Source: Streptomyces adelaidensis (GTDB lineage Bacteria > Actinomycetota > Actinomycetes > Streptomycetales > Streptomycetaceae). Taken from it: DNA of 64,000 nt. The translations under genes were made by a program, and so were the position numbers. Each line of letters opens with the position of its first letter. Positions within the stretch are counted from its first letter, which is position 1. Below, in pieces: positions 1 through 64,000 of the stretch. Under the pieces are notes generated by a model. It ran no database searches and had not been told where the DNA came from. It was given only the letters and a program-made list of their open reading frames with translations. The stretch spans positions 1 to 64,000 of the forward strand of contig NZ_JAEMUX010000030.1 in the NCBI RefSeq assembly GCF_016598475.1, read 5' to 3'.

Positions 1-84
1 GGCAGCCCCATCGGGATCTGGTTCGGCCGCCCATCCGGAAGCACCCGGATGCCCAAGCCGACGCGCCGCGAAGGGGAGAACGGA

Positions 85-699
85 ATGAAGGCCGGTTGCG
101 CGACGAGCCTTGCGGACGACTTCATGCTGGCCGTGTACTTGGACGGACAGGGGCGCGTTCCCAGCTATCGCACCGGTCTCGACTTCGGCCTGAGCGGTGC
201 GATGCTGATGGAACTGGCTCTGGACGGCCTCATCCACACTGCCGGCGGACACATCGTCGCCGTCCACGCGGCGCAGTCGCGCGACCGCGTACTCGGCGAG
301 GTGCTCGTGCGGATCCAGTCGTCGCGCACGCTGCGCACGGCGCCGCAGTGGGTCAGGGCCCTGAGTGGCGGCGCGCACAAGCGTCTCGCGGCCGGGTTGA
401 TCACTGACGGCGTCCTTGTTCGCACGCCGCGACGGTTGCCTTTGCCGGCCGATTCGGCCCGTCGCTACGACGTCCTGTGCGGGGAGCGACAGGGTGCCGC
501 GGTCCGGTCCCTGCGCAGTGGGGCCGACGATCGCTCCGTCGCGCTGGCCACACTGGCGACTGCCTGCGCAGTGGCGTCTGGAGATCAGGATGAGAGCGAG
601 TACGGGGCGCGGATGCGGTCCCTGGGCCCGGCCTGCGCCGAGATCCTGGCCGCGGTCGCCGCGTGCGTGTGGCCCGTAGCGCTGTGCTCCTGGGCCTGA
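85..699 (+). CDS. GPP34 (GOLPH3/VPS74-like) family protein
   Basis: A 204-residue protein whose N-terminus (LADDFMLAVYLDGQGR, then LSGAMLMELALDGLI) matches the start of GPP34-domain proteins, the bacterial relatives of the Golgi phosphoprotein GOLPH3. The eukaryotic members bind phosphoinositides; the role of the many actinobacterial copies is not established. An AGGGGAG ribosome site lies about 7 bases before the ATG at 85, so I prefer that to the in-frame ATG at 49. The gene stands alone at the left edge and converges on the acetamidase gene, with 13 bases between their stops. Family call good, function unknown. Confidence 0.75.
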   Translation: MKAGCATSLADDFMLAVYLDGQGRVPSYRTGLDFGLSGAMLMELALDGLIHTAGGHIVAVHAAQSRDRVLGEVLVRIQSSRTLRTAPQWVRALSGGAHKRLAAGLITDGVLVRTPRRLPLPADSARRYDVLCGERQGAAVRSLRSGADDRSVALATLATACAVASGDQDESEYGARMRSLGPACAEILAAVAACVWPVALCSWA

Positions 700-712
700 A
701 CCCGCCGCCCTG

Positions 713-1896
713 TCATGTCTCCATGCCGGGGCGGAAATCGGCGCGACCCACCGATCGACCCGGTCGGCCGACCCCGCGGAAGTCCGACTTGCGGATCTTC
801 CCGTGAACGCCCTTCACGCCGTCGACGACCTGGGAGACCGCGAAGTCGCCCGCCGCGCTGAGGTAGGCCATCGCCACATGGCGGTCGATACCGTAGTCGG
901 TCGCGAGCAGGTCCAGCGCGCAGCGCACGCAGTCGCGCATCGCCTCGTTCAGGTCCTCGTCCAGGCCGATCGGCACGAGGTGGTCGTCCGTCCGGCGAAC
1001 GGGGCGACGCGGCCGTGGCCAGGGCGGACAGCCGCACCACCCGGCACCACCTCGAGCTTCACGGTGGCGCGCAGCGACGCCTCGAACGCTGTCAGGGCGA
1101 CCTCGCCATCGCCCTGCGCGAAGTGGGGATCCCCGAAGTAGACCAGCGCGTCGTCGACCTGTACCGGAAGGAACAGGGTGGCGCCCTCGCCGAGCAGGGA
1201 GACGTCGATGTTGCCCCCGTGACGCCCCGGCGGGACGGAGTGCGGTCGTTCGCCCCCGGGCACCGCCACGCCCATGACGCCGAGGAACGGCCGCAGCGGG
1301 AAGCGCAGTGAGCCACGGGAGGAGTCCGCCGGGTCGACCGCCATCCGGCCCCACGCGCCCTGGCGAGCCGAGTGTGCCGTCGCGAAGGTGAACACGGGGC
1401 CGGGCAGCGACGGCATCTCGCCAGGGAGTGCGCCGAAGCCGTGGCGTGCGGAGACCATGCCGTACGGAACCCGCGGGGTGAGGCCGAGGACGGTCACGGC
1501 GAGCAGATCGCCCGGCCTGGCGCCGGCCACGGCTATCGGCCCGGTGACGAGGTGCGGCCCGTCATTGTCGAAGTCGTGCGGCATGCCGGAGTCCGCCACC
1601 TGCCGGGCGTCGTCGAGCACATGGCCGCCGCTGACGCCGTAACGGCTGAAGAACTCACGTGGGTTGCGGCGCTGGTCCTCCAGAACTCCCTCGTGGCTGA
1701 TCGTGTCGACCGTGATGGCGGAGCCCGGTTGCACGACCGCACACGGTGAGTCTGCCTCGCACGGAAGGCGACCCCACAGGGTGTTCCCGGGCGTGGCCGG
1801 GATGTAGGTCGTCGACGCGATCACTCCGTGATGCGGCTGGAGGATCGGGAAGCCCGTCGCGGCAAGGTCGAGCCGGGGCGAAACGGTCACGGTCAT
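713..1896 (-). pseudogene. Acetamidase/formamidase, frameshifted near the 3' end
   Basis: Reads as an acetamidase/formamidase, a cytoplasmic enzyme releasing ammonia from short amides. Frame one starts at ATG 1896 (MTVTVSPRLDLAATG) and carries typical blocks such as HDFDNDGPHLVTGPI, GDLLAVTVLGL and HGGNIDVSLLGEG. The conserved C-terminus (HLVPIGLDEDLNEAMRDC, VSQVVDGVKGVHG) sits in another frame from about position 1000 down to the stop at 713. Joining the two needs one added base near 990-1000, within a CGGACGGACG stretch. Without it the protein ends with a scrambled tail at 949. This may be a recent inactivating deletion, a sequencing error or, less likely, programmed frameshifting. The operator at 1981-2005 lies upstream, placing it in the cluster regulon. 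Confidence 0.8.
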
Positions 1897-1980
1897 GGCC
1901 TTTTCTGTAGGCGATGACTCGAACGCTGGGAACGCCCAGTTGCCGTGGTGTTTCCCCTGGAGGGCGACGCTGTAAAGGTG

Positions 1981-2005
1981 TCTTGTATTGCAATATGCCA
2001 TCTCG
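1981..2005 (-). promoter_or_regulatory. Cluster operator, copy 1 (upstream of acetamidase)
   Basis: On the minus strand the site reads CGAGATGGC and, 21 bp after its first base, CAAGA inside TACAAGA. It is one of nine related sites in the left 37 kb. It lies about 85 bp upstream of the acetamidase start and in the same orientation as that gene. Binding protein unknown; the IclR regulator at 27145-27942 is the nearest candidate. Confidence 0.65.
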
Positions 2006-2162
2006 AAAAAGGGGATGGGGGGCGAGCCCCGAGGTGGCGGGAGGGGCGCCATACTCGCTGCCGGAGCCGTCCGTGTGGCTGTTGCGAAAGGTGAGCCGGC
2101 CTATCCGCACAGCCCTGCTCGGCCTGGTGTGTTCGCCCGTCCGGCAGGGGGCGGGCACATCG

Positions 2163-2191
2163 GGGCCCCGACCGGTCTTCGGACGGGGCCC
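2163..2191. terminator. GC-rich hairpin downstream of the P450 gene
   Basis: Arms GGGCCCCG (2163-2170) and CGGGGCCC (2184-2191) pair perfectly around a 13-base loop, about 100 bp beyond the P450 stop. There is no clear T-run. The rest of the 1897-2286 spacer shows only the operator at 1981-2005 and no convincing gene. Confidence 0.4.
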
Positions 2192-2286
2192 ATCGTCGTG
2201 CCTGGAGGGGTTGCGCGCGGCGGTGGCCTACGACGTGATCTTCGGCCCGGCCAGGCGGGCGGTGGACGCGTCCACCTGGCCAGACC

Positions 2287-4509
2287 TCAGAGGTCGAGGA
2301 CGAGCCGGTCGCCCTGACAGCGGCCGACGCAGATCATCATCGTGCGTCCGGCAAGGCGTTCCTCGTCGCTGAGGACGGAGTCCCGGTGCTCGGGTGTCCC
2401 CGCGAGGACGCGGGTCTCGCAGGCGCCGCAGTATCCCTTCTCGCAGTCGTAGGACAGGCCGCTGACGGCATCGCGCAGGACCTCGATGAGGCGGCGGTCG
2501 GCCGGCACGGGAAGCGTGACTCCCGTGCGTGCGAGCTGGACCTCGAAGGTCCGGTTCTCAACGGCATCGAACGCCGTTTCGAGGTCGTCGCCGGCGGTGA
2601 AGCGCTCCAGGTGCAGCCGGTCGGTGAGATTCAGGCGGGCGCACTCGTGCTCGACGGCCGCCAGCATCGGTGCCGGCCCGCACGCGTAGACGGCGGTGTC
2701 CGCGTCCAGGCGGCCCAGCAGTCGGGGGAGGTCCGGCAGGCCGGCCTCGTCCTGCGGGAGCAGGGTGAGCGCGTCGCCGGCGATGGCGGCGAGTTCGTCG
2801 GCGAACCCCATCGTCGAGCGGGTGCGTCCGCCGTACACGACCGTGAAGGGCGTGCCGCGTCCGGCGGCCTCACGGGTCATGGCGAGGATCGGTGTGACGC
2901 CGATGCCGCCGGCGAGGAACAGGTAGGACGGCGCCGGCGTGAGCGGGAAGTGGTTGCGCGGCCCGCGTACCACGAAGGTGACTCCGGGACGGGCGAGTTC
3001 GTGGAGTTCGACCGATCCGCCCCGGCCCTTCGGCTCGTGCAGGACGCCGATGCGCCACGTCGCGGCGTCGGCGGGGTCGCCACACAGCGAGTACTGGCGC
3101 AGCCTGCCCGAGGGCAGGCGCAACTCGACGTGCGCGCCGGGCTGCCAGGCGGGCAGTTCGCCTCCGTCCGGCAGGCCGAGGCCGACGGCGAGGACGCCGT
3201 CGGCCGCCGCGCGCACCTCGGTCACCCGCAGCGGGGTGGGCGTGGTCAGCGCGCGGATCGATCCTGCCGCCGCGGTCGCCCGAGGACCGGACGTGAAGAC
3301 CGCCGGGATCGCGTCCCAGCCGGACTGGTTGCCGCGCGTCGGGTAGGGAACGAGCCCTTCCTCGATCACCCGATAGTCGGGCAGCCGGGTCAGGATCTGC
3401 GTCATCATCGCGCGGAACATGGCTCGGGCGAGGTGCGCGCCGGCGCACCGGTGCGATCCGATCCCGAAGCTGAGGTGCCGGCCGGCGTCGCGGTCCAGTC
3501 GTACCTGCTCGGGGTCGGGGAACACGGTGGGGTCGTGGTTCGCGGCGACCCACGGGATCAGCACTCGGTCGCCCGTGCGCATCGGACAGCCGCCGACCTC
3601 GACGTCCCGGGTGACAGTGCGCGCCATCGACTGCGACGGAGCGAACGCGCGGAGGAACTCCTCGGTCGCGGTGTCCAGCAGATCGGGGGAATCGATCAGC
3701 TTCTGGCGCTGGTCGGGGTGGCGAGCGAGGTGGACGAGAGTCGATCCGGTCAGGGAGGTGGTGGTGTCGACGCCGCCGGCGATGAGCAGGCCGATCACCG
3801 ACACCAGCTCGTCGTCGCCGAACTCGCCGCCGTCGGCGCGCCGGCCGGCCACCAGCGTGCTGACCCCGTCGGGCTTCGGTTCGGACCGGCGCTCGGCGAT
3901 CAGCTCGCGGATGCGCTGGTCCATGTAGGCCAGTCCGGCGGCCCCGCGCACGGCACGTTCGCTGCCGGTCGGCGCGGCGAAGATATCGTGGATCGGCCCT
4001 GCCAGCTTCGCCCAGTCCTCTTCGGGGAAACCGAGCCAGTCCAAGGTCACCGCGGCCGGCAGCGGGTTGGTGAGGTCGCGGACGAGGTCGCAGGAGCCGA
4101 GCTCGATGAAGTCGTCCACGACGCGGGCGGCGTGGCGCTCGATCATGGGTACCAGGTGCTCGACCGCCTCCGGGGTCAGCAGCGGGTTGATCAGTTTCCG
4201 GTACTCGGTCGCACGCGGCGGGTCGAGCTCGATCGGATACTGCTCCAGCCCCGGTCCTTTGGGGATGACGATGCCGACCCCCTGGCCGCCGTGGTCGCTG
4301 CGAGCGGAGGAGAACGTCTCGTCGTCGCGGGCGATGCGTGCCACGTCGGCGTATCGCGTCGTGTACCGGAAGCCGCCATGGGCGGCGGAGCGGCCGACCG
4401 GACAGCTCTCGCGGAACTGCGCGTAGTAGGCGACCGGATCGGCGTTGGCCTCGTCGGAGTGGTGGTCGAAGTCGGTGTCAGCGGGCATGAAGTCGATGTC
4501 GGCGGACAT
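2287..4509 (-). CDS. Self-sufficient cytochrome P450 fused to FMN/2Fe-2S reductase
   Basis: A 740-residue fusion. Residues 1 to about 400 are a cytochrome P450 with an I-helix segment (AGGVDTTTS) and the haem loop FGIGSHRCAG (haem-ligand Cys355). Residues of about 420-640 are a flavin/NAD(P)H reductase (RQYSLCGDP flavin motif, FLAGGIGVTPIL nucleotide motif). The C-terminus is a plant-type 2Fe-2S domain (Cys689, Cys694, Cys697 and one near 727). This order is that of CYP116B/P450RhF enzymes, which need no separate redox partners and hydroxylate small aromatics or alkanes. ATG 4509 is preferred to GTG 4518 because GGAG is well spaced before it. It probably begins side-chain oxidation, with the two dehydrogenases upstream continuing. 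Confidence 0.9.
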   Translation of the reverse strand: MSADIDFMPADTDFDHHSDEANADPVAYYAQFRESCPVGRSAAHGGFRYTTRYADVARIARDDETFSSARSDHGGQGVGIVIPKGPGLEQYPIELDPPRATEYRKLINPLLTPEAVEHLVPMIERHAARVVDDFIELGSCDLVRDLTNPLPAAVTLDWLGFPEEDWAKLAGPIHDIFAAPTGSERAVRGAAGLAYMDQRIRELIAERRSEPKPDGVSTLVAGRRADGGEFGDDELVSVIGLLIAGGVDTTTSLTGSTLVHLARHPDQRQKLIDSPDLLDTATEEFLRAFAPSQSMARTVTRDVEVGGCPMRTGDRVLIPWVAANHDPTVFPDPEQVRLDRDAGRHLSFGIGSHRCAGAHLARAMFRAMMTQILTRLPDYRVIEEGLVPYPTRGNQSGWDAIPAVFTSGPRATAAAGSIRALTTPTPLRVTEVRAAADGVLAVGLGLPDGGELPAWQPGAHVELRLPSGRLRQYSLCGDPADAATWRIGVLHEPKGRGGSVELHELARPGVTFVVRGPRNHFPLTPAPSYLFLAGGIGVTPILAMTREAAGRGTPFTVVYGGRTRSTMGFADELAAIAGDALTLLPQDEAGLPDLPRLLGRLDADTAVYACGPAPMLAAVEHECARLNLTDRLHLERFTAGDDLETAFDAVENRTFEVQLARTGVTLPVPADRRLIEVLRDAVSGLSYDCEKGYCGACETRVLAGTPEHRDSVLSDEERLAGRTMMICVGRCQGDRLVLDL

Positions 4510-4596
4510 GGTGGGCACGCTCCACGTGCTCGGGCCTTGCGCGCGGTGTTGTCCGGCCGCGCCACCGGATGTCTGCGTGCCTCATCGGCGCGGCCC

Positions 4597-4641
4597 ACCC
4601 TAAGGCGTCGCGCCGCGTGCGACAACGTCTCGTGGGAGACG
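4597..4641 (-). promoter_or_regulatory. P450 promoter with a partial operator
   Basis: On the minus strand, -35 TTGTCG (4620-4625) and -10 TAGGGT (4597-4602) are separated by 17 bp, about 90 bp before the P450 start. Just upstream, 4626-4641 holds CGTCTC-GTGG-GAGACG, an inverted repeat containing CGAGAC. This matches only one half of the cluster operator, so it is a weaker relative of the nine main sites. Confidence 0.45.
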
Positions 4642-4642
4642 C

Positions 4643-5725
4643 TCAGAAGGTCAGGACGGCCTTGCCGACCGCGCCGGACCGGACCGCGGCGACGGCCTCG
4701 TTGATCTGCTCGAACGGGAAGTAGGTGATCATCTTCTCGACCGGGAACCGGCCCTTGGCGTTGAGCTCGAGCAGTCGTGGCAGGAACAGCTGCGGCAGGC
4801 TGGACCCGCCGATGATGCCGGTGACGGTGCGCCCGTTGAGGATGCTGCGCCACTCGAAGCTCATCGACTCGCTCGGGCCGACTCCGATGACGCCGGCCCG
4901 ACCGAGCGGCCCGAGAGCCTCCACCGCGGTGCGCAGGACATCCTCGCGCCCGGTCGTGTCGACCACGAAGTCGAACCCCTCCGGGACCAGGGCGGCCAGT
5001 TGCTCGGCGGCCTCCCCGGCCGAGGAGTCGACGGTGTGCGTGGCTCCGTAGCCGCGGGCCGCCTGGAGCTTGGCCGGGTTCACGTCGACGGCGACGACGA
5101 CCTCGCAGCCGCTCAGCGAGGCGGCGATGACAGCGGCCACGCCGACAGCCCCCGTCCCGAAGACCGCGATCGACGACCCGGGGCGCGGCTGCAGCACATT
5201 GAGCACGCCGCCGGCTCCGGTCTGGAAGCCGCAGCCGAAGGGGCCGGCCCGCAGCAGGTCCCACGACGGGTCCATTCTGACGACCGCCCGCTCCGGTGCG
5301 ACGACGTGGCTGGCGAACGACGACTGTCCGAGGAAGTGGGCGTTGACCTCCCGCCCCTCGTGGGTCACCGCGGTGGAGCCGTCAGGCCGGCGGCCGGAGA
5401 AGTTCACCGCGTCGAAGCCGCGGCAGTAGGCGGGCGAGCCGGTACGGCACAGCGCGCACGTGCCGCAGGACGCGAAGGACATGGCGACGTGGTCGCCCGG
5501 GCGTACGGAGGTGACGTGGGCGCCGACCTTCTCGACGATGCCCGAGCCCTCGTGCCCGAGCAGCGCGGGCGTGGGGAAGAAGGTGGAGAACTCGAGGTCG
5601 GTACCGCAGATGCCGACGCCCGCGACGCGGACGAGCACCTCGTCCGGGCGGGGATCGTCCAGGTCCACCTCTGTCAGGACGAATGGCTGTCGGGCTTGCT
5701 CCAGCAGAGCGGCGGTGGCACGCAC
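4643..5725 (-). CDS. Zinc-dependent aryl-alcohol dehydrogenase
   Basis: A 360-residue MDR enzyme that oxidises an aromatic or allylic alcohol to the aldehyde with NAD. Visible are the catalytic zinc site (GICGTDLEF, LLGHEGSGIVE), the structural zinc cysteines (CGTCALCRTG followed by YC) and the Rossmann motif FGTGAVGVAA. The block CGFQTGAGGVLNVL is typical of XylB-like benzyl-alcohol dehydrogenases. It starts at GTG 5725 with GAGGAGG about six bases upstream. It lies head to head with the aldehyde dehydrogenase gene across a spacer containing an operator, and upstream of the P450. It probably takes the P450 product to the aldehyde. Confidence 0.88.
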   Translation of the reverse strand: MRATAALLEQARQPFVLTEVDLDDPRPDEVLVRVAGVGICGTDLEFSTFFPTPALLGHEGSGIVEKVGAHVTSVRPGDHVAMSFASCGTCALCRTGSPAYCRGFDAVNFSGRRPDGSTAVTHEGREVNAHFLGQSSFASHVVAPERAVVRMDPSWDLLRAGPFGCGFQTGAGGVLNVLQPRPGSSIAVFGTGAVGVAAVIAASLSGCEVVVAVDVNPAKLQAARGYGATHTVDSSAGEAAEQLAALVPEGFDFVVDTTGREDVLRTAVEALGPLGRAGVIGVGPSESMSFEWRSILNGRTVTGIIGGSSLPQLFLPRLLELNAKGRFPVEKMITYFPFEQINEAVAAVRSGAVGKAVLTF

Positions 5726-5750
5726 AGGGCCTCCTCATTGCCTCACATTG

Positions 5751-5788
5751 CGAGACTGCATATTGACATGCGCGACAAGGTCGGTCAA
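5751..5788 (-). promoter_or_regulatory. Cluster operator copy 2 with the dehydrogenase promoter
   Basis: The operator occupies 5751-5775 on the plus strand: CGAGACTGC, then CGCGA 21 bp after the first base. It overlaps a minus-strand promoter with -35 TTGACC (5783-5788), a 17-bp spacer and -10 CAATAT (5760-5765), which would drive the alcohol dehydrogenase. A bound protein would cover the -10 and start site. The spacer is shared with the divergent aldehyde dehydrogenase, for which I see no clear -10. Confidence 0.65.
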
Positions 5789-5798
5789 GGTTCCCCCT

Positions 5799-7247
5799 AT
5801 GGCGGCTGTTGACTTTCCTTCTTCCCAGCACTTCATCGACGGCGAGTGGGTTGCGGCCCGCGACGGCGGCACGCTGGACGTCCTCGATCCGGCCACCCGG
5901 CAGGTGATCACCGAGGTGGCCCGGGCGGGAGGCGCCGATGTCGACGACGCGGTCGCCGCCGCGCGCCGCGCCTTCCCTGCCTGGGCGGCGACCAACCCGA
6001 GTGAACGCGGAGCGCTGATCCGGCGCTGGGCCGACCTCGTCATCGGCGAGGTCGAGGCCCTCGCGGCCGTCGAGGCCCAGGACGTGGGCAAACCCCTGTC
6101 AGGGGGCCGGACGAACATCTACATCGCACACGGCATCATCGACTACTTCGCCGGCGCGGCCGACAAGCTCACCGGCGTCACCCTGCCCACCCGCAGCCCC
6201 GACTACCTGGGCTACACGGTGCACGAGCCGTACGGCGTGTGCGCCGTCGTCATCCCGTGGAACGTTCCCGCCGTGCTCACCGCCGCCAACGTCGCGCCGG
6301 CGCTCGCCGCGGGCAACACGGTCGTGCTCAAGCCGTCCGAGATCGCGCCGCTGGCACCGTTCGCCCTGGTCGAACTCGCCCGCCGCGCAGGCTTCCCGCC
6401 GGGGGTGATCAACGTCGTCGCGGGCCTCGGCCCCGAGGCGGGCGTCGCACTCACCACACACCCGGACGTCAACCACATCAGCTTCGTCGGTTCCACCGCC
6501 ACAGGGCGGGCGATCATGACCGCCGCGGCACAGAACCTCGTCCCGGTGAAGCTGGAACTCGGCGGTAAGTCGCCGAACGTGGTCTTCGCCGACGCCGACC
6601 TCGACACGGCGATCCCGGCGATCGTCGCCTCGATCACCGAGAACGCGGGGCAGAACTGCTACGCCGGTTCCCGGCTGCTCGTGGAGGCCTCCGTGCACGA
6701 CGAGGTCGTGGAGCGGGTCGCCGCCGGCATGGCCGACGTCAGGACCGGGCCCTGGGAAGCCGACCTGGACATGGGGCCGCTGGTCAGTGCCGCGCAGTTC
6801 GCCCGCGTCAGCGGCTTCCTCGAGGACACGCCTCGCGAGGGGGCGCGGCTGGTCACCGGTGGCGGGCCCACCGGCGACGGGTGGTTCGTCCGGCCGACCG
6901 TGTACGACCGTGTGGACGCGGGCATGCGCGTCGCCCGGGAGGAGGTGTTCGGCCCGGTGCTCGCCGTGCAGTCGTTCCGCGACACCGCCGAGGCGACCGA
7001 GCTGACGAACGCGACGGACTTCGGCCTGCTGGCCTGCATCTGGACCGACGACGTCTCGCGGGCGCTCCGGCTGGCGAAGGACGTCCGCTCCGGGCAGGTG
7101 GCGGTCAACCAGTTCCACGACGCGGGAGTGATCGGCTTCCCGTTCAACATGCAGAAGGACAGCGGCTTCAGCCGGGGCGGCGGATACGCGGCGCTGCGCG
7201 AGTACACCCAGGAGAAGGGCGTGGCCATCCGGCTGCTGGCCCGCTGA
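5799..7247 (+). CDS. Aldehyde dehydrogenase (benzaldehyde-dehydrogenase-like)
   Basis: A 482-residue NAD(P)-dependent aldehyde dehydrogenase, length normal for the family. It shows the N-terminal block FIDGEWVAA, the coenzyme-site segment IPWNVPAVLTAANVAP, the general base in LELGGKSPN (Glu253) and the catalytic cysteine in GQNCYAG (Cys287). The ATG at 5799 has AAGG ten bases upstream; the open frame runs much further 5' but that part overlaps the divergent gene. It is head to head with the alcohol dehydrogenase and 10 bp before a PucR regulator. The pairing suggests oxidation of an aromatic aldehyde to its acid; exact substrate unknown. Confidence 0.9.
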   Translation: MAAVDFPSSQHFIDGEWVAARDGGTLDVLDPATRQVITEVARAGGADVDDAVAAARRAFPAWAATNPSERGALIRRWADLVIGEVEALAAVEAQDVGKPLSGGRTNIYIAHGIIDYFAGAADKLTGVTLPTRSPDYLGYTVHEPYGVCAVVIPWNVPAVLTAANVAPALAAGNTVVLKPSEIAPLAPFALVELARRAGFPPGVINVVAGLGPEAGVALTTHPDVNHISFVGSTATGRAIMTAAAQNLVPVKLELGGKSPNVVFADADLDTAIPAIVASITENAGQNCYAGSRLLVEASVHDEVVERVAAGMADVRTGPWEADLDMGPLVSAAQFARVSGFLEDTPREGARLVTGGGPTGDGWFVRPTVYDRVDAGMRVAREEVFGPVLAVQSFRDTAEATELTNATDFGLLACIWTDDVSRALRLAKDVRSGQVAVNQFHDAGVIGFPFNMQKDSGFSRGGGYAALREYTQEKGVAIRLLAR

Positions 7248-7257
7248 GAGCGACACC

Positions 7258-8460
7258 ATGGGAATCATTGCCGGGGCGCGATCGGAACCGGCCCGGGAGG
7301 GACCGGAGCCGGAGGCCTCGACACCGGCCGTGCTGGAGCGGGAACTGACCGAGGCGGTGCTCGCCGGCGCCGGGCGCTCGGACGTACTCCACGCGCTTCG
7401 CCGGGCGACCGGTCGGCACGTGCGCCTGCTGTCCGCCGAGGGCGCGCCACTGGCCGCCACCGACGGCGGTGCGGGGGTGCCGCCCGCGGTGGCGGACGGC
7501 GTGCTCGGCGAAGCGACCGGACCGGTGGTCCACACGCTGGACGGGCTGCGGGCCACGGCCCTGCCCGTGCGTGCGGGGACGACAGTGGCCGGTGTGCTGC
7601 TGACCGTCGGCCCCGGTGACCCGCGCGTGCGGGCGCTGGCCGGTGCCGCCGTCACCGCGCTGCTCATCGACGCCGTACGCGCGGGGGACCGCTCTGCCGA
7701 GGTCGCGTCGCAGCACACGCCGGCCGACGTCATCGCCGCGCTGCGGTCGGGGACGGTGAGCCCCGCGGTGTGCGCGGCGGCCGCGGGACTGGGGATCGAT
7801 CTGCGGCGACCGCCGACCGGTGCCGTACTGCACTACGGCGGCTCCCGCCTGCGTGCCTGGTCCACCGCCCTCACCTGGCTGGAGCACCCGGTGCGGCAGG
7901 AGGGGCGCACCGCGTGGACGGTGGTGCCCGACGTGGCCGTGCTCGACCGCCTGCGGAACCGGCTGCGTCTCATGACCGACGACGATTCCGCCGACCACGT
8001 CATAGCGGCGAGCGGTTCACGTCCCGACTCGACCGTAGGCCTGGCCCGGTCCTTCACCGAGGCCGAGAGGCTGCTCGGACTTGCCAGGGCCCGGATGGTC
8101 CCGCTGCTCACCTACGACCGCTGCGGGGTCGTCCAGGTACTCCTGCCCCTCCCGCGCCCGCAGCTGGAGGCTTACGCCGAGGCGCACCTCGGTCCGATCC
8201 GGCAGCGTCCGGAGCTGATGGCGACTCTGCGGGCCTGGTTGGCCGAGCGAGGCAGCCGGCAGAGCGTCTCCGCACAACTCCATCTGCACCGCAACTCGGT
8301 GGGCTACCGGGTGCGCCAGATCAAGAGCCTCCTGGGCATCGACCCCCTGCTTCCCGCCGCCTCGGCGCAGCTGCACCTGGCGCTCGCGGCCCTGGACCTG
8401 CTCGCCGCTGACGACCAGCGGCTGCACGGCGACGACGAGCCGGTGCCGACCGGGCGCTGA
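7258..8460 (+). CDS. PucR/CdaR-family transcriptional regulator
   Basis: A 400-residue regulator. Its C-terminus holds the PucR-type helix-turn-helix, with AQLHLHRNSVGYRVRQIKSL near residues 340-360, followed by a leucine-rich tail. The front two thirds resemble the sensory region of these proteins; no canonical ligand motif was identified. It follows the aldehyde dehydrogenase by 10 bp and is probably co-transcribed with it. PucR proteins usually activate catabolic genes for purines, pyrimidines or aromatics in response to the substrate. It is one of two regulators (with the IclR protein) that could control this cluster. Confidence 0.85.
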   Translation: MGIIAGARSEPAREGPEPEASTPAVLERELTEAVLAGAGRSDVLHALRRATGRHVRLLSAEGAPLAATDGGAGVPPAVADGVLGEATGPVVHTLDGLRATALPVRAGTTVAGVLLTVGPGDPRVRALAGAAVTALLIDAVRAGDRSAEVASQHTPADVIAALRSGTVSPAVCAAAAGLGIDLRRPPTGAVLHYGGSRLRAWSTALTWLEHPVRQEGRTAWTVVPDVAVLDRLRNRLRLMTDDDSADHVIAASGSRPDSTVGLARSFTEAERLLGLARARMVPLLTYDRCGVVQVLLPLPRPQLEAYAEAHLGPIRQRPELMATLRAWLAERGSRQSVSAQLHLHRNSVGYRVRQIKSLLGIDPLLPAASAQLHLALAALDLLAADDQRLHGDDEPVPTGR

Positions 8461-8614
8461 GCCGCCACCTGCCGCCCCCTCGCGCGGCGCGGTGACGCCT
8501 TCCGGTGAGGCCGCCCTCAGCTGCCTCCGTACCCTCACCCACCTGCCGCAGCCTGGGCTGTCAGCCCTGTGAATGGGCGATACACCAATGAAACCAAGAT
8601 GTTCCCCGGGAGCG

Positions 8615-8643
8615 TTGACAGCACCGGTCAGCGGGGGCAAAGT
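8615..8643 (+). promoter_or_regulatory. Promoter of the MDR-amidohydrolase operon
   Basis: -35 TTGACA (8615-8620), a 17-bp spacer and -10 CAAAGT (8638-8643). Transcription would begin near 8650, inside the operator that follows, which would fit repression by roadblock or occlusion. Confidence 0.5.
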
Positions 8644-8644
8644 A

Positions 8645-8687
8645 CCTCGCAATACGTTCCACCGCCTCGCAATGCGAGACGGCAAGG
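8645..8687. promoter_or_regulatory. Cluster operator copy 3, compound site
   Basis: The minus strand of 8645-8669 carries CGAGGCGG with a second CGAGG 21 bp later. The plus strand from 8675 carries CGAGACGGC. Their junction forms the perfect palindrome CTCGCA-A-TGCGAG (8666-8678). It lies just downstream of the promoter and about 20 bp before the GTG start at 8705. Confidence 0.65.
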
Positions 8688-8704
8688 GTAAGGAGGCATG
8701 TGCG

Positions 8705-9736
8705 GTGCGAGCCATGGTGCAGACAGATTTCGGCGGACCCGAGGCCGTGTCCCTACGGGATGTCCCCGAGCCGGTCTGCGGACCGCGCGACGTTCTCGTC
8801 GAGGTCGTGTTCTGCGGGCTGAACCGCCTGGACCTGCTGCAGCGCAAGGGGCCGGGACTGGTCCCCGGCTTCCGGTTTCCGCACGTGCCGGGCATGGACT
8901 TCGCCGGGACGGTGGTGGCGACCGGTTCCGCGGTCAGCTCGGTCGTCCCGGGTGACCGGGTCGTCGCGGACCCCACCCAGGGGTGCGGCAGTTGCTCCCG
9001 GTGCGCGGTGGGCGATCGTGCGTACTGCTCGAGTCCCCGGATCCTCGGCGGCAACGCCCCCGGCGCTCTGGCCGACTACGTACTGGCCTCTGCGGAATCG
9101 ATAGTTCAGGTCCCCGACTCCTTGCCGCTCGCGGCGGCCGTCACTCTGCCGACCGCCGCTCCGACGGCGTGGCACGCGGTGCACTCGGTCGGGGCACTCG
9201 CCGCGGGTGAGACCCTCGTCGTGCACGCCGGCGCCAGCGCCGTGAGCCTGGCGGCCATCGCGCTGGCCAAGCGGGCCGGTGCCTCGGTCGTCGCGTTCGC
9301 CGGCAGCGAGGCGAAGCGGGACGCGGCCCGCACCGCCGGTGCCGACCTGGTGCTGCCCAACGGGGACCCCGACGCGGCGAAAACGGTGTCGGTCTTCACC
9401 GGCGGCGCCGGCGCGGATCTGGTCCTGGACCACGTCGGCACCCACACCTGGCGCACCTCATTGGACTGCCTGGGCATCCGCGGGCGTCTGCTCCTGATGG
9501 GCAACACCAGTGGCGACCAGGTCTCGTTCTCGCTCCAGGAGGTCTTCCACCGCGGCCTGAAACTCCTGGGCACCGGCGGCTACACCTCGGCGGACTTCGT
9601 CGCAGCCACCTCAGCCTGCTTCGCCGACGGCCTGCACCTGCCCACCGCCGCCAGGATCCCGCTCGAGGACCTGGCCGACGCCTGGGACGTGCTCGCTGAT
9701 CGCGAGACGATCGGCAAGGTCGTGATCGAGCCATGA
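8705..9736 (+). CDS. Zinc-binding MDR oxidoreductase (quinone-reductase/alcohol-dehydrogenase type)
   Basis: A 343-residue medium-chain dehydrogenase/reductase. It has the substrate-site block GLNRLDLLQRKG, GHE-equivalent PGMDFAGTVVA, structural zinc cysteines (CGSCSRCAVGDRAYC) and a nucleotide-binding HAGASAVSLAAIALA segment. The family reduces quinones or enones or oxidises alcohols with NAD(P)H; the substrate cannot be read here. The start is GTG 8705 with GTAAGGAGG eight bases upstream, rather than ATG 8714. It overlaps the amidohydrolase gene by ATGA. It is a candidate for a dihydrodiol or alcohol dehydrogenase step that is otherwise missing. Confidence 0.8.
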   Translation: MRAMVQTDFGGPEAVSLRDVPEPVCGPRDVLVEVVFCGLNRLDLLQRKGPGLVPGFRFPHVPGMDFAGTVVATGSAVSSVVPGDRVVADPTQGCGSCSRCAVGDRAYCSSPRILGGNAPGALADYVLASAESIVQVPDSLPLAAAVTLPTAAPTAWHAVHSVGALAAGETLVVHAGASAVSLAAIALAKRAGASVVAFAGSEAKRDAARTAGADLVLPNGDPDAAKTVSVFTGGAGADLVLDHVGTHTWRTSLDCLGIRGRLLLMGNTSGDQVSFSLQEVFHRGLKLLGTGGYTSADFVAATSACFADGLHLPTAARIPLEDLADAWDVLADRETIGKVVIEP

Positions 9737-11112
9737 CCGACCTTCTGATCGTGGGCGGCGACGTCGTCACGATGGACCCCGCCCGACGCGTCCTCACCGG
9801 TGCGACGGTCGCCGTGTCCGGGGACAGTATCGCCGCACTCGGCACGGCCGAGGATCTGCGCGCCTGCTTCCCGGGCGCGCGGGAGATCGACGCGTCGGGC
9901 TGTGTCGTGATTCCGGGCCTGGTCAACGCCCACCAGCACACCACCGTCGACCCCCTCGTGCGCAGCACGATCCCGGACCACATCGGCTCGCACGAGTCGA
10001 TATTCGACTGGATCGTCCCGCTGCACGCCCACGCCGACGGTGACGACGACGAACTGGCCGCGACCATCACCGCGATCGACTGCCTGTCCCGGGGCATCAC
10101 CACCGTGCTGGAACCGGGCACGGTGGCCTACCCGGAACGAGTCGCCGCCGGGCTCGGCACCGCGGGTGTCCGCGGGCGGGTCGGCGGCTGGGGCTGGGAC
10201 GCCGAGGGCGTGCCGTTCGGCGCGCCCGCCGACGAGGTGCTCGCCCGGCAGGAGGACATCGTCCGGTCCCTGCCGGCCACCGGGCCGGTCACCGGCTGGG
10301 TGACGCTCGTCGGCCACGACCTGGCGAGCGACGAGCTCTTCGCCGGGGCGGCGAGCCTGGCCGAGCGGCTCGATGTCGGGCTCACCTGGCACATCTCGCC
10401 GGGACCCGCCGACATCGAGGCATACGCCCAGCGCTGCGCGCGCCGACCGGTGGTCCACTTCCGCGAGCTGGGAGTGCTCGGCCCACGCCTGCTGCTGGGG
10501 CACGCCGTGTGGCTCGACGACGCCGAGGTCGATGCCCTCGTCGAGACCGGAACCGCGGTCGCCGCCTGCCCGGGGGCCTACCTGCGTCTTGCCCAGGGGT
10601 ACACACGCGCCTCCCGCCACGCCGAACTGGTGCGGCGGGGCGGCCGGGTCGCCCTGGGCTGCGACGCGCACAACGCCGGAGACGGTCCGGATGTCCTCCT
10701 TGCCGCCTATCTGTTCGCCGCTCTCGAACGCGACCGTGATCTGCCCGACCCCATCCGCGCCGAGCAGGCGTTCGCCCTCGCGACGATCGACGGCGCCCGG
10801 GCGATCGGTCTCGGTGAACGCATCGGCTCCCTCGAAGTGGGCAAGGCGGCCGACCTCGTCGTGCTCGACGCCCGCGACCCCGCCTGGGTGCCCCGGGGCG
10901 ACCTCGCCCGCCAGCTCGTATGGGGCCATGTGTCGCGCACCGTCCGAGACGTGCTGGTCGACGGCCGCGTGGTCGTTCGCGACCGGCGACCCACCGGCGT
11001 CGACCTCGCGGCCGTCGCCGCGGCCGCCGCCGAACGTTCCGCCGCCCTCCTCAGGCGCGCCGGCATCACCCCCCGCCCCACCTGGCCCATGGAGCGGGCG
11101 GCCGACCGGTAA
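9733..11112 (+). CDS. Amidohydrolase-superfamily deaminase/hydrolase
   Basis: A 459-residue metal-dependent hydrolase. The barrel signature VNAHQHTTVDP supplies the first HxH metal ligands, VGHDLASDEL and LTWHISPG lie in the middle, and LGCDAHNAGDG carries the late metal-binding aspartate. The closing segment GSLEVGKAADLVVLDA is typical of the superfamily. Its overall layout resembles ammeline/guanine/atrazine-chlorohydrolase-type enzymes, which attack nitrogen-containing rings or remove amino groups. It is translationally coupled to the MDR gene by a four-base overlap, so the two probably act on the same compound. The exact substrate is unknown. Confidence 0.8.
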   Translation: MTDLLIVGGDVVTMDPARRVLTGATVAVSGDSIAALGTAEDLRACFPGAREIDASGCVVIPGLVNAHQHTTVDPLVRSTIPDHIGSHESIFDWIVPLHAHADGDDDELAATITAIDCLSRGITTVLEPGTVAYPERVAAGLGTAGVRGRVGGWGWDAEGVPFGAPADEVLARQEDIVRSLPATGPVTGWVTLVGHDLASDELFAGAASLAERLDVGLTWHISPGPADIEAYAQRCARRPVVHFRELGVLGPRLLLGHAVWLDDAEVDALVETGTAVAACPGAYLRLAQGYTRASRHAELVRRGGRVALGCDAHNAGDGPDVLLAAYLFAALERDRDLPDPIRAEQAFALATIDGARAIGLGERIGSLEVGKAADLVVLDARDPAWVPRGDLARQLVWGHVSRTVRDVLVDGRVVVRDRRPTGVDLAAVAAAAAERSAALLRRAGITPRPTWPMERAADR

Positions 11113-11871
11113 GGAGACCCGCCGTTGAACGTCATCGACAAGTCCGGGCTTCCGCCGGCGAAGAAGCAGGGCCCGCTGACGCTACCGATGGTCGCCGGCC
11201 CGGCCGACACGACCCACACGACCCACACGACCCATCCGACGCGACTCCGACACAGGGGTCGACCCCGCGCCGTACGGCTGCTGCACACAGGTCAGCGAGG
11301 GCCGCCGTCGAGCACGGTCACTTCATCGGCGCCCGGCGGCCGGAGACCCCGGAGCCGAAGGACGCCCGGATCGACACCGAGCACACCGCCGCGTTCGTAG
11401 CGAACTCACGACCGGCGAGACATCCGAGCACATCGAGGCGCTGGCCCTCGCACACCCACCGTGCGTCAGCACATGGCCATCGCCGACCGGCGAACCCGCC
11501 CCCGCAGATCGCCGACACGCCGTCGCCCGCCTCCATCCCACCCTGTGGAAGGTGCCGCGTGCGCGAGACGAAGGCCGCGGCGCACACAGCCCATGCTCCC
11601 CGGACGCGCACCTCGCGCTCGCGGAGGCCGTCGGCATCACCACCGACCTTCGATCACGTCCGCCTTTGGCCGCATCGACCCCACCCGGGTCCGAGCGGTC
11701 GGGCGGATGGTCTCCCACGGCTCGTCGCCGCGGGTGAGGAGCCCCTCTCCCACCAGGACCGTGTCTCCTGCGCCGAACTCGATCGGGCCGTCAGCCCCAC
11801 CGGCCGACCGCCACTCCGACGTGACCACCGCCCCGAAGAGGCGGTGCCATCCAGCGAACGGAAGCACACAG
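11113..11871. other. 759-bp spacer with no intact gene; truncated coding start
   Basis: TTG 11125, preceded by AAGGAG just after the amidohydrolase stop, opens a plausible next gene (MNVIDKSGLPPAKKQGPL). After about 28 codons it runs into three 9-bp tandem repeats (ACACGACCC, 11207-11233) and turns to low-complexity frames. On the minus strand around 11640-11820 a short coding-like stretch (FGAGDTVLVGEGLLTRGDEP) could be another relic; I could not identify it. The segment looks decayed or deleted. No promoter for the BMP operon was recognised. Confidence 0.5.
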
Positions 11872-12960
11872 ATGACCACAAGAAGCATGCTCTGGCGTCG
11901 TCGGGCCGCAACCGGCCTCGCCCTCGCGGGAACCCTCGCGCTCTCCGGCTGCGCCGGTAACGCGGCGACCGCGTCCAAAGCGACCCCTGCGGCGAGCGGC
12001 GGCAGCGACTCCCGCCTCAAGGAGCCCGACGTCAACGGCGACGGCAAGGTCGTCGTCGGTGTCCTCAGCCCCGGCGACATCAACGACCGCGGCTACTACC
12101 AGAGCTTCGTCGATTCGGCGGAGGCCTTCGCCGAGGAAAAGGGATGGACGATCATCAAGCGCGGAAGCGTAGCCCCGAGCGACGCGCTCACCGCGGCCCG
12201 CGCGATGTGCCAGCAGAACGTCGACATGGTCGCGCTCGGCGCGAGCGAGCTCAAGACCGCGACCCCCGCCTCCGAGGAGCCGGTCTGCGGCAAGACGGTC
12301 TGGTACCTGCCGTCGTCGTCGGACACCGACGTCCACCCGAGGGTCCTGTTGTCCGCCGACGACCCCAATCAGTCCCTGCTCGCCGCCGGTTACGCCGCGG
12401 GCCTGAAGATGAAGGCGGCGGGTTACACCAAGGCCGGATTCATCACCGGCAACAAGGCCGACTTCAGCGTCAACGCCGCCACGGCGTTCCTGGCCGGGAT
12501 CCGGGAGGTCGTCCCGAAGGCCACCATGACGAGCACCTACACCGGCGACTTCAACGACTCGGCCAAGGCCAAGGAAGCCACCCAGGCACAGATCAGCCAG
12601 GGCATCAAGGTCATCTACCCCTACCTCGGCGGAGCGACCGACGCCGCGGCGCAGATGGCGAACGAAGGTGGCGCGCTGACCCTCACGCCGGGCACTGACC
12701 GGTGCGACTCGACCAGCCCGAAGTACGACATCTCGGTGATCTTCAGCCCGGGTGACTATTTCCGTGCAGCGCTGGAGGAGTTCGCCAAGGACAACCTCAA
12801 GATGGGCACGACGCGTGTGTGGAAGCTGGGCGTCGACCCCTACCCGAGCGTCAAGATCTGCCGGCCCAAGGGTGACGAGGCGCAGCGGCTCGACCAGTTC
12901 ATGAAGAAGATCGGCACCGACAAGATCGATCCGGCGGCCGAGGTCAAGCGCCTCGGCTGA
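11872..12960 (+). CDS. BMP-family substrate-binding lipoprotein of an ABC importer
   Basis: A 362-residue exported lipoprotein: basic start, hydrophobic stretch and lipobox LSGC with Cys27 as the lipidated residue. The mature part reads as a BMP/Med-type binding protein (VVVGVLSPGDINDRGYYQS, ITGNKADFSVNAATAFLAGI, YPYLGGATDAAAQMA). The family usually captures nucleosides, purines or similar solutes outside the membrane. ATG 11872 with GGAAG upstream gives the normal signal peptide; the open frame further 5' is spacer. It heads a four-gene transporter operon (ATPase, two permeases) with short gaps. Inside a catabolic cluster it may bring in the growth substrate. Confidence 0.9.
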   Translation: MTTRSMLWRRRAATGLALAGTLALSGCAGNAATASKATPAASGGSDSRLKEPDVNGDGKVVVGVLSPGDINDRGYYQSFVDSAEAFAEEKGWTIIKRGSVAPSDALTAARAMCQQNVDMVALGASELKTATPASEEPVCGKTVWYLPSSSDTDVHPRVLLSADDPNQSLLAAGYAAGLKMKAAGYTKAGFITGNKADFSVNAATAFLAGIREVVPKATMTSTYTGDFNDSAKAKEATQAQISQGIKVIYPYLGGATDAAAQMANEGGALTLTPGTDRCDSTSPKYDISVIFSPGDYFRAALEEFAKDNLKMGTTRVWKLGVDPYPSVKICRPKGDEAQRLDQFMKKIGTDKIDPAAEVKRLG

Positions 12961-12989
12961 CGCGCCGACAGCCACGAGGAAGATCAGCA

Positions 12990-14546
12990 ATGACACCGAC
13001 GACCTCAGCGGTTCCGATTCTCGAGCTGCGCGGCATCACGAAGTCATACGGATCCGTCAAGGCCTGCGCCGGCGTGGACCTCAAGGTCGACGCCGGCGAG
13101 ATCCACGGACTCCTTGGTGAGAACGGGGCGGGCAAGTCCAGCCTCATGAAGGTCCTGCTCGGGCTGGTCCGGCGCGATGCCGGCACCGTCCTGGTGCGCG
13201 GGGAGGAGGTCGCGCTGGACAGCCCGCAGGAAGCGGCCGAGCTCGGCATCGGCATGGTGCACCAGCATTTCAGCCTCATCAACGGGCTCACCGTGTGGGA
13301 GAACGTGGCGCTCGGCGACAACGGCAAGGTGAACAAGCAAGCCATCCGTACCGACATCGCCGAGGTCTCCGCCCGGTACGGGCTGCCCATCGACCCCGAC
13401 GCACGCGTCGGGACTCTCTCGGCCGGTGAGCGGCAGCGGGTCGAGGTGGTCAAGTGCCTGCGGCGCAACCCGCAGATCCTGATCCTGGACGAGCCCACCT
13501 CGGTGCTGACCCAGGCCGAGTCGGAGGAGTTGTTCGCCGTGCTCGGCCGGGTGGTGCAGGAGGAGGGGCGCGCTGTCATCCTCATCAGCCACAAGCTCGC
13601 CGAGATCGCCCAGGCCACCGACCGGGTGACGGTCCTGCGCAGAGGCCGTATCGCTTTCCGGGCGGTCACCGCCGAGACCACTCCCCAATTGCTCGCCCGG
13701 CAGATGGTGGGCCGGGAGGTTTCCCTGGGAGAGGAGGCCGCCGCCCTCGGCCTGGTGCCGACGGGCGAGAGGCGCAAGGGCGGGGGCGGCGGCCCCGAGG
13801 GGCAGCCGCCCGTCCTCCGCCTCGCCGGACTCACCGTCGAGCAAGGCGGGGTCAGGCTCCTCGCGGACGTCGACCTGACCGTGGGCCCGGGCGAGATCGT
13901 TGCCCTCTACGGTGTCGAGGGCAACGGCCAGGCGACCCTGGGGGACGTCCTCGCTGGGCTGATCCCACCGACCGCGGGCACTGTCGAGGTCACCGGGAAC
14001 AGGGTCGACGTGACTCGGCCCGGCGCTCTCTCGAAGGCAGGTCTGGGCATCGTGCCGGAGGACCGGCACCACAGCGGCGTCGTCCTCGACATGAGCGTCG
14101 CCGAAAACCTGACGATGAAGTCGCTCGACAAGGTCAGCGGCCGGTTCCTGCTGCGGCGGCGCGCCATGCTGGCCGAGGCCCGTCGCCTCGCGGGCGAGTT
14201 CAACATCGTCACACCGTCGCTGGACGCACCCGTGCGCAGCCTGTCAGGCGGCAACCAGCAGCGGGTCGTCCTCGCCCGGGAACTGTCCGGTCACACCCTG
14301 GTCCTGGTGGCCGCGCAGCCCACCCACGGCCTTGACGTCGGTGCCATCGAGGACATGTACGCCCGACTGCGCGCAGCGGCCGCCGAGGGCGTCGGAGTGC
14401 TGCTCATCTCCACCGAATTCGAGGAAGTCATGGCCCTTGCAACCCGGATCGCGGTGATCTCGTCGGGGCGGATCACCGGAGCACTCCCCGTCTCCGAGGC
14501 GACCCCCGAACGGCTTGGCATGCTGGTCGGCGGTGAGGCCGCATGA
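12990..14546 (+). CDS. ABC importer ATPase with two nucleotide-binding domains (BMP system)
   Basis: A 518-residue double ATPase. The first half has Walker A GENGAGKSS, signature LSAGERQRVEV and Walker B ILILDEPTSVL. The second half has the degenerate P-loop GVEGNGQATLG, signature SLSGGNQQRVVL and LVAAQPTHGLDVGA. A weakened second P-loop is normal for sugar/nucleoside importers of this class. It follows the binding protein by 29 bp and overlaps the first permease by ATGA. It would energise uptake through the two permeases that follow. Confidence 0.92.
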   Translation: MTPTTSAVPILELRGITKSYGSVKACAGVDLKVDAGEIHGLLGENGAGKSSLMKVLLGLVRRDAGTVLVRGEEVALDSPQEAAELGIGMVHQHFSLINGLTVWENVALGDNGKVNKQAIRTDIAEVSARYGLPIDPDARVGTLSAGERQRVEVVKCLRRNPQILILDEPTSVLTQAESEELFAVLGRVVQEEGRAVILISHKLAEIAQATDRVTVLRRGRIAFRAVTAETTPQLLARQMVGREVSLGEEAAALGLVPTGERRKGGGGGPEGQPPVLRLAGLTVEQGGVRLLADVDLTVGPGEIVALYGVEGNGQATLGDVLAGLIPPTAGTVEVTGNRVDVTRPGALSKAGLGIVPEDRHHSGVVLDMSVAENLTMKSLDKVSGRFLLRRRAMLAEARRLAGEFNIVTPSLDAPVRSLSGGNQQRVVLARELSGHTLVLVAAQPTHGLDVGAIEDMYARLRAAAAEGVGVLLISTEFEEVMALATRIAVISSGRITGALPVSEATPERLGMLVGGEAA

Positions 14547-15724
14547 GCGCCGCCTCACTGTCGGATCCGGACGATCTCGGCAGGCGCCTCCTCGCCCGGC
14601 TCCGACCAGGGCGCCGTGACTGGATGACGGCAGGCCTCACGCTCGCGCTCATCGGTGTCGCCGGCGGCGTGTCCGCGCTGCTGCTCACGCTGACCGGGGC
14701 CTCACCGAGCGCTTCGCTGGCCGCGATATGGACCGGGTCCCTGGCCAACACCACCGGCTGGACGACGACGCTGCTCAACACGGCGCCTCTGCTGCTGGTC
14801 GCGGTGGGTGCGTGCGTCTGCGCGTCCGCCGGCACGTTCAACATCGGCCAGGAGGGGCAGGTGCTCATCGGCGGCCTGGCCGGAGCCTGGGTGGGGCTGC
14901 GCCTGGCCATGCCCGGCCCGATGCTGGTCGCCGTGGTGCTGGTCGCCGCCGCGGTCGGAGGGGCCGCCTGGGCCGCGCTCAGCGCCCTGATGCTTCGCTT
15001 CCGTGGTGTCAACGTCCCGGTGAGCACGCTGCTGATGACGTTCCTCGCGATCCAGCTCGTCACCTTCGCGGTCAGTACGCCGTGGGTCCTGCAGGAGAGC
15101 GTGCAGGGCGCCGGGGACATCGCTGACGCGCAGTCCAACGCCCTGCCGGCTCATGCCCAGCTCGCCGGCTTCGGGCACTACCCCTCGCTCCAGCTGAACA
15201 CGGGCCTGTTCCTCGCGCTCGTCGCCACGGTCGCGGTCGCCCTCCTCCTGAGCCGCAGCCGGTGGGGCTTCAAGGTGCGCATGGTCGGACTGAACCCGCG
15301 TACGGCCCAGCACGCGGGGGTCCGGGTGGCCGCGCTCGGCGGTCTCACCCTGGCGCTGTCGGGCGCCTTCGCGGGACTGGCCGGAGGGCTGCTGCTGACC
15401 AGTCCGGTCAGCACCAACCGGCTGCAGGCCGGGCTTTCGGACAACGTCGGCTGGGACGGCCTGCTCGTCGCGCTCGTCGCGCGCAACCGGCCCATGGCCG
15501 CGATCCCGGTGTCGTTCGTGTTCGCCGTGCTGCGTGCGGGCGGCGATTTCCTCTCGGCCACCGGCGTGCCGTCGTATCTCGTCGACATCGTCAAGGCGTT
15601 GCTCGTCCTCGCCTTCGTCGCACCGCCCGTCCTCGTCGACCTCTTCCACGGGCGTCGCGGTGCCACACCGCGGGCGGCGCCCGCCGTTTCCGTTGTCCCG
15701 GCCAAGACGGAGGCAGCCGCGTGA
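14543..15724 (+). CDS. ABC importer permease, first subunit (BMP system)
   Basis: A 393-residue integral membrane protein with about nine or ten hydrophobic segments starting at residue 30. The block CASAGTFNIGQEGQVLIGGLAG is typical of YufP/NupP-like permeases that partner BMP binding proteins. The gene overlaps the ATPase by ATGA and the second permease by GTGA. Substrate identity cannot be read from the permease. Confidence 0.9.
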   Translation: MSAASLSDPDDLGRRLLARLRPGRRDWMTAGLTLALIGVAGGVSALLLTLTGASPSASLAAIWTGSLANTTGWTTTLLNTAPLLLVAVGACVCASAGTFNIGQEGQVLIGGLAGAWVGLRLAMPGPMLVAVVLVAAAVGGAAWAALSALMLRFRGVNVPVSTLLMTFLAIQLVTFAVSTPWVLQESVQGAGDIADAQSNALPAHAQLAGFGHYPSLQLNTGLFLALVATVAVALLLSRSRWGFKVRMVGLNPRTAQHAGVRVAALGGLTLALSGAFAGLAGGLLLTSPVSTNRLQAGLSDNVGWDGLLVALVARNRPMAAIPVSFVFAVLRAGGDFLSATGVPSYLVDIVKALLVLAFVAPPVLVDLFHGRRGATPRAAPAVSVVPAKTEAAA

Positions 15725-16635
15725 GCGTTCTGGACAGCACTTCGACCATTCTCGCGAGCGGCGTCCGGCTGACCGTGCCGTTGGCCTTCGCCGCCTGCGG
15801 TGAATACCTGGCCGAGCGTGCCGGCGCGATGAACATCTCCGTCGAGGCGATGATGCTCAGCGCCGCCTTCACCTCGGTCGCCACAGCCAGCGCGACCGGC
15901 AGTGCCACCGTCGGCCTCATGGCCGGCGTCCTGACCGGCCTCGTCGTCGGTTTCGTGCACGGCAACCTCTCCCACCGGGCCCAGATCAACACCTTCGTCG
16001 TCGGCCTCGTGCTGAACGCGCTCGTGCTCGGGCTGACGAGCTACCTGATCACGACCGAGCAGTTCGCCTCGCACCAGGTCGGGGTGCTGTCGATCCCGCT
16101 GCTCGAAGACATCCCGCTCATCGGCAAGCCGCTGTTCTCCGAACGCTGGCCCGCCTACCTTCTGATTCTGCTGGTGCCGCTGACCTGGTGGTTGGTGGAG
16201 CGCAGCCGCTGGGGCCTGGAACTCCGAGCGGTGGGGGAGAACCCGCAGGCCGCCGACGTCACGGGCATCAAGGTGAACGCGCGCCGTCGGCAGGCCTTGC
16301 TGTGGTGCGGCGCGCTGGCCGGCCTCGGCGGCGCGTACCTCGCGGTCGGCGAGGTCGGATCGTTCAACCAGAACATGACCGCCGGACGCGGCTACCTCGT
16401 CATCGCCGCGGTGATCTTCGGGGCCTGGCGGCTCGGCCGGACCATGCTCGGCTGCCTGGTGTTCGGCCTCTCCGACGCGATGCGCCTGGCGCTCCCCGCG
16501 CTCGGTGTCACCCTCAACGCCCAACTGCTCGTCGCGGCCCCGTATCTGCTCGCGCTCCTCGCCATGCTGCTGTTCACCACCCAGCACAGAGAACCCGCGG
16601 CGCTCGGCCGACCCTTCGAGCGTGGGTCGACCTGA
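15721..16635 (+). CDS. ABC importer permease, second subunit (BMP system)
   Basis: A 304-residue permease starting at GTG 15721, overlapping the previous stop by GTGA. The conserved AERAGAMNISVEAMMLSAAF and WGLELRAVGENPQAA blocks match YufQ/NupQ-type partners in BMP importers. It is the last gene of the operon, which ends at a dense array of hairpins before the convergent aldo/keto reductase. Confidence 0.9.
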   Translation: MSVLDSTSTILASGVRLTVPLAFAACGEYLAERAGAMNISVEAMMLSAAFTSVATASATGSATVGLMAGVLTGLVVGFVHGNLSHRAQINTFVVGLVLNALVLGLTSYLITTEQFASHQVGVLSIPLLEDIPLIGKPLFSERWPAYLLILLVPLTWWLVERSRWGLELRAVGENPQAADVTGIKVNARRRQALLWCGALAGLGGAYLAVGEVGSFNQNMTAGRGYLVIAAVIFGAWRLGRTMLGCLVFGLSDAMRLALPALGVTLNAQLLVAAPYLLALLAMLLFTTQHREPAALGRPFERGST

Positions 16636-16656
16636 CAGCAGGGTCCGAAGAGGGGC

Positions 16657-16721
16657 CTCTCGGCATGCCTGTGCGGGCCCTCGTACGTCCGGTACGAGGG
16701 CCCGCACAGGCATGCCGAGAG
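16657..16721. repeat. Perfect 30-bp hairpin, related to the MITE at 56.7 kb
   Basis: Left arm 16657-16686 and right arm 16692-16721 are exact reverse complements (30 of 30) around a five-base loop. The stretch about 16684-16734 aligns with 56743-56798 (shared GTACGAGG, GCCGAGAGCAC and CGGACGCC in the same order and spacing), so this is probably a rearranged copy of the same mobile repeat. It may also end transcription of the permease operon. Confidence 0.75.
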
Positions 16722-16743
16722 CACGGTGTCGGACGCCCCACAC

Positions 16744-16870
16744 GCGCGGCCCTGCGCAGCGGTCCCAGCGCAGGGCCGCGCCGAAACAGGCACGGTCATC
16801 CGAACCACCTCCGTCCGGATGGGCACACCACTCGGCGAACGCCGGCCCCCGCGACGGGCCGGCGTTCGCC
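16744..16870. terminator. Two further perfect hairpins between convergent genes
   Basis: Hairpin one: arms GCGCGGCCCTGCGC at 16744-16757 and its complement at 16768-16781. Hairpin two: arms GGCGAACGCCGGCCC at 16834-16848 and its complement at 16856-16870. With the 30-bp hairpin before them they fill the gap between the permease and the aldo/keto reductase, which converge here, and would act as a bidirectional terminator. No T-runs. Confidence 0.65.
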
Positions 16871-16884
16871 GTGGCACAGCTGTG

Positions 16885-17919
16885 TCAGCGTCGGCGGAGC
16901 GCCGCGGTCTCCAACGCCGGAGGCGTATGGCCGATGTCGTGTGGGTTGAGCACGCTGCCCGGCGCGACGAGTTCGTCGATCCGGTCCAGTGCCTCGGCCG
17001 ACAGCGGCCGGTCCACCGCGGTGAGCTGCGTCAGGAGCTGGTCGTGGGTGCGCGGGCCCATGAGGGCCGAGGTGACGCCGGGATGGGCGAGTACGAACCG
17101 CAGCGCCAGCTCGACGAGTGTGCAGCCCTCGTCGGCGGCGAGGCGCACGAGTTCCTCGACGACCGCCAGCTTGCGCTCGCGTATCCGCTCGTCGGCGTAG
17201 TCGAAGTGGTCACTGTGGGTCCGCGCGCGTGAGTCTCCCGCCGGTTCGGAGCCGGCCCGGTACTTACCCGTCAGCCAGCCGCCGCACAGCGGGCTCCACA
17301 CCATGACCCCCATACGGTGCCGCTGCGCGGTGGGCAGCGCGGCGGCCTCCGCGTGCCGGGTCAGGATCGAGTACGACAGCTGCTCCACGGTGAACCGCTC
17401 GCGGCCGGCGCGCCGTGCCGCCCACTGCGCCTCCACGATCTCCTGCGCCGGGAAGCTCGAGGTCCCGATCGCCCGCACCTTGCCCGCCCGCACCAGGTCG
17501 CTCAGCGCACCGAGCGTCTCCTCGATGCCGGTCCGGGGATCGGGACGGTGGACGAGATACACATCGAGGTGGTCCGTCCGCAGACGTCGCAGGCTGTCCT
17601 CCACAGCACGTCTGATCCAGAGCCGGGAGTTGCCGCGCCGGTTGCGATCGAGCGGCCTCCCGGGCATCTCATTGTGGAACTTCGACACGAGTACAACGTC
17701 GTCGCGGCGTCCCTTCAGCGCGCGGCCGAGAATCTCCTCGGACTCGCCGAAGGCGTACACGTCAGCCGTGTCGACGAAGTTGACCCCCGCGTCCAGCGCC
17801 GTCGACACGATGCGATGGCACTCCGCCTCGTCGGTGTTGCCCCAGGCCCCGAACATCATCGACCCGAGGCACAGCTCGCTCACCTCGATGCCCGTCCCAC
17901 CCAGAATCCGGTAGCGCAC
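16885..17919 (-). CDS. Aldo/keto reductase
   Basis: A 344-residue NADPH-dependent oxidoreductase of the AKR superfamily. It shows the start YRILGGTGIEVSELCLG, the catalytic aspartate/tyrosine region FVDTADVYAFGESEEILG, lysine in VLVSKFHNEM, histidine in LDVYLVHRPDP, and the coenzyme block near the C-terminus (SALMGPRTHDQL). GTG 17919, preceded by GAGGAGAAGAC, gives the family-normal N-terminus; the longer open frame is spacer. It converges on the importer operon and is divergent from the VOC gene. It could act on an aldehyde, ketone or dihydrodiol intermediate. No cluster operator was found upstream. Confidence 0.88.
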   Translation of the reverse strand: MRYRILGGTGIEVSELCLGSMMFGAWGNTDEAECHRIVSTALDAGVNFVDTADVYAFGESEEILGRALKGRRDDVVLVSKFHNEMPGRPLDRNRRGNSRLWIRRAVEDSLRRLRTDHLDVYLVHRPDPRTGIEETLGALSDLVRAGKVRAIGTSSFPAQEIVEAQWAARRAGRERFTVEQLSYSILTRHAEAAALPTAQRHRMGVMVWSPLCGGWLTGKYRAGSEPAGDSRARTHSDHFDYADERIRERKLAVVEELVRLAADEGCTLVELALRFVLAHPGVTSALMGPRTHDQLLTQLTAVDRPLSAEALDRIDELVAPGSVLNPHDIGHTPPALETAALRRR

Positions 17920-18106
17920 GTCTTCTCCTCGTCCTCCCCGGCGACATCCGGCGCCGTCATGCCGCAGGCTTCCACCGCGGCGGGCGCGGAACCGATGTCG
18001 CGCGGGGTCAGTGTTCTCGTCGTACCCGTTGTGTCCGCAGCACATCGACCTCCGGGTGCGCGCAGACCTAGGCTCGAAGAAAACCGCACCACTCACTGGA
18101 GGTACC

Positions 18107-18559
18107 GTGGCCACCGGTCTCACCTCGGCCCGCTGGACTCACGTCGCGCTGCCGACCGGCGATCTTGACAAGGCGATCGAGTTCTACACCTCGCTGACTC
18201 CCCTGGTCGTCGTCGAGCGGTTCAAGGACGCCGACGGCGAAAGCGTCTGGCTCTCCAACGACCAGCAGGCCGAGACGCCCTTCGTGCTCGTCCTGGTGTC
18301 GTTCAACAAGGACAAGGGCACCCAGCAGGGCCTGCTGCACCCGTTCGCGCACATCGGCATCGAGGTGCCGGAGCGCGGGGACGTCGACGCGCTCGCGGAC
18401 AGGGCCCGCGAACTGGGCTGCCTGCACTGGGAGCCCCGGCAGATGCCCGACCCCATCGGCTACATCTGCGCTCTGAAGGACCCCGACGGCAACGTCGTCG
18501 AGATCTCCCACGACCAGCGTGTCTTCGACTCGGTCCGACAGAAGTGGGGTTCGTCCTGA
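18107..18559 (+). CDS. VOC-family (glyoxalase/dioxygenase fold) protein
   Basis: A 150-residue single VOC-fold protein (WTHVALPTGDLDKAIEFYTS at the start, FAHIGIEVPERGDVDALADR in the middle, ALKDPDGNVVEISHD at the end). The histidine near the start, the central histidine and the final glutamate are in the positions used for metal binding in this superfamily. Members include lyases, isomerases, dioxygenases and resistance proteins; which one this is cannot be decided. GTG 18107 has TGGAGG close upstream. It overlaps the next gene by 16 bp. Confidence 0.75.
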   Translation: MATGLTSARWTHVALPTGDLDKAIEFYTSLTPLVVVERFKDADGESVWLSNDQQAETPFVLVLVSFNKDKGTQQGLLHPFAHIGIEVPERGDVDALADRARELGCLHWEPRQMPDPIGYICALKDPDGNVVEISHDQRVFDSVRQKWGSS

Positions 18560-18939
18560 AAGAAACCCGCGCCGCGGTCGAGGCATACCTGGCGGCGTTG
18601 AACGCACATGACGCCGACGCCGTGGCCGCCTGCGTGGCAGAGGACTTCGTCAACGAACACACCTCTTCGATGGGGCGGAGCCGCAGGGGCCGCGCCGCGT
18701 ACCGCGCCGCGCTGACCGGGTTCCTCGAGAACTTCGTGGACCTGCGCTACGCGCCCGAGCGCTTCCTCGTCGACGGCGAGTCGGTCGCGGTGCCGTACGT
18801 CATGACGTTCCGCATGCGCTCGGCGGGCGACCGCCCCGTGCGCATCCGAGGCGTCTTCGTGTTCACCGTCGCCGGCGGTCTCATCACGCGCCGAACGGAC
18901 TACTGGGACAGCGGCGAGGTGCAGCGGCAGCTCGCGTGA
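18544..18939 (+). CDS. SnoaL/NTF2-like small protein
   Basis: A 131-residue protein with the NTF2-like pattern: helix EAYLAALNAHDADAVAACVAEDF, then GRAAYRAALTGFLENFVDL and the strand-rich end IRGVFVFTVAGGLITRRTDYW. Such folds occur in polyketide cyclases, ketosteroid isomerases and uncharacterised catabolic proteins. The GTG at 18544 lies inside the end of the VOC gene, so the two are translationally coupled and probably work together. Function not assigned. Confidence 0.7.
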   Translation: MGFVLKETRAAVEAYLAALNAHDADAVAACVAEDFVNEHTSSMGRSRRGRAAYRAALTGFLENFVDLRYAPERFLVDGESVAVPYVMTFRMRSAGDRPVRIRGVFVFTVAGGLITRRTDYWDSGEVQRQLA

Positions 18940-19099
18940 CGTCCCGGCCGACAGGCCTGGAACGGCCCCCGCACCCGGCAGCATGCTCCTGTGACACCCC
19001 GCCCGCTTCTCTGCGGACGGGGTGTCCTGTTCTTCCGGGATGACAATGCTCCGAGCGTGGCGCTGTCTCGGACGGAGAGATGGCAGAGATGCTCGCCCG

Positions 19100-19660
19100 C
19101 CGGACGGCCGGGGTTGCCCCGCCGACGGCGCGACCGGGTCAGCACTGGGTCGGTGGGCGGGAGCGTTGTACTCGGTGTGCGGAAAGGGCTCATCATCCAC
19201 GAGCGCGAAGGGTCCGGCCGCAGACCGAGGGCGCGGACGAGGGCCCCGCTGCCGCATGCCCCGGACAGCTTGCCGGGGTCCTGCCGGCGTAGTCGCCGAG
19301 GCAGACCGCCGTCAGCAGCTCATCCGGAGCTCCCGCGACAGAGACTCGGTCCACGCCGCACCGACGGCCGCGGAGCCGACCCACCGACCGTTTGATACCG
19401 GCCGGCAGGGCGATGTCCTTGCGTCCTTGCGTAGCGTCAGCCACGGCAGCGGGGGTCTGGGGGACCAGTCCGTTCACCTTCAGCGGCCGGCTCGCGCAAG
19501 CCCTGTGCCGGAGCCATCCCGAGAGCGTCTGGCTGCCGCTGCCGTACGTGTCGGTTCAGGCGAAGGCCCGCAGCAGGGCGGACCACCCGAGGCCGCTCGG
19601 GCCGATCAGGCTGATGAACGTCCCGCGAGGTCCTCGGCGGGGCGGGGGAGGGCCGAGTGG
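19100..19660 (-). pseudogene. Decayed ABC-transporter ATPase (nitrate/taurine/sulfonate type)
   Basis: Recognisable pieces of one ABC ATPase occur in order on the minus strand but in different frames. Near 19626-19561 is GTFISLIGPSGLGWSALLRAFA, a Walker A whose lysine has become Trp, followed by a stop. Near 19300 is ELLTAVCLGDYAGRTPAS, the stretch before the signature. Near 19257 is MRQR, the end of a signature motif, and near 19209-19181 FALVDDEPF, a Walker B. Spacing between Walker A and B is about 130 codons, normal for SsuB/TauB/NrtD-like ATPases. Multiple frameshifts and the lost P-loop lysine show it is dead. Nothing else is seen in 18940-19679. Confidence 0.75.
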
Positions 19661-19679
19661 GGCGAGGTCGTCCAGGCGG

Positions 19680-20240
19680 TCATGACGGGTCCTTTCCGGC
19701 CCGCTGCGGTGCGGCCGGCTCCAGCGGGTTCAGCGTGTGGAACCGGCGTCCTTGATAGGTGAGCGGCTCTCCTCCGCCGACCACCACACCGGCCACCTCG
19801 ATCAGGATGATCGTGTGGTCGCCGGCGGTGAGGCGCTGGTGCACGACGCCCTCGAGCGACACGGTGGCGCCGTCGAGCAGGGGCGGACCGAGCTCGCCCG
19901 GACCGAAGCGCGCCGCAGCGAACCTGTCGACGCCGGCCGTCGCGAACGCCTGCGCCACCGGGTGCTGGTCGACCGCCAGGACGTTGACGGCGACCGACTC
20001 GGCCCGACTGAAGGCCGGGTGGACGTCTGCGGTGTCGGCCAGACAGACCGAAATCAGCGGCGGGTCCATCGACACGCTGGTCACCGAGTTGGCGGTGAAG
20101 CCGTACCGCTGTCCGTCCACTTCGGTGGTGACTACACAGACAGACGTGACCATCGAGGACAGACCGTCGCGGTACGCCTGTGGGTCGTGGTGGGTGCCCG
20201 GCCGGCGCGTGACGGCGTGACCCCTGGAGGTGGCGGGCAT
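19680..20240 (-). CDS. Flavin reductase (HpaC-like)
   Basis: A 186-residue FMN-binding split-barrel protein: YRDGLSSMVTSVCVVTTEVDG, GFTANSVTSVSMDPPLISVCL and the C-terminal PLTYQGRRFHTL are typical of the small reductase partner that feeds reduced flavin to two-component monooxygenases. ATG 20240 directly follows the stop of a 61-codon reading frame, implying translational coupling; ATG 20333 in the same frame is an alternative. The promoter and an operator lie about 230 bp upstream. No flavin-dependent oxygenase partner is visible in the window, so its client is elsewhere or lost. Confidence 0.85.
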   Translation of the reverse strand: MPATSRGHAVTRRPGTHHDPQAYRDGLSSMVTSVCVVTTEVDGQRYGFTANSVTSVSMDPPLISVCLADTADVHPAFSRAESVAVNVLAVDQHPVAQAFATAGVDRFAAARFGPGELGPPLLDGATVSLEGVVHQRLTAGDHTIILIEVAGVVVGGGEPLTYQGRRFHTLNPLEPAAPQRAGKDPS

Positions 20241-20241
20241 G

Positions 20242-20427
20242 TCAGACCACCGCCATCTCGTCGGCACACTCCGGTGCGCCGTCGGTCGGTGGCTCGGCGG
20301 CTCGGCGGATGTGGCCTGGCGTTCCGTAGGCATCGCAGCCGACGGCGTTCCGGGACGGTCGTCGTGTCGCGGAATTCGGCAGGGAGGTCGGCCCGGAGGC
20401 CAACGGGGAGGAAACGGATCTCATCAT
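20242..20427 (-). CDS. Possible 61-residue leader ORF before flavin reductase
   Basis: ATG 20427 follows AAAGG and lies about 20 bases after the predicted transcription start. The frame ends with TGA immediately before the flavin-reductase ATG. The sequence (start MMRSVSSPLASG) is rich in Ser, Pro, Arg and Ala and matches nothing I know. It may be a coupling leader, a remnant of a truncated gene or chance. The remainder of the spacer to 20821 holds the promoter and operator and a short coding-like minus-strand stretch (AQRLIDEVLEALNEKTG) that I could not assign. Confidence 0.3.
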   Translation of the reverse strand: MMRSVSSPLASGPTSLPNSATRRPSRNAVGCDAYGTPGHIRRAAEPPTDGAPECADEMAVV

Positions 20428-20454
20428 GTCTTGCCTTTGTTGAGGGATGCCCCG

Positions 20455-20495
20455 ACGCTAGGATGGGTCGTCTCGTATGTCAACACGCCATCTCG
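20455..20495 (-). promoter_or_regulatory. Flavin-reductase promoter with cluster operator copy 4
   Basis: The clearest example of the site. On the minus strand CGAGATGGC begins the operator and TACGAGA ends it (20471-20495), with the two CGAGA boxes 21 bp apart. Within it lies -35 TTGACA (20478-20483), followed after 17 bp by -10 TAGCGT (20455-20460). A bound protein would cover the -35. Confidence 0.75.
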
Positions 20496-20821
20496 CATGG
20501 AATGTCGTGGATGAGGTCCGGGGGTCGTCGGCAAGGTTGTTCTCATGGGCGGCGCAGGCCTCGCCGGTGGTGCGGAGGGCGGGAAGGTCGCGGGCTCGCG
20601 CCAGAAGGTCAACGGCTACCGCGTGCCGGGGTGTTGTGAGGCGGCCGGAGGGCGCCGGGCGCTGCCGGTCTTTTCGTTGAGCGCTTCGAGGACCTCGTCG
20701 ATCAGCCGCTGGGCCATGCGTGGGGCCTGGGGGGCTTCTGACGGCGAGGCGTCCTGGCGTAGATCTTCGCTCGCCCGGGGCGGAGAGCGGTGATCCCCCC
20801 ATCGCGAGTCTCGACCGCCCG

Positions 20822-21487
20822 CTACTGCGGCACTCCCTCGGACGCGTGCGCACCGGGCAGTTCCCGGGCGGGCTGCGGTCCACCGCGGGAACGCTGCCAC
20901 CAGTCGCGCATGCCCCACAGGACGAGCGCGCCGTAGATGACGTAGACGAAGCCGGAGAAGGCGTAGCCGTTGACGAAGGTCAACGGGACGCCGACCAGGT
21001 CGACCAGCAGCCAGGCGAACCAGAACTCGACCATGCCGCGCGCCTGGGCGTACATCGCGACGACCGTGCCGACGAAGATGTAGGCGTCCGGCCAGGGGTC
21101 CCAGGACAGGGTCGGGTAGGTCTTGAACAGCAGGGCCACCGCGACCGTGCCGACGGTGACGGCGCCGACCATCGCCGTACGCTCGCGCCAGGTGGCGAAC
21201 CGCGGGGTGATCTGGCCGTTTCCGGAGCGGCCCTGGTCGCGGTTCCACCGCCACCAGCCGTAGAGGGCCACGGTCATGACGACGGCCTGCTTGCCGGCGC
21301 TGCCGGTCAGGTGGCCGAAGAAGGCACCGAAGAGGATGAGGCCGGACAGGAACTGCACCGGCCAGGTCCACAGGGAGCGGCGCCAGCCGAGGGTGAGGGC
21401 GGCCAGGCCGAGGATGTTGCCGATCATGTCCGACCACAGAATGTGCTGGCCGAACACGACGAACGCCTCGGAGTTCAGTCCGTTCAC
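20822..21487 (-). CDS. PnuC-family vitamin/nucleoside transporter
   Basis: A 221-residue membrane protein with about seven hydrophobic segments. LNSEAFVVFGQH, LGLAALTLGWRRSLWTWPVQ and the late FVYVIYGALVLWGMRDWW resemble PnuC nicotinamide-riboside transporters; actinobacterial relatives such as RibM carry riboflavin. Which vitamin is carried here is open. The likely start is GTG 21487. The 240-bp upstream spacer was examined for an FMN riboswitch and none was recognised. It is unlikely to belong to the catabolic pathway unless it supplies flavin or nicotinamide for the redox enzymes. Confidence 0.8.
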   Translation of the reverse strand: MNGLNSEAFVVFGQHILWSDMIGNILGLAALTLGWRRSLWTWPVQFLSGLILFGAFFGHLTGSAGKQAVVMTVALYGWWRWNRDQGRSGNGQITPRFATWRERTAMVGAVTVGTVAVALLFKTYPTLSWDPWPDAYIFVGTVVAMYAQARGMVEFWFAWLLVDLVGVPLTFVNGYAFSGFVYVIYGALVLWGMRDWWQRSRGGPQPARELPGAHASEGVPQ

Positions 21488-21729
21488 CGGGCGGCCGGGC
21501 CGGTTTCAGGCGAGTGAAGCGCGAGCCTGCCGTCCGGCAGGTCGTCGGATATCGGGTTTCGGGAGCGATTCATACGCCACAGCTTCAGGCCCCTTTGCCC
21601 GTATTGTCTAGAGCTGAACCCCATAAGACCTGCCTCGCAGGGAGGGGTGATCACGCCAAGTGCGTGAGCGCGCGCATGGACCGGGCCGGGTGCGCGGCAG
21701 GGCTCGACAGGGCGGCCCGGGGCGTGCGA

Positions 21730-22341
21730 CTAGGCCACGGTGGGCGAGGTGGGCGCACTCGGCGCGCCGGCAGGTCCGGCGACCCAGTACACCGTCCGGT
21801 GCTGCCCGGAGAGCGTGCCGAGGACCTCGAGATCGATCGGCTCCGCGGTCTCGGGGACACTGCCCCGCAGGCGCAGCGCGCCCTGCTGGACCGGCAGGAA
21901 GTCTGTGTTGATCTCCCGGACCAGGGCCGCCGACATCATGTCCGCACGGACGCAGAACGTGTAGTCCTTACGGTCCCGGCTGATCTTGACGCCGAATGTG
22001 CGGAGCGGCAACCGCTCGGGGTCGACACGCTCGTAGTGGACACGGAACTCGGGCGGGGTGGCCGCCAGCTCGGGTTGCAGCACGTACAGGTTCGAGTGCG
22101 CCAGGTGCCGGCAGAACTCGTCCAACTCCCACAGCAGTGTGGGGTGTACGTGCCTGGCGAGGAAGAGGTGATCGCTGCGGATGCCATGCGGAGCGGGAGT
22201 CCAGCGGGCTTGCGCGAGGTGCGAGTCCGGAAGTGCGTCAACTATCTGCCAGAAGGTTCTGAATCGGGGCATGCGCTTCAGATTGCTCTGATTAGAGCGG
22301 TATGTCCAGTACTGGGCCGTCACCGCCGACGGCTCGCACAT
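21730..22341 (-). CDS. Hypothetical protein
   Basis: A protein of up to 203 residues (ATG 22341), or 180 if ATG 22272 is used; neither has a strong ribosome site. No signal peptide or membrane segment is seen. Visible stretches are HVHPTLLWELDEFCRHLAHSN and FGVKISRDRKDYTFCVRADM. I do not recognise the family. It lies between the PnuC and binding-protein genes on the same strand and the frame has normal high third-position GC, so it is probably real. Confidence 0.55.
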   Translation of the reverse strand: MCEPSAVTAQYWTYRSNQSNLKRMPRFRTFWQIVDALPDSHLAQARWTPAPHGIRSDHLFLARHVHPTLLWELDEFCRHLAHSNLYVLQPELAATPPEFRVHYERVDPERLPLRTFGVKISRDRKDYTFCVRADMMSAALVREINTDFLPVQQGALRLRGSVPETAEPIDLEVLGTLSGQHRTVYWVAGPAGAPSAPTSPTVA

Positions 22342-22435
22342 GAAATGCCGCCATGACCCACCTGACGTCCCGATGGTGAAGCGGATGATCGTTCAGTCGG
22401 TCCGTTGCCGCCTTCGGTGGCTCGCTCCCGGGGGA

Positions 22436-23545
22436 CTACTTCTTCAGGCCTGTCGCCGTGCAGTCGGCCGCGAGTCGGGGCGGGCAGATGTCGGACGCTT
22501 TGTACATGCCGTCCCTGATCACCGTGTCCTTGATGTTGTCCTTCGTCAGGGCCTCGACCGACACGAGATGCGCGGGGATGTCCTTGCGGGTGGGGCTGTC
22601 GATCCTGTCGCCTGTGAGGGCGTCGAACTCTATGTCTCTGCCCTGGGCCTTCGCCACGGCCATCGCCGCAGCGTTCTGGGCCTCCTGCGGGTACGGCTTG
22701 TACACGCTCATGTACTGCTCGCCGGTGACGATCCGCCGCACCGCCGAGAGCTCGGCGTCCTGACCGGTGATCGGCGGCAGGTCGGTGACGCCTGCGGCCT
22801 TCAGCGCTCTGATGACGCCGCCCGCCAGGCCGTCGTTGGCGGCGTAGACGGCCTTGATGTTGCTCTTGCCGATTTCACTGATCGCCTCGGTCATGTTCTT
22901 CTCGGCGTTCTGCGGCTTCCAGTCCTTGGTGTCGAACGACTTGGCGATCGTCACCTTGCCCTCTAGCGCGAGGAGCGCGCCCGCCTTGAACTGCTGGGCG
23001 TTCGGGTCGGTGGGCGAGCCGTTCATCATGACGATCTTGTCGTTGACGCCGACGCCCTCGCCGAGGGCCTGAAGCAGGGCGCGGCCCTGCACCTCGCCGA
23101 CGAGTCCGTTGTCGAAGGTGATGTACGCGTCGATCGGGCCCTCGGCCAGACGGTCGTAGGAGATGACCGCGATACCGGCCTTCTTGGCCTCGCTCACCCC
23201 GCCGGCGATGGCGTGCGTGTCGACGGGGTTCAGCAGGATCACGTCGACCCGATCGTTGATCATCTGCTGCAGTTGTCGTGCCTGTTCGCCCGCGTCCGCC
23301 TCGGCGTTGGCGTACTGGACCCGGCCCTGGCCGTGGGTGAGGGACGCGACCTTCGCCTTGATGATCGGGTAGTGGAACTGCTCGTACTGGGGATTCGACT
23401 TTTCGGGCAGCAGCAGCCCCACGGTGATGTCGTCGCCTCTGGTCGGGCTCGCGTCGCCGCTGCTGCCCGTCGCGTTGAGTCCGCCGCAGCCGACGAGCGA
23501 AACAGAGAGCGTTGTGGTGGCTGCGGACATGGCGATACGACGCAT
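22436..23545 (-). CDS. Orphan sugar-type ABC substrate-binding lipoprotein
   Basis: A 369-residue periplasmic-binding-protein fold with signal peptide and lipobox LVGC (Cys20). The body is of the RbsB/XylF type: ITVGLLLPEKSNPQYEQF, INDRVDVILLNPVDTHAI, AVISYDRLAEGP, VYAANDGLAGGVIRALK. The family binds pentoses and other small polar solutes. No permease or ATPase lies next to it, so it is an orphan that must use a remote transporter or serve in sensing. Two cluster operators lie in the upstream spacer, tying it to the catabolic regulon. Confidence 0.88.
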   Translation of the reverse strand: MRRIAMSAATTTLSVSLVGCGGLNATGSSGDASPTRGDDITVGLLLPEKSNPQYEQFHYPIIKAKVASLTHGQGRVQYANAEADAGEQARQLQQMINDRVDVILLNPVDTHAIAGGVSEAKKAGIAVISYDRLAEGPIDAYITFDNGLVGEVQGRALLQALGEGVGVNDKIVMMNGSPTDPNAQQFKAGALLALEGKVTIAKSFDTKDWKPQNAEKNMTEAISEIGKSNIKAVYAANDGLAGGVIRALKAAGVTDLPPITGQDAELSAVRRIVTGEQYMSVYKPYPQEAQNAAAMAVAKAQGRDIEFDALTGDRIDSPTRKDIPAHLVSVEALTKDNIKDTVIRDGMYKASDICPPRLAADCTATGLKK

Positions 23546-23644
23546 CGGGAGCTCACTTCAGGCGCGATCCGGACGTGGGCGCCGCGTTGCGGCCCACCTG
23601 ACTGAAAAGCCGACACGGAGGTGCCCTCGGCGTCGAGCGGGACT

Positions 23645-23673
23645 ACTGTACGAGATGAGAGATGCCATCTTGA
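23645..23673 (-). promoter_or_regulatory. Cluster operator copy 5 with binding-protein promoter
   Basis: The minus strand of 23648-23672 has CAAGATGGC (first box changed by one base); CGTAC stands where the second box should be, 21 bp on. A -10 TACAGT (23645-23650) with a weak -35 TCAAGA (23668-23673) 17 bp before it would drive the binding-protein gene, so the operator fills the promoter. Confidence 0.5.
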
Positions 23674-23768
23674 AATATGTCTACCCGATGTGGTTCCCGG
23701 ACTGCGCCTGACTACCTGTCAGCTCATGTCCGGGCGGGGTGGCGGCCTACCCGCATCCCGCACATTCG

Positions 23769-23793
23769 TATCGCTTGACACGATGCCATCTCG
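23769..23793. promoter_or_regulatory. Cluster operator copy 6 (FAH operon)
   Basis: The minus strand reads CGAGATGGC with CGATA 21 bp on. The plus strand carries TTGACA at 23775-23780 inside the site, a likely -35 for the FAH operon that starts at 23812; no good -10 is seen. If used, the transcript would be nearly leaderless. Confidence 0.6.
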
Positions 23794-23811
23794 CATTGAA
23801 AGATGCCCGCC

Positions 23812-24672
23812 ATGCGAGTAGTGACGACGGACGCCGGCCTGGGCCGGATCGAGGACGGGGGTGTGGCCTTGCTGAACACTGCTTTTCCGCACGTCGGCGC
23901 GGTCCTCGAACAGGAGGGTTCGCTGCGGTGCCTGGCGTCGTGCGCGGTGCGCCGACGCATCCCGCTCGAAGAGGCCACGCTCGTGGCGCCACTGGGCCGC
24001 CCCCGCGCGGTGTGGGGCGTCGGGCTCAACTACGTGTCGAAGGCGGCCCGCACCGGACGCGGGCTGCCCGAGCAGCCGATCCTCTACCTGGCCGCGTCGT
24101 CCGGCGTGTCGGCACCCGGCGCGCGGGTGGTGATCCCGCAGTCCGCGACCGAACCCGACTACGAGGGCGAGATCGCGGTGGTCGTCGGGCGCCGGCTGTA
24201 CAGGGCTACCGAATCCGAGGTCTGGCCCGCGATCGCGGGTGTCACCGCGGCCAACGACATGACGGCACGCGACATCATGCGCGCCACAGGCACCCCCGCC
24301 CTCGCCAAGAGCCACCCGGGCTTCACGCCGCTCGGCCCGTCGGTCCGCACTCCCGAGGATTTCACCGACCGTGACGCGATCCGTGTACGGACCCGGGTCA
24401 ACGGCGAGCTCGTGCAGGACGACACGAGCGACGGGATGATCTTCCCGGTTCCCGATCTGCTCAGCAGGCTGTCGTGGTTCACCGCGCTCGAACCCGGCGA
24501 CGTCGTCCTCACCGGAACCCCGGCCGGCACCGGGCAGGACCGCGCGTGCTTCCTCGCCGACGGCGACGAGGTACGCGTCGAGGTGGACGGCGTGCTGCCC
24601 CTCGTCACCCGCATCGTGCGTCCCCCGGACGCCTCACAGCACGACCACCGGCTGACTCAACCGGTCAGCTGA
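23812..24672 (+). CDS. Fumarylacetoacetate-hydrolase-family enzyme
   Basis: A 286-residue FAH-fold enzyme with the metal-binding core EPDYEGEIAVVVG, the block GVTAANDMTARDIM and the late GDVVLTGTPAGTGQ. Relatives hydrolyse or isomerise ring-cleavage products (2-hydroxyhepta-2,4-diene-1,7-dioate isomerase, fumarylpyruvate hydrolase, 2-keto-4-pentenoate hydratase). ATG 23812 is preferred because it leaves the expected short N-terminus; ATG 23803 is possible. It heads a four-gene operon with an amidohydrolase, an HpcH aldolase and a cupin. It probably handles the product of the extradiol dioxygenase. Confidence 0.85.
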   Translation: MRVVTTDAGLGRIEDGGVALLNTAFPHVGAVLEQEGSLRCLASCAVRRRIPLEEATLVAPLGRPRAVWGVGLNYVSKAARTGRGLPEQPILYLAASSGVSAPGARVVIPQSATEPDYEGEIAVVVGRRLYRATESEVWPAIAGVTAANDMTARDIMRATGTPALAKSHPGFTPLGPSVRTPEDFTDRDAIRVRTRVNGELVQDDTSDGMIFPVPDLLSRLSWFTALEPGDVVLTGTPAGTGQDRACFLADGDEVRVEVDGVLPLVTRIVRPPDASQHDHRLTQPVS

Positions 24673-24699
24673 CCGTTCCCCACCCTGGAGCACACTTCG

Positions 24700-25863
24700 A
24701 TGTCCATCTCCTCCTTGTCGTCGTACGACCTCGTCCTGGCCGGCGGCACCGTCATCGACCCGGCGTCGGACACCCACGCCCGGCTCGACGTGGCGGTCAC
24801 CGGTGACCGCATCGCCGCTATCGGGGAGGGCCTGTCAGAGAACGCGGCTCGCACGATCGACGTCACCGGCTCCACCGTGCTGCCGGGCCTCGTCGAGGGC
24901 CACACCCACATCTTCCAGTACGTCTCCGCCGTCGGAGCACCTGCCGAGGAAGCCCATCTGCGTCGCGGCGTGGTCGCCGCGGCGGATGCCGGCACGGCCG
25001 GCGCCTCGACGTTCGCGGCCTTCCGCAAGCTTGTGGTCGAGGCCAACCCGCTGCGCATCGTCAACTTCCTCAACGTCTCGGTGCTCGGCCTGATCGACTT
25101 CAGGTTCGGCGAGCTGCTCAACCCCGACACCCTGGTCCCCGAGGACGCGCTCGCGACCGCCGAGGCCCACCCCGACATCGTGCGCGGCTTCAAGATCCGT
25201 CTCTCCGAGGACGTCGTCGGCGAGAACTGGGAGTCGTTGCTGAAGAAGTCCGTGGCGCTGGCCGAACAGGCCCGTCTCCCGCTGATGGTGCACATCGGCG
25301 AGACCGAGGAGCCGGTCCCCGTCGTCCTCGACTACCTGCGCCCCGGCGACATCGTGGCGCACTGCTACACCGGCAAGCCGAACGGCATCCTCGACGGCGA
25401 CCAGGTGCACCCCGCGGTCATGGCGGCCCGCGAGCGCGGCGTGCTGTTCGACTCCGCCCACGGCAAGAGCAATCTCAGCTTCGAGGTGGCACGCAGGGCG
25501 ATCGCCGACGGATTCCTGCCCGACGTCCTCAGCTCCGACACCAGCGCCCGTAACTGGCGCGGCCCGGTGTTCGACCTGCTCACCAGCATCTCCAAGCTGG
25601 TCGCGCTGGGCGCGCCGCTTCAGGAGTGCGTCCGTCGGGCCACCGTGGCGCCGGCCCAGCTGCTCGGGCTCGACGCCGAGGGCTACGGGCGCATGGAGGT
25701 CGGCGGGCGGGCCGACGTCACGGTCGTCGACTGGACCGACGAGGTCACCCTGCCCGACGCCGCCGGCAACACGATCGTCGCGCCGCGTCTGGAGCCGACC
25801 GTGGTGCTGCACGGCGGCAAGGAGGTCGACATCGTGCCGTGGCGGGGTCTGAAGTCGGCGTGA
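24700..25863 (+). CDS. Amidohydrolase/deacetylase-family metallohydrolase
   Basis: A 387-residue amidohydrolase-superfamily enzyme: DLVLAGGTVIDPASDTHARL start, GLVEGHTHIFQY with HxH metal ligands, RGFKIRLSEDVVG with a lysine placed to be carboxylated, MVHIGETEE and DIVAHCYTG histidines, and LSSDTSARN with the late aspartate. The layout matches the deacetylase/dihydroorotase-like group. The reaction could be hydrolysis of a cyclic amide or N-acyl group. It sits between the FAH and aldolase genes and is probably part of the same degradation route, hinting that the substrate contains an amide. Confidence 0.82.
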   Translation: MSISSLSSYDLVLAGGTVIDPASDTHARLDVAVTGDRIAAIGEGLSENAARTIDVTGSTVLPGLVEGHTHIFQYVSAVGAPAEEAHLRRGVVAAADAGTAGASTFAAFRKLVVEANPLRIVNFLNVSVLGLIDFRFGELLNPDTLVPEDALATAEAHPDIVRGFKIRLSEDVVGENWESLLKKSVALAEQARLPLMVHIGETEEPVPVVLDYLRPGDIVAHCYTGKPNGILDGDQVHPAVMAARERGVLFDSAHGKSNLSFEVARRAIADGFLPDVLSSDTSARNWRGPVFDLLTSISKLVALGAPLQECVRRATVAPAQLLGLDAEGYGRMEVGGRADVTVVDWTDEVTLPDAAGNTIVAPRLEPTVVLHGGKEVDIVPWRGLKSA

Positions 25864-25890
25864 CACGCCCGCACATCCCAGGAGGACTCC

Positions 25891-26664
25891 ATGAGTGTCG
25901 GTGACGTCCATCTGCTGCGGCGCCGGCTGCGCCTGGCCCTGACGGCGGGGCGACCCGCCGTCGGCACGTTCGTCAAGCTGGCCTCGCCCGACGTGGTGGA
26001 ACTCGCGGAGGCGGCCGGGTTCGCGTTCGTGGTCGTCGACCTCGAACACTCCACCCTCACCGAGCGAGACGCCGTCGACCTGGTGCGCCACGCCGACGCG
26101 TGCGGGCTGCCGGCTCTGGTCCGCGTGCCCGAGGTGAACGCCGCCACGGTCAACCGGCTCCTGGAGGCCGGGGCTGCGGGAATCCAGCTGTCCATGCTCA
26201 CCCGCCTCGCCCAGGCCGAGGCGCTCCTGGCCGCGACCCGGTTCGCTCCGACCGGCAGCCGGTCCGTGAGCCTGGCCAACAGGGCCGCCCGGTTCGGCGC
26301 GGCCCCGCTGGCCGGGTTCCTGCGCACCGAGCAGGACGACCCGCCGGTGCTGGTGGGCCAGATCGAGACCGCACGGACGGATCCGCTGCCGGAACTGGTC
26401 GCCGCCCTCGACGTGTGCTTCATCGGCAGCACCGACCTCGCGGTCGACCTCGGCCTGCCGGCGGACCCGGCGGTGCTGGGCGCCGCGGTGGACCGGGTGA
26501 GGGACGCCGCCCGCTGCGCCGGGGTGGCGTTCGGCGGCTGGGCGCCGAGCCTGAAAGTCGCGTCGGACCTGGGACTCGGTGACGCCGACTACCTGGTCGT
26601 CGGATCGGACCTGCAGATGTTGGCGGCCGGCCTGCGGGCGGCCGCCGGAGAGGAGAATCAGTGA
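25891..26664 (+). CDS. HpcH/HpaI-family aldolase
   Basis: A 257-residue class II aldolase-like protein: GTFVKLASPDVVELAEAAGF, FVVVDLEHSTLTERDAVDLV, PALVRVPEVN, AGIQLSMLTRLAQAEAL, VGQIETARTDPLPEL and CFIGSTDLAVDLGL. The metal-binding Glu/Asp in IETA and GSTDL are present. Such enzymes split 4-hydroxy-2-oxo acids into pyruvate and an aldehyde at the end of meta-cleavage pathways. Lies 27 bp after the amidohydrolase and overlaps the cupin by GTGA. Fits as the terminal aldolase for the ring-cleavage product. Confidence 0.87.
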   Translation: MSVGDVHLLRRRLRLALTAGRPAVGTFVKLASPDVVELAEAAGFAFVVVDLEHSTLTERDAVDLVRHADACGLPALVRVPEVNAATVNRLLEAGAAGIQLSMLTRLAQAEALLAATRFAPTGSRSVSLANRAARFGAAPLAGFLRTEQDDPPVLVGQIETARTDPLPELVAALDVCFIGSTDLAVDLGLPADPAVLGAAVDRVRDAARCAGVAFGGWAPSLKVASDLGLGDADYLVVGSDLQMLAAGLRAAAGEENQ

Positions 26665-27017
26665 GCACACGCAACGCGGCCCTGTTCCACACCGTCGTCA
26701 ACTGGGACGAGATGCCGGTGACCCAGGTACGGCCGGGCGTCCGCCGCCGCGTCTACGCGACGGACGAGGTGATGATCTGCCACCACGAGCTCGAGATCGG
26801 CATGACACTGAACCCGCACCGGCACGACGACTTCGACCAGTTGGTCCAGATCGCCGAGGGACGCGCGAACTACTACGTGGACGGTGTCGCCCACGACATG
26901 CGTGCCGGATCCTTCCTGCTGGTTCCCCGTGGCAGCGAGCACTACGTGGAGCCGACAGAGGCACCCTGCGTGAACATCGACTTCTTCGTTCCGCCGCGGG
27001 CCGACCTGCTTCCCTGA
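26661..27017 (+). CDS. Small cupin-domain protein
   Basis: A 118-residue single cupin. The metal-site histidines appear in LNPHRHDDFDQLVQI, and the second motif in GSFLLVPRGSEHYVEP. It overlaps the aldolase by GTGA and closes the operon before a bidirectional terminator. Small cupins in catabolic operons may be isomerases, dioxygenases or regulators; function here is not known. Confidence 0.75.
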   Translation: MSTRNAALFHTVVNWDEMPVTQVRPGVRRRVYATDEVMICHHELEIGMTLNPHRHDDFDQLVQIAEGRANYYVDGVAHDMRAGSFLLVPRGSEHYVEPTEAPCVNIDFFVPPRADLLP

Positions 27018-27096
27018 GCGGCGGACGGGCGCGCTGGAGGCATGCGCGTCCGCCACTCACGTGACGGAACGACCCGCTCGCGTGCAAGAACGAAAG

Positions 27097-27124
27097 AGGG
27101 CCCACCGCCTCAGCGGTGGGCCCT
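27097..27124. terminator. Bidirectional terminator between cupin and IclR genes
   Basis: Perfect 12-bp arms AGGGCCCACCGC (27097-27108) and GCGGTGGGCCCT (27113-27124) around a four-base loop, midway between convergent genes. Short A-rich and T-containing flanks on both sides. Confidence 0.75.
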
Positions 27125-27144
27125 TAGGTGTTGCCGCAGCCAGG

Positions 27145-27942
27145 TCAGCCGCCGTTGGGCGCGCCCTCGGAGGTGCCCAGCCGCTGCGACAACGCGCGGG
27201 CGGTCTCCAGCAGTGCCTGGGCCATCGTTGACTCGACGTCGTCCGAGACGGTCGCCGTCGTGCCGACGATCGCAAGCGTTCCGCTGATCTTGTCGCCCTC
27301 GAAGATCGGCGCCGCGACGGTGCGGACCCCGTTGACGGTGGGCGAGTTGACGGACAGACCGTACTGCCGGATCGCTTCGAGTTCCTCGGTGAGCTCGGCC
27401 GACTTGCGGACCGCGCGCGGCAGCGTCGGTACCTGCTCCGGCGGCAGGAAAGCGAGGAAGACGCGGCCCTGCGCCGAGGCCGTGAGGTTCAGGCGCGAGC
27501 CGACCCGGACGCTGATGCGCACCATGTGATCGGTGTTGTCCACCGAGCGCACCACGGTCGCCGACTCGCCGTCCCAGACCGACAGCACGATCGTCTCGTC
27601 GATGCGCCTGACCAGCTCCTCCATGTACGGCTCGGCGGCGGCGACGATCGGCAGGCCGGCCCGCGCGGCGGTGGCGAGTGTGAGTACCTGCGGGCCGAGG
27701 GAGTACAGCGAGGTGCGCTCGTCGTACCGCAGCAGGTTCGCCGCCCGCAGCGCCTTCGTGTAGCGGTGCGCGGTCGCCTTGCTTGCCCCGAGACGCGCGG
27801 TGATCTCGTTGAGACTCATGTGCGGCTTGCCCACCGTGAACGAGCCGAGAATGAGAGCCGCCCGCTGCACCGTCTGGATGGTCGGTGCGGTCCTGTCCGG
27901 GCCGTCCTGCTCACCGGTGCCGGGCTGCGCCTTCGTGGGCAT
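27145..27942 (-). CDS. IclR-family transcriptional regulator
   Basis: A 265-residue regulator. The N-terminal winged helix (TIQTVQRAALILGSF, MSLNEITARLGASKATAHRYT) and the C-terminal effector domain (LPIVAAAEPYMEELVRRIDE, GRVFLAFLPPEQ, VNGVRTVAAPIFEGD) are both complete. ATG 27942 with AGGAGCGAGG upstream gives the normal length. IclR proteins commonly control aromatic catabolism (PcaR, PobR, PcaU) and some bind direct repeats. It lies in the middle of the cluster and is the leading candidate to bind the nine recurrent operators, though its own promoter region lacks one. Confidence 0.9.
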   Translation of the reverse strand: MPTKAQPGTGEQDGPDRTAPTIQTVQRAALILGSFTVGKPHMSLNEITARLGASKATAHRYTKALRAANLLRYDERTSLYSLGPQVLTLATAARAGLPIVAAAEPYMEELVRRIDETIVLSVWDGESATVVRSVDNTDHMVRISVRVGSRLNLTASAQGRVFLAFLPPEQVPTLPRAVRKSAELTEELEAIRQYGLSVNSPTVNGVRTVAAPIFEGDKISGTLAIVGTTATVSDDVESTMAQALLETARALSQRLGTSEGAPNGG

Positions 27943-27976
27943 GAATCCTCGCTCCTGTCTGTGCGCCGTCAAAGTG

Positions 27977-28011
27977 ATAAGGCAGTAGATGAAACGCCGT
28001 ATCGAATAAGG
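27977..28011. promoter_or_regulatory. Direct repeats upstream of the IclR gene
   Basis: Two copies of ATAAGG (27977-27982 and 28006-28011), 29 bp apart, lie in the unusually AT-rich spacer before the regulator. They differ from the cluster operator and may serve autoregulation or another factor. No confident -35/-10 pair. Confidence 0.3.
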
Positions 28012-28146
28012 TAATGGTAAAGGGGAGGGTGACGGGGCGTGAAGGGGGTCGGGACCCTCATCCACGGTCACCGGACCGGCACCGGGCGGTCACGGTCGGC
28101 AGCCGCGGAAGGGCCTGCGTCGACCGCGTCGCCCCGTGCGTGGGCC

Positions 28147-29145
28147 TCACGCATCCGAGGAGTGCCCCGGCGTTGTCGAGCATGTCGGGTCCAGCAGGGC
28201 GGCGATGTGGTTGACGGCCAGGGCCGCCTCGCCGAAGCCGATGGAGATGAGGCTCACCTTGCCGTCATGGTCGGCGATGTCGCCGGCCGCGAAGACGCGC
28301 TCCCGGTTCGTGCGCATCGTGCGGTCGACGAGGATACGCCGACGCCGCAGCTCAAGTCCCCACCGCTCGATCGGGCCGAGATCGGCGATGAAACCGAGCG
28401 CGGCCACGACGGTCTGGGCGGGCAGGGTGACCCGGTCGCCGTCGGAGCACGCGACCACGACCTCCGACACGGCCCCCTCGCCGGAGACCTTCTCGACCTC
28501 GTACGGCGTCAACACCCGCACCGAGGACGCGTGCACCTGCTCGACACTGCGCTCGTGGGCCCGGAACCGCGCGCGCCGGTGCACCAGCGTCACCGACGAG
28601 GCGATCGGCTCCAGCGACAGCGCCCAGTCCAGCGCGGAGTCCCCGCCGCCGACCACCACGACGTCCTGTCCGGCGAGCTCGTTCAACCGGGGTACGAAAT
28701 ACCGCAGCCCCCGGTCCAGGTACTCGGAGCCCACCGGGAGCTCGCGGGGGATGAAGTTGCCGATCCCGCCGCAGACGAGCACCGCGCCCGCGGTGATCCG
28801 CGCGCCGGCGTCGGTGGTGGCGACGATGCCCCCGCCCGCGTCGTCCAGCTGGGTGACCCCGTGCCCGAGCAGATAGGTGGGGTTCCACCGCCAGGCCTGC
28901 TCGGCCAGCCGGTCCACCAGGTCCTGCCCACGGACGGCGGGAAAGCCGGCCACGTCGTAGATGAACTTCTCGGGGTACAGCGCGGCGATCTGGCCGCCCA
29001 CCTCGGGCAGAGCGTCGACGACCGCCACGCTCAATCCCCGGAAGCCGGCGTAGTACGCGCCGTACAACCCGGTCGGGCCGGCGCCGATGATGAGCAGGTC
29101 GACGGAGACCTCGGGGCAGGCGCCCCCGGGCGCGTGGCCGGTCAC
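28147..29145 (-). CDS. Ferredoxin-NAD(P)+ reductase, thioredoxin-reductase-like fold
   Basis: A 332-residue FAD/NAD(P)H protein: [17 protein letters not shown] for [20 protein letters not shown] for the pyridine nucleotide and [20 protein letters not shown] near the end. There is no CxxC redox pair, so it is of the YumC/TrxR-like FNR type rather than a thioredoxin reductase. It starts at GTG 29145, overlapping the ferredoxin stop by GTGA. Its partner is the ferredoxin, and together they probably carry electrons to the divergent Rieske oxygenase, which otherwise lacks a reductase. Confidence 0.87.
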
Positions 29146-29456
29146 GCGCCCACCTCCGGGTGGTCGTGGCCGGCCTGGCCGACCTTGCGGGCGCCGCCGG
29201 GCGATCCCAGCGGTTGGGTGCCGAGGGTGAAGAACTCGGCGTTGATGCGCTCGAAGTGCTTGCTCTCCTCCGGCAGGTCCTCGTGGTGGAAGATCGAGAT
29301 CTGCGGACAGACGGGTTCACAGCGCCCGCACTCGACACATTCGTCGGGCTGGATGTAGAGCATCCGGTCGCCCTCGTAGATGCAGTCGGCCGGGCACTCC
29401 TCCATGCATGACTTGTCCATGATGTCGACGCAGGCCTGAGTGATGACGTACGGCAC
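29142..29456 (-). CDS. Ferredoxin, FdxA-like 7Fe-8S type
   Basis: A 104-residue ferredoxin. The cysteines in [17 protein letters not shown] and [12 protein letters not shown] fit a 3Fe-4S plus 4Fe-4S pair as in FdxA of actinobacteria. GTG 29456 gives the family start [11 protein letters not shown]; the upstream ATG 29489 would fall in the operator and adds an atypical N-terminus. Transcribed with the reductase, divergently from the Rieske genes. It probably shuttles electrons to the Rieske oxygenase. Confidence 0.87.
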
Positions 29457-29490
29457 GAGCTTGTTGCCCTTCACACGGTCGCACAGCATG

Positions 29491-29515
29491 CGAGACGGTG
29501 TATTTCAATGTGGAA
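29491..29515 (+). promoter_or_regulatory. Cluster operator copy 7 (ferredoxin side)
   Basis: Plus strand CGAGACGGT with TGGAA 21 bp on, lying right at the 5' end of the ferredoxin gene. The second box is weak; the first box and position match the other copies. Confidence 0.5.
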
Positions 29516-29603
29516 CAGGATGATGGCGCCGTCGGGGCAAGGTGTCAACCGTGAGGTGAATGCTTGACACCGCCGGATTGACGGGGGACGCTAATGCGAC
29601 ATA

Positions 29604-29628
29604 CGAGATGGCGTCTCACGGCACGCCA
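29604..29628 (+). promoter_or_regulatory. Cluster operator copy 8 (Rieske side)
   Basis: Plus strand CGAGATGGC with CGCCA 21 bp on; it also forms GAGA-TGGCG-TCTC. Just upstream lie TTGACA (29564-29569) and TTGACG (29578-29583); the latter with ATACGA (29601-29606) at 17 bp is a possible promoter overlapping the site, about 55 bp before the Rieske start. Confidence 0.55.
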
Positions 29629-29661
29629 CTCGGGTCGGGACTTGTGAGAGGCACACTCCCC

Positions 29662-31014
29662 ATGGGAAGCAACCCCCGGACCGTCCCAGCGCCGATGATC
29701 GTCGAGGACTGGGACCAGCTCACCTTCCGGGTCAACCGCGAGGCCTACCGAAGCGCGGAAATCTTCGCCCGGGAACGCGGCTGGGTGTGGATGCACACCT
29801 GGCTCTACCTCGGGCACGAGACCGAGATCCCCAACCCCAACGACTTCAAGGTGCGCACCCTCGGCGGCAGGCCGCTGATCTTCTGCCGGGACAGCGCCGG
29901 CGAAGTGCACGCGTTCCTGAACTCCTGTCCGCACCGCGGCACCGTGCTGTGCCGCGAAAGCGAGGGTTCGACCAGGCTCTTCCAGTGCTTCTACCACGCC
30001 TGGACGTTCCGCAACAACGGCGAGGTCGCCGCGATCCCCGATGCCGGGGCATACGAATCGAGCGACGAGTTCCGGGAGTCGATGGGGCTGCGCGGCGTGC
30101 CGCGCCTGGAGATCCACGAGGGATTCGTCTTCGTCTCCTTCGACCCCGACGTGCCGCCGCTGCTGGAGTACCTCGGCGACGCGGCCGACTACATGACCAT
30201 GATCCAGCAGCAGCACGTCGGCGGCATGACCACGCTGCCCGGCACACAGCTCTACAGCGTGCGGGGCAACTGGAAACTCGCCGTCGAGAACGCCATGGAC
30301 GGCTACCACTTCGCGCCGACGCACAACACGTTCGTGGGGTACCTGCGAGAGAGCGGCTACGCCGTCACCGACGACAACCAGTACGCGTACAACCTCGGCA
30401 ACGGCCACGGGCTGCTGGTCCTGACCGGGCACGGCGGACGCATCAGCATGATCTGGGAACCGCGCTTCGGCGAGGACGAACGGATCCGCACCGAGGCCCA
30501 CCGGGCCGAGATGACCCAGCGGCTGGGGGAGGAGCGGGCGCACCACGTGGCCGACGAGAGCCACATCCTGTTCGTGTTCCCCAACCTGCTGCTGTTCGAC
30601 ATCGAGGGTCTGTCGATCCGGCAGCTGGAGCCGGTGGCGCCCGACCAGACCGACGTGCGTGCCTGGCAACTGGTCCCGCGCGCCGAGGACCCGGACACGC
30701 GCGCCCTGCGGATGAGGACGGTCGTCAGCTTCGTCGGCCCGGGCGGACTCGCGACGCCGGACGACATCGAGGCGTACGAGGCGGTGCAGCGCGGCATCCA
30801 GGCCACGGCGGGCGCCGGCGCGCCCGAGCTGGACTACAGCGACATGTCGCGCGGCATGGCCGACGAGGCCAGGGGGGTGCAGGGCCGATCGATCGACGAG
30901 GGCGCGATGCGTGGCTTCTGGCGGCAATGGGTCGAGGCCACCGGGCTCGACGACGGCCTCGAGATCCACGGCGAGCGACCGGCGTCCTTCCTGGCGGGAA
31001 GGGACGTGCGATGA
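29662..31014 (+). CDS. Rieske ring-hydroxylating oxygenase, alpha subunit
   Basis: A 450-residue catalytic subunit. The Rieske ligands are in NSCPHRG (Cys89, His91) and CFYHAWTF (Cys109, His112). The mononuclear iron site is in NAMDGYHFAPTH (bridging Asp213, His216, His221). The sequence is of the aromatic-acid/p-cumate/phthalate-like group with a separate beta subunit; the natural substrate cannot be fixed. ATG 29662 has GAGAGG upstream and removes an atypical leader from the longer frame. It overlaps the beta subunit by ATGA. With the ferredoxin and reductase opposite, it would make a cis-dihydrodiol from the aromatic acid. Confidence 0.93.
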   Translation: MGSNPRTVPAPMIVEDWDQLTFRVNREAYRSAEIFARERGWVWMHTWLYLGHETEIPNPNDFKVRTLGGRPLIFCRDSAGEVHAFLNSCPHRGTVLCRESEGSTRLFQCFYHAWTFRNNGEVAAIPDAGAYESSDEFRESMGLRGVPRLEIHEGFVFVSFDPDVPPLLEYLGDAADYMTMIQQQHVGGMTTLPGTQLYSVRGNWKLAVENAMDGYHFAPTHNTFVGYLRESGYAVTDDNQYAYNLGNGHGLLVLTGHGGRISMIWEPRFGEDERIRTEAHRAEMTQRLGEERAHHVADESHILFVFPNLLLFDIEGLSIRQLEPVAPDQTDVRAWQLVPRAEDPDTRALRMRTVVSFVGPGGLATPDDIEAYEAVQRGIQATAGAGAPELDYSDMSRGMADEARGVQGRSIDEGAMRGFWRQWVEATGLDDGLEIHGERPASFLAGRDVR

Positions 31015-31535
31015 CAACGAACAGCAACCGCGGCCTGGTGCGATGCGGGGGACGCACCGTCACCCGGCCGGAGGTGGAGGACTTCCTCTACACCGAGGCG
31101 GACATCCTCGACCACTGGGACTACGACAGCTGGCTGGCCCTCTTCGAGGACGGCGCCCGCTACGAGATCCCGACCACCGACTACCGCCCCGGCTGGTCCC
31201 CGCACGAGACCGGATCGTTCGTCGACGACGACTGGGACCTGCTCCGGGCCAGGGTCAAGCGCCTGAAGTCCCGCAAGGCGCACGCCGAGAACCCGCACTC
31301 GCGCACGCATCGGCTGGTGTCCAACGTGCGGCTGTCCGAGGAGTCGGAGGACTCCTTCCGGGTGGCGGCGGCGTTCGTCGTGCACCGCGCCCGCGACGGG
31401 CGCTTCGACGCCTACGTCGGGTGGTACGACCATGTGCTGGTGCCGACCGAGGACGGATTCCGCTTCCGGTTGCGGCGCTCGATCCTCGGCCACGAGTCGC
31501 TGGCGGCAGGCGCCCGGCTGAGCTTCATCCTCTGA
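31011..31535 (+). CDS. Rieske oxygenase, beta subunit
   Basis: A 174-residue protein of the small-subunit family (SnoaL-like fold): FLYTEADILDHWDYDSWLAL, ARYEIPTTDYRPG, KAHAENPHSRTHRLVSNV and the end GFRFRLRRSILGHE. It overlaps the alpha gene by ATGA and is 21 bp before the extradiol dioxygenase gene. It would form the structural half of the oxygenase hexamer. Confidence 0.92.
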   Translation: MTTNSNRGLVRCGGRTVTRPEVEDFLYTEADILDHWDYDSWLALFEDGARYEIPTTDYRPGWSPHETGSFVDDDWDLLRARVKRLKSRKAHAENPHSRTHRLVSNVRLSEESEDSFRVAAAFVVHRARDGRFDAYVGWYDHVLVPTEDGFRFRLRRSILGHESLAAGARLSFIL

Positions 31536-31556
31536 CCGGCGACGGAAGGCGATCCG

Positions 31557-32768
31557 ATGATCCGACACACCCTGTCCTTCCGTTTCGCCGACGGAGTGGA
31601 CGAGGCCACACGGGAGTCCGTGCTGGCCGAGCTGCGTACCTTTCCGGACCGGTACCCGGCCATGCGCGGCTTCGTCCTCGGCGAGAACATCAGCACCCGC
31701 GACCAGACATTCACCCACACCTTGGCCGTCGACTTCGAGAGTCAGGACGACCTGCTCGCCTATCTCGGCAGCGAGTCCCACGAGAGCTTCGTGCGCTCGC
31801 GCTGGCGGCCGGTCATCGCCCAACAGGCCATCACCTCGTTCGAGTTCGCCGAGCGTCCCTCGCTCACGGCAGGAAGGACACCGCCGGTGAGCACCCGCCC
31901 GCACGGCCCGTACGGCATGGAGTACGCCCGGATCGAAGTTCCGGACATGCAGGCAACGATCGACTTCCTCGAGTACCACGTCGGGCTGCAGCTGGAGCGG
32001 CACACGGACGAGTACGCCTACCTGCGCGCCGACATCGAGCACCACGCGATCGAACTGATCCACGCCCCCGAGCGCACCGACGGGTGGACGACCGCGGTCG
32101 GCTACAGCGTCGAGAGCGAGGAGGTCCTCGAACAGCTGCACAAGAGCGTGCTCGACGCCGGACTCGAGGTGCTCGAACTGCAGGAGCGGCAGAAGGCGCT
32201 GTGCGACAACGGCTTCGCGGTGAAGGATCCCGACGGCCTCATCGTCGAGCTGTTCACGGAGTTCCAGGAGTACGCCGAGCCGCCGCACGTCGAGATCCGG
32301 CCGCTCGACCTGGTGCACCCCTTCATCGCCACCGCGAAGTTCGAGGAGTCGGTGGACTTCTACCAGAACGTCCTGCGGTTCCGGCCCTCGGACCACGTCG
32401 TCGGCTCGACCACGTTCTTCCGCTGTGAGGACCGCTACCACCACAGCCTCGCCATCCAGAAGAACACCGAACACTATGTCGCGCACCTGTGCTTCGCGAT
32501 GAAGAGCCTCGACCACGTCATGCGGATGCGCGCCCGCGCGCTGTACAAGGGCGCGCCGATCGCCTCCGACATCGTCAACCACTCGGCGTCGACGTCGATC
32601 GCGTTCTACATGCACGACACCCGCTTCGGGCCGCGGTACGAACTGTGCGACCGGCACCGGGTGTTCACGCCGGAGGAGCACGAGACGCACCGGCCCCGCA
32701 GGATGCCGGCCGACCCGCGCAACATCGACGTGTGGCGTCCGGCTGCCGACGACTGGGGACGCTTTTGA
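31557..32768 (+). CDS. Dabb-domain/type I extradiol dioxygenase fusion
   Basis: A 403-residue two-part protein. Residues 1-97 form a Dabb (stress-responsive A/B barrel) domain (RHTLSFRFADGVDE, FTHTLAVDFESQDDLLAYL). From about residue 115 two VOC repeats make a type I extradiol dioxygenase with iron ligands at His254 (LVHPFI), His310 (VAHLCF) and Glu362 (RYELCD), spacing as in BphC-like enzymes. An in-frame GTG at 31887 preceded by AGGAAGG could start the dioxygenase part separately. It lies in the Rieske operon and would cleave the catechol made from the dihydrodiol. The fusion is unusual. Confidence 0.87.
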   Translation: MIRHTLSFRFADGVDEATRESVLAELRTFPDRYPAMRGFVLGENISTRDQTFTHTLAVDFESQDDLLAYLGSESHESFVRSRWRPVIAQQAITSFEFAERPSLTAGRTPPVSTRPHGPYGMEYARIEVPDMQATIDFLEYHVGLQLERHTDEYAYLRADIEHHAIELIHAPERTDGWTTAVGYSVESEEVLEQLHKSVLDAGLEVLELQERQKALCDNGFAVKDPDGLIVELFTEFQEYAEPPHVEIRPLDLVHPFIATAKFEESVDFYQNVLRFRPSDHVVGSTTFFRCEDRYHHSLAIQKNTEHYVAHLCFAMKSLDHVMRMRARALYKGAPIASDIVNHSASTSIAFYMHDTRFGPRYELCDRHRVFTPEEHETHRPRRMPADPRNIDVWRPAADDWGRF

Positions 32769-33925
32769 GACAGCAGTTGCTCGACGTCCTGCACCTGCTC
32801 GACGCGCTCCCCGCCCCACGCGGCGGGGAGCGCACGGCGGCCCACCGGTTGCGCGCCTGGTGCGCCGATCGGTGGCCGCACGTCGAGTGGCAGGTGCTGG
32901 AGCACGGCTCCGCGGGCGGCAGCCTGGTCGCCACCCGCGGATCCGGGCCGCTGCTCTACTCCCACCTCGACACCTCGCTGGACGAGGGAGGTGCGGCCAA
33001 CCGGCTCGTCACCGGTGACGACGCGCCCGTCGGTCCGCTCACCGTGGACGGCGACACGGTGAGCGGCTTCGGTCTCGGGGTCGCCCGCGGGCCCGCGGCC
33101 GCCGCGCTGGTCGCCTTCGCCGAGGCAGGTGCCGGGCGGCTCCTGCTCGCGGGCTCCGGGACGCACCGCCGCACGAGCGCGATCACCGGTCTGGAGGCGT
33201 ACACCGACGCCTACCCGCTGCCACCCTCGGCGATCGTGGCCAAGTGCGGCCCGCCGACGGTGCTGTGGCACGAGCCCGGCGCGTTCTACCTGACCGTCCG
33301 GGTGACCGGACGCTCCGGGGCCGCGATGGTGGCGGAATCCGCCACGCCACCCGGGGGAGTCGTCGCTCAGGCCGGCATCGTCCTGGACGAACTGGCACGC
33401 TGGCGCACGGCCTACCTGGCCGCCGATCCCCGGGTGGGGCAGACCGGCCGGGCGTGCGGTATCGGAGCGATCAGCGGGGGATGGCCGGACAAGCCGGACC
33501 TGCTGCCGGCTCGACTGCGGATCGATCTGTACGTCGTCGTCGGTGACCAGGTGGAGCCGAAGGCGCTGGCGGCCGAGCTGACCGACCGGCTGCGGGCGCG
33601 GTGCGCGGCGTCGGTACTGCGTGATTGCAACATCGAGGTGGAGGCCGAGCCGGTCGCGTCCGCCGCGGCCACGCCGGCCGACGCCCCGGTGGTGACGGCC
33701 GTCCGAGCGGTGTGGCTCGACGAGTTCGGTACACAGCCGCCGCCGATCACCGGATGGACCGGCTCGACCGACGGCGTCGCCCTGCGCGCTCGCGGCGTCG
33801 ACACCGTCCGCCTCGGCCCGCGGGCGAGGCCGGCCACCGACGAACCGCGTCGCGACGCCATGTCGTTGACGGAGCTGACCGCCTTCGCGCGCATGTACCG
33901 AAGGCTCTTGACCGAACCGGGCTAG
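32765..33925 (+). CDS. M20-peptidase-like protein lacking catalytic residues
   Basis: A 386-residue protein starting at TTG 32765, overlapping the dioxygenase stop by TTGA. The ArgE/DapE-type M20 layout is visible: LLYSHLDTSLDEG carries the HxD metal motif, the lid domain follows (YLTVRVTGRSGAAM, LDELARWRTAYL) and the end has GSTDGVALRARGVDTVRLGP. The usual second metal aspartate and the catalytic Glu-Glu pair are not found (GFGLGVARGPAAAAL, LLLAGSGTHRRTSA instead), nor is the lid histidine. It may be a non-peptidase hydrolase, a binding protein or inactive. Co-expression with the ring-cleavage enzyme suggests a pathway role. Confidence 0.7.
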   Translation: MRQQLLDVLHLLDALPAPRGGERTAAHRLRAWCADRWPHVEWQVLEHGSAGGSLVATRGSGPLLYSHLDTSLDEGGAANRLVTGDDAPVGPLTVDGDTVSGFGLGVARGPAAAALVAFAEAGAGRLLLAGSGTHRRTSAITGLEAYTDAYPLPPSAIVAKCGPPTVLWHEPGAFYLTVRVTGRSGAAMVAESATPPGGVVAQAGIVLDELARWRTAYLAADPRVGQTGRACGIGAISGGWPDKPDLLPARLRIDLYVVVGDQVEPKALAAELTDRLRARCAASVLRDCNIEVEAEPVASAAATPADAPVVTAVRAVWLDEFGTQPPPITGWTGSTDGVALRARGVDTVRLGPRARPATDEPRRDAMSLTELTAFARMYRRLLTEPG

Positions 33926-34252
33926 CCCGGCCGGTCGCCGACGGCGGACCGGTCGGGCAGCACGACGGCGGACCGGGCCCCGCCCGGGCCAGAAGTGCCG
34001 GCGTTCTCCTGCGAAGGCCGACCGCTGATGCGGGCGCCGCCGAGACGAGTGCCTGCTCGACCGCGGGCCGGACGTCGTGGGTCCCGGTCGTGGTGCCCCT
34101 CCATCCCCGTGCGCCCGGCCCCGTCAGCGAGGCGAGCGACGTCGAGACGGCCGAGCGGCCTCAAGACATCAGAGCCACTGGTGAACTCGAGTTCGCCAGG
34201 GCGCGACCTCATACGTAGGGCACGGATGCCCTGAAAGGAAGTGGACGGGACG
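33926..34252. promoter_or_regulatory. Spacer before the CoA-transferase genes
   Basis: No gene is seen. GAACTCGAGTTC (34183-34194), a perfect 12-bp palindrome, lies about 60 bp before pcaI and could be an operator. CGAGACGGC at 34143 resembles the first box of the cluster operator but lacks a good second box. No terminator hairpin for the Rieske operon was recognised. Confidence 0.3.
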
Positions 34253-35028
34253 ATGGACAAAGTCATCGCCTCAGCCCCCGAAGCCGTGGCGGACGTCCCT
34301 GACGGGGCCTCCCTGACAGTCGGCGGCTTTGGTTTGAGCGGGGTCCCGGACATCTTGATCCAGGCCCTGTACGACACCGGTGTGACAGGACTGGACGTGT
34401 TCTCGAACAACTGCGGCGCCCTGGACTCCGGCCTCGCCGTGCTCCTCGCCGCAGGCCGGATCGCGCGGGTGACCGGCAGCTATATCGGCGGCAACCAGGA
34501 GTTCGCCCGTCAGTACCTGGGCGGCGAGATCGAGCTGGAGCTGATCCCCCAGGGCACGCTCGCCGAGCGACTGCGGGCCGGGGGCTGCGGCATACCGGCC
34601 TTCTACACCCCGGCCGGCGTCGGCACCCTGGTCGCCGACGGCGGCCTGCCGTGGCGGTACGACGGTGACGGCGGCATCGCCGTCGCCTCACCGCCCAAGG
34701 AGGTCCGCGAGTTCGCGGGCGGTGACTACGTCCTGGAGCGCGGGATCACCACCGACTTCGCCCTGGTACGGGCGGCGAAGGGGGACCGCTACGGCAACCT
34801 GGTGTTCAGCAAGTCCGCCCGCAACTTCAACCCGCTGGCGGCCATGGCCGGCCGCATCACGATCGCCGAGGTCGAGGAGCTGGTCGAGCCGGGCGGCATC
34901 GACCCGGACCAGGTCCATCTGCCGGGCATCTTCGTGCAGCGAGTGGTGGCCCTCAGCCCCGACCAGGCCGCCGACAAGAAGATCGAGAAGCTGACAGCCA
35001 TCCCCAGGGACCGGGAGGTGCGGGCCTG

Positions 35029-35029
<1 letters not shown>
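34253..35029 (+). CDS. pcaI: 3-oxoadipate CoA-transferase, alpha subunit
   Basis: A 258-residue CoA-transferase A subunit: [55 protein letters not shown] and the [18 protein letters not shown] block. With PcaJ it moves CoA from succinyl-CoA to 3-oxoadipate in the beta-ketoadipate pathway; a succinyl-CoA:3-ketoacid transferase is the alternative. The ATG at 34253 is better spaced from AAAGGAA than GTG 34241. It overlaps pcaJ by one base. The partner pathway gene pcaL lies 2.7 kb downstream beyond a TauD gene and gene relics. Confidence 0.85.
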
Positions 35030-35685
<656 letters not shown>

Positions 35686-35715
35686 ACGGGAACGTCGCCG
35701 ATGCTGTCGGCACCC

Positions 35716-35772
35716 CGACCGCCCGGTACGGCGGCGCGCTGCTCGTAGGTGTGCCGCCGTACCGGGCGGTCG
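35716..35772 (+). terminator. Terminator after pcaIJ
   Basis: Perfect 20-bp arms, 35716-35735 and 35753-35772 (stem begins CGACCGCCCGG), 17-base loop, then TTT on the plus strand. Confidence 0.8.
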
Positions 35773-35924
35773 TTTCATGGAGAGGTTCTGCTGGCCCCAG
35801 TGGGGTTCGGGCCTGGCGGAGGTGATCCGTGGGTCGCCGGCCCCCGCGATGTCTGATCGCCGACGCTGTTGCCTGCCGGTCTCGCGGCACCGGTTCCTGA
35901 CGGACTTCTTCGGCCGGACAGAAA

Positions 35925-35960
35925 ACCGCCGCAGCCATGCGTCGGCATGGCTGCGGCGGT
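35925..35960 (-). terminator. Terminator after the TauD-like gene
   Basis: Perfect 16-bp arms ACCGCCGCAGCCATGC (35925-35940) and its complement (35945-35960), four-base loop, followed by TTTT on the minus strand, the direction of the TauD gene. The 35773-35924 stretch between the two terminators shows no assignable gene. Confidence 0.75.
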
Positions 35961-36038
35961 GGGGAAACTGTCCGGTCGTGCGCGACGGCCGTCGAAACGG
36001 CGCGGCGCGTTCAGGGCGCCCCGGTGCGAGCGGTGGTG

Positions 36039-37112
36039 TCACACTCCCCAGTCGTCGTTGACGGTGACCGCGTCGGCGATACGGAACCGGCCGCCAGGCA
36101 CCAGCGGCGTCGTGGGCTCACCCAACTCGACGACGTGCTTGCCGAACTTGGGAGCCAGCGGGCGGCCGACGTCCCGCTTGAGCCACAGACGCAGCAGATG
36201 CCGACGACGCTCAGGCTCCGGGTGGTCGACGTAACTGGTGCGTGAGTGCAGCGCGGCGTAGTTGAGCAGCCACTGCACGTCCCCCGGCTGGAAATCCATG
36301 TCGATCGGCAGGCCCGGCTCCTGCGAGATCTCGTCGAAGAGGTTGATGGCCGCGACCTGGTCGGGCGTCAGTTGCGGGACACCGGGGTACTCCTGGGCGC
36401 TGAAGATCATCGAGTTGCCCGCGTAGGTGCTGAAGACTCCGTCGACGTAGCCGATGATCGGCGAGGTGTACGTCAGTTCCGGAGAGTCGGGGTCCTGACG
36501 CCGCCAGTCCCAGTGGTACGTGTCGAAGAGCCGAGGAGCGAGGTCCGGCCGGCGGCGCAGCATCTCGTTGTAGATCGTGGTGCCGCTGACCAGGCTGGAG
36601 GCTCCACCCTCCTTGGCGCCGCGCAGGCACATGAGGGCGACGACGTCGGAGCTGTCCGAGTGGAACGGCAGCCGGTCCCGTACGCGGGAGGGCAGAGCCC
36701 CCTCGTCGGACAACGTCTTGTTGGAGGTGGCGATCACGTGGTCGAGCAGGTCCCCCCGCTGGTTCTGCCCGATCGGCTGGCCCAGGTGCAGTCCCATGAC
36801 GAAGAAGACGGCGGCGGCCATGGCGTCGCCGTACTCCTCGGTGCGCAGGCCGCGCACCAGGACGAAGCCGCGTCCGGCGTCCATCTGGGCTGCGCACTCC
36901 TCGTTGAGTGCGCAGCAGGCGTCGAACGGGTAGTCGGCGGCGGTGACGGTGCGCAGGTCGGGGTTCTCGGCGACGAAGCGCCGTCCCAGCGCCTCCAGCT
37001 CAGCGCGCTCGGCGTCGCTGAGCACGTAGATCCATGCGGTGGACCTCGACAACTCCTCGCCGCGCCAGGCGGACGGCCCGGAGATCGGCTGAAGGCCGAC
37101 AGTGGTGGTCAT
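36039..37112 (-). CDS. TauD/TfdA-family Fe(II)/2-oxoglutarate dioxygenase
   Basis: A 357-residue oxygenase. The iron ligands are His151 and Asp153 in FHSDSSD and His289 in ALHSRTSY; an arginine in RRRHLLRLWL would bind 2-oxoglutarate. The middle block GQPIGQNQRGDLLDHVIATSN is typical of the larger TauD/TfdA relatives. The family hydroxylates small acids, amino acids or aryloxy compounds. ATG 37112 with GAGGAG upstream. It is the second gene on a transcript led by a 46-residue peptide and an operator-linked promoter, so it belongs to the cluster regulon. Substrate unknown. Confidence 0.88.
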   Translation of the reverse strand: MTTTVGLQPISGPSAWRGEELSRSTAWIYVLSDAERAELEALGRRFVAENPDLRTVTAADYPFDACCALNEECAAQMDAGRGFVLVRGLRTEEYGDAMAAAVFFVMGLHLGQPIGQNQRGDLLDHVIATSNKTLSDEGALPSRVRDRLPFHSDSSDVVALMCLRGAKEGGASSLVSGTTIYNEMLRRRPDLAPRLFDTYHWDWRRQDPDSPELTYTSPIIGYVDGVFSTYAGNSMIFSAQEYPGVPQLTPDQVAAINLFDEISQEPGLPIDMDFQPGDVQWLLNYAALHSRTSYVDHPEPERRRHLLRLWLKRDVGRPLAPKFGKHVVELGEPTTPLVPGGRFRIADAVTVNDDWGV

Positions 37113-37226
37113 GATGGTGCGCTCCTCGAAAATGCGGTGAAAGCCCGTGGGCGAAGACCCGACGGACGACGAAGCTCTCGGTGCGGCGGGTGTTCGTCGC
37201 TCGGCGACGAACGGCACTCGGAACAC

Positions 37227-37367
37227 TCAGAACGGGGTCTGAGGCTCGCCGGCGGCCGTACCGGGGCGCAGTCCTTCCCGTGGCGGGAAGTAGCTGAGCG
37301 GCTCGTCATAGGTTCGGCGGCCAGCGCACGACACGAGCAGAACGCCGATCAGGGCGACTGTCTCCAT
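37227..37367 (-). CDS. Small 46-residue protein encoded ahead of the TauD-like gene
   Basis: The frame begins at ATG 37367, ten bases after AAAGGA and about 24 bases after the predicted transcription start, and ends at TGA 37227. The product starts METVALIGVLLVSCAG, a hydrophobic stretch with a lipobox-like SCAG, then RRTYDEPLSYFPP and a Pro/Gly-rich tail ending QTPF. The signals for its expression are better than for many annotated genes here. It could be a tiny membrane or lipoprotein, a modified peptide whose maturation involves the TauD enzyme, or a regulatory leader. No family recognised. Confidence 0.5.
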   Translation of the reverse strand: METVALIGVLLVSCAGRRTYDEPLSYFPPREGLRPGTAAGEPQTPF

Positions 37368-37397
37368 GCTGGTTCCGTCCTTTCGAGAAGTGCCTCA

Positions 37398-37465
37398 ACC
37401 GTAGGTGAGAGCAGAATGCGAGTCAATAGGCGTGACGATGTCTCGTATTGCAGTACACGCGCGTC
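37398..37465 (-). promoter_or_regulatory. TauD-unit promoter with cluster operator copy 9
   Basis: Minus strand -35 TTGACT (37421-37426), 17-bp spacer, -10 TACGGT (37398-37403). Upstream at 37441-37465 the operator's second half (GCAATACGAGA) is well kept, nearly identical to that of copy 1, while the first half is poor. Here the site sits just upstream of the -35 rather than over it. Confidence 0.6.
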
Positions 37466-37479
37466 GTCTGTTCCGCCGC

Positions 37480-37870
37480 ACCCGTCCAGGCGAGTGGGAG
37501 CAGGCCCGCCGCCTGCCAGGCGGAAGAGGAAGCGCCGGGTCCGCTGTCACCGCCGGGCTGTTCGCCGGTCCGTACATTGCGTAGGTCGTCGCGGGACTGG
37601 TGGGCGAAGACGAGACGGCCGTCCTGGTGGACCCGATGGTGACCACCGGGGCCCGGTCGCCGATCTTGCCGCCCATGGCCTGGCATTGGTCGAACAGTTC
37701 GCTGCCGGGTTCGTTCTGGACGCCGAGCCAGGTCTGGTCGTCCCCGCCGTGCACGACGACATCGAGCCGGCCGACCTGGCCGAGGGTGGGCCCCCGGCGT
37801 GTCTTGGTAGTGCCGGCGAGGCGGCGTTCGCCGGTCCAGCTCATGCAGGCGTTGTCCTGTGCGCACCCCG
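37480..37870 (-). pseudogene. Relic of a PLL-like beta-propeller lectin
   Basis: Two minus-strand frames carry pieces of one repeat protein. In one: GRLDVVVHGGDDQTWLGVQN, then CQAMGGKIGDRAPVV; in the other, shifted: HQDGRLVFAHQSRDDLRNV. The pattern of DGRL-x-VF, a Trp-containing strand and MGG repeats resembles PLL-type fucose-binding propeller domains of secreted actinobacterial proteins. There is no intact start or signal peptide, and frames change. A short dead fragment seems most likely. Confidence 0.5.
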
Positions 37871-37970
37871 TAGTGAGAGCTGCCGCAACCTGGGATGGCT
37901 TGCAGGGGGCTGTCACGGAAGGGACGGCGTGAGCCGGGCGGTCTGCCGACAGAGCGACTTGCCGAGCCGC

Positions 37971-38350
37971 ATGCCCAGCAAGATCGAGGTGGGCCCGGAG
38001 TCCGGCCGCCGGCTGTGGACCGGTAGCTGTAATCGGGAGGGCCCGTCCGGCTACGGCACCGTCGCCTCCAGGGGAAGACGCAACTCGTTCACCGTGTGGT
38101 GTTCAAGCTGCTGGTTGGGGAGATCTCGGAAGGCTTTCAGGTGAGTCACGCCGAGCCACGGGCACCCCACCACACTCGATGGTGCAATCCGCATCACCTG
38201 GAATCCGTGACGGGGGAGGAAGCTCTTCGGTGCCGGGACTGGGATAGGGCATGCGCCCGCAGGACCCACTGCCCAAACGGTCACGAGTACACGTCGGTGA
38301 ACACGCACCACGACCCCCCCGGGCTTTCGGCAGTGCCGGGCCTGCCGTAG
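37971..38350 (+). pseudogene. HNH endonuclease, frameshifted and decayed
   Basis: Frame one from ATG 37971 gives KIEVGPESGRRLWTGSCNREG, the usual start of small HNH_3 endonucleases. Near 38085-38100 the frame shifts and continues as FKLLVGEISEGFQVSHAEP, WCNPHHLESVTGEEA and RTHCPNGHEYTSVNT, the standard C-terminal half with zinc-type CNPxHLExVT and HCPxGHEYT motifs. The expected DH of the catalytic site reads SH. Such genes are typical of phage, introns and other mobile DNA, so this marks past insertion between the catabolic region and pcaL. Confidence 0.8.
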
Positions 38351-38421
38351 CGAGAGAGACAAGAGCCGTTAGGTTTGGGACCCGCATGTGAGATCCCGTG
38401 AGAGATGAGAGGGTCTGACGG

Positions 38422-39720
38422 GTGAGCGAGACACTACCGAACACCCTGCAATACCGCTTTGACGGGCCAGAAGACGCCCCAGTCCTGATCCTGGGCCCTT
38501 CGCTCGGTACCACATGGCACATGTGGGACCGGCAGATCCCCGAACTGGCCAAGCAGTGGCGGATCTTCCGCTTCGACCTGCCCGGCCACGGCGGCGCGCC
38601 CGCGTACCCCGGCGGATCGGTCACCGAACTGGCGTCCCGGCTGCTGGCCACGCTCGACGCCGTCGGCGTACAGCGCTTCGGCTACGCCGGCTGCGCGCTC
38701 GGCGGCGCCATCGGGACCGAGCTGGCGCTGCGTCATCCCGAGCGCATCGCCTCGCTCGCGCTGATCGCCGCCTCGCCCCGCTTCGGCACGGCCGACGAGT
38801 TCCGCCAGCGCGGAGTGATCGTACGGACGAACGGTCTCGACCCGATCGCCCGTACGTCCCCGGACCGCTGGTTCACCGCCGGGTTCGCGGCGGCGCAGCC
38901 CGCGATCACCGAGTGGGCCGTGCAGATGGTCCGCACCACCGACCCCGGCTGCTACATCGCCTCCTGCGAGGCGCTCGCCTCGTTCGACGTGCGCACCGAA
39001 CTCGGCCGGATCGGCGTCCCCACCCTCGTCCTCGTCGGCTCCGACGACCAGGTCACCGGCCCGGCCGAGGCCCGCACCCTCGTCGCGGGCATCCCGGACG
39101 CCCGTCTCGCCGTCGTCCCCGGCGCCTCGCACCTCGTCCCGGTCGAACAGCCCGCGGCGGTCACCGACCTCCTCGTGCGCCACTTCTCCACGGCCTGGCA
39201 GCCCGCCTACGACTCGACCACCGGCCAGGTCGCCATCCCTGCGGCCCCGGTCAAGCCGGCCATCGCCGCCGTCCCGCCGCAGACCGGGCCGGTCGCCGAG
39301 ATCGCCCCGGCCGCCGCCCAGCCCGAGGCGATGGGCAGACCGGACCCGTACGACGCCGGACTCAAGGTCCGCCGCGAGGTGCTGGGCGATGCGCACGTCG
39401 ACCGGGCGCTGGCCACGGCGGACGAGTTCTCCGGCGACTTCCAGGAGTTCATCACCCGCTACGCCTGGGGCGAGATCTGGGACCGGCCAGGCCTCGACCG
39501 GCGCTCCCGCAGCTGCGTCACGCTGACCGCCCTCGTCGCCGGCGGACACCTGGACGAACTCGCCTTCCACACCCGCGCCGCCCTCCGTAACGGCCTCACC
39601 CCCAACGAGATCAAGGAAGTCCTCCTCCAGGCCGCCGTCTACTGCGGCGTACCGGCCGCGAACAGCGCGTTCAGGGTGGCCCAGCAGGTCATCCGCGAGG
39701 AGACCACCCCCGAGGAGTGA
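38422..39720 (+). CDS. pcaL: 3-oxoadipate enol-lactonase/4-carboxymuconolactone decarboxylase fusion
   Basis: A 432-residue bifunctional enzyme of the protocatechuate branch. Residues 1-260 form an alpha/beta hydrolase (GPSLGTTWHMWDRQIPEL, FDLPGHGGAP, GSDDQVTGPAEARTL, GASHLVPVEQP) for the lactonase step. An Ala/Pro-rich linker leads to the decarboxylase domain (about 310-430: GLKVRREVLGDAHVDRA, RYAWGEIWDRPGLDRRSRS, AVYCGVPAANSAF). At the nucleophile elbow the sequence reads GCALGG, with Ala92 where PcaD enzymes have Ser. Its product, 3-oxoadipate, is the substrate of PcaIJ. Other pca genes are not in the window. Confidence 0.9.
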   Translation: MSETLPNTLQYRFDGPEDAPVLILGPSLGTTWHMWDRQIPELAKQWRIFRFDLPGHGGAPAYPGGSVTELASRLLATLDAVGVQRFGYAGCALGGAIGTELALRHPERIASLALIAASPRFGTADEFRQRGVIVRTNGLDPIARTSPDRWFTAGFAAAQPAITEWAVQMVRTTDPGCYIASCEALASFDVRTELGRIGVPTLVLVGSDDQVTGPAEARTLVAGIPDARLAVVPGASHLVPVEQPAAVTDLLVRHFSTAWQPAYDSTTGQVAIPAAPVKPAIAAVPPQTGPVAEIAPAAAQPEAMGRPDPYDAGLKVRREVLGDAHVDRALATADEFSGDFQEFITRYAWGEIWDRPGLDRRSRSCVTLTALVAGGHLDELAFHTRAALRNGLTPNEIKEVLLQAAVYCGVPAANSAFRVAQQVIREETTPEE

Positions 39721-39755
39721 GGGCGGTGATCGACGGCCGCAGGCAGGATGGACCC

Positions 39756-40397
39756 ATGAAACTCACGCTCACGAAGAAGTCGCATGCCTGCGTCCGCCTG
39801 GAGAAGAACGGACGCACGCTCGTCATCGACCCGGGCGGGTTCAGCGAGCAGGACGCCGCGGTCGGCGCGGACGCCGTCCTGGTCACACACGAGCACCCCG
39901 ACCACTTCGACGAGGGACGGCTGCGGGCGGCCCTGGAGGGCAACCCGGCCGCCGAGATCTGGACCCTGCGGTCCGTCGCCGAGAAGATCGCCGCCGCCTT
40001 CCCCGGCCGGGTGCACACCGTCGGCCACGGCGACACGTTCACCGCCGCGGGCTTCGACGTCCAGGTCCACGGCGAACTCCACGCCGTCATCCACCCCGAT
40101 CTCCCGCGCATCACCAACGTCGGCTACCTCGTCGACGACGGCCGCGTCTTCCACCCCGGCGACGCCCTCACCGTCCCCGACCACGCCGTCGAGACGCTGA
40201 TGCTCCCCGTCATGGCACCCTGGAGCAAGATCTCCGAGGTCATCGACTACGTCCGCGAACTCAAGCCGCGACGCGCGTACGACATCCACGACGCCCTCCT
40301 CACCGACCTCGCCCGCCCCATCTACGACCGCCAGATCGGCGCCCTCGGCGGCGCGGAACACCTGCGCCTCGCCCCGGGCACCTCGGCGGACGTCTGA
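39756..40397 (+). CDS. MBL-fold metal-dependent hydrolase
   Basis: A 213-residue metallo-beta-lactamase-fold protein: start MKLTLTKKSHACVRL, metal motif THEHPDHFDEGRL, later GELHAVIHPD, VFHPGDAL and YDIHDALL. It belongs to the UlaG-like group, which contains lactonases and nucleases; the true reaction is unknown. ATG 39756 has AGGATGG upstream. It follows pcaL by 35 bp in the same direction and is followed by exonuclease III. Confidence 0.82.
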   Translation: MKLTLTKKSHACVRLEKNGRTLVIDPGGFSEQDAAVGADAVLVTHEHPDHFDEGRLRAALEGNPAAEIWTLRSVAEKIAAAFPGRVHTVGHGDTFTAAGFDVQVHGELHAVIHPDLPRITNVGYLVDDGRVFHPGDALTVPDHAVETLMLPVMAPWSKISEVIDYVRELKPRRAYDIHDALLTDLARPIYDRQIGALGGAEHLRLAPGTSADV

Positions 40398-40480
40398 GGG
40401 ACGCCCCCGACCTCGGTGGATGCCCGGGTGACGACCGGGCGGGACCGGCGTTGTCAGACCCGCCCGGTAAGTTGTGAGGC

Positions 40481-41260
40481 ATGCGCATCGCGACCTGGAA
40501 CGTGAACTCGATCACCGCCCGCCTCCCGAGGCTCCTGGCCTGGCTGGAGAGCAGCGGCACGGACGTGCTCTGCCTCCAGGAGGCCAAGATCGCCGAGGAC
40601 GGCTTCCCGTTCGAGGCGCTGCGCGAGAAGGGTTACGAGGCGGCGGTGCACGCCACGGGCCGGTGGAACGGCGTGGCGGTGATCTCCCGCGTCGGTATCG
40701 AGGACGTGGTCAAGGGCCTGCCCGGCGACCCCGGTTACGACGGCGTCGTGGAGCCCCGCGCCCTCTCCGCGACCTGCGGCCCGGTCCGCGTCTGGTCGGT
40801 GTACGTGCCGAACGGCCGCGAGGTCGACCACCCGCACTACGCGTACAAGCTCCAGTGGTTCGAGGCCCTCAAGGCCGCCGTCGCCGGTGACGCGGCCGGC
40901 AGCCGCCCCTTCGCCGTCATGGGCGACTACAACGTGGCCCCGACGGACGACGACGTGCACGACGTCGCCGCCTTCGAGGGCCTCACCCATGTCACCCCCG
41001 CCGAGCGCGCCGCCCTCGCCTCCCTCCGCGAGGCCGGCCTCTCCGATGTCGTCCCGAGGCCCCTCAAGTACGAGCACCCCTTCACGTACTGGGACTACCG
41101 GCAGCTCTGCTTCCCCAAGAACCGAGGCATGCGCATCGACCTCGTCTACGGCAACGAGCCGTTCGCGAAGGCCGTGAGCGACTCGTACGTGGACCGGGAG
41201 GAGCGCAAGGGCAAGGGCGCGTCCGACCACGCGCCGGTCGTGGTGGACCTGGACCTGTAG
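40481..41260 (+). CDS. xth: Exodeoxyribonuclease III
   Basis: A 259-residue AP endonuclease/exonuclease of the base-excision-repair pathway. Characteristic are the start MRIATWNVNSITARL, metal Glu in LCLQEAKI, VYVPNG, VMGDYNVAPTDDDV, and GASDHAPVVVDL near the end, with catalytic Asp and His. Length is normal. It acts on abasic sites and 3' ends of DNA. It converges on the SGNH hydrolase gene with only three bases between the stops, leaving no room for a terminator outside coding sequence. Confidence 0.95.
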   Translation: MRIATWNVNSITARLPRLLAWLESSGTDVLCLQEAKIAEDGFPFEALREKGYEAAVHATGRWNGVAVISRVGIEDVVKGLPGDPGYDGVVEPRALSATCGPVRVWSVYVPNGREVDHPHYAYKLQWFEALKAAVAGDAAGSRPFAVMGDYNVAPTDDDVHDVAAFEGLTHVTPAERAALASLREAGLSDVVPRPLKYEHPFTYWDYRQLCFPKNRGMRIDLVYGNEPFAKAVSDSYVDREERKGKGASDHAPVVVDLDL

Positions 41261-41263
41261 CCG

Positions 41264-43024
41264 TCACAACAGGCCGAGGTCCACCGACTCGGCCAGCGCC
41301 GCCAGCCCCGCGTCGCCCGGATGCAGATGGTCCCCGCTGTCGTACGCGGGCAGCATCCGCGCCGGGCGGTCGGGGTCCCGCAGCACCGCGTCGAAGTCGA
41401 GGACCCCGTCGAAGTCCTCGTTGCCCCGGATCCACTCGTTCACCGCGACCCGCTGGGCATCGGCGGCGGCCGTGCACCGGGTCTCTCCCTCGCACGGAGC
41501 GATCGTCGCCGCGAGCGTCCGCAGCCCGCGCTCGTGCCCCCGGGCCGCGATCTCCCGTAGCCCGGTGACGACCTCGTCCGCCGTCGCACCCCAGCGGACG
41601 TCGTTGACGCCCTGGAAGACGACGACGCTGCGGGCCGAGGTCTGGGCGAGGACGTCGCGGTCGAGGCGGTGCAGGGCGCTCACACCGCCCGTGTCGGTGG
41701 AGACGCCGTCGCCCGGATAGCGGTCGGTGACCACCCGATTCGCCGAGATCCCCTGGTTGAGGACGCCGTAGCGCGGGACCTCGTCCTGGGCCAACAGCCG
41801 CCTCGCCAGCACATCGGGCCACCGCCGGTTCGCCCCGGCCGTCGACTTCTCCCCGTCGGTGATCGAGTCCCCGAGAAGCACGACGGAGCCCGGCCCGCCG
41901 CCCACATCCACCCCCGTCAGCAGTGGCCAGGCCGTGACCGCCGAGGTGTACGCCGTCGCCGAGCCGTCGCCCGCGTGGTCGCCCGGCTCGCTGACGTACG
42001 AGGTCTGCTGGGCGAGCCGGTGCACGGGCGCCGCCGTGACGGTCCCCGGCAGATGGAAGCTCACCAGCAGGTTGGTGTCCGGCGGCACCTCGAAGCCCAG
42101 CGGGTCACTGAACTCCTGTGCGCCCGCCGGGATCGCGGTGCCCGCCGCACCCCGGAACGACAGCGGCACCGGCGCGCTCCGGGCGGCGGCCCCCACCCCC
42201 TGCAACGCCACCGTCGCGCTTGCGACCCGTACCGGCGCGGACGCGAACGTGTTGTCGAGCCGGATGCGCACCCGGGGCCCGCCCGCCGAGGTGTGGACGA
42301 CCAGTCGCAGCGTCCGGTCGGTCCAGGGCCCGACCGCCGTGTGACCGGAGGTGGACGCGGCCCAACTACCCGTCCAGCCGCGTGACTCGGGCCGCACCGC
42401 CAGGGCGAACACATGCAGGTCCCGGTTGCGCGGCAGGGTCACGGAGGCGACCTCGCGGCCACGCGCGATCGGCACGGTGACGACGTACAGGCGTGCCTTC
42501 TCGGTGAGTTGGCCGTCGGGCGTGTTGATGTGGGGGAGCGCGACGGCCTTGGTGGCGAGTGGGCCGGTGCGCCAGTCCGGCGCGGTCAGGCGGTACGTGG
42601 AGCGGGCGCCGCCCGCGTAGCGGACCGTGCCGGTGCCGGTCGCGTCGGTGCCGGCCGTGCCGGCGACGAGGAGGGCGAGGGCGTCGCCATGGCCCCGCAC
42701 GCGCACGGACTGGCCCGCCGCGCGTACGTTGTCGGGCTCGCCCGCCGTGCGGCGCGGCCACGTCAGGCGGGCGCCCTGAACGGTCAGCGCCCGCCAGGGC
42801 GTCCATCCCGCGGCCGTCAGGTCGGCCGCCGAGAGGGAGCCGCCGGCGCCGTCGAAGTCGGCCTCGGCGGGCCGCGCGTCGTGGCTGACCGCCCGGTTGT
42901 CGAAGAGGCGTTCCAGCGGCGCCGGTTCGGTCACCCCTCCGTCGGCTGCGCGGGCCGAAACGGCGGGTGCGACCGCCGCCAACAGACCCAGTACAACGGC
43001 CGTTCCCCAGACGCGTCGGCGCAC
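41264..43024 (-). CDS. Secreted SGNH/GDSL-family esterase
   Basis: A 586-residue exported hydrolase. GTG 43024, preceded by GGGAGGGG, gives a signal peptide (RRRVWGTAVVLGLLAAVAPA, cleavage near SARA). The C-terminal half contains the SGNH blocks: VVLLGDSITDG with the nucleophile Ser, NQGISANRV, FQGVNDVRWG and SGDHLHPGDAG with catalytic Asp/His. The N-terminal 350 residues are beta-rich and would bind substrate or support the fold. Probably an extracellular carbohydrate or lipid esterase; substrate unknown. Confidence 0.88.
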   Translation of the reverse strand: MRRRVWGTAVVLGLLAAVAPAVSARAADGGVTEPAPLERLFDNRAVSHDARPAEADFDGAGGSLSAADLTAAGWTPWRALTVQGARLTWPRRTAGEPDNVRAAGQSVRVRGHGDALALLVAGTAGTDATGTGTVRYAGGARSTYRLTAPDWRTGPLATKAVALPHINTPDGQLTEKARLYVVTVPIARGREVASVTLPRNRDLHVFALAVRPESRGWTGSWAASTSGHTAVGPWTDRTLRLVVHTSAGGPRVRIRLDNTFASAPVRVASATVALQGVGAAARSAPVPLSFRGAAGTAIPAGAQEFSDPLGFEVPPDTNLLVSFHLPGTVTAAPVHRLAQQTSYVSEPGDHAGDGSATAYTSAVTAWPLLTGVDVGGGPGSVVLLGDSITDGEKSTAGANRRWPDVLARRLLAQDEVPRYGVLNQGISANRVVTDRYPGDGVSTDTGGVSALHRLDRDVLAQTSARSVVVFQGVNDVRWGATADEVVTGLREIAARGHERGLRTLAATIAPCEGETRCTAAADAQRVAVNEWIRGNEDFDGVLDFDAVLRDPDRPARMLPAYDSGDHLHPGDAGLAALAESVDLGLL

Positions 43025-43234
43025 GCGTGACCCCTCCCGCTCGCTGATGACGATGATGGCGACGATGACGATGAGACATCGATACAACGATGAGACGACA
43101 GATGCGCCACGAAACTAAAGAGCCGTCATGGGCCCGTCAATGAGGCGTGCGCGAACGCGGGGTGAATCCCCGGCGAACAGGCGGTACCCGCGCGCCTGTG
43201 GTGCGAAGGGGGGTGCGAATGACACGCTGACCGC

Positions 43235-43696
43235 ATGAACATCTCTTTCCTGGGCAACTGGCGCAAGAGGCGTGACCCCGCCTTCGGGGTCGCGGTGTTC
43301 ACCGGCGGCGACAGCGGCGACGGCGGTGACGACGACGGTCACCAAGCCCTCGCCGAACTGCTCTCCGAATGCGAACTGCTGCGCGCGCAGGCCGAACAGG
43401 CCGGGGTCGAACTCGACGATTCCACCGCCTCGTTGGAGGCGCTCGACCAGCTCGTCCCGCGCTGGCGCGACGACGAGGAGACCGCGGCCTGGCTCGGGAA
43501 CGACGCCGGGCTCTACCTCGGCACGGTCGTCGTACGCGCTGTCCCCGGCGCCCGCTGGGAGATCTGGCCGAACGGACAGCCCGTGGTCCGACTGGCCTCC
43601 GGCCGGGAGGTCGACGTGGTCGAGGCGGGCCAGGAGTGGGCCGCCAGCGGCGTACCGGAGCTCTCCCAGTTGTATGCCGAGGTCGCGGAGGGATGA
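43235..43696 (+). CDS. Conserved actinobacterial hypothetical (DUF6278-like)
   Basis: A 153-residue cytoplasmic protein: basic start MNISFLGNWRKRRDPAFGVAV, an acidic Gly/Asp linker, then a helical region and a beta segment AGLYLGTVVVRAVPGARWEIWP ending VPELSQLYAEV. I associate this with a Streptomyces family of unknown function (DUF6278), from memory only. No catalytic motif is evident. It lies between the divergent SGNH gene and the ABC ATPase and has its own promoter space. Confidence 0.6.
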   Translation: MNISFLGNWRKRRDPAFGVAVFTGGDSGDGGDDDGHQALAELLSECELLRAQAEQAGVELDDSTASLEALDQLVPRWRDDEETAAWLGNDAGLYLGTVVVRAVPGARWEIWPNGQPVVRLASGREVDVVEAGQEWAASGVPELSQLYAEVAEG

Positions 43697-43790
43697 CCGC
43701 ACAATACGGCTAATTCCCGAAAGTGCGTGTTCCCGTATAGAGGCAACTTCCGTCCGGATAGTTTGCGGCATCTGCGGCACGGCGTGCGGC

Positions 43791-43845
43791 GGCACAACAG
43801 GGCACAACACGACACGGCACAACACGACACGGCACAACACCACAC
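43791..43845. repeat. Short tandem repeats upstream of the ABC ATPase
   Basis: Four copies of GGCACAACA(C/G) at 43791, 43801, 43816 and 43831, the later ones separated by GACAC, giving 15-bp units. They lie 30-80 bp before the ATPase start. Could be a slipped repeat or a binding array. Confidence 0.6.
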
Positions 43846-43873
43846 GGTCGAGAGTGACTGGGGCGGGCAGGGC

Positions 43874-44617
<744 letters not shown>

Positions 44618-44773
44618 CCACCCCCACTGGACCGGGCGCGGGCCTCGACTACGATGAGCGGTTCATCCACTCGGGGGTGACCGGGGCCATGGACGCCGCC
44701 CCGGCCGAACCGGTGACGCTGCTGCCAGGCGCGCAGTAGCCAGGGGCCAGGCCCGCCCGGCGGCAGCCGGAGA

Positions 44774-46366
44774 TCACTGCTCGCGCAGCGGGATCGACAC
44801 GTACGACGGGTCGTTCGGCGGCGAGGAGAAGGTCAGCTGCGCGCCGGACGGGTTGTGCTCGATGTAGAGCGGGTCGACCGTGTCGACGACCAGGGCGAGA
44901 CGGTGGCCCGCCGGAACGTCGTAGGCCGTGGAGGACAACTCCAGGTCCACGCCGAACGGTGTGCCGGGCGTCTTGCCGTGGAAGGTGTACGGCGCGTTAC
45001 TGACCAGCTTGCCGAGGCCGAGCGGGCCCACGTCGTAGAGGTAGGCGACGAGGGTGCCGCTCTCCTTGGTGGCCGTGACCGTGGTGTGCAGATTCGCGGT
45101 GCCCCGGACGGCCTGGGTGCTCGGGTACTTCTCCGACTGCCACACGGCCGCCCAGCGGCGCGGCAGCAGCGGTATCGAGGCGACCGGCGGGAGCTGGGCC
45201 AGCTGGTCCAGGATGCTGGACAGGAAGACGACCCCGCCGTTCGCGCCCGAGTCGACGTTCGCGCGGATCGTGGTGCCGCTCGTCAGGGCGATCTTCTTGC
45301 GGGTCGCGGCGACCGACTTCCAGTCCGGATACCCTTCGTACGCGCCGCCGGTACGGGACTTGAGCTGGACGGGCTGCTCGCGGTCGATGCCGTTGGCCGT
45401 GCCCTTGAGGTGGTGGTCGAGCCAGCGCCGGGTGTCCGTCCACACGTCGTTGGGCAGCCCGAGCAGGCCGGTCAGCTCCGTGGTGGCGTGGTCGCCGGGG
45501 CGCAGCTCCAGCCGTTTCGGGCCGGTGAGCTTCTCGTAGAAGTCGGCGTACTGGTTGGGCGGGAAGATCGAGTCGCCCCAGGCGTTGGCGAGCATGACGG
45601 CCGTGCCGTTGGTGTTGAGCCGGTCCACATAGGTCACGGGGGAACGTTTCTTCCCCCAGGCGAGCATGTCGCCCTCCTTGGCCAGGTTGGACGCGTAGAA
45701 GTCCTTGAAGATCTGCTGGACTTCGGGCCCCTGGCGGCCGGTGATCCGTCCGGCGCCGTCCAGCAGTCCGGCCGCCTGGACGTGCTGCGTGCGGCCGGAG
45801 TAGATCGACTCGATCAGGTCCGCCCAGCCGCTCAGCGCCGCGACCGCCTTGACCCGCCGGTCGTGCGCGGCGGTGAGCAGGCTGATGCCCGCGCCGTACG
45901 ACAGCCCCGCCATGCCGACGTGCCCGGCGTCGGCCGGGGTGTTGGCGAGGGCCCAGTCGATCACCTTGGAGGCATCGGCTATGTCGGGTGGTCCCGCGAC
46001 TTCTATGAACCCGCCGGACTCCCAGAAGCCCCGGACGTTGTAACTGACCACGACATAACCGGCGTCCGCCAGCTGCCGCGCCTGGGCCAGGTACTCGATC
46101 TGGGGCAGGCCCCAGCTCGTGGGCAGCACGACCAGCGGGTACGCGCGTGAAGTGTCGGCGGGGGCCACGACGTTGGCCTTGAGGACGATGCCGCCGTCGC
46201 CCCTGATGTCGACGAAGCGGGTGGTGGGCGGGCTCGTCGAGGCCGCCTGGGCGGCGGGGGCGAGGCCGAGGGCCGTGCCGGCGACCAGGGTGGCCGAGAC
46301 GGCGCCCACGGCGCTCGTGCGCAGGGCCTTGGTGGTACGCGATGTGGTGCCGTGCGGGTGTCTCAC
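44774..46366 (-). CDS. Secreted alpha/beta hydrolase of the CocE/NonD (X-Pro dipeptidyl-peptidase-like) type
   Basis: A 530-residue exported enzyme with a signal peptide (SAVGAVSATLVAGTALGLAP, cleavage near AQAA). The N-terminal hydrolase domain has YPLVVLPTSWGLP, YNVRGFWES, nucleophile Ser in GLSYGAG, Asp in NAWGDS and His in GDHATTE. The C-terminal part is a beta-sandwich ending like PepX_C domains (YDVPAGHRLALVVDTVDP). Such enzymes cleave peptides or esters outside the cell. The upstream spacer has repeated GACGGTAAC boxes. Confidence 0.85.
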   Translation of the reverse strand: MRHPHGTTSRTTKALRTSAVGAVSATLVAGTALGLAPAAQAASTSPPTTRFVDIRGDGGIVLKANVVAPADTSRAYPLVVLPTSWGLPQIEYLAQARQLADAGYVVVSYNVRGFWESGGFIEVAGPPDIADASKVIDWALANTPADAGHVGMAGLSYGAGISLLTAAHDRRVKAVAALSGWADLIESIYSGRTQHVQAAGLLDGAGRITGRQGPEVQQIFKDFYASNLAKEGDMLAWGKKRSPVTYVDRLNTNGTAVMLANAWGDSIFPPNQYADFYEKLTGPKRLELRPGDHATTELTGLLGLPNDVWTDTRRWLDHHLKGTANGIDREQPVQLKSRTGGAYEGYPDWKSVAATRKKIALTSGTTIRANVDSGANGGVVFLSSILDQLAQLPPVASIPLLPRRWAAVWQSEKYPSTQAVRGTANLHTTVTATKESGTLVAYLYDVGPLGLGKLVSNAPYTFHGKTPGTPFGVDLELSSTAYDVPAGHRLALVVDTVDPLYIEHNPSGAQLTFSSPPNDPSYVSIPLREQ

Positions 46367-46392
46367 GGGTCACTCCTCACTCGTGTAAGTGC

Positions 46393-46460
46393 AAAGTGAC
46401 CCGACGGTAACCGGCACCCCTTACCAGAGGTAACTCCCCAGTAAGTTACGTGACGGTAAC
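46393..46460. promoter_or_regulatory. Repeated GACGGTAAC boxes upstream of the CocE-type gene
   Basis: GACGGTAAC occurs at 46393-46401 and 46452-46460, flanking the inverted pair GTAACT/AGTTAC (46430-46449, eight-base gap). The region is AT-rich for this genome and lies directly before the hydrolase start at 46366. Candidate regulator site. Confidence 0.4.
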
Positions 46461-46472
46461 GTTTGGCTCGGG

Positions 46473-47228
46473 CTATGAGGCTCGGTGCGAGATCTGTTCC
46501 GGTACCGACGGCGCCGGGGCCTGGGCCGCGCGGGTGACGTCCCCGACGAGTTCGACGACATCGGGGCCGTACGCCTGGGAGTTGACGACCTTCAGGAGGA
46601 GGACGAAAGTGCCGGTGCCGTACTTGCGGTGCAGGCGCTCGTGGTGGCGGGCGAGGTAGCGGGTGGCGGCCTGGTTGGTGATCGCCCGCTGGCCGCAGAA
46701 GAGGAAGACCGGCCGCGACTGGTCGGGCTGGCCGGTGGTGATCCTGGCCAGGATGACGTGCTCGGTGACGCCGGGGTCCAGGCGGTAGCGCTCGCCGCCG
46801 ATCTGGAAGGCGGCCCGGTCGGGGCCGGGCTCGGGGGCGAGGTTGAAACGTATGCCCGGCAGCATGGCCGCGATGTGGGCCGCCATGCGGCGGTTCGAGC
46901 CGGGTCCTCCCACGCAGAATTCGGTGCGCTCGCCGAACCCCTGCTGGGCCGCGTCCTGGGTGATCATCTGCGCGTGCGAGCCGCAGTCCTTGATCAGCGC
47001 GGAGAGCTCCAGCAGCGCGAACACGTCGAAGCGATGGACCGCGAGGTCCGCGCTGGACGGATCGCGGTTGACCACCAACAGGGACTCGGAATTCTCCGGC
47101 AGCCCGAAGAACGTCTGCTTGCGGCGGAGCTTCCGCTTCCACAGGTATGTCCGGACGAACCAGCCCAGCGAGGCACTGACCCCCGCCGCGATCACGCCGA
47201 GGACGATATTGCGCACGTCGTCATTCAT
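46473..47228 (-). CDS. Membrane-anchored hypothetical protein
   Basis: A 251-residue protein with one N-terminal membrane segment (NIVLGVIAAGVSASLGWFV) followed by a basic stretch and a soluble domain. Visible blocks are ESLLVVNRDPSSADLAVHRF, ALLELSALIKDCG, FCVGGPGSNRRMAAHIAAML and VFLFCGQRAITNQAATRYLA. The pattern suggests a conserved actinobacterial protein that may sense or bind something at the membrane; I do not recognise a named family. ATG 47228 chosen because it puts the membrane segment at the start. Confidence 0.6.
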   Translation of the reverse strand: MNDDVRNIVLGVIAAGVSASLGWFVRTYLWKRKLRRKQTFFGLPENSESLLVVNRDPSSADLAVHRFDVFALLELSALIKDCGSHAQMITQDAAQQGFGERTEFCVGGPGSNRRMAAHIAAMLPGIRFNLAPEPGPDRAAFQIGGERYRLDPGVTEHVILARITTGQPDQSRPVFLFCGQRAITNQAATRYLARHHERLHRKYGTGTFVLLLKVVNSQAYGPDVVELVGDVTRAAQAPAPSVPEQISHRAS

Positions 47229-47373
47229 GGGCGCGCATGGTAGCGGGCACGGCCGAACAGTGCCCGAATCTCTATCCGAATCCCTGTCCGAATTCGCCGT
47301 TGGCCCAGACATCGCTGACGGGGTCATGGCAGCCGCGTTACTCTGCGCGGACGGTCCCTGACTGGAGGTACGG

Positions 47374-49179
47374 ATGCGTCTGCGTCGCCCTGTCGCGCGG
47401 AAACTGGCTGTGCTGGCGGCTACGTCCGCCGTGGTGTCGATGGGGGCGGCCCCGCCGACCTCCGCCGCGACGGACCCCGTGGAGAAGGTCCCGGTCGCCG
47501 TCGGCTACGGCGGTGCCGTGTCCAGCGTCGATCCGGATGCCTCCGCCGCCGGCATCGAGGTGCTCCGCAAGGGCGGCAACGCGGTGGACGCCGCCGTCGC
47601 CACGGCCGCCGCGCTCGGCGTCACGGAGCCGTACTCGGCGGGCATCGGCGGAGGCGGCTACTTCGTCTACTACGACGCCAAGTCCCGTTCGGTGCACACC
47701 ATCGACGGCCGGGAGACCGCGCCCCTGAGCGCCGGCGAGGACCTCTTCCTGGAGAACGGCACGGCCATCCCGTTCGCGGAGGCCGTCACCAGCGGGCTGA
47801 GCGTCGGCACGCCCGGCACGCCCGCCACCTGGCAGACCGCACTGCGGAGTTGGGGCAGCAAGCCGCTCGGTAAGCTGCTGAAGCCCGCCGAGAAGCTCGC
47901 CCGCGACGGGTTCACCGTCGATGCGACCTTCCGCGCCCAGACCGCGTCCAACGAGGCCCGGTTCCGGAACTTCCCGGCCACGGTCGACCTGTATCTGCCC
48001 GGCGGCGAGCTGCCGGTGGTCGGCTCGACCCTGAAGAACCCCGATCTGGCCCGTACCTACGCCGAGTTGGGCCGCGAGGGCGTCGGCACCCTCTACCGGG
48101 GCGACCTCGCCGAGGACATCGTCGACACGGTCAACGAGCCGCCGGTGGACCCGAGTTCGGGCTACAACGCCCGACCCGGCGATCTGACGGCCGCCGACCT
48201 CGCCGCGTACCGCACCAAGCTCCAGGCGCCCACGAAGGCGTCGTACCGGGGTCTCGGCGTGTACGGGATGGCCCCCTCGTCGTCCGGTGGCACGACGGTC
48301 GCCGAGGCGCTCAACATCCTTGAGCGGACCGACCTTTCGAAGGCGAGCGACGTCCAGTACCTGCACCGCTACATCGAGGCCAGCCGTATCGCGTTCGCCG
48401 ACCGTGGCCGCTGGGTGGGCGACCCCGCCTTCGAGGACGTACCGACCAAGGAACTGCTGTCGCAGAAGTACGCCGACTCGCGTGAGTGCCTGATCAAGGA
48501 CGACGCGGTCCTCACCAGTCCCGTCGCGCCGGGTGACCCGCGCGATCCGGCGGCCTGCTCGGCGGGCGGTACGGCGGCCCCGACGACGTACGAGGGCGAC
48601 AGCACGACCCACCTCACGGTCGCCGACAAGTGGGGCGACGTGGTCTCGTACACCCTCACCATCGAGCAGACCGGCGGCAGTGGCATCACCGTGCCGGGCC
48701 GTGGCTTCCTGCTCAACAACGAGCTGACGGACTTCTCCTTCACCCCGGCCAACCCGGCCGTGCACGACCCGAACCTGCCGGGGCCGGGCAAGCGGCCCCG
48801 CTCGTCGATGTCGCCCACGATCGTGCTGGACAAGCACGACAGGCCCGTCGTGGCGCTCGGTTCACCGGGCGGCGCGACCATCATCACGACCGTGCTGCAG
48901 ACACTGACCGGCTTCGTCGACCGGGGCCTGCCGCTGGTCGACGCGATCGCCGCGCCGCGCGCCAGCCAGCGCAACCAGACCACCACGGAACTCGAACCGG
49001 GCCTGTGGAGCAGCCCCCTGAAGACCGACCTCGAAGCCATCGGCCACGGCTTCCGGCAGAACCCCGAGATCGGCGCCGCGACCGCCGTCCAGCGCCTGCC
49101 CGACGGCAAGTGGCTGGCCGCCGCCGAGACGGTACGGCGCGGGGGCGGCGCGGCGATGGTGGTGCACCCGGCGAAGTAG
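47374..49179 (+). CDS. ggt: Gamma-glutamyltransferase
   Basis: A 601-residue secreted Ntn-type enzyme that cleaves or transfers the gamma-glutamyl group of glutathione and related compounds. The signal peptide (RKLAVLAATSAVVSMGAAPP) is followed by the large-subunit blocks AAGIEVLRKGGNAVDAAVA, EPYSAGIGGGGYFVYYD and TIDGRETAP. Autocleavage should expose Thr411 in DSTTHLTVAD, the nucleophile of the small subunit. RSSMSPTIVLD and ALGSPGGATIITTV are also present. Length and motifs are complete. It converges on the GNAT gene with 10 bases between stops. Confidence 0.94.
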   Translation: MRLRRPVARKLAVLAATSAVVSMGAAPPTSAATDPVEKVPVAVGYGGAVSSVDPDASAAGIEVLRKGGNAVDAAVATAAALGVTEPYSAGIGGGGYFVYYDAKSRSVHTIDGRETAPLSAGEDLFLENGTAIPFAEAVTSGLSVGTPGTPATWQTALRSWGSKPLGKLLKPAEKLARDGFTVDATFRAQTASNEARFRNFPATVDLYLPGGELPVVGSTLKNPDLARTYAELGREGVGTLYRGDLAEDIVDTVNEPPVDPSSGYNARPGDLTAADLAAYRTKLQAPTKASYRGLGVYGMAPSSSGGTTVAEALNILERTDLSKASDVQYLHRYIEASRIAFADRGRWVGDPAFEDVPTKELLSQKYADSRECLIKDDAVLTSPVAPGDPRDPAACSAGGTAAPTTYEGDSTTHLTVADKWGDVVSYTLTIEQTGGSGITVPGRGFLLNNELTDFSFTPANPAVHDPNLPGPGKRPRSSMSPTIVLDKHDRPVVALGSPGGATIITTVLQTLTGFVDRGLPLVDAIAAPRASQRNQTTTELEPGLWSSPLKTDLEAIGHGFRQNPEIGAATAVQRLPDGKWLAAAETVRRGGGAAMVVHPAK

Positions 49180-49189
49180 GCGGGCCGCG

Positions 49190-49711
49190 TCAGGACGCGG
49201 CGAACGCGCCGACCGTGGCGGCGGACCAGGAATACTCGATCTCGTCGAGCACGAGGTCCGCCGTCAGCCGGACCGGTCGCTCGGCCGTGCGCACGCCACC
49301 CTGACGTTCGTAGAAGCCGATCGCCCGCTCGTTGCCCCGCAGCACCTCCAGGTAGACGTCCCGGCCCGGATGCTCGGCCGCCGCCCAGCGGAAACCGTGG
49401 CGCAGCAGGCGGCCGCCGATGCCGGTGCCGAGATGCCCCGGCCGGGCATGCAGGTTGTCCACGTGGACACGGCCGTCCGCCGCCACGACGAGATGGATGA
49501 AGCCGCGCAGCTCCTGCCCCTCCTCAGCCAGGAGCAGCCACCGCCCCTCGGGGTCGGCGGTCCGGGCACGCCACTTGGCGAGATGCTCCTCGCGCAACGG
49601 CCCGTCGAGGTACGCGCCGGGCATCAGCTCGGCGTACGCGGTCCGCCAACTGGCGGTGTGGAGCGCGGCGACGCGCTCGGCGTCGGTGGTCGTGCCGTTC
49701 CTGAAAAGCAT
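49190..49711 (-). CDS. GNAT-family N-acetyltransferase
   Basis: A 173-residue acetyltransferase: LHTASWRTAYAELMPGAYLD at the start, LRGFIHLVVAADGRVHVDNL, the acetyl-CoA loop RPGHLGTGIGGRLLRHG and the end YLEVLRGNERAIGFYERQGG. Transfers acetyl from acetyl-CoA to an unknown amine. It stands between the convergent ggt and the co-oriented methionine aminopeptidase. Confidence 0.88.
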   Translation of the reverse strand: MLFRNGTTTDAERVAALHTASWRTAYAELMPGAYLDGPLREEHLAKWRARTADPEGRWLLLAEEGQELRGFIHLVVAADGRVHVDNLHARPGHLGTGIGGRLLRHGFRWAAAEHPGRDVYLEVLRGNERAIGFYERQGGVRTAERPVRLTADLVLDEIEYSWSAATVGAFAAS

Positions 49712-49757
49712 GGCCAGAGGGTAGACCGGGGTGTTTCGAGAGGTGCGGGGGAATGGG

Positions 49758-50525
49758 CTAGCGCTCGGTGAGAATCCGCGGCCCCGCGTCCGTGATCGCG
49801 ACCGTGTGCTCCGCGTGGGCCGCCCGGGACCCGTCGTTCGTCCGGAGCGTCCAGCCGTCGGGTGCCTCGTGGTATCCGTCCGTGCCTCCGCCGATCAGCA
49901 TCGGCTCGATGGCCAGCACCATCCCGTGCCGCAAGCGCATCCCCCGCCCGGGGCGCCCCTCGTTCGGCACACCCGGATCCTCGTGCATATGGCGCCCGAT
50001 TCCGTGCCCGCCAAATCCGTCGGGAATCCCGTACCCGGCGGCGCGGCACACGGTGCCGATGGCGTGCGCGATGTCGCCGATGCGGTTGCCGACCACGGCG
50101 GCCCCGATGCCCGCCGCGAGGGCGCGCTCCGCGGTCTCGACGAGCCGCAGGTCGGCCGCGCGGGGCTCGCCCACGACGAAGCTGATCGCCGAGTCCCCGG
50201 CCCAGCCGCCCAGTTCGGCGCCGAAGTCGAGGGAGACGAGGTCGCCGTCGCGCAGCCGGTACGACGTCGGGATGCCGTGCACGATCGCGTCGTTCACCGA
50301 GGCGCAGAGCACCGCGGGGAAGGGCGTGGGCGCGAAGGCGGGCCGGTAGCCCAGGAAGGGCGACGAGGCGCCCGCCCCGCGCAGCACCTCGTGTGCCACC
50401 TCGTTCAGTTCGAGCAGGGAAACGCCCACGTCGGCCGCCTTCCGCGCGGCGGTGAGCCCTCGCCCGACCACCTGCCCGGCCTCGTACATCGCGTCCATCG
50501 ACGCGTCCGTCTTCAGTTCCACCAT
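49758..50525 (-). CDS. map: Methionine aminopeptidase, type I
   Basis: A 255-residue M24 metallopeptidase that removes initiator methionine from new proteins. The five metal ligands fall in LVSLDFGAELGGWAGDSA (two Asp), GGHGIGRHMHEDP (His), VLAIEPML (Glu) and HAEHTVAI (Glu), though the last is spaced a little unusually. There is no N-terminal zinc extension. The -10 TATAGT lies only seven bases before ATG 50525, so the mRNA is probably leaderless. It is divergent from an XRE regulator with shared repeats between them, suggesting a regulated second copy rather than the housekeeping enzyme. Confidence 0.9.
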   Translation of the reverse strand: MVELKTDASMDAMYEAGQVVGRGLTAARKAADVGVSLLELNEVAHEVLRGAGASSPFLGYRPAFAPTPFPAVLCASVNDAIVHGIPTSYRLRDGDLVSLDFGAELGGWAGDSAISFVVGEPRAADLRLVETAERALAAGIGAAVVGNRIGDIAHAIGTVCRAAGYGIPDGFGGHGIGRHMHEDPGVPNEGRPGRGMRLRHGMVLAIEPMLIGGGTDGYHEAPDGWTLRTNDGSRAAHAEHTVAITDAGPRILTER

Positions 50526-50526
50526 G

Positions 50527-50594
50527 CCAATTACTATACCGCTCGATGCCCAATTAATATACCGGTCCATCGGTGGGGATCGGTATTAGAATGG
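50527..50594. promoter_or_regulatory. Triple-box operator between map and its XRE regulator
   Basis: CCAATTACTATACCG (50527-50541) and CCAATTAATATACCG (50550-50564) are direct repeats 23 bp apart; CGGTATTAGAATGG (50581-50594) is a related inverted copy. The boxes contain the -10 elements of both genes: TATAGT on the minus strand (50533-50538) and TAGAAT on the plus strand (50587-50592), each six or seven bases from its ATG. Confidence 0.65.
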
Positions 50595-50598
50595 GGTC

Positions 50599-50865
50599 AT
50601 GGTGCGTACCCCTCTGACCCCCGAAGAGCGCGAACGCGGCGAGCGGTTCGGCCGGCTGCTGCGTGACGCCCGCGGTGGCCGCAGCATGACGGAGGTCGCC
50701 GCCGGTGCGGGCATCTCCGCGGAGACCCTCCGCAAGATCGAGACCGGCCGCGCCCCCACCCCGGCCTTCTTCACGATCGCCGCCCTCGCCCGCACGCTGG
50801 ACCTGTCCATGGACGCACTGGCCGCGCAGTGCGCCGTGGCGCCGGCCGCGGCAGCGGTGGTCTGA
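50599..50865 (+). CDS. XRE-family helix-turn-helix regulator
   Basis: An 88-residue protein that is little more than an XRE DNA-binding domain: RFGRLLRDARGGRSMTEVAA, GISAETLRKIETGRAPTPAF and LARTLDLSMDALAA. A -10 TAGAAT lies six bases before ATG 50599, so its transcript is probably leaderless. It is divergent from map and likely represses both genes through the boxes in between. Confidence 0.88.
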   Translation: MVRTPLTPEERERGERFGRLLRDARGGRSMTEVAAGAGISAETLRKIETGRAPTPAFFTIAALARTLDLSMDALAAQCAVAPAAAAVV

Positions 50866-51067
50866 CGTGTTCGAGGGGCCGGTCAAGGGCCCGCCGCCGC
50901 GCCGTGGCCGGAGCATCGCCGTAATGGCCGGAACTCCTGAACGCACAGCCGTCACCCAGGCGCGCACAGCACACTGCGTCCACTCTGAAAACTTCGCGTA
51001 GCCGTTCTGTAACACAACTGGTGTTTTCTAACGGACCGGAGCACTCCAGTCTGCCGGGGAGTATGCA

Positions 51068-52582
51068 ATGGCTGTGGATCAACTCCCCGGTGAAGTGCGG
51101 GAGTTCTCGGGTTACCTGAACAAGCTGATGACCAAGCTCGACCAGGGCGGCGGTTGGTGTGCCGTTTTCTGGCAGCGCGACCCCGAGGGCATGCGGGCCT
51201 GCCTCGACGGCCTGGAGGTGCCGCCCTGGGATGTCGTGGAAGCGCTCATGCACGACCTCAACACCGCGTACGGTCCCGCCGCCGCGGCCCAGGAGACCGC
51301 GCGCGCCCGCGCCCTGCACGGCGCCTCGCTCGCCGCGTACGACGCCCGGCCCGGCGGCCGTGACGCCCTCGGCGGCCGGCTGGACGTGATGATCCGCGAA
51401 CAGCGCCACGCCGGCGAGCGCACCGTCGAACTGAGCCGCCTCCTCCAGGGCGCCACCACCCAGCAGGAGGCCGATTCGATCCGCCTGGACCTGGCCTGGG
51501 CCCACGACGACCACGAACGCGCCACAGCCCGCTGCACCGAGCTGCGCACCCGCATCGAGGAGTGCGACGCCCGCGCCCCGCACGACCCCGTGCGGGGCGC
51601 GGCGCGCTTTCCGGCGAACGCCGCCGGGGACGGCTTCTGGGTGCCGGAGGCCGAGGAGCGCGGCGACGGCCGTACGCACACGGAGCAGCGGACCGGCGGT
51701 CGTACGCAGGGCAGCCGCGACCCCGACAGCACCGCGCACGACGGCTACGCGGACGCCTTCCCCCACCCCGACGCAACCGCCCGGACCACCGCGGAGCCCC
51801 AACACCGCGGCCCCGGCCAGGAACCCTCCGCCCAGGCGCCCGCCAAGCAGCGCCCCAAGCGCCGCCCCCGAGGGGGTGCCCGCTTCGCCGGGGCCGCCGA
51901 AGCCGAGGAGGCACCGCCCGCCGTCGTCCCGGAGGCGGCGCCCGGGCCGGCCGCGGGGCGCAAGGGACGGGCTCCCCGGGGCGCCCGCTACGCCGGTGTC
52001 GCGGCGGAGGCCGAGGCGGCGGCGCCGCAGAAGCAGGCGCGGGAGCCGCTCGACGACGAGGCGCGCCGGGAGGTCGCCGGGACCGTCGAGCGGTTGCTGC
52101 GGCTGCGCGGGGAGGGGCGCAGCGGGGAGGCGCACGCCCTGCTCGTGGAGGCCGCGTACTGGCCCGCCGCCCGCTTCCCGCTGCTCGCGGCCGGCCTGCA
52201 CCGCGCGGGACTGAGCGCCGACTGGGCGACCCTGCTGTGGGAGGCCGGCTCGCTGCCCCCCGACCGGCTGGTCGCGGTCGCGGACGCCCTGCACGCCGTG
52301 GGCCGCGCCACGGACGGCGAACAGATGCTGCGGCAGGGCGTCTCCCGGCCCGCCGAGGAGATCGGCGAGGCGGTGCTCGGGTTCGCCACCGAGGGGCGCG
52401 AGCGGGAGGCGCGTGCGCTGCTCGACGTATATGTGCACATGCGTACGCCGGAGGAGGCGGCGCGCAGCGCGGCGCCGGATCCGCAGCGGCTCACGCCCCT
52501 CGTCCTGGCGGCGGCGCGCGGCGTCTCGGAGGACCGCTACCGCGAGGTGGTGCACGCGCTGCGCGTGGCCGGACTCGGCTGA
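51068..52582 (+). CDS. Conserved Streptomyces hypothetical with repeat motifs
   Basis: A 504-residue protein with an N-terminal helical domain (about 1-175), a long charged low-complexity middle (about 190-320) and a C-terminal helical domain (about 325-500) of alternating short helices like those in solenoid proteins. The middle holds two copies of an RGG/RGA-R-(F/Y)-AG motif (RGGARFAGAA, RGARYAGVAAEA). ATG 51068 lacks a strong ribosome site. AACAC-AACTG-GTGTT at 51011-51025 lies upstream. No enzyme motif seen; possibly a scaffold or regulator of development. Confidence 0.65.
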   Translation: MAVDQLPGEVREFSGYLNKLMTKLDQGGGWCAVFWQRDPEGMRACLDGLEVPPWDVVEALMHDLNTAYGPAAAAQETARARALHGASLAAYDARPGGRDALGGRLDVMIREQRHAGERTVELSRLLQGATTQQEADSIRLDLAWAHDDHERATARCTELRTRIEECDARAPHDPVRGAARFPANAAGDGFWVPEAEERGDGRTHTEQRTGGRTQGSRDPDSTAHDGYADAFPHPDATARTTAEPQHRGPGQEPSAQAPAKQRPKRRPRGGARFAGAAEAEEAPPAVVPEAAPGPAAGRKGRAPRGARYAGVAAEAEAAAPQKQAREPLDDEARREVAGTVERLLRLRGEGRSGEAHALLVEAAYWPAARFPLLAAGLHRAGLSADWATLLWEAGSLPPDRLVAVADALHAVGRATDGEQMLRQGVSRPAEEIGEAVLGFATEGREREARALLDVYVHMRTPEEAARSAAPDPQRLTPLVLAAARGVSEDRYREVVHALRVAGLG

Positions 52583-52724
52583 CGGACACCCCCGGCGGGA
52601 CGGGGCTCGGCGGGTTCGCCACGCGGGGCACCTGGGTAATCACCCACTGGAGTGCGAAACGTGATCGACTCGGCCGGTTAACGGCGATGGTCTTGCCCAG
52701 CCCGTCGACGGGGCTTACTTTCAA

Positions 52725-52757
52725 GCCTCTACGGCCTGCGTCTACGGGCGTAGAGGC
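52725..52757. promoter_or_regulatory. Inverted repeat before the pyrimidine catabolic operon
   Basis: Perfect 9-bp arms GCCTCTACG (52725-52733) and CGTAGAGGC (52749-52757), 15-base loop, 33 bp before the first amidase start. It could be an operator for the PucR protein encoded in the operon or a leader hairpin. Confidence 0.45.
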
Positions 52758-52789
52758 TCGCTGACGTCCCTGTCGAAGGAGCAGCTGAC

Positions 52790-53632
52790 ATGGCCAACGT
52801 CGTACGCGCCGCCCTGGTCCAGGCCACCTGGACCGGCGACACCGCATCCATGGTCGCCAAGCACATCGAGCACGCCCGCGAGGCGGCCCGGCAGGGCGCC
52901 AAGGTGATCGGCTTCCAGGAAGTCTTCAACGCGCCCTACTTCTGCCAGGTCCAGGAGCCGGAGCACTACGCCTGGGCGGAACCCGTGCCCGACGGGCCGA
53001 CCGTCACACGGATGCGGGAACTGGCCCGCGAGACCGGCATGGTGATCGTGGTCCCGGTCTTCGAGGTCGAGCAGTCCGGCTTCTACTACAACACCGCGGC
53101 CGTGATCGACGCCGACGGCACCTACCTCGGCAAGTACCGCAAGCACCACATCCCCCAGGTCAAGGGCTTCTGGGAGAAGTACTACTTCAAGCCCGGGAAC
53201 CTCGGCTGGCCGGTCTTCGACACGGCCGTCGGCAAGGTCGGCGTCTACATCTGCTACGACCGCCACTTCCCGGAGGGCTGGCGCCAGCTCGGCCTGAACG
53301 GCGCCCAGCTCGTCTACAACCCTTCCGCCACGCACCGGGGTCTGTCCGCCCACCTGTGGCAGCTGGAGCAGCCCGCGGCAGCCGTCGCCAACGAGTACTT
53401 CATCGCCGCGATCAACCGGGTCGGCGTCGAGGAGTACGGCGACAACGACTTCTACGGCACCTCGTACTTCGTCGACCCGCGCGGCAAGTTCGTGGGCGAG
53501 GTCGCCGGCGACAAGGACGAGGAACTCGTCGTACGGGACCTCGACTTCGACCTGATCGAGGACGTACGACAGCAGTGGGCGTTCTACCGTGATCGTCGAC
53601 CCGACGCCTACGAAGGACTGGTACAGCCGTGA
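52790..53632 (+). CDS. Nitrilase-superfamily amidase, beta-ureidopropionase-like (copy 1)
   Basis: A 280-residue carbon-nitrogen hydrolase. The Glu-Lys-Cys triad lies in GFQEVFNAPYF, GKYRKHHIPQ and VYICYDRHFPEG (Cys155). The size and the FQE/YRKHHIP motifs are of the group that hydrolyses N-carbamoyl-beta-alanine or N-carbamoylputrescine. Overlaps the aminotransferase by GTGA. In context it would perform the third step of reductive pyrimidine breakdown, giving a beta-amino acid that the aminotransferase then uses. A second, similar gene lies at 56874-57716. Confidence 0.87.
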   Translation: MANVVRAALVQATWTGDTASMVAKHIEHAREAARQGAKVIGFQEVFNAPYFCQVQEPEHYAWAEPVPDGPTVTRMRELARETGMVIVVPVFEVEQSGFYYNTAAVIDADGTYLGKYRKHHIPQVKGFWEKYYFKPGNLGWPVFDTAVGKVGVYICYDRHFPEGWRQLGLNGAQLVYNPSATHRGLSAHLWQLEQPAAAVANEYFIAAINRVGVEEYGDNDFYGTSYFVDPRGKFVGEVAGDKDEELVVRDLDFDLIEDVRQQWAFYRDRRPDAYEGLVQP

Positions 53633-54915
53633 CCAACGAACTGCTCGGACGGCACAAGGCCGTCATGCCCGACTGGCTCGCGCTCTACTACGCCGACCCG
53701 CTGGAGATCGCCCACGGCGAGGGACGCCATGTCTGGGACACCGAGGGCAACAAGTTCCTCGACTTCTTCGGCGGCATCCTCACCACGATGACGGCGCACG
53801 CGCTGCCCGAGGTCACCAAGGCGGTGAGCGAGCAGGCCGGGCGGATCATCCACTCCTCGACGCTCTATCTCAACCGGCCGATGGTCGAACTCGCCGAGCG
53901 GATCGCCCAGTTGTCCGGCATCCCGGACGCCCGCGTCTTCTTCACCACCTCCGGCACCGAGGCCAACGACACCGCGCTGATGCTGGCGACGACGTACCGG
54001 CGGAGCAACCAGATCCTGGCCATGCGCAACAGCTACCACGGCCGCTCCTTCAGCACGGTCGGCATCACCGGCAACAAGGGCTGGTCGCCGACCTCGCTGT
54101 CCCCGCTCCAGACGCTGTACGTGCACGGCGGCGTCCGGACCCGCGGCCCCTACGCCGACCTGAGCGACGCCGAGTTCATCAAGGCCTGCGTCGCCGACCT
54201 GGAGGACCTGCTGGGCCATGTCCGCCCGCCGGCCGCGCTGATCGCCGAGCCCATCCAGGGTGTCGGCGGCTTCACCGCACCGCCCGACGGCCTCTACGCG
54301 GCCTTCCGCGAGGTGCTCGGGCGGCACGGCGTGCTGTGGATCTCGGACGAGGTGCAGACCGGTTGGGGCCGCACCGGCGACAACTTCTGGGGCTGGCAGG
54401 CGCATGGCCAGAACGGGCCGCCGGACATCCTCACCTTCGCCAAGGGCATCGGCAACGGCATGTCCATCGGCGGCGTCGTCGCCCGCGCCGAGATCATGAA
54501 CTGCCTGGACAGCAACTCGATCTCGACCTTCGGCGGCACCCAGATCACCATGGCCGCGGGCCTCGCCAACCTCGCCTATCTGATCGAACACGACCTCCAG
54601 GGCAACGCCCGGCGCGTCGGCGGACTGCTCATCGAGCGGCTGCGGGCGATCACCGCGCAGATTCCCGAGGTGAAGGAAGTACGCGGCAGGGGACTGATGA
54701 TCGGCATCGAGCTGGTCAAGCCCGGCACCGACGAGGCGAATCCCGAGGCCGCGTCCGCCGTCCTCGAAGCCGCCCGCCGGGAGGGCCTGCTGATCGGCAA
54801 GGGCGGCGGTCACAACACCAGCGCGCTGCGCGTCGCACCCCCGCTCTCGCTGACCGTCGCCGAGGCCGAAGAGGGCGCCGAGGCCCTCGAACGTGCTCTG
54901 CGGAGCATTCGGTAA
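53629..54915 (+). CDS. Class III (omega) aminotransferase
   Basis: A 428-residue PLP enzyme of the ornithine/AGXT2/beta-alanine aminotransferase type. The N-terminal block LDFFGGILTTMTAHALPEVT, the phosphate site FTTSGTEANDTALML, the Asp in LWISDEVQTGWGR and the PLP lysine in TFAKGIGNGM (Lys272) are all present. It starts at GTG 53629, overlapping the amidase stop. It probably converts beta-alanine or 3-aminoisobutyrate to the semialdehyde at the end of pyrimidine catabolism. Confidence 0.9.
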   Translation: MTNELLGRHKAVMPDWLALYYADPLEIAHGEGRHVWDTEGNKFLDFFGGILTTMTAHALPEVTKAVSEQAGRIIHSSTLYLNRPMVELAERIAQLSGIPDARVFFTTSGTEANDTALMLATTYRRSNQILAMRNSYHGRSFSTVGITGNKGWSPTSLSPLQTLYVHGGVRTRGPYADLSDAEFIKACVADLEDLLGHVRPPAALIAEPIQGVGGFTAPPDGLYAAFREVLGRHGVLWISDEVQTGWGRTGDNFWGWQAHGQNGPPDILTFAKGIGNGMSIGGVVARAEIMNCLDSNSISTFGGTQITMAAGLANLAYLIEHDLQGNARRVGGLLIERLRAITAQIPEVKEVRGRGLMIGIELVKPGTDEANPEAASAVLEAARREGLLIGKGGGHNTSALRVAPPLSLTVAEAEEGAEALERALRSIR

Positions 54916-54938
54916 CACCAGATGTGAGGAAGACGGCC

Positions 54939-56504
54939 ATGAGCACCGCCTTGGAACCCGCCCTGTCGGTACGCCAGGTCCTCAACCTGGACCGGGTGCT
55001 CGCCGGAGAGCCCGAGGTGGTGGCCGGTGCCGGTCAGCTCGACCGGCCCGTGCGCTGGGTGCATGTGGCCGAGGCCCCCGACGTGGGCGTGATGCTCACC
55101 GGCGGTGAGATGGTCCTCACCACCGGGGTCCTGCTCGCCGGGGACGAGGACGCCCAGGCCGAGTACATCCGTTCCCTGTACCGGTCCGAGGCCGCGGCGG
55201 TCGTCCTCGGTCTCGGCCGGGCCTTCCCGACGCCGCCCGACGTGATGCGCCGGGCGGCCGAGCGGTGCGGGCTGCCCATGGTGGTGCTGCACCGGCCGTT
55301 CCCCTTCGCCGAGCTGACGGAGGAGGTCCAGTCCAGGCTCGTACGGCGGAAGTTCGCGGCCGTGAGCCTGTCGGAGGCCGTACGGACCGCGCTGACCGGG
55401 CTCATCACCGCCGGCGCCCCGCTGCAGCGGCTGCTCGACGAGATCGCCCAGCACGCGGGCTGTCCCCTCGTCGTCACCAACCTCGCCCACCGAGTCCTCG
55501 CCACGGCGGGGGAGCGGTCCGCGGTCGACGACGTGCTGCGCGACTGGGAGCGGATCTCCCGGCAGGCGGGCGGCAGCGAGGGCGACGGCTGGGCGCGCGC
55601 CGAGCTGGGCGGGCGCGGGGAGCGCTGGGGGCAGATCGTGCTGTGCGGCTACCGCGGCGACACCGCCACCGGGCGGCTGCTCGCCGACCGGGCCGCCGAA
55701 GCGCTCGTACTGCACCGCATGCTCGGCGGCTCGGCGCACTCCTGGGAGGAGCAGTCCGCGCAGAGCCTGCTGACGGACCTGGTCTCCGGGGTCGTACCGG
55801 CCCGGCAGCTGCTGCCGAGGGCGCGGGCGGCCGGGCTCCCGGTCAACCGCCGTACGTTCGTGCCGCTCGTCGTGCGGGACGGTGACCCGGCCCAAATCGA
55901 CCGTGTCCTGCGGATGCTGGGGCTCTCCGGGCTCGTCGCCGAACTCGCCGAGGGCGCCACCGCCGTACTGCTCAGCCTCGCCCGGGACCAGGACGCGGCC
56001 GCGCTGACCGCGCACTTCGCGACCCGGCTGCGGTCGGAGTCGGGGGTGCGTGGGACGGTCGTCGCGGCGGCGGAGCCGCGGACCACCTGGGAGGACGTGC
56101 CGGGCGGGGTGCGTGAGGCGCGGCATGTCGCGGACGCCGTCGCCCAGTCGTCGGCGGCCGGGCTCGATCTGCCGGTCGTCGTGCGGCTGCGGGACGTCCA
56201 TCTGCGCGGTCTGGTCCGGCTGTTGCGGGACGACCCGTATGTGCAGGCCTTCGCCGAGCGCGAGCTGGACGGGCTGCTGTCCGGCGACCGGCACGCCGAG
56301 CACGAACTGCTGCCCGTCCTGCGGACCTATCTCGCCACCGGCCGCAACAAGTCCCGCACCGCCCAGCTCCACCACGTCAGCCGGCCCGCGCTGTACCGCC
56401 GCCTGGAAGCGATAGAAGCCCGCCTCGGCGTGGACCTCGACGACTTCGAACAGGCCGCCTCCGTCCACATCGCCCTCCTCGCCCACGACGCGCAACAGCG
56501 CTGA
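54939..56504 (+). CDS. PucR-family activator of the pyrimidine cluster
   Basis: A 521-residue regulator with complete PucR layout: N-terminal PucR domain (LSVRQVLNLDRVLAGEPEVV, GEMVLTTGVLLAGDEDAQ), central GGDEF-like/linker region and the C-terminal helix-turn-helix (TYLATGRNKSRTAQLHHVSR, ALYRRLEAIEARLGVDLDD). ATG 54939 has GAGGAAG upstream, 23 bp after the aminotransferase stop. It most likely activates the surrounding genes in response to a pyrimidine or hydantoin intermediate. Confidence 0.9.
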   Translation: MSTALEPALSVRQVLNLDRVLAGEPEVVAGAGQLDRPVRWVHVAEAPDVGVMLTGGEMVLTTGVLLAGDEDAQAEYIRSLYRSEAAAVVLGLGRAFPTPPDVMRRAAERCGLPMVVLHRPFPFAELTEEVQSRLVRRKFAAVSLSEAVRTALTGLITAGAPLQRLLDEIAQHAGCPLVVTNLAHRVLATAGERSAVDDVLRDWERISRQAGGSEGDGWARAELGGRGERWGQIVLCGYRGDTATGRLLADRAAEALVLHRMLGGSAHSWEEQSAQSLLTDLVSGVVPARQLLPRARAAGLPVNRRTFVPLVVRDGDPAQIDRVLRMLGLSGLVAELAEGATAVLLSLARDQDAAALTAHFATRLRSESGVRGTVVAAAEPRTTWEDVPGGVREARHVADAVAQSSAAGLDLPVVVRLRDVHLRGLVRLLRDDPYVQAFAERELDGLLSGDRHAEHELLPVLRTYLATGRNKSRTAQLHHVSRPALYRRLEAIEARLGVDLDDFEQAASVHIALLAHDAQQR

Positions 56505-56633
56505 AACATCCCCCGACCTGCGAAAACGCCGGTGAAACATGCGCCCACGAAGAGGTGACACGGTGGAACGCGAAACGCCCGCAGACGTGACACCGTGCAA
56601 CTCAAACCCGCCATCGGGACTTCCTAGGCTCCT

Positions 56634-56846
56634 GGGGCGGGCGTCGGTAGTCCCGTCTGCCCTGCGACGCCCGGCACGCTCCCCCATTCTCGGCTCCGCT
56701 CGAACGGGAGGGGCCCCCACCGCCGCACCGGGCACAAGCCCAAGTACATCCAGTACGAGGTCTTGCGCCCGGCACGCCGAGAGCACGCACCGGACGCCGC
56801 AGGGCCCGCCCTGCGGGCGGACGACGGGACTACCCACGCCCGCCCC
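56634..56846. mobile_element. MITE-like element with terminal inverted repeats
   Basis: Ends at 56634-56655 and 56825-56846 are inverted repeats (21 of 22 match, GGGGCGGGCG outermost). The 213-bp element has no coding frame and contains internal palindromes, including CAAGTACATCCAGTACGAGG. Its part at 56743-56798 aligns with 16684-16734. Elements with this core are, to my recollection, frequent between Streptomyces genes. It fills most of the 369-bp gap between the PucR and second amidase genes. Confidence 0.75.
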
Positions 56847-56873
56847 AGCACACCCAGTTGACCGGAGGTCCCG

Positions 56874-57716
56874 ATGAGCAGAGTCATCCGTGCAGCCATC
56901 TTCCAGACGGCCTGGACCGGGGACAAGGAGTCGATGATCCAGGTCCACGAGCAGGCCGCCCGTGACGCGGCGGCCCAGGGTGCGCAGGTCCTGTGCTTCC
57001 AGGAACTGTTCTACGGGCCCTATTTCTGCCAGGTCCAGGACAAGGCGTTCTACGAGTACGCCGAGCAGATTCCCGACGGCCCGATCGTCAAGCGCTTCCA
57101 GGCGCTGGCCAAGGAGCTGGGCCTCGTCCTCGTGCTGCCGATGTACGAGGAGGAGCAACCGGGCGTCCTCTACAACACCGCCGCCGTGATCGACTCGGAC
57201 GGCAAGTACCTCGGCAAGTACCGCAAGCACCACATCCCGCAGGTGCCCGGCTTCTGGGAGAAGTTCTACTTCCGCCCCGGGAACGCGGGTTGGCCGGTCT
57301 TCGAGACCTCCGTCGGCCGGATCGGCGTCTACATCTGCTACGACCGGCACTTCCCGGAGGGCTGGCGCGCGCTGGGCCTCGAAGGCGCCGAGATCGTCTT
57401 CAACCCGTCGGCCACCTCGCGCGGTCTGTCCGCCTACCTGTGGCAGCTGGAGCAGCCGGCGGCGGCCGTCGCCAACGAGTACTTCATCGGCGCGATCAAC
57501 CGGGTCGGCGTCGAGGAGCTCGGTGACAACGACTTTTACGGCACGTCGTACTTCGTCGACCCGGAGGCCCAGTTCGTCGGCGAGGTGGCCTCCGACAAGG
57601 AGACCGAACTCGTCGTCCGTGACCTGGACCTGGCCAAGCTCCGCGAGGTCCGCGACCGCTGGCAGTTCTTCCGCGACCGCCGCCCGGACGCGTACGCGCC
57701 GCTGACGGCGCCGTAG
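56874..57716 (+). CDS. Nitrilase-superfamily amidase, beta-ureidopropionase-like (copy 2)
   Basis: A 280-residue paralogue of the gene at 52790, with the same length and the triad blocks CFQELFYGPYF, GKYRKHHIPQ and VYICYDRHFPEG (Cys155). It lies after the MITE-like element and before the dihydropyrimidinase gene, whose ring-opened product would be its substrate. Keeping two copies may reflect different specificities (N-carbamoyl-beta-alanine against N-carbamoyl-alpha-amino acids), or recent duplication. Confidence 0.87.
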   Translation: MSRVIRAAIFQTAWTGDKESMIQVHEQAARDAAAQGAQVLCFQELFYGPYFCQVQDKAFYEYAEQIPDGPIVKRFQALAKELGLVLVLPMYEEEQPGVLYNTAAVIDSDGKYLGKYRKHHIPQVPGFWEKFYFRPGNAGWPVFETSVGRIGVYICYDRHFPEGWRALGLEGAEIVFNPSATSRGLSAYLWQLEQPAAAVANEYFIGAINRVGVEELGDNDFYGTSYFVDPEAQFVGEVASDKETELVVRDLDLAKLREVRDRWQFFRDRRPDAYAPLTAP

Positions 57717-57727
57717 CAACGCACTAC

Positions 57728-57785
57728 CCGCGCCCCTTTGCCTTTTGCTTTCAGGGGGCGCGGGGAACTGCGCGACCAGCCACGA
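57728..57785. repeat. Streptomyces-type intergenic repeat with hairpin
   Basis: Hairpin arms CCGCGCCCC (57728-57736) and GGGGCGCGG (57755-57763) are followed by GGAACTGCGCGACCAGCC. I know this string as a common intergenic repeat in Streptomyces. It lies just after the second amidase stop and may terminate or attenuate transcription before the dihydropyrimidinase. Confidence 0.65.
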
Positions 57786-57825
57786 CGAACCCGCACTCGA
57801 CCACCACCGAACGGAGCGTGACCAA

Positions 57826-59229
57826 ATGACCGGCCGTACACTCATCCGCGGCGGTCTCGTCATCACCGCGTCCGACGAGATCCACGCCGACGTTTTGATC
57901 GAGGACGGCCGAGTCGCCGCCCTGGCCGCCGCAGGCACCCCCGTCGCGGAGACCTGGACCGCCGAGCGCACCATCGACGCCACCGGCAAGTACGTGACCC
58001 CGGGCGGCGTCGACGCGCACACCCATATGGAACTGCCGTTCGGCGGCACGTTCGCCTCGGACACCTTCGAGACCGGTACCCGGGCCGCCGCCTGGGGCGG
58101 TACGACGACGATCGTCGACTTCGCCGTGCAGAGCGTCGGTCACACCCTGCGCGAGGGCCTGGACGCCTGGCACGCGAAGGCGGAGGGCAACTGCGCGATC
58201 GACTACGCCTTCCACATGATCGTGTCCGACGTGAACAAGGCCACGCTCAAGGAGATGGACCTGCTGGTGCAGGAGGGCGTCACCTCCTTCAAGCAGTTCA
58301 TGGCCTACCCCGGCGTCTTCTACAGCGACGACGGCCAGATCCTGCGCGCCATGCAGCGCTCCGCCGACAACGGCGGCCTGATCATGATGCACGCGGAGAA
58401 CGGCATCGCCATCGACGTGCTGGTGGAGCAGGCGCTGGCGCGAGGGGAGACCGACCCGCGCTACCACGGCGAGGTCCGCAAGGCGCTCCTCGAGGCCGAG
58501 GCCACCCACCGCGCCATCAAGCTCGCCCAGGTGGCCGGCGCGCCCCTGTACGTCGTGCACGTCTCGGCGATGGAGGCGGTCGCCGAGCTGGCCAGGGCGC
58601 GTGACGAGGGGCTCAACGTCTTCGGCGAGACCTGCCCGCAGTACCTGTTCCTCTCCACGGACAACCTCGCCGAGCCGGACTTCGAGGGCTCCAAGTACGT
58701 GTGCAGCACGCCGCTGCGGCCTCGCGAACACCAGGCCAAACTGTGGCAGGGGCTCAGGACGAACGACCTCCAGGTCGTCTCCACCGACCACTGCCCCTTC
58801 TGCTTCGTCGGCCAGAAGGAGCTCGGCCGGGGCGACTTCTCCAAGATCCCCAACGGGCTGCCGGGTGTCGAGAACCGAATGGACCTGCTGCACCAGGCGG
58901 TCGTCGACGGGCACATCACGCGCCGCCGCTGGATCGAGATCGCCTGCGCGACCCCGGCCCGGATGTTCGGCATGTACCCGAAGAAGGGCACCATCGCGCC
59001 CGGCGCGGACGCCGACATCGTCATCTACGACCCGCACGCCGAGCAGATCATGTCCGCCGAGACGCACCACATGAACGTCGACTACTCGGCGTACGAGGGC
59101 AAGCGCACCACCGGCCGGGTCGAGACGGTCCTCTCGCGCGGCGAACCCGTCATCACCGAGCGGGAGTACACCGGACACGCCGGGCACGGCGTCTACACCC
59201 CCCGCTCCACCTGTCAGTACCTCAACTAG
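57826..59229 (+). CDS. hydA: Dihydropyrimidinase (hydantoinase)
   Basis: A 467-residue cyclic amidohydrolase that opens dihydrouracil, dihydrothymine or hydantoins. Metal ligands are visible: His65 and His67 in VDAHTHMELPFGG, carboxylated Lys156 in TSFKQFMAYPG, His in YVVHVSAME, and Asp321 in STDHCPFCF. The end GTIAPGADADIVIYDP is standard for the family. ATG 57826 has GGAG nearby. It supplies the N-carbamoyl acid for the neighbouring amidases. Confidence 0.93.
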   Translation: MTGRTLIRGGLVITASDEIHADVLIEDGRVAALAAAGTPVAETWTAERTIDATGKYVTPGGVDAHTHMELPFGGTFASDTFETGTRAAAWGGTTTIVDFAVQSVGHTLREGLDAWHAKAEGNCAIDYAFHMIVSDVNKATLKEMDLLVQEGVTSFKQFMAYPGVFYSDDGQILRAMQRSADNGGLIMMHAENGIAIDVLVEQALARGETDPRYHGEVRKALLEAEATHRAIKLAQVAGAPLYVVHVSAMEAVAELARARDEGLNVFGETCPQYLFLSTDNLAEPDFEGSKYVCSTPLRPREHQAKLWQGLRTNDLQVVSTDHCPFCFVGQKELGRGDFSKIPNGLPGVENRMDLLHQAVVDGHITRRRWIEIACATPARMFGMYPKKGTIAPGADADIVIYDPHAEQIMSAETHHMNVDYSAYEGKRTTGRVETVLSRGEPVITEREYTGHAGHGVYTPRSTCQYLN

Positions 59230-59240
59230 GAGCGGAGCCC

Positions 59241-60260
59241 ATGGACTTCGGACTCGTCCTGCAGACCGACCCGCCGGCCTCGCGTGTCATCGAGCTGATG
59301 AAGCGCGCCGAGAACAACGGCTTCACCTACGGCTGGACCTTCGACTCCGCCGTGCTGTGGCAGGAGCCGTTCGTCATCTACAGCCAGATCCTGTCGAGCA
59401 CCACGAAACTGACGGTCGGCCCGATGGTCACCAACCCGGGCACCCGCACCTGGGAGGTCACCGCCTCGACCTTCGCCACGCTCAACGACATGTTCGGCAA
59501 CCGCACGGTCTGCGGCATCGGCCGCGGCGACTCCGCGATGCGCGTCGCGGGCCGCACGCCGAACACGCTGGCCCGGATCAGCGAGGCGATGAAGGTCATC
59601 CGCGCGCTGGGCTCGGGCCAGGAGGCCGACCTCGGCGGCACGGTGATCAAGTTCCCCTGGATCAGGGAGGACGCCGAACTCCCGGTCTGGATGGCCGCGT
59701 ACGGCCCCAAGGCCCTGAAGATGACCGGTGAGGAGGCCGACGGCTTCATCCTCCAGCTGTCCGACCTGTACCTCACCGAGTACATGGTGAAGGCGGTCAA
59801 GGACGCGGCCGTGGCCGCCGGGCGCGATCCCTCCGAGGTGAAGATCTGCGTGGCCGCCCCCGCGTACATCACCGAGGACGACTCGCCTCAGGCGCTGGCC
59901 CACGCGCGCGAGCAGTGCCGCTGGTTCGGCGGCATGGTCGGCAACCACGTGGCCGACCTTGTGTCCAAGTACGGCGAGCACTCCGCGGCCGTACCGGACG
60001 AGCTGACCGACTACATCAAGTCCCGCGAGGGGTACGACTACTCGCACCACGGGCGCGCCGACAATCCCGACACCGCGTTCGTGCCGGACGAGATCGTCGA
60101 CCGGTTCTGCGTCATCGGCACCCCCGAGATGCACATCGAGAAGCTGAACGCGCTGCGCGCGCTGGGTGTCGACCAGTTCGCCGTGTACGACATGCACGAC
60201 GCGCAGGAGGCGGTGATCGACGCGTACGGCTCGACGGTCATCCCCGCGCTCAACGGCTGA
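59241..60260 (+). CDS. LLM-class F420-dependent oxidoreductase
   Basis: A 339-residue luciferase-like TIM-barrel protein: MDFGLVLQTDPPASRVIELM, GFTYGWTFDSAVLWQEPFVI, LTVGPMVTNPGTR, GIGRGDSAMRVAGR and PVWMAAYGPKALKMTGEEADGF. The family uses reduced F420 or FMN. I recall a group of such proteins sitting beside dihydropyrimidinase genes, so it may make the dihydropyrimidine or act on a related ring. ATG 59241 follows TAGGAGCGGAG, 11 bp after the hydA stop, in one operon. Confidence 0.87.
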   Translation: MDFGLVLQTDPPASRVIELMKRAENNGFTYGWTFDSAVLWQEPFVIYSQILSSTTKLTVGPMVTNPGTRTWEVTASTFATLNDMFGNRTVCGIGRGDSAMRVAGRTPNTLARISEAMKVIRALGSGQEADLGGTVIKFPWIREDAELPVWMAAYGPKALKMTGEEADGFILQLSDLYLTEYMVKAVKDAAVAAGRDPSEVKICVAAPAYITEDDSPQALAHAREQCRWFGGMVGNHVADLVSKYGEHSAAVPDELTDYIKSREGYDYSHHGRADNPDTAFVPDEIVDRFCVIGTPEMHIEKLNALRALGVDQFAVYDMHDAQEAVIDAYGSTVIPALNG

Positions 60261-60373
60261 CCCGGGGTTCCCGCCCAGGTCAGCCCCTGCAACAATCCGG
60301 AACGAACTGCTCCGCTACACGACACCCACGACACCCACGACCTCGGGCGGCCCCCACGCCCCCCACCTTGACT

Positions 60374-60399
60374 CCCTCCCCGGCCGTCCCCGGGGAGGG
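60374..60399 (+). terminator. Hairpin before the NCS1 permease gene
   Basis: Arms CCCTCCCC (60374-60381) and GGGGAGGG (60392-60399) around a 10-base loop, in the 196-bp spacer between the oxidoreductase and the permease. A short 9-bp tandem (ACGACACCC) precedes it near 60317. May separate two transcripts. Confidence 0.45.
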
Positions 60400-60456
60400 G
60401 CCCAAGGCCTCCGCACGGCCTTTCTCTCCCGTCCCGCCTCCCTGATTGGCCTGCCC

Positions 60457-62022
<1,566 letters not shown>

Positions 62023-62046
62023 CGGCGACCGTCCGACGGTGACTGA

Positions 62047-62084
62047 CCGGCGGTGACTTTCCGGCGGTGACTTTCCGGCGGTGG
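62047..62084. repeat. 14-bp tandem repeat after the permease
   Basis: Two complete units of CCGGCGGTGACTTT (62047-62060, 62061-62074) and a partial third (62075-62084), between the permease stop and the convergent secreted-protein gene. Confidence 0.7.
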
Positions 62085-62105
62085 CCGTGCCGGAGTGGCG
62101 TGCCC

Positions 62106-62837
62106 CTACTGGGCGTCCTCCAGCACGGCCACCGCTTCCTTCGCTGCCTTGATGGCGCCCTTGTTGATCTCGTCCGTGCTGGGCGCCTTCTTCGACTCGA
62201 AGTCGCTGCCGTTGTACGTGACGATCACCATGGCGTTGGAGAGACGGACGTACACCACGCCCTCGCGGGTCTGCTGCTTGTCCTCGGTGGTCAGGTTCAC
62301 CACCGAGTAGGCGGCGTCGCCGAGACCCGGGACGGCCCCGCCGCCGCTCTTCTCGGTGATGCGCTTCTGGTAGGCGGTTCCGGCCTTGTCGTCCGTCTCC
62401 TGGATCTCGTACGAGACGTCGAGCCAGCGGTAGTCGTAGCCCTTGAGCGCGTTCCAGGAGCAGGTGCGGCGCACGGACTCGTTCGTCGACGCGATCTCCT
62501 TGCCGGCCGTCTTCGCGCCCGGAACAAGGGATTTGACCGTTTTCGTCGCGACGCCGGAGCAGGGAGAGGGCGCCTTCGCGTACGTCTTGGACGCGGCCGA
62601 GGTCGACGGGGCGGACTCGGAGGTCGAGACGGGCCCGGACGCGGTGTCCTGCGCGGAGTCCTCCTTGGCCGGGCTCGCGGCCAGCGGACCGGACGTCAAC
62701 GCCCAGCCCGCGGAGGCGAGTACGGCGACCGGCAGCAGTCGCGCGGTGAGGGCGAGCGGCAGAGGGAGATCACGCACAGCGCACTTCTCGGGGTCGTGGC
62801 GGCGATACCGCCGGGCGGTGGGGAACGTCAGTGTCAC
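62106..62837 (-). CDS. Secreted DUF3558-like protein
   Basis: A 243-residue protein with an N-terminal hydrophobic export segment (LALTARLLPVAVLASAGWAL), a Ser/Ala-rich linker and a compact domain with a cysteine pair (PSPCSGV and RRTCSWNAL), as in DUF3558 proteins of actinobacteria. The end VVYVRLSNAMVIVTYNG is a strand pair. No lipobox is clear. ATG 62837 is the longest start; a later start is possible. Function unknown. Confidence 0.65.
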   Translation of the reverse strand: MTLTFPTARRYRRHDPEKCAVRDLPLPLALTARLLPVAVLASAGWALTSGPLAASPAKEDSAQDTASGPVSTSESAPSTSAASKTYAKAPSPCSGVATKTVKSLVPGAKTAGKEIASTNESVRRTCSWNALKGYDYRWLDVSYEIQETDDKAGTAYQKRITEKSGGGAVPGLGDAAYSVVNLTTEDKQQTREGVVYVRLSNAMVIVTYNGSDFESKKAPSTDEINKGAIKAAKEAVAVLEDAQ

Positions 62838-63002
62838 ACGAGTGTCTGTGGGACGAAAGTGCGAACTCGCTCTGTGTATACGTCGTGACCGGGTTTGCGG
62901 TTCAGGTCGCGGCTGACGGGTTTCGTCATATCGACGTCCGTTCGGCTTCTGCGTTTGTCGTTGTCTGTCGTTTCATCCTGAGGTCCGTGTCAGGATCGGT
63001 TC

Positions 63003-63647
63003 ATGATCCCGATACCGAACCGGACTGTCGGACGCGCGCTGCTGACGGTGGTGCTGGCCCTCGCAGTCGGCGGCTGCGGGCTCTCGGAGGAACTCGACCG
63101 GGAGCGGAACCCGGACCGTGCGGTGCCCGAGGTGTCGCCGTCGGAGCTGGAGGTGTGGCCGACCGAGGCCCCGTCGGCCGACCCGTCGACCGAGGCGCCG
63201 GCCGCCTGCCCGTCCTCGGGGGTGCGGATGCTGCCCGGCCTGGTGGAGGCGGCGATGGGGCTGCGCGCGATGAGCGTGACGCTCACGAACTGCGGTGCGA
63301 AGCCGTACGCCCTGAACGGCTACCCCTCGATCGAGGTGCTCGACGAGAGCCGCGAGCCCGTCGACGGTGTACGCGTTCTGCGAGGTGCGCAGGACATCAC
63401 CACGGGTGTGCCCGACCTCGGCCCGCACTCCGTGACGCTGGCGTCCGGAGAGTCGGCAAGGACCTCACTGGTCTGGCGCAACACGGTCACCGAGGTGGAC
63501 GTACCCGCTGTCAACGCCCCGTACCTGCGGATCGCGCCGGCGAAGGGCGAGGCCCCGGAAGTCCTCACCCCGGACGGCGGCATCGACCTCGGCAACACGG
63601 GGCGCCTCGGTACGACGGCGTGGGCGAAGGTCTCCGAGGACGGTTAA
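63003..63647 (+). CDS. DUF4232-domain lipoprotein
   Basis: A 214-residue lipoprotein: MIPIPNRTVGRALLTVVLAL signal, lipobox VGGC, then an acidic Pro/Ser/Thr-rich linker (EVSPSELEVWPTEAPSADP) and a DUF4232-type beta domain (AMSVTLTNCGAKPYALNGYP, GPHSVTLASGESARTSLVW). Probably a cell-envelope protein exposed on the outer face of the membrane. Function unknown. Confidence 0.8.
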   Translation: MIPIPNRTVGRALLTVVLALAVGGCGLSEELDRERNPDRAVPEVSPSELEVWPTEAPSADPSTEAPAACPSSGVRMLPGLVEAAMGLRAMSVTLTNCGAKPYALNGYPSIEVLDESREPVDGVRVLRGAQDITTGVPDLGPHSVTLASGESARTSLVWRNTVTEVDVPAVNAPYLRIAPAKGEAPEVLTPDGGIDLGNTGRLGTTAWAKVSEDG

Positions 63648-63687
63648 CGGGTTGCGGGGTGTTCGCCGTGATCAGCACCCTGGGGGC

Positions 63688-64000
63688 ATGACCCGGTCAC
63701 AGACTGCCACCACCGAACCCCAACTCCCTTCCGTGCGCGAGGAGATCGTCGCCTACTACGAACAGGACAAGGAGGACGCCCGCATCAGAGAGGGCGCCGG
63801 ACGGCTGGAGTTCTGGCGCACCCAGGACATCCTGCGACGGCTCCTGCCCGAGGCCCCCGCGCGCCTGCTCGACGTCGGCGGAGGCACGGGGATCCACGCC
63901 GAGTGGCTGGCGGCGGACGGGTACGAGGTCGAGGTCGTCGACCCCGTACCGATGCACGTGGAGCGGTCCGGACGGCTGCCCGGGGTCACCGCCCGGCTCG
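63688..64000 (+). CDS. SAM-dependent methyltransferase, cut by the window end
   Basis: The first 104 residues of a class I methyltransferase, starting at ATG 63688. Motif I (LLDVGGGTGIHAEWLA) binds S-adenosylmethionine, and the acidic residue of motif II follows in YEVEVVDPVPMHV. The rest lies outside the window, so the substrate domain cannot be judged. Confidence 0.85.
   Translation, partial: MTRSQTATTEPQLPSVREEIVAYYEQDKEDARIREGAGRLEFWRTQDILRRLLPEAPARLLDVGGGTGIHAEWLAADGYEVEVVDPVPMHVERSGRLPGVTARL

Follow-up and report, generated by a model that had tools for sequence, protein, structure and literature searches.

The 46-codon frame at 37367–37227 on the minus strand of the window (the whole 64,000-nucleotide stretch of Streptomyces adelaidensis DNA that was analyzed) is, judging from comparison with homologous loci, a real gene, and the peptides that it represents form a well-supported new leader-peptide family. 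We lean towards the reading that the frame is a cis-acting regulatory leader of the transcript of a TauD-like oxygenase, stalling the ribosome at its own stop codon in a TnaC-like manner. A cis-acting leader fits because the peptide is tied in cis to a single gene and has a variable N-terminus, with constraint at its strongest up to the stop codon.

Position and signals of the leader frame

The leader region and the gene that follows it contain these elements:

37227..37367, minus strand: leader peptide gene, 46 aa (METVALIGVLLVSCAGRRTYDEPLSYFPPREGLRPGTAAGEPQTPF), stop codon TGA; a related frame lies 5' of 46 of 47 close TauD homologues
37378..37384, minus strand: Shine-Dalgarno GAAAGGA of the leader peptide
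37398..37403, minus strand: -10-like element TACGGT, a 3/6 match to TATAAT, missed by the consensus scan
37421..37426, minus strand: -35 element TTGACT
36039..37112, minus strand: TauD/TfdA-family 2-oxoglutarate dioxygenase, 357 aa (PF02668, E 4e-28)

The leader ATG is at 37367 and its stop codon at 37229–37227, and the TauD-like gene starts at 37112, 114 nt past the leader stop. AAAGGA, ATG and the 46-codon frame that the initial annotation described are all present; the AAAGGA run, which it set about 24 bases past the -10 element, begins 14 nt past it by coordinates. The promoter that it described, TTGACT and TACGGT separated by a 17-nt spacer, is likewise there, but its description as strong does not hold: a consensus scan of 36900–37600 returned no promoter-like site, and TACGGT agrees with TATAAT at three of six positions, so that support for the promoter comes from conservation and not from consensus. 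The oxygenase scores 99.5 bits against PF02668 (gathering score 27), which places it in the TauD/TfdA family, and its nearest solved sequence is FrbJ (5eqn).

Distribution among TauD homologues

Loci were collected from an oxygenase scan of genome contigs (80 kept of 84), with more added by genome searches, and the 136 loci with a homologue were reduced to 108 by merging those with identical first 250 aligned residues. A related frame lies 5' of the TauD-like gene in 46 of the 108, and these are 46 of the 47 closest homologues (identity at least 71.6%), which argues that the frame is present beyond chance. The carriers belong to Streptomyces, Micromonospora, Actinomadura, Microtetraspora, Streptosporangium, Blastococcus and other genera. 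The sole exception among the 47, a Desertimonas locus (L048, 73% identity), yielded no peptide. Regular expressions for the C-terminal motif, which a strongly diverged peptide could escape, found no peptide upstream of TauD in any of the 61 deduplicated homologues below 70% identity, and none was seen when the ORF lists of 15 peptide-less loci were inspected by eye.

The arrangement is that of a regulatory leader, a short, co-directional ORF upstream, at all 46 peptide loci, with a spacer of 78–243 nt; an extra copy of the peptide on a Streptomyces plasmid has a spacer of 122 nt. The record of this plasmid, the only close one in an annotated plasmid collection, comes with no annotation. An SD-like run of at least four bases precedes an in-frame ATG or GTG at 46/46 loci. 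Leader lengths range from 28 to 55 aa when the start with the best SD is chosen and ties go to the longer frame, the exact starts being uncertain. SD-like runs, tolerance of synonymous change with few replacements, and operator-like palindromes are further grounds for a frame beyond chance.

Among 199 Streptomyces genomes the whole peptide gave a strong match (89–100% identity) in four, its own genome included, and weak matches (E about 0.009) in three more. In phylum samples (396 genomes) a C-terminal query matched only in the two genomes in which the close oxygenase occurs. No second copy was found by motif in the examined loci or in the 396 genomes. One Micromonospora-group genome (G782) has two TauD copies, 76% (L115) and 60% (L118) identical to that of the window, with the peptide detected upstream of L115 alone.

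Selection and conserved residues

The most constrained part of the peptide is its last stretch:

37230..37283, minus strand: final 18 codons before the stop; pN/pS 0.27, 46 loci

Over the 46 loci these codons give 1.94 and 2.21 in the out-of-frame readings, and inside five groups (43 loci) their in-frame pN/pS is 0.06–0.26. At residues -27 to -19 the value is 0.83 for the full set of 46 loci and 0.74 without the Blastococcus group; by group it is 0.42 in Streptomyces, 0.21 in Actinomadura, 0.19 in Micromonospora and 0.60 in the Microtetraspora group. From these group values, the C-terminal contrast is clear between genera and uneven inside them: in the Actinomadura group residues -27 to -19 are constrained as much as the last 18 codons (0.21 and 0.26), and in Streptomyces pN/pS is still 0.32 at -42 to -28.

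In 34 loci aligned from the stop, nine positions are invariant: R-17, R-13, G-11, T-10, A-9, G-7, Q-4, P-2 and F-1. The codons of these residues vary, except that Phe F-1 is TTC in 34/34, and the leader stop codon itself varies between TGA, TAA and TAG. The conserved residues are mixed, with no run of one amino acid. Judged from the aligned sequences, selection is acting on the leader at the protein level. The initial annotation had proposed amino-acid conservation of the peptide beside TauD homologues as a check, and this check, run here, came out in favor of the peptide. As in ribosome-arrest peptides, conserved residues lie near the presumed arrest site and within tunnel length and the N-terminus is variable, a pattern that the Actinomadura and Streptomyces groups show less sharply.

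Structure and composition after the leader stop

Two features lie between the leader stop and the oxygenase gene:

37192..37212, minus strand: hairpin GTTCGTCGC-CGA-GCGACGAAC, shortly 3' of the leader stop codon
37125..37184, minus strand: spacer of rut-like composition, rich in C and poor in G, ahead of the TauD ribosome-binding site

Compared with shuffled sequences, the first 55 nt past the leader stop are on average more strongly folded, with a mean z of -1.70 over 34 loci, and of -1.17 in the 29 loci outside the Blastococcus group; z is below -1 in 23/34 and zero or above in 6/34. The last 55 nt of coding sequence give -0.25, and the rest of the spacer +0.16 (the 26 of 34 loci that are long enough). 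In Streptomyces (12 sequences) 90.7% of the cells in the hairpin are paired, and its covariation score of 0.231 exceeds that of every slid version (maximum 0.106) and of 497/500 shuffles; both partners change in two of its nine pairs, and 264/500 shuffles do at least as well, so that covariation is modest. For the Actinomadura and Micromonospora groups consensus folding gave uneven results, and one Micromonospora alignment (A2), in which two hairpin types are mixed, was left out. At one locus (L026, 4038–4280) a long tandem repeat of GAGCTTCT after the leader stop stretches the spacer to 243 nt.

Between -72 and -12 before TauD the C-G skew is +0.17 at the 46 peptide loci, against 0.00 before 73 other genes and 0.01 before 16 TauD genes that lack the peptide, the control starts being those of a simple ORF caller; the P value of this comparison is overstated because the loci are related. 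The composition suggests a rut-like spacer, which does not prove a rut site. An intrinsic terminator was rejected: the scan of the region gave no terminator-like site, and a run of four T occurs within 70 nt of the leader stop in 1/46 loci (anywhere in the spacer in 9/46), so the structures after the stop differ from standard intrinsic terminators. We also set aside a model in which the TauD ribosome-binding site is masked, its mean unpaired probability being 0.44–0.50 by group, with no clear sequestration. The RNA structure and the C-rich spacer 3' of the stop add to the TnaC-like appearance of the leader.

A catabolic cluster resembling the lumichrome pathway

The window also carries this cluster:

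949..35685, no strand assigned: catabolic cluster resembling the lumichrome (riboflavin) pathway, by Pfam/NCBIfam families and sizes set against the available text of PMC12746152

By Pfam and NCBIfam, the cluster encodes: (i) redox enzymes, namely a P450-Fer2-reductase fusion of 743 aa, ADH, ALDH, a flavin reductase and a pyridine-nucleotide oxidoreductase; (ii) hydrolases, namely an acetamidase-family protein, amidohydrolases and an FAA hydrolase; (iii) a Rieske alpha subunit, an extradiol-type dioxygenase of 403 aa and a 4Fe-4S protein (weak Fer4); (iv) transport proteins, a Bmp binding protein with ABC ATPase and permease, and a PnuC-family transporter; and (v) VOC and SnoaL-like proteins, an HpcH aldolase, a cupin, an IclR regulator and two CoA transferase subunits. 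A Rieske beta-like sequence at about 31011–31535 is similar to a protein of another locus (L021). The NCBIfam matches are below equivalog cut-offs. An M20 hydrolase assignment for the ORF at 32489–33925 was dropped, having no Pfam support.

The lumichrome pathway reconstituted from Nocardioides simplex was published in 2025, and the available text describes a Lum set of an 81 kDa fusion (LumU), LumA-E, LumV, LumW, LumX, LumY and the transport proteins LumOPQR (PMC12746152). Set against these descriptions, the window cluster resembles, by family and size, a lumichrome-type catabolic cluster, of which the window appears to carry a large part; the families compared include ADH and ALDH, hydrolases, an aldolase, a cupin, an FAA hydrolase and a transporter. 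The P450 fusion is like LumU and the Rieske/extradiol set like LumA-E, here in a Streptomyces genome, a genus whose name is absent from the available text of that paper (PMC12746152). No xanthine-oxidase-type LumJ, TPP enzymes LumK/LumL or luciferase-like RcaE candidate was recognized among the window proteins scanned. At 19680–23545 the cluster has genes for a flavin reductase, a sugar-binding protein and a PnuC-family transporter (PF04973), with possible roles in the uptake of riboflavin and the use of ribose.

Clusters of this kind in several actinobacterial groups contain the TauD-like oxygenase again, but it has no step in the available pathway text, where TauD, oxoglutarate and ketoglutarate have no occurrence (PMC12746152). 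By a loose BLAST grouping of neighboring genes, at least two such cluster genes are in reach at 29 of the 34 peptide loci with gene tables, the other five (L026, L034, L036, L039 and L046) having only 1.8–6.4 kb downstream, and at 9 of the 15 peptide-less TauD loci in the same table. The oxygenase thus tends to accompany the pathway, and the peptide would belong to one mode of its control. The idea that the oxygenase generally replaces the P450 was dropped, as the window carries both.

Operator-like sites and a candidate regulator

The palindromic sites and the candidate regulator gene are these:

37431..37445, no strand assigned: palindromic operator-like site CGAGACATCGTCACG, one mismatch, just 5' of the -35 element
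29604..29618, no strand assigned: operator-like site near the start of the Rieske alpha gene
23658..23793, no strand assigned: two operator-like sites (23658–23672 and 23779–23793) between the divergent binding-protein and FAA-hydrolase genes
27145..28071, minus strand: IclR-family regulator (IclR_C and HTH_IclR), a candidate operator-binding protein

CGAGA-N5-TCTCG with at most two mismatches, ending 1–5 nt before TTGAC, is present at 45 of the 46 peptide loci, compared with 3 of 2300 shuffled regions; one peptide locus (L002) has no TTGAC. The homologous loci, with operator and TTGAC, thereby bear out the earlier placement of the peptide gene downstream of an operator-controlled promoter and ahead of the oxygenase gene. 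In the window, a related palindrome with one mismatch gives eight rows, which are six distinct sites, two being read on both strands (37431–37445, 29604–29618, 23658–23672, 23779–23793, 20481–20495 and 1991–2005). This count is weak when taken alone, since 3.57 rows are expected and 5/100 shuffles reach eight. Five of the six sites (20481, 23658, 23779, 29604 and 37431) lie close to the 5' ends of genes in the catabolic cluster. The recurring palindromes may mark one regulon, chance being possible on the count alone, and the regulator of the leader promoter is probably the IclR-family protein of the cluster.

A model for the leader

These sequence features make a nascent-chain attenuator probable. 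We infer that leader and oxygenase share a transcript, and likewise ribosome arrest, antitermination, a role of Rho, the direction of the response and the ligand. The operator-controlled promoter would start the mRNA, and a ribosome would translate the leader and stall at its stop codon; the stalled ribosome would keep the downstream structure from forming and/or block Rho termination in the C-rich spacer, and the oxygenase gene would then be transcribed. The gene context suggests lumichrome, riboflavin or a breakdown product of either as candidate ligand, and because this context resembles the lumichrome pathway, a flavin catabolite is a possible ligand and the first to test. The specific proposal that the leader is a nascent-peptide sensor, in which lumichrome, riboflavin or a quinoxaline intermediate bound in the exit tunnel causes a stall at Pro-Phe-stop and the oxygenase is transcribed, we hold only tentatively and judge unlikely.

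Several observations count against an arrest leader: the C-terminal focus is not uniform (Actinomadura and Streptomyces groups), the stop codon varies, L048 is without the peptide, the post-stop z is zero or above in 6 of the 34 loci, hairpin covariation is modest, and no terminator-like site was found. In most loci the C-rich part also lies beyond the expected cover of a stalled ribosome, which counts against the model.

Comparison with known systems

In the available description of TnaC, the leader of the E. coli tryptophanase operon, a stall at the stop codon blocks a rut site just downstream (PMC8429421). As there, the present leader is a short ORF before a catabolic gene, with the residues that would be functional placed before the stop, a Pro near the end and an untranslated stretch after the stop, which in TnaC is where Rho acts (PMC8429421). 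TnaC ends in Pro-stop and conserves, according to the same source, Trp12, Asp16 and the terminal Pro24, whereas the peptide here combines an RPGTAxG core with Pro-Phe-stop; its stop is followed by a structure-prone stretch, the phylum is another one, and arrest is a prediction. The 34 aligned C-termini end in Pro-Phe with no invariant Trp or Asp, which sets the peptide outside the TnaC family by sequence.

In the ornithine-sensing SpeFL, described in the available text for gamma-proteobacteria, arrest at termination lets a leader sense a small metabolite (PMC8429421), as in the model proposed for the present leader. Candidate cysteine leaders of mycobacterial cys operons are also actinobacterial leader ORFs without conserved terminator hairpins, for which the accessible part of the source suggests Rho (PMC1262725); they carry runs of Cys codons, whereas the residues fixed here are mixed, with no codon run. 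Arrest peptides related to Sec/YidC, with RAPP-like ends, share short Arg/Pro-containing C-terminal motifs in the excerpts available (PMC7897499, PMC10987492, PMC12992588), but these belong to protein localization genes, unlike the catabolic oxygenase here, where the conserved stretch reaches the stop codon. An amino-acid attenuator of the trp, leu or ilv type does not match either: there is no codon run and no terminator-like site, and a T run near the stop occurs in 1/46 loci.

Alternative explanations

Constraint at the protein level, the invariant C-terminal Phe and the exclusive association with a single oxygenase group would also fit a small trans-acting protein. Its conserved C-terminus would bind either the oxygenase, for which it would serve as accessory part, inhibitor or chaperone, or a different protein of the pathway. 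We consider this fairly unlikely, as the peptide was found with none of the 61 oxygenases below 70% identity and not with that of L048, the N-terminus is variable, the peptide is always just upstream in cis with no second copy by motif in the examined loci or the 396 genomes, and signals of structure and composition follow the leader stop codon.

The frame might also act as a uORF through translation alone, by reinitiation, mRNA protection or coupling, with no nascent-chain signal. Leader genes have been proposed, in the available text of PMC4833913, to raise expression via reinitiation, and SD-like runs precede the leader at 46/46 loci and, by eye, most TauD starts; residue-level constraint with free codon choice is unnecessary in such a model, however, and a spacer of 78–243 nt is long for reinitiation, which together render it improbable.

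The initial annotation had raised a modified peptide and its oxygenase, and a RiPP-like product hydroxylated in its conserved C-terminal part would account for that stretch and for the constant 2-oxoglutarate oxygenase neighbor. RiPP precursors have a conserved leader and core with modification and export genes; here no leader region is conserved, the N-terminus being variable, the constraint reaches the stop codon, the window proteins scanned included no recognizable enzyme for peptide modification, maturation protease or peptide exporter, and similar catabolic clusters surround nine of the 15 TauD loci that lack the peptide, all of which leaves this reading very improbable. A small lipoprotein or membrane peptide of the pathway, the other role offered in the initial annotation and suggested by the hydrophobic, lipobox-like start (VSC) that is indeed present in the window peptide (VALIGVLLVSC) and has similar stretches in other Streptomyces peptides, is scarcely credible, because with the variable N-terminus this start is a Streptomyces feature, and Micromonospora, Actinomadura and Blastococcus peptides keep the C-terminus and not the hydrophobic stretch or the cysteine.

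Significance

Returning to the cis-acting leader, a role that the initial annotation did not name, the peptide gave nothing credible against Pfam, NCBIfam, PHROGs and PDB sequences, Rfam gave no match in 36900–37700, and a text search for RPGTAAG found no paper. Literature on leader and arrest peptides (Streptomyces, actinobacteria, TauD, lumichrome and Rho attenuation), covered as open-license titles and the beginnings of abstracts, contained no description of it. To our knowledge, metabolite-sensing nascent peptides are few. TnaC and SpeFL are named as bacterial examples in the available text of PMC8429421.

Conserved across several actinobacterial genera and associated with a single oxygenase and with lumichrome-like clusters, the leader family offers a concrete sequence for toeprinting. 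The common operator-like sites and the IclR gene point to a regulon for a probable vitamin B2 breakdown cluster, and the locus points to a 2-oxoglutarate oxygenase unmentioned in the available text of the published pathway. If true, a flavin-sensor leader would control an oxygenase that belongs to an actinobacterial regulon for vitamin B2 catabolism.
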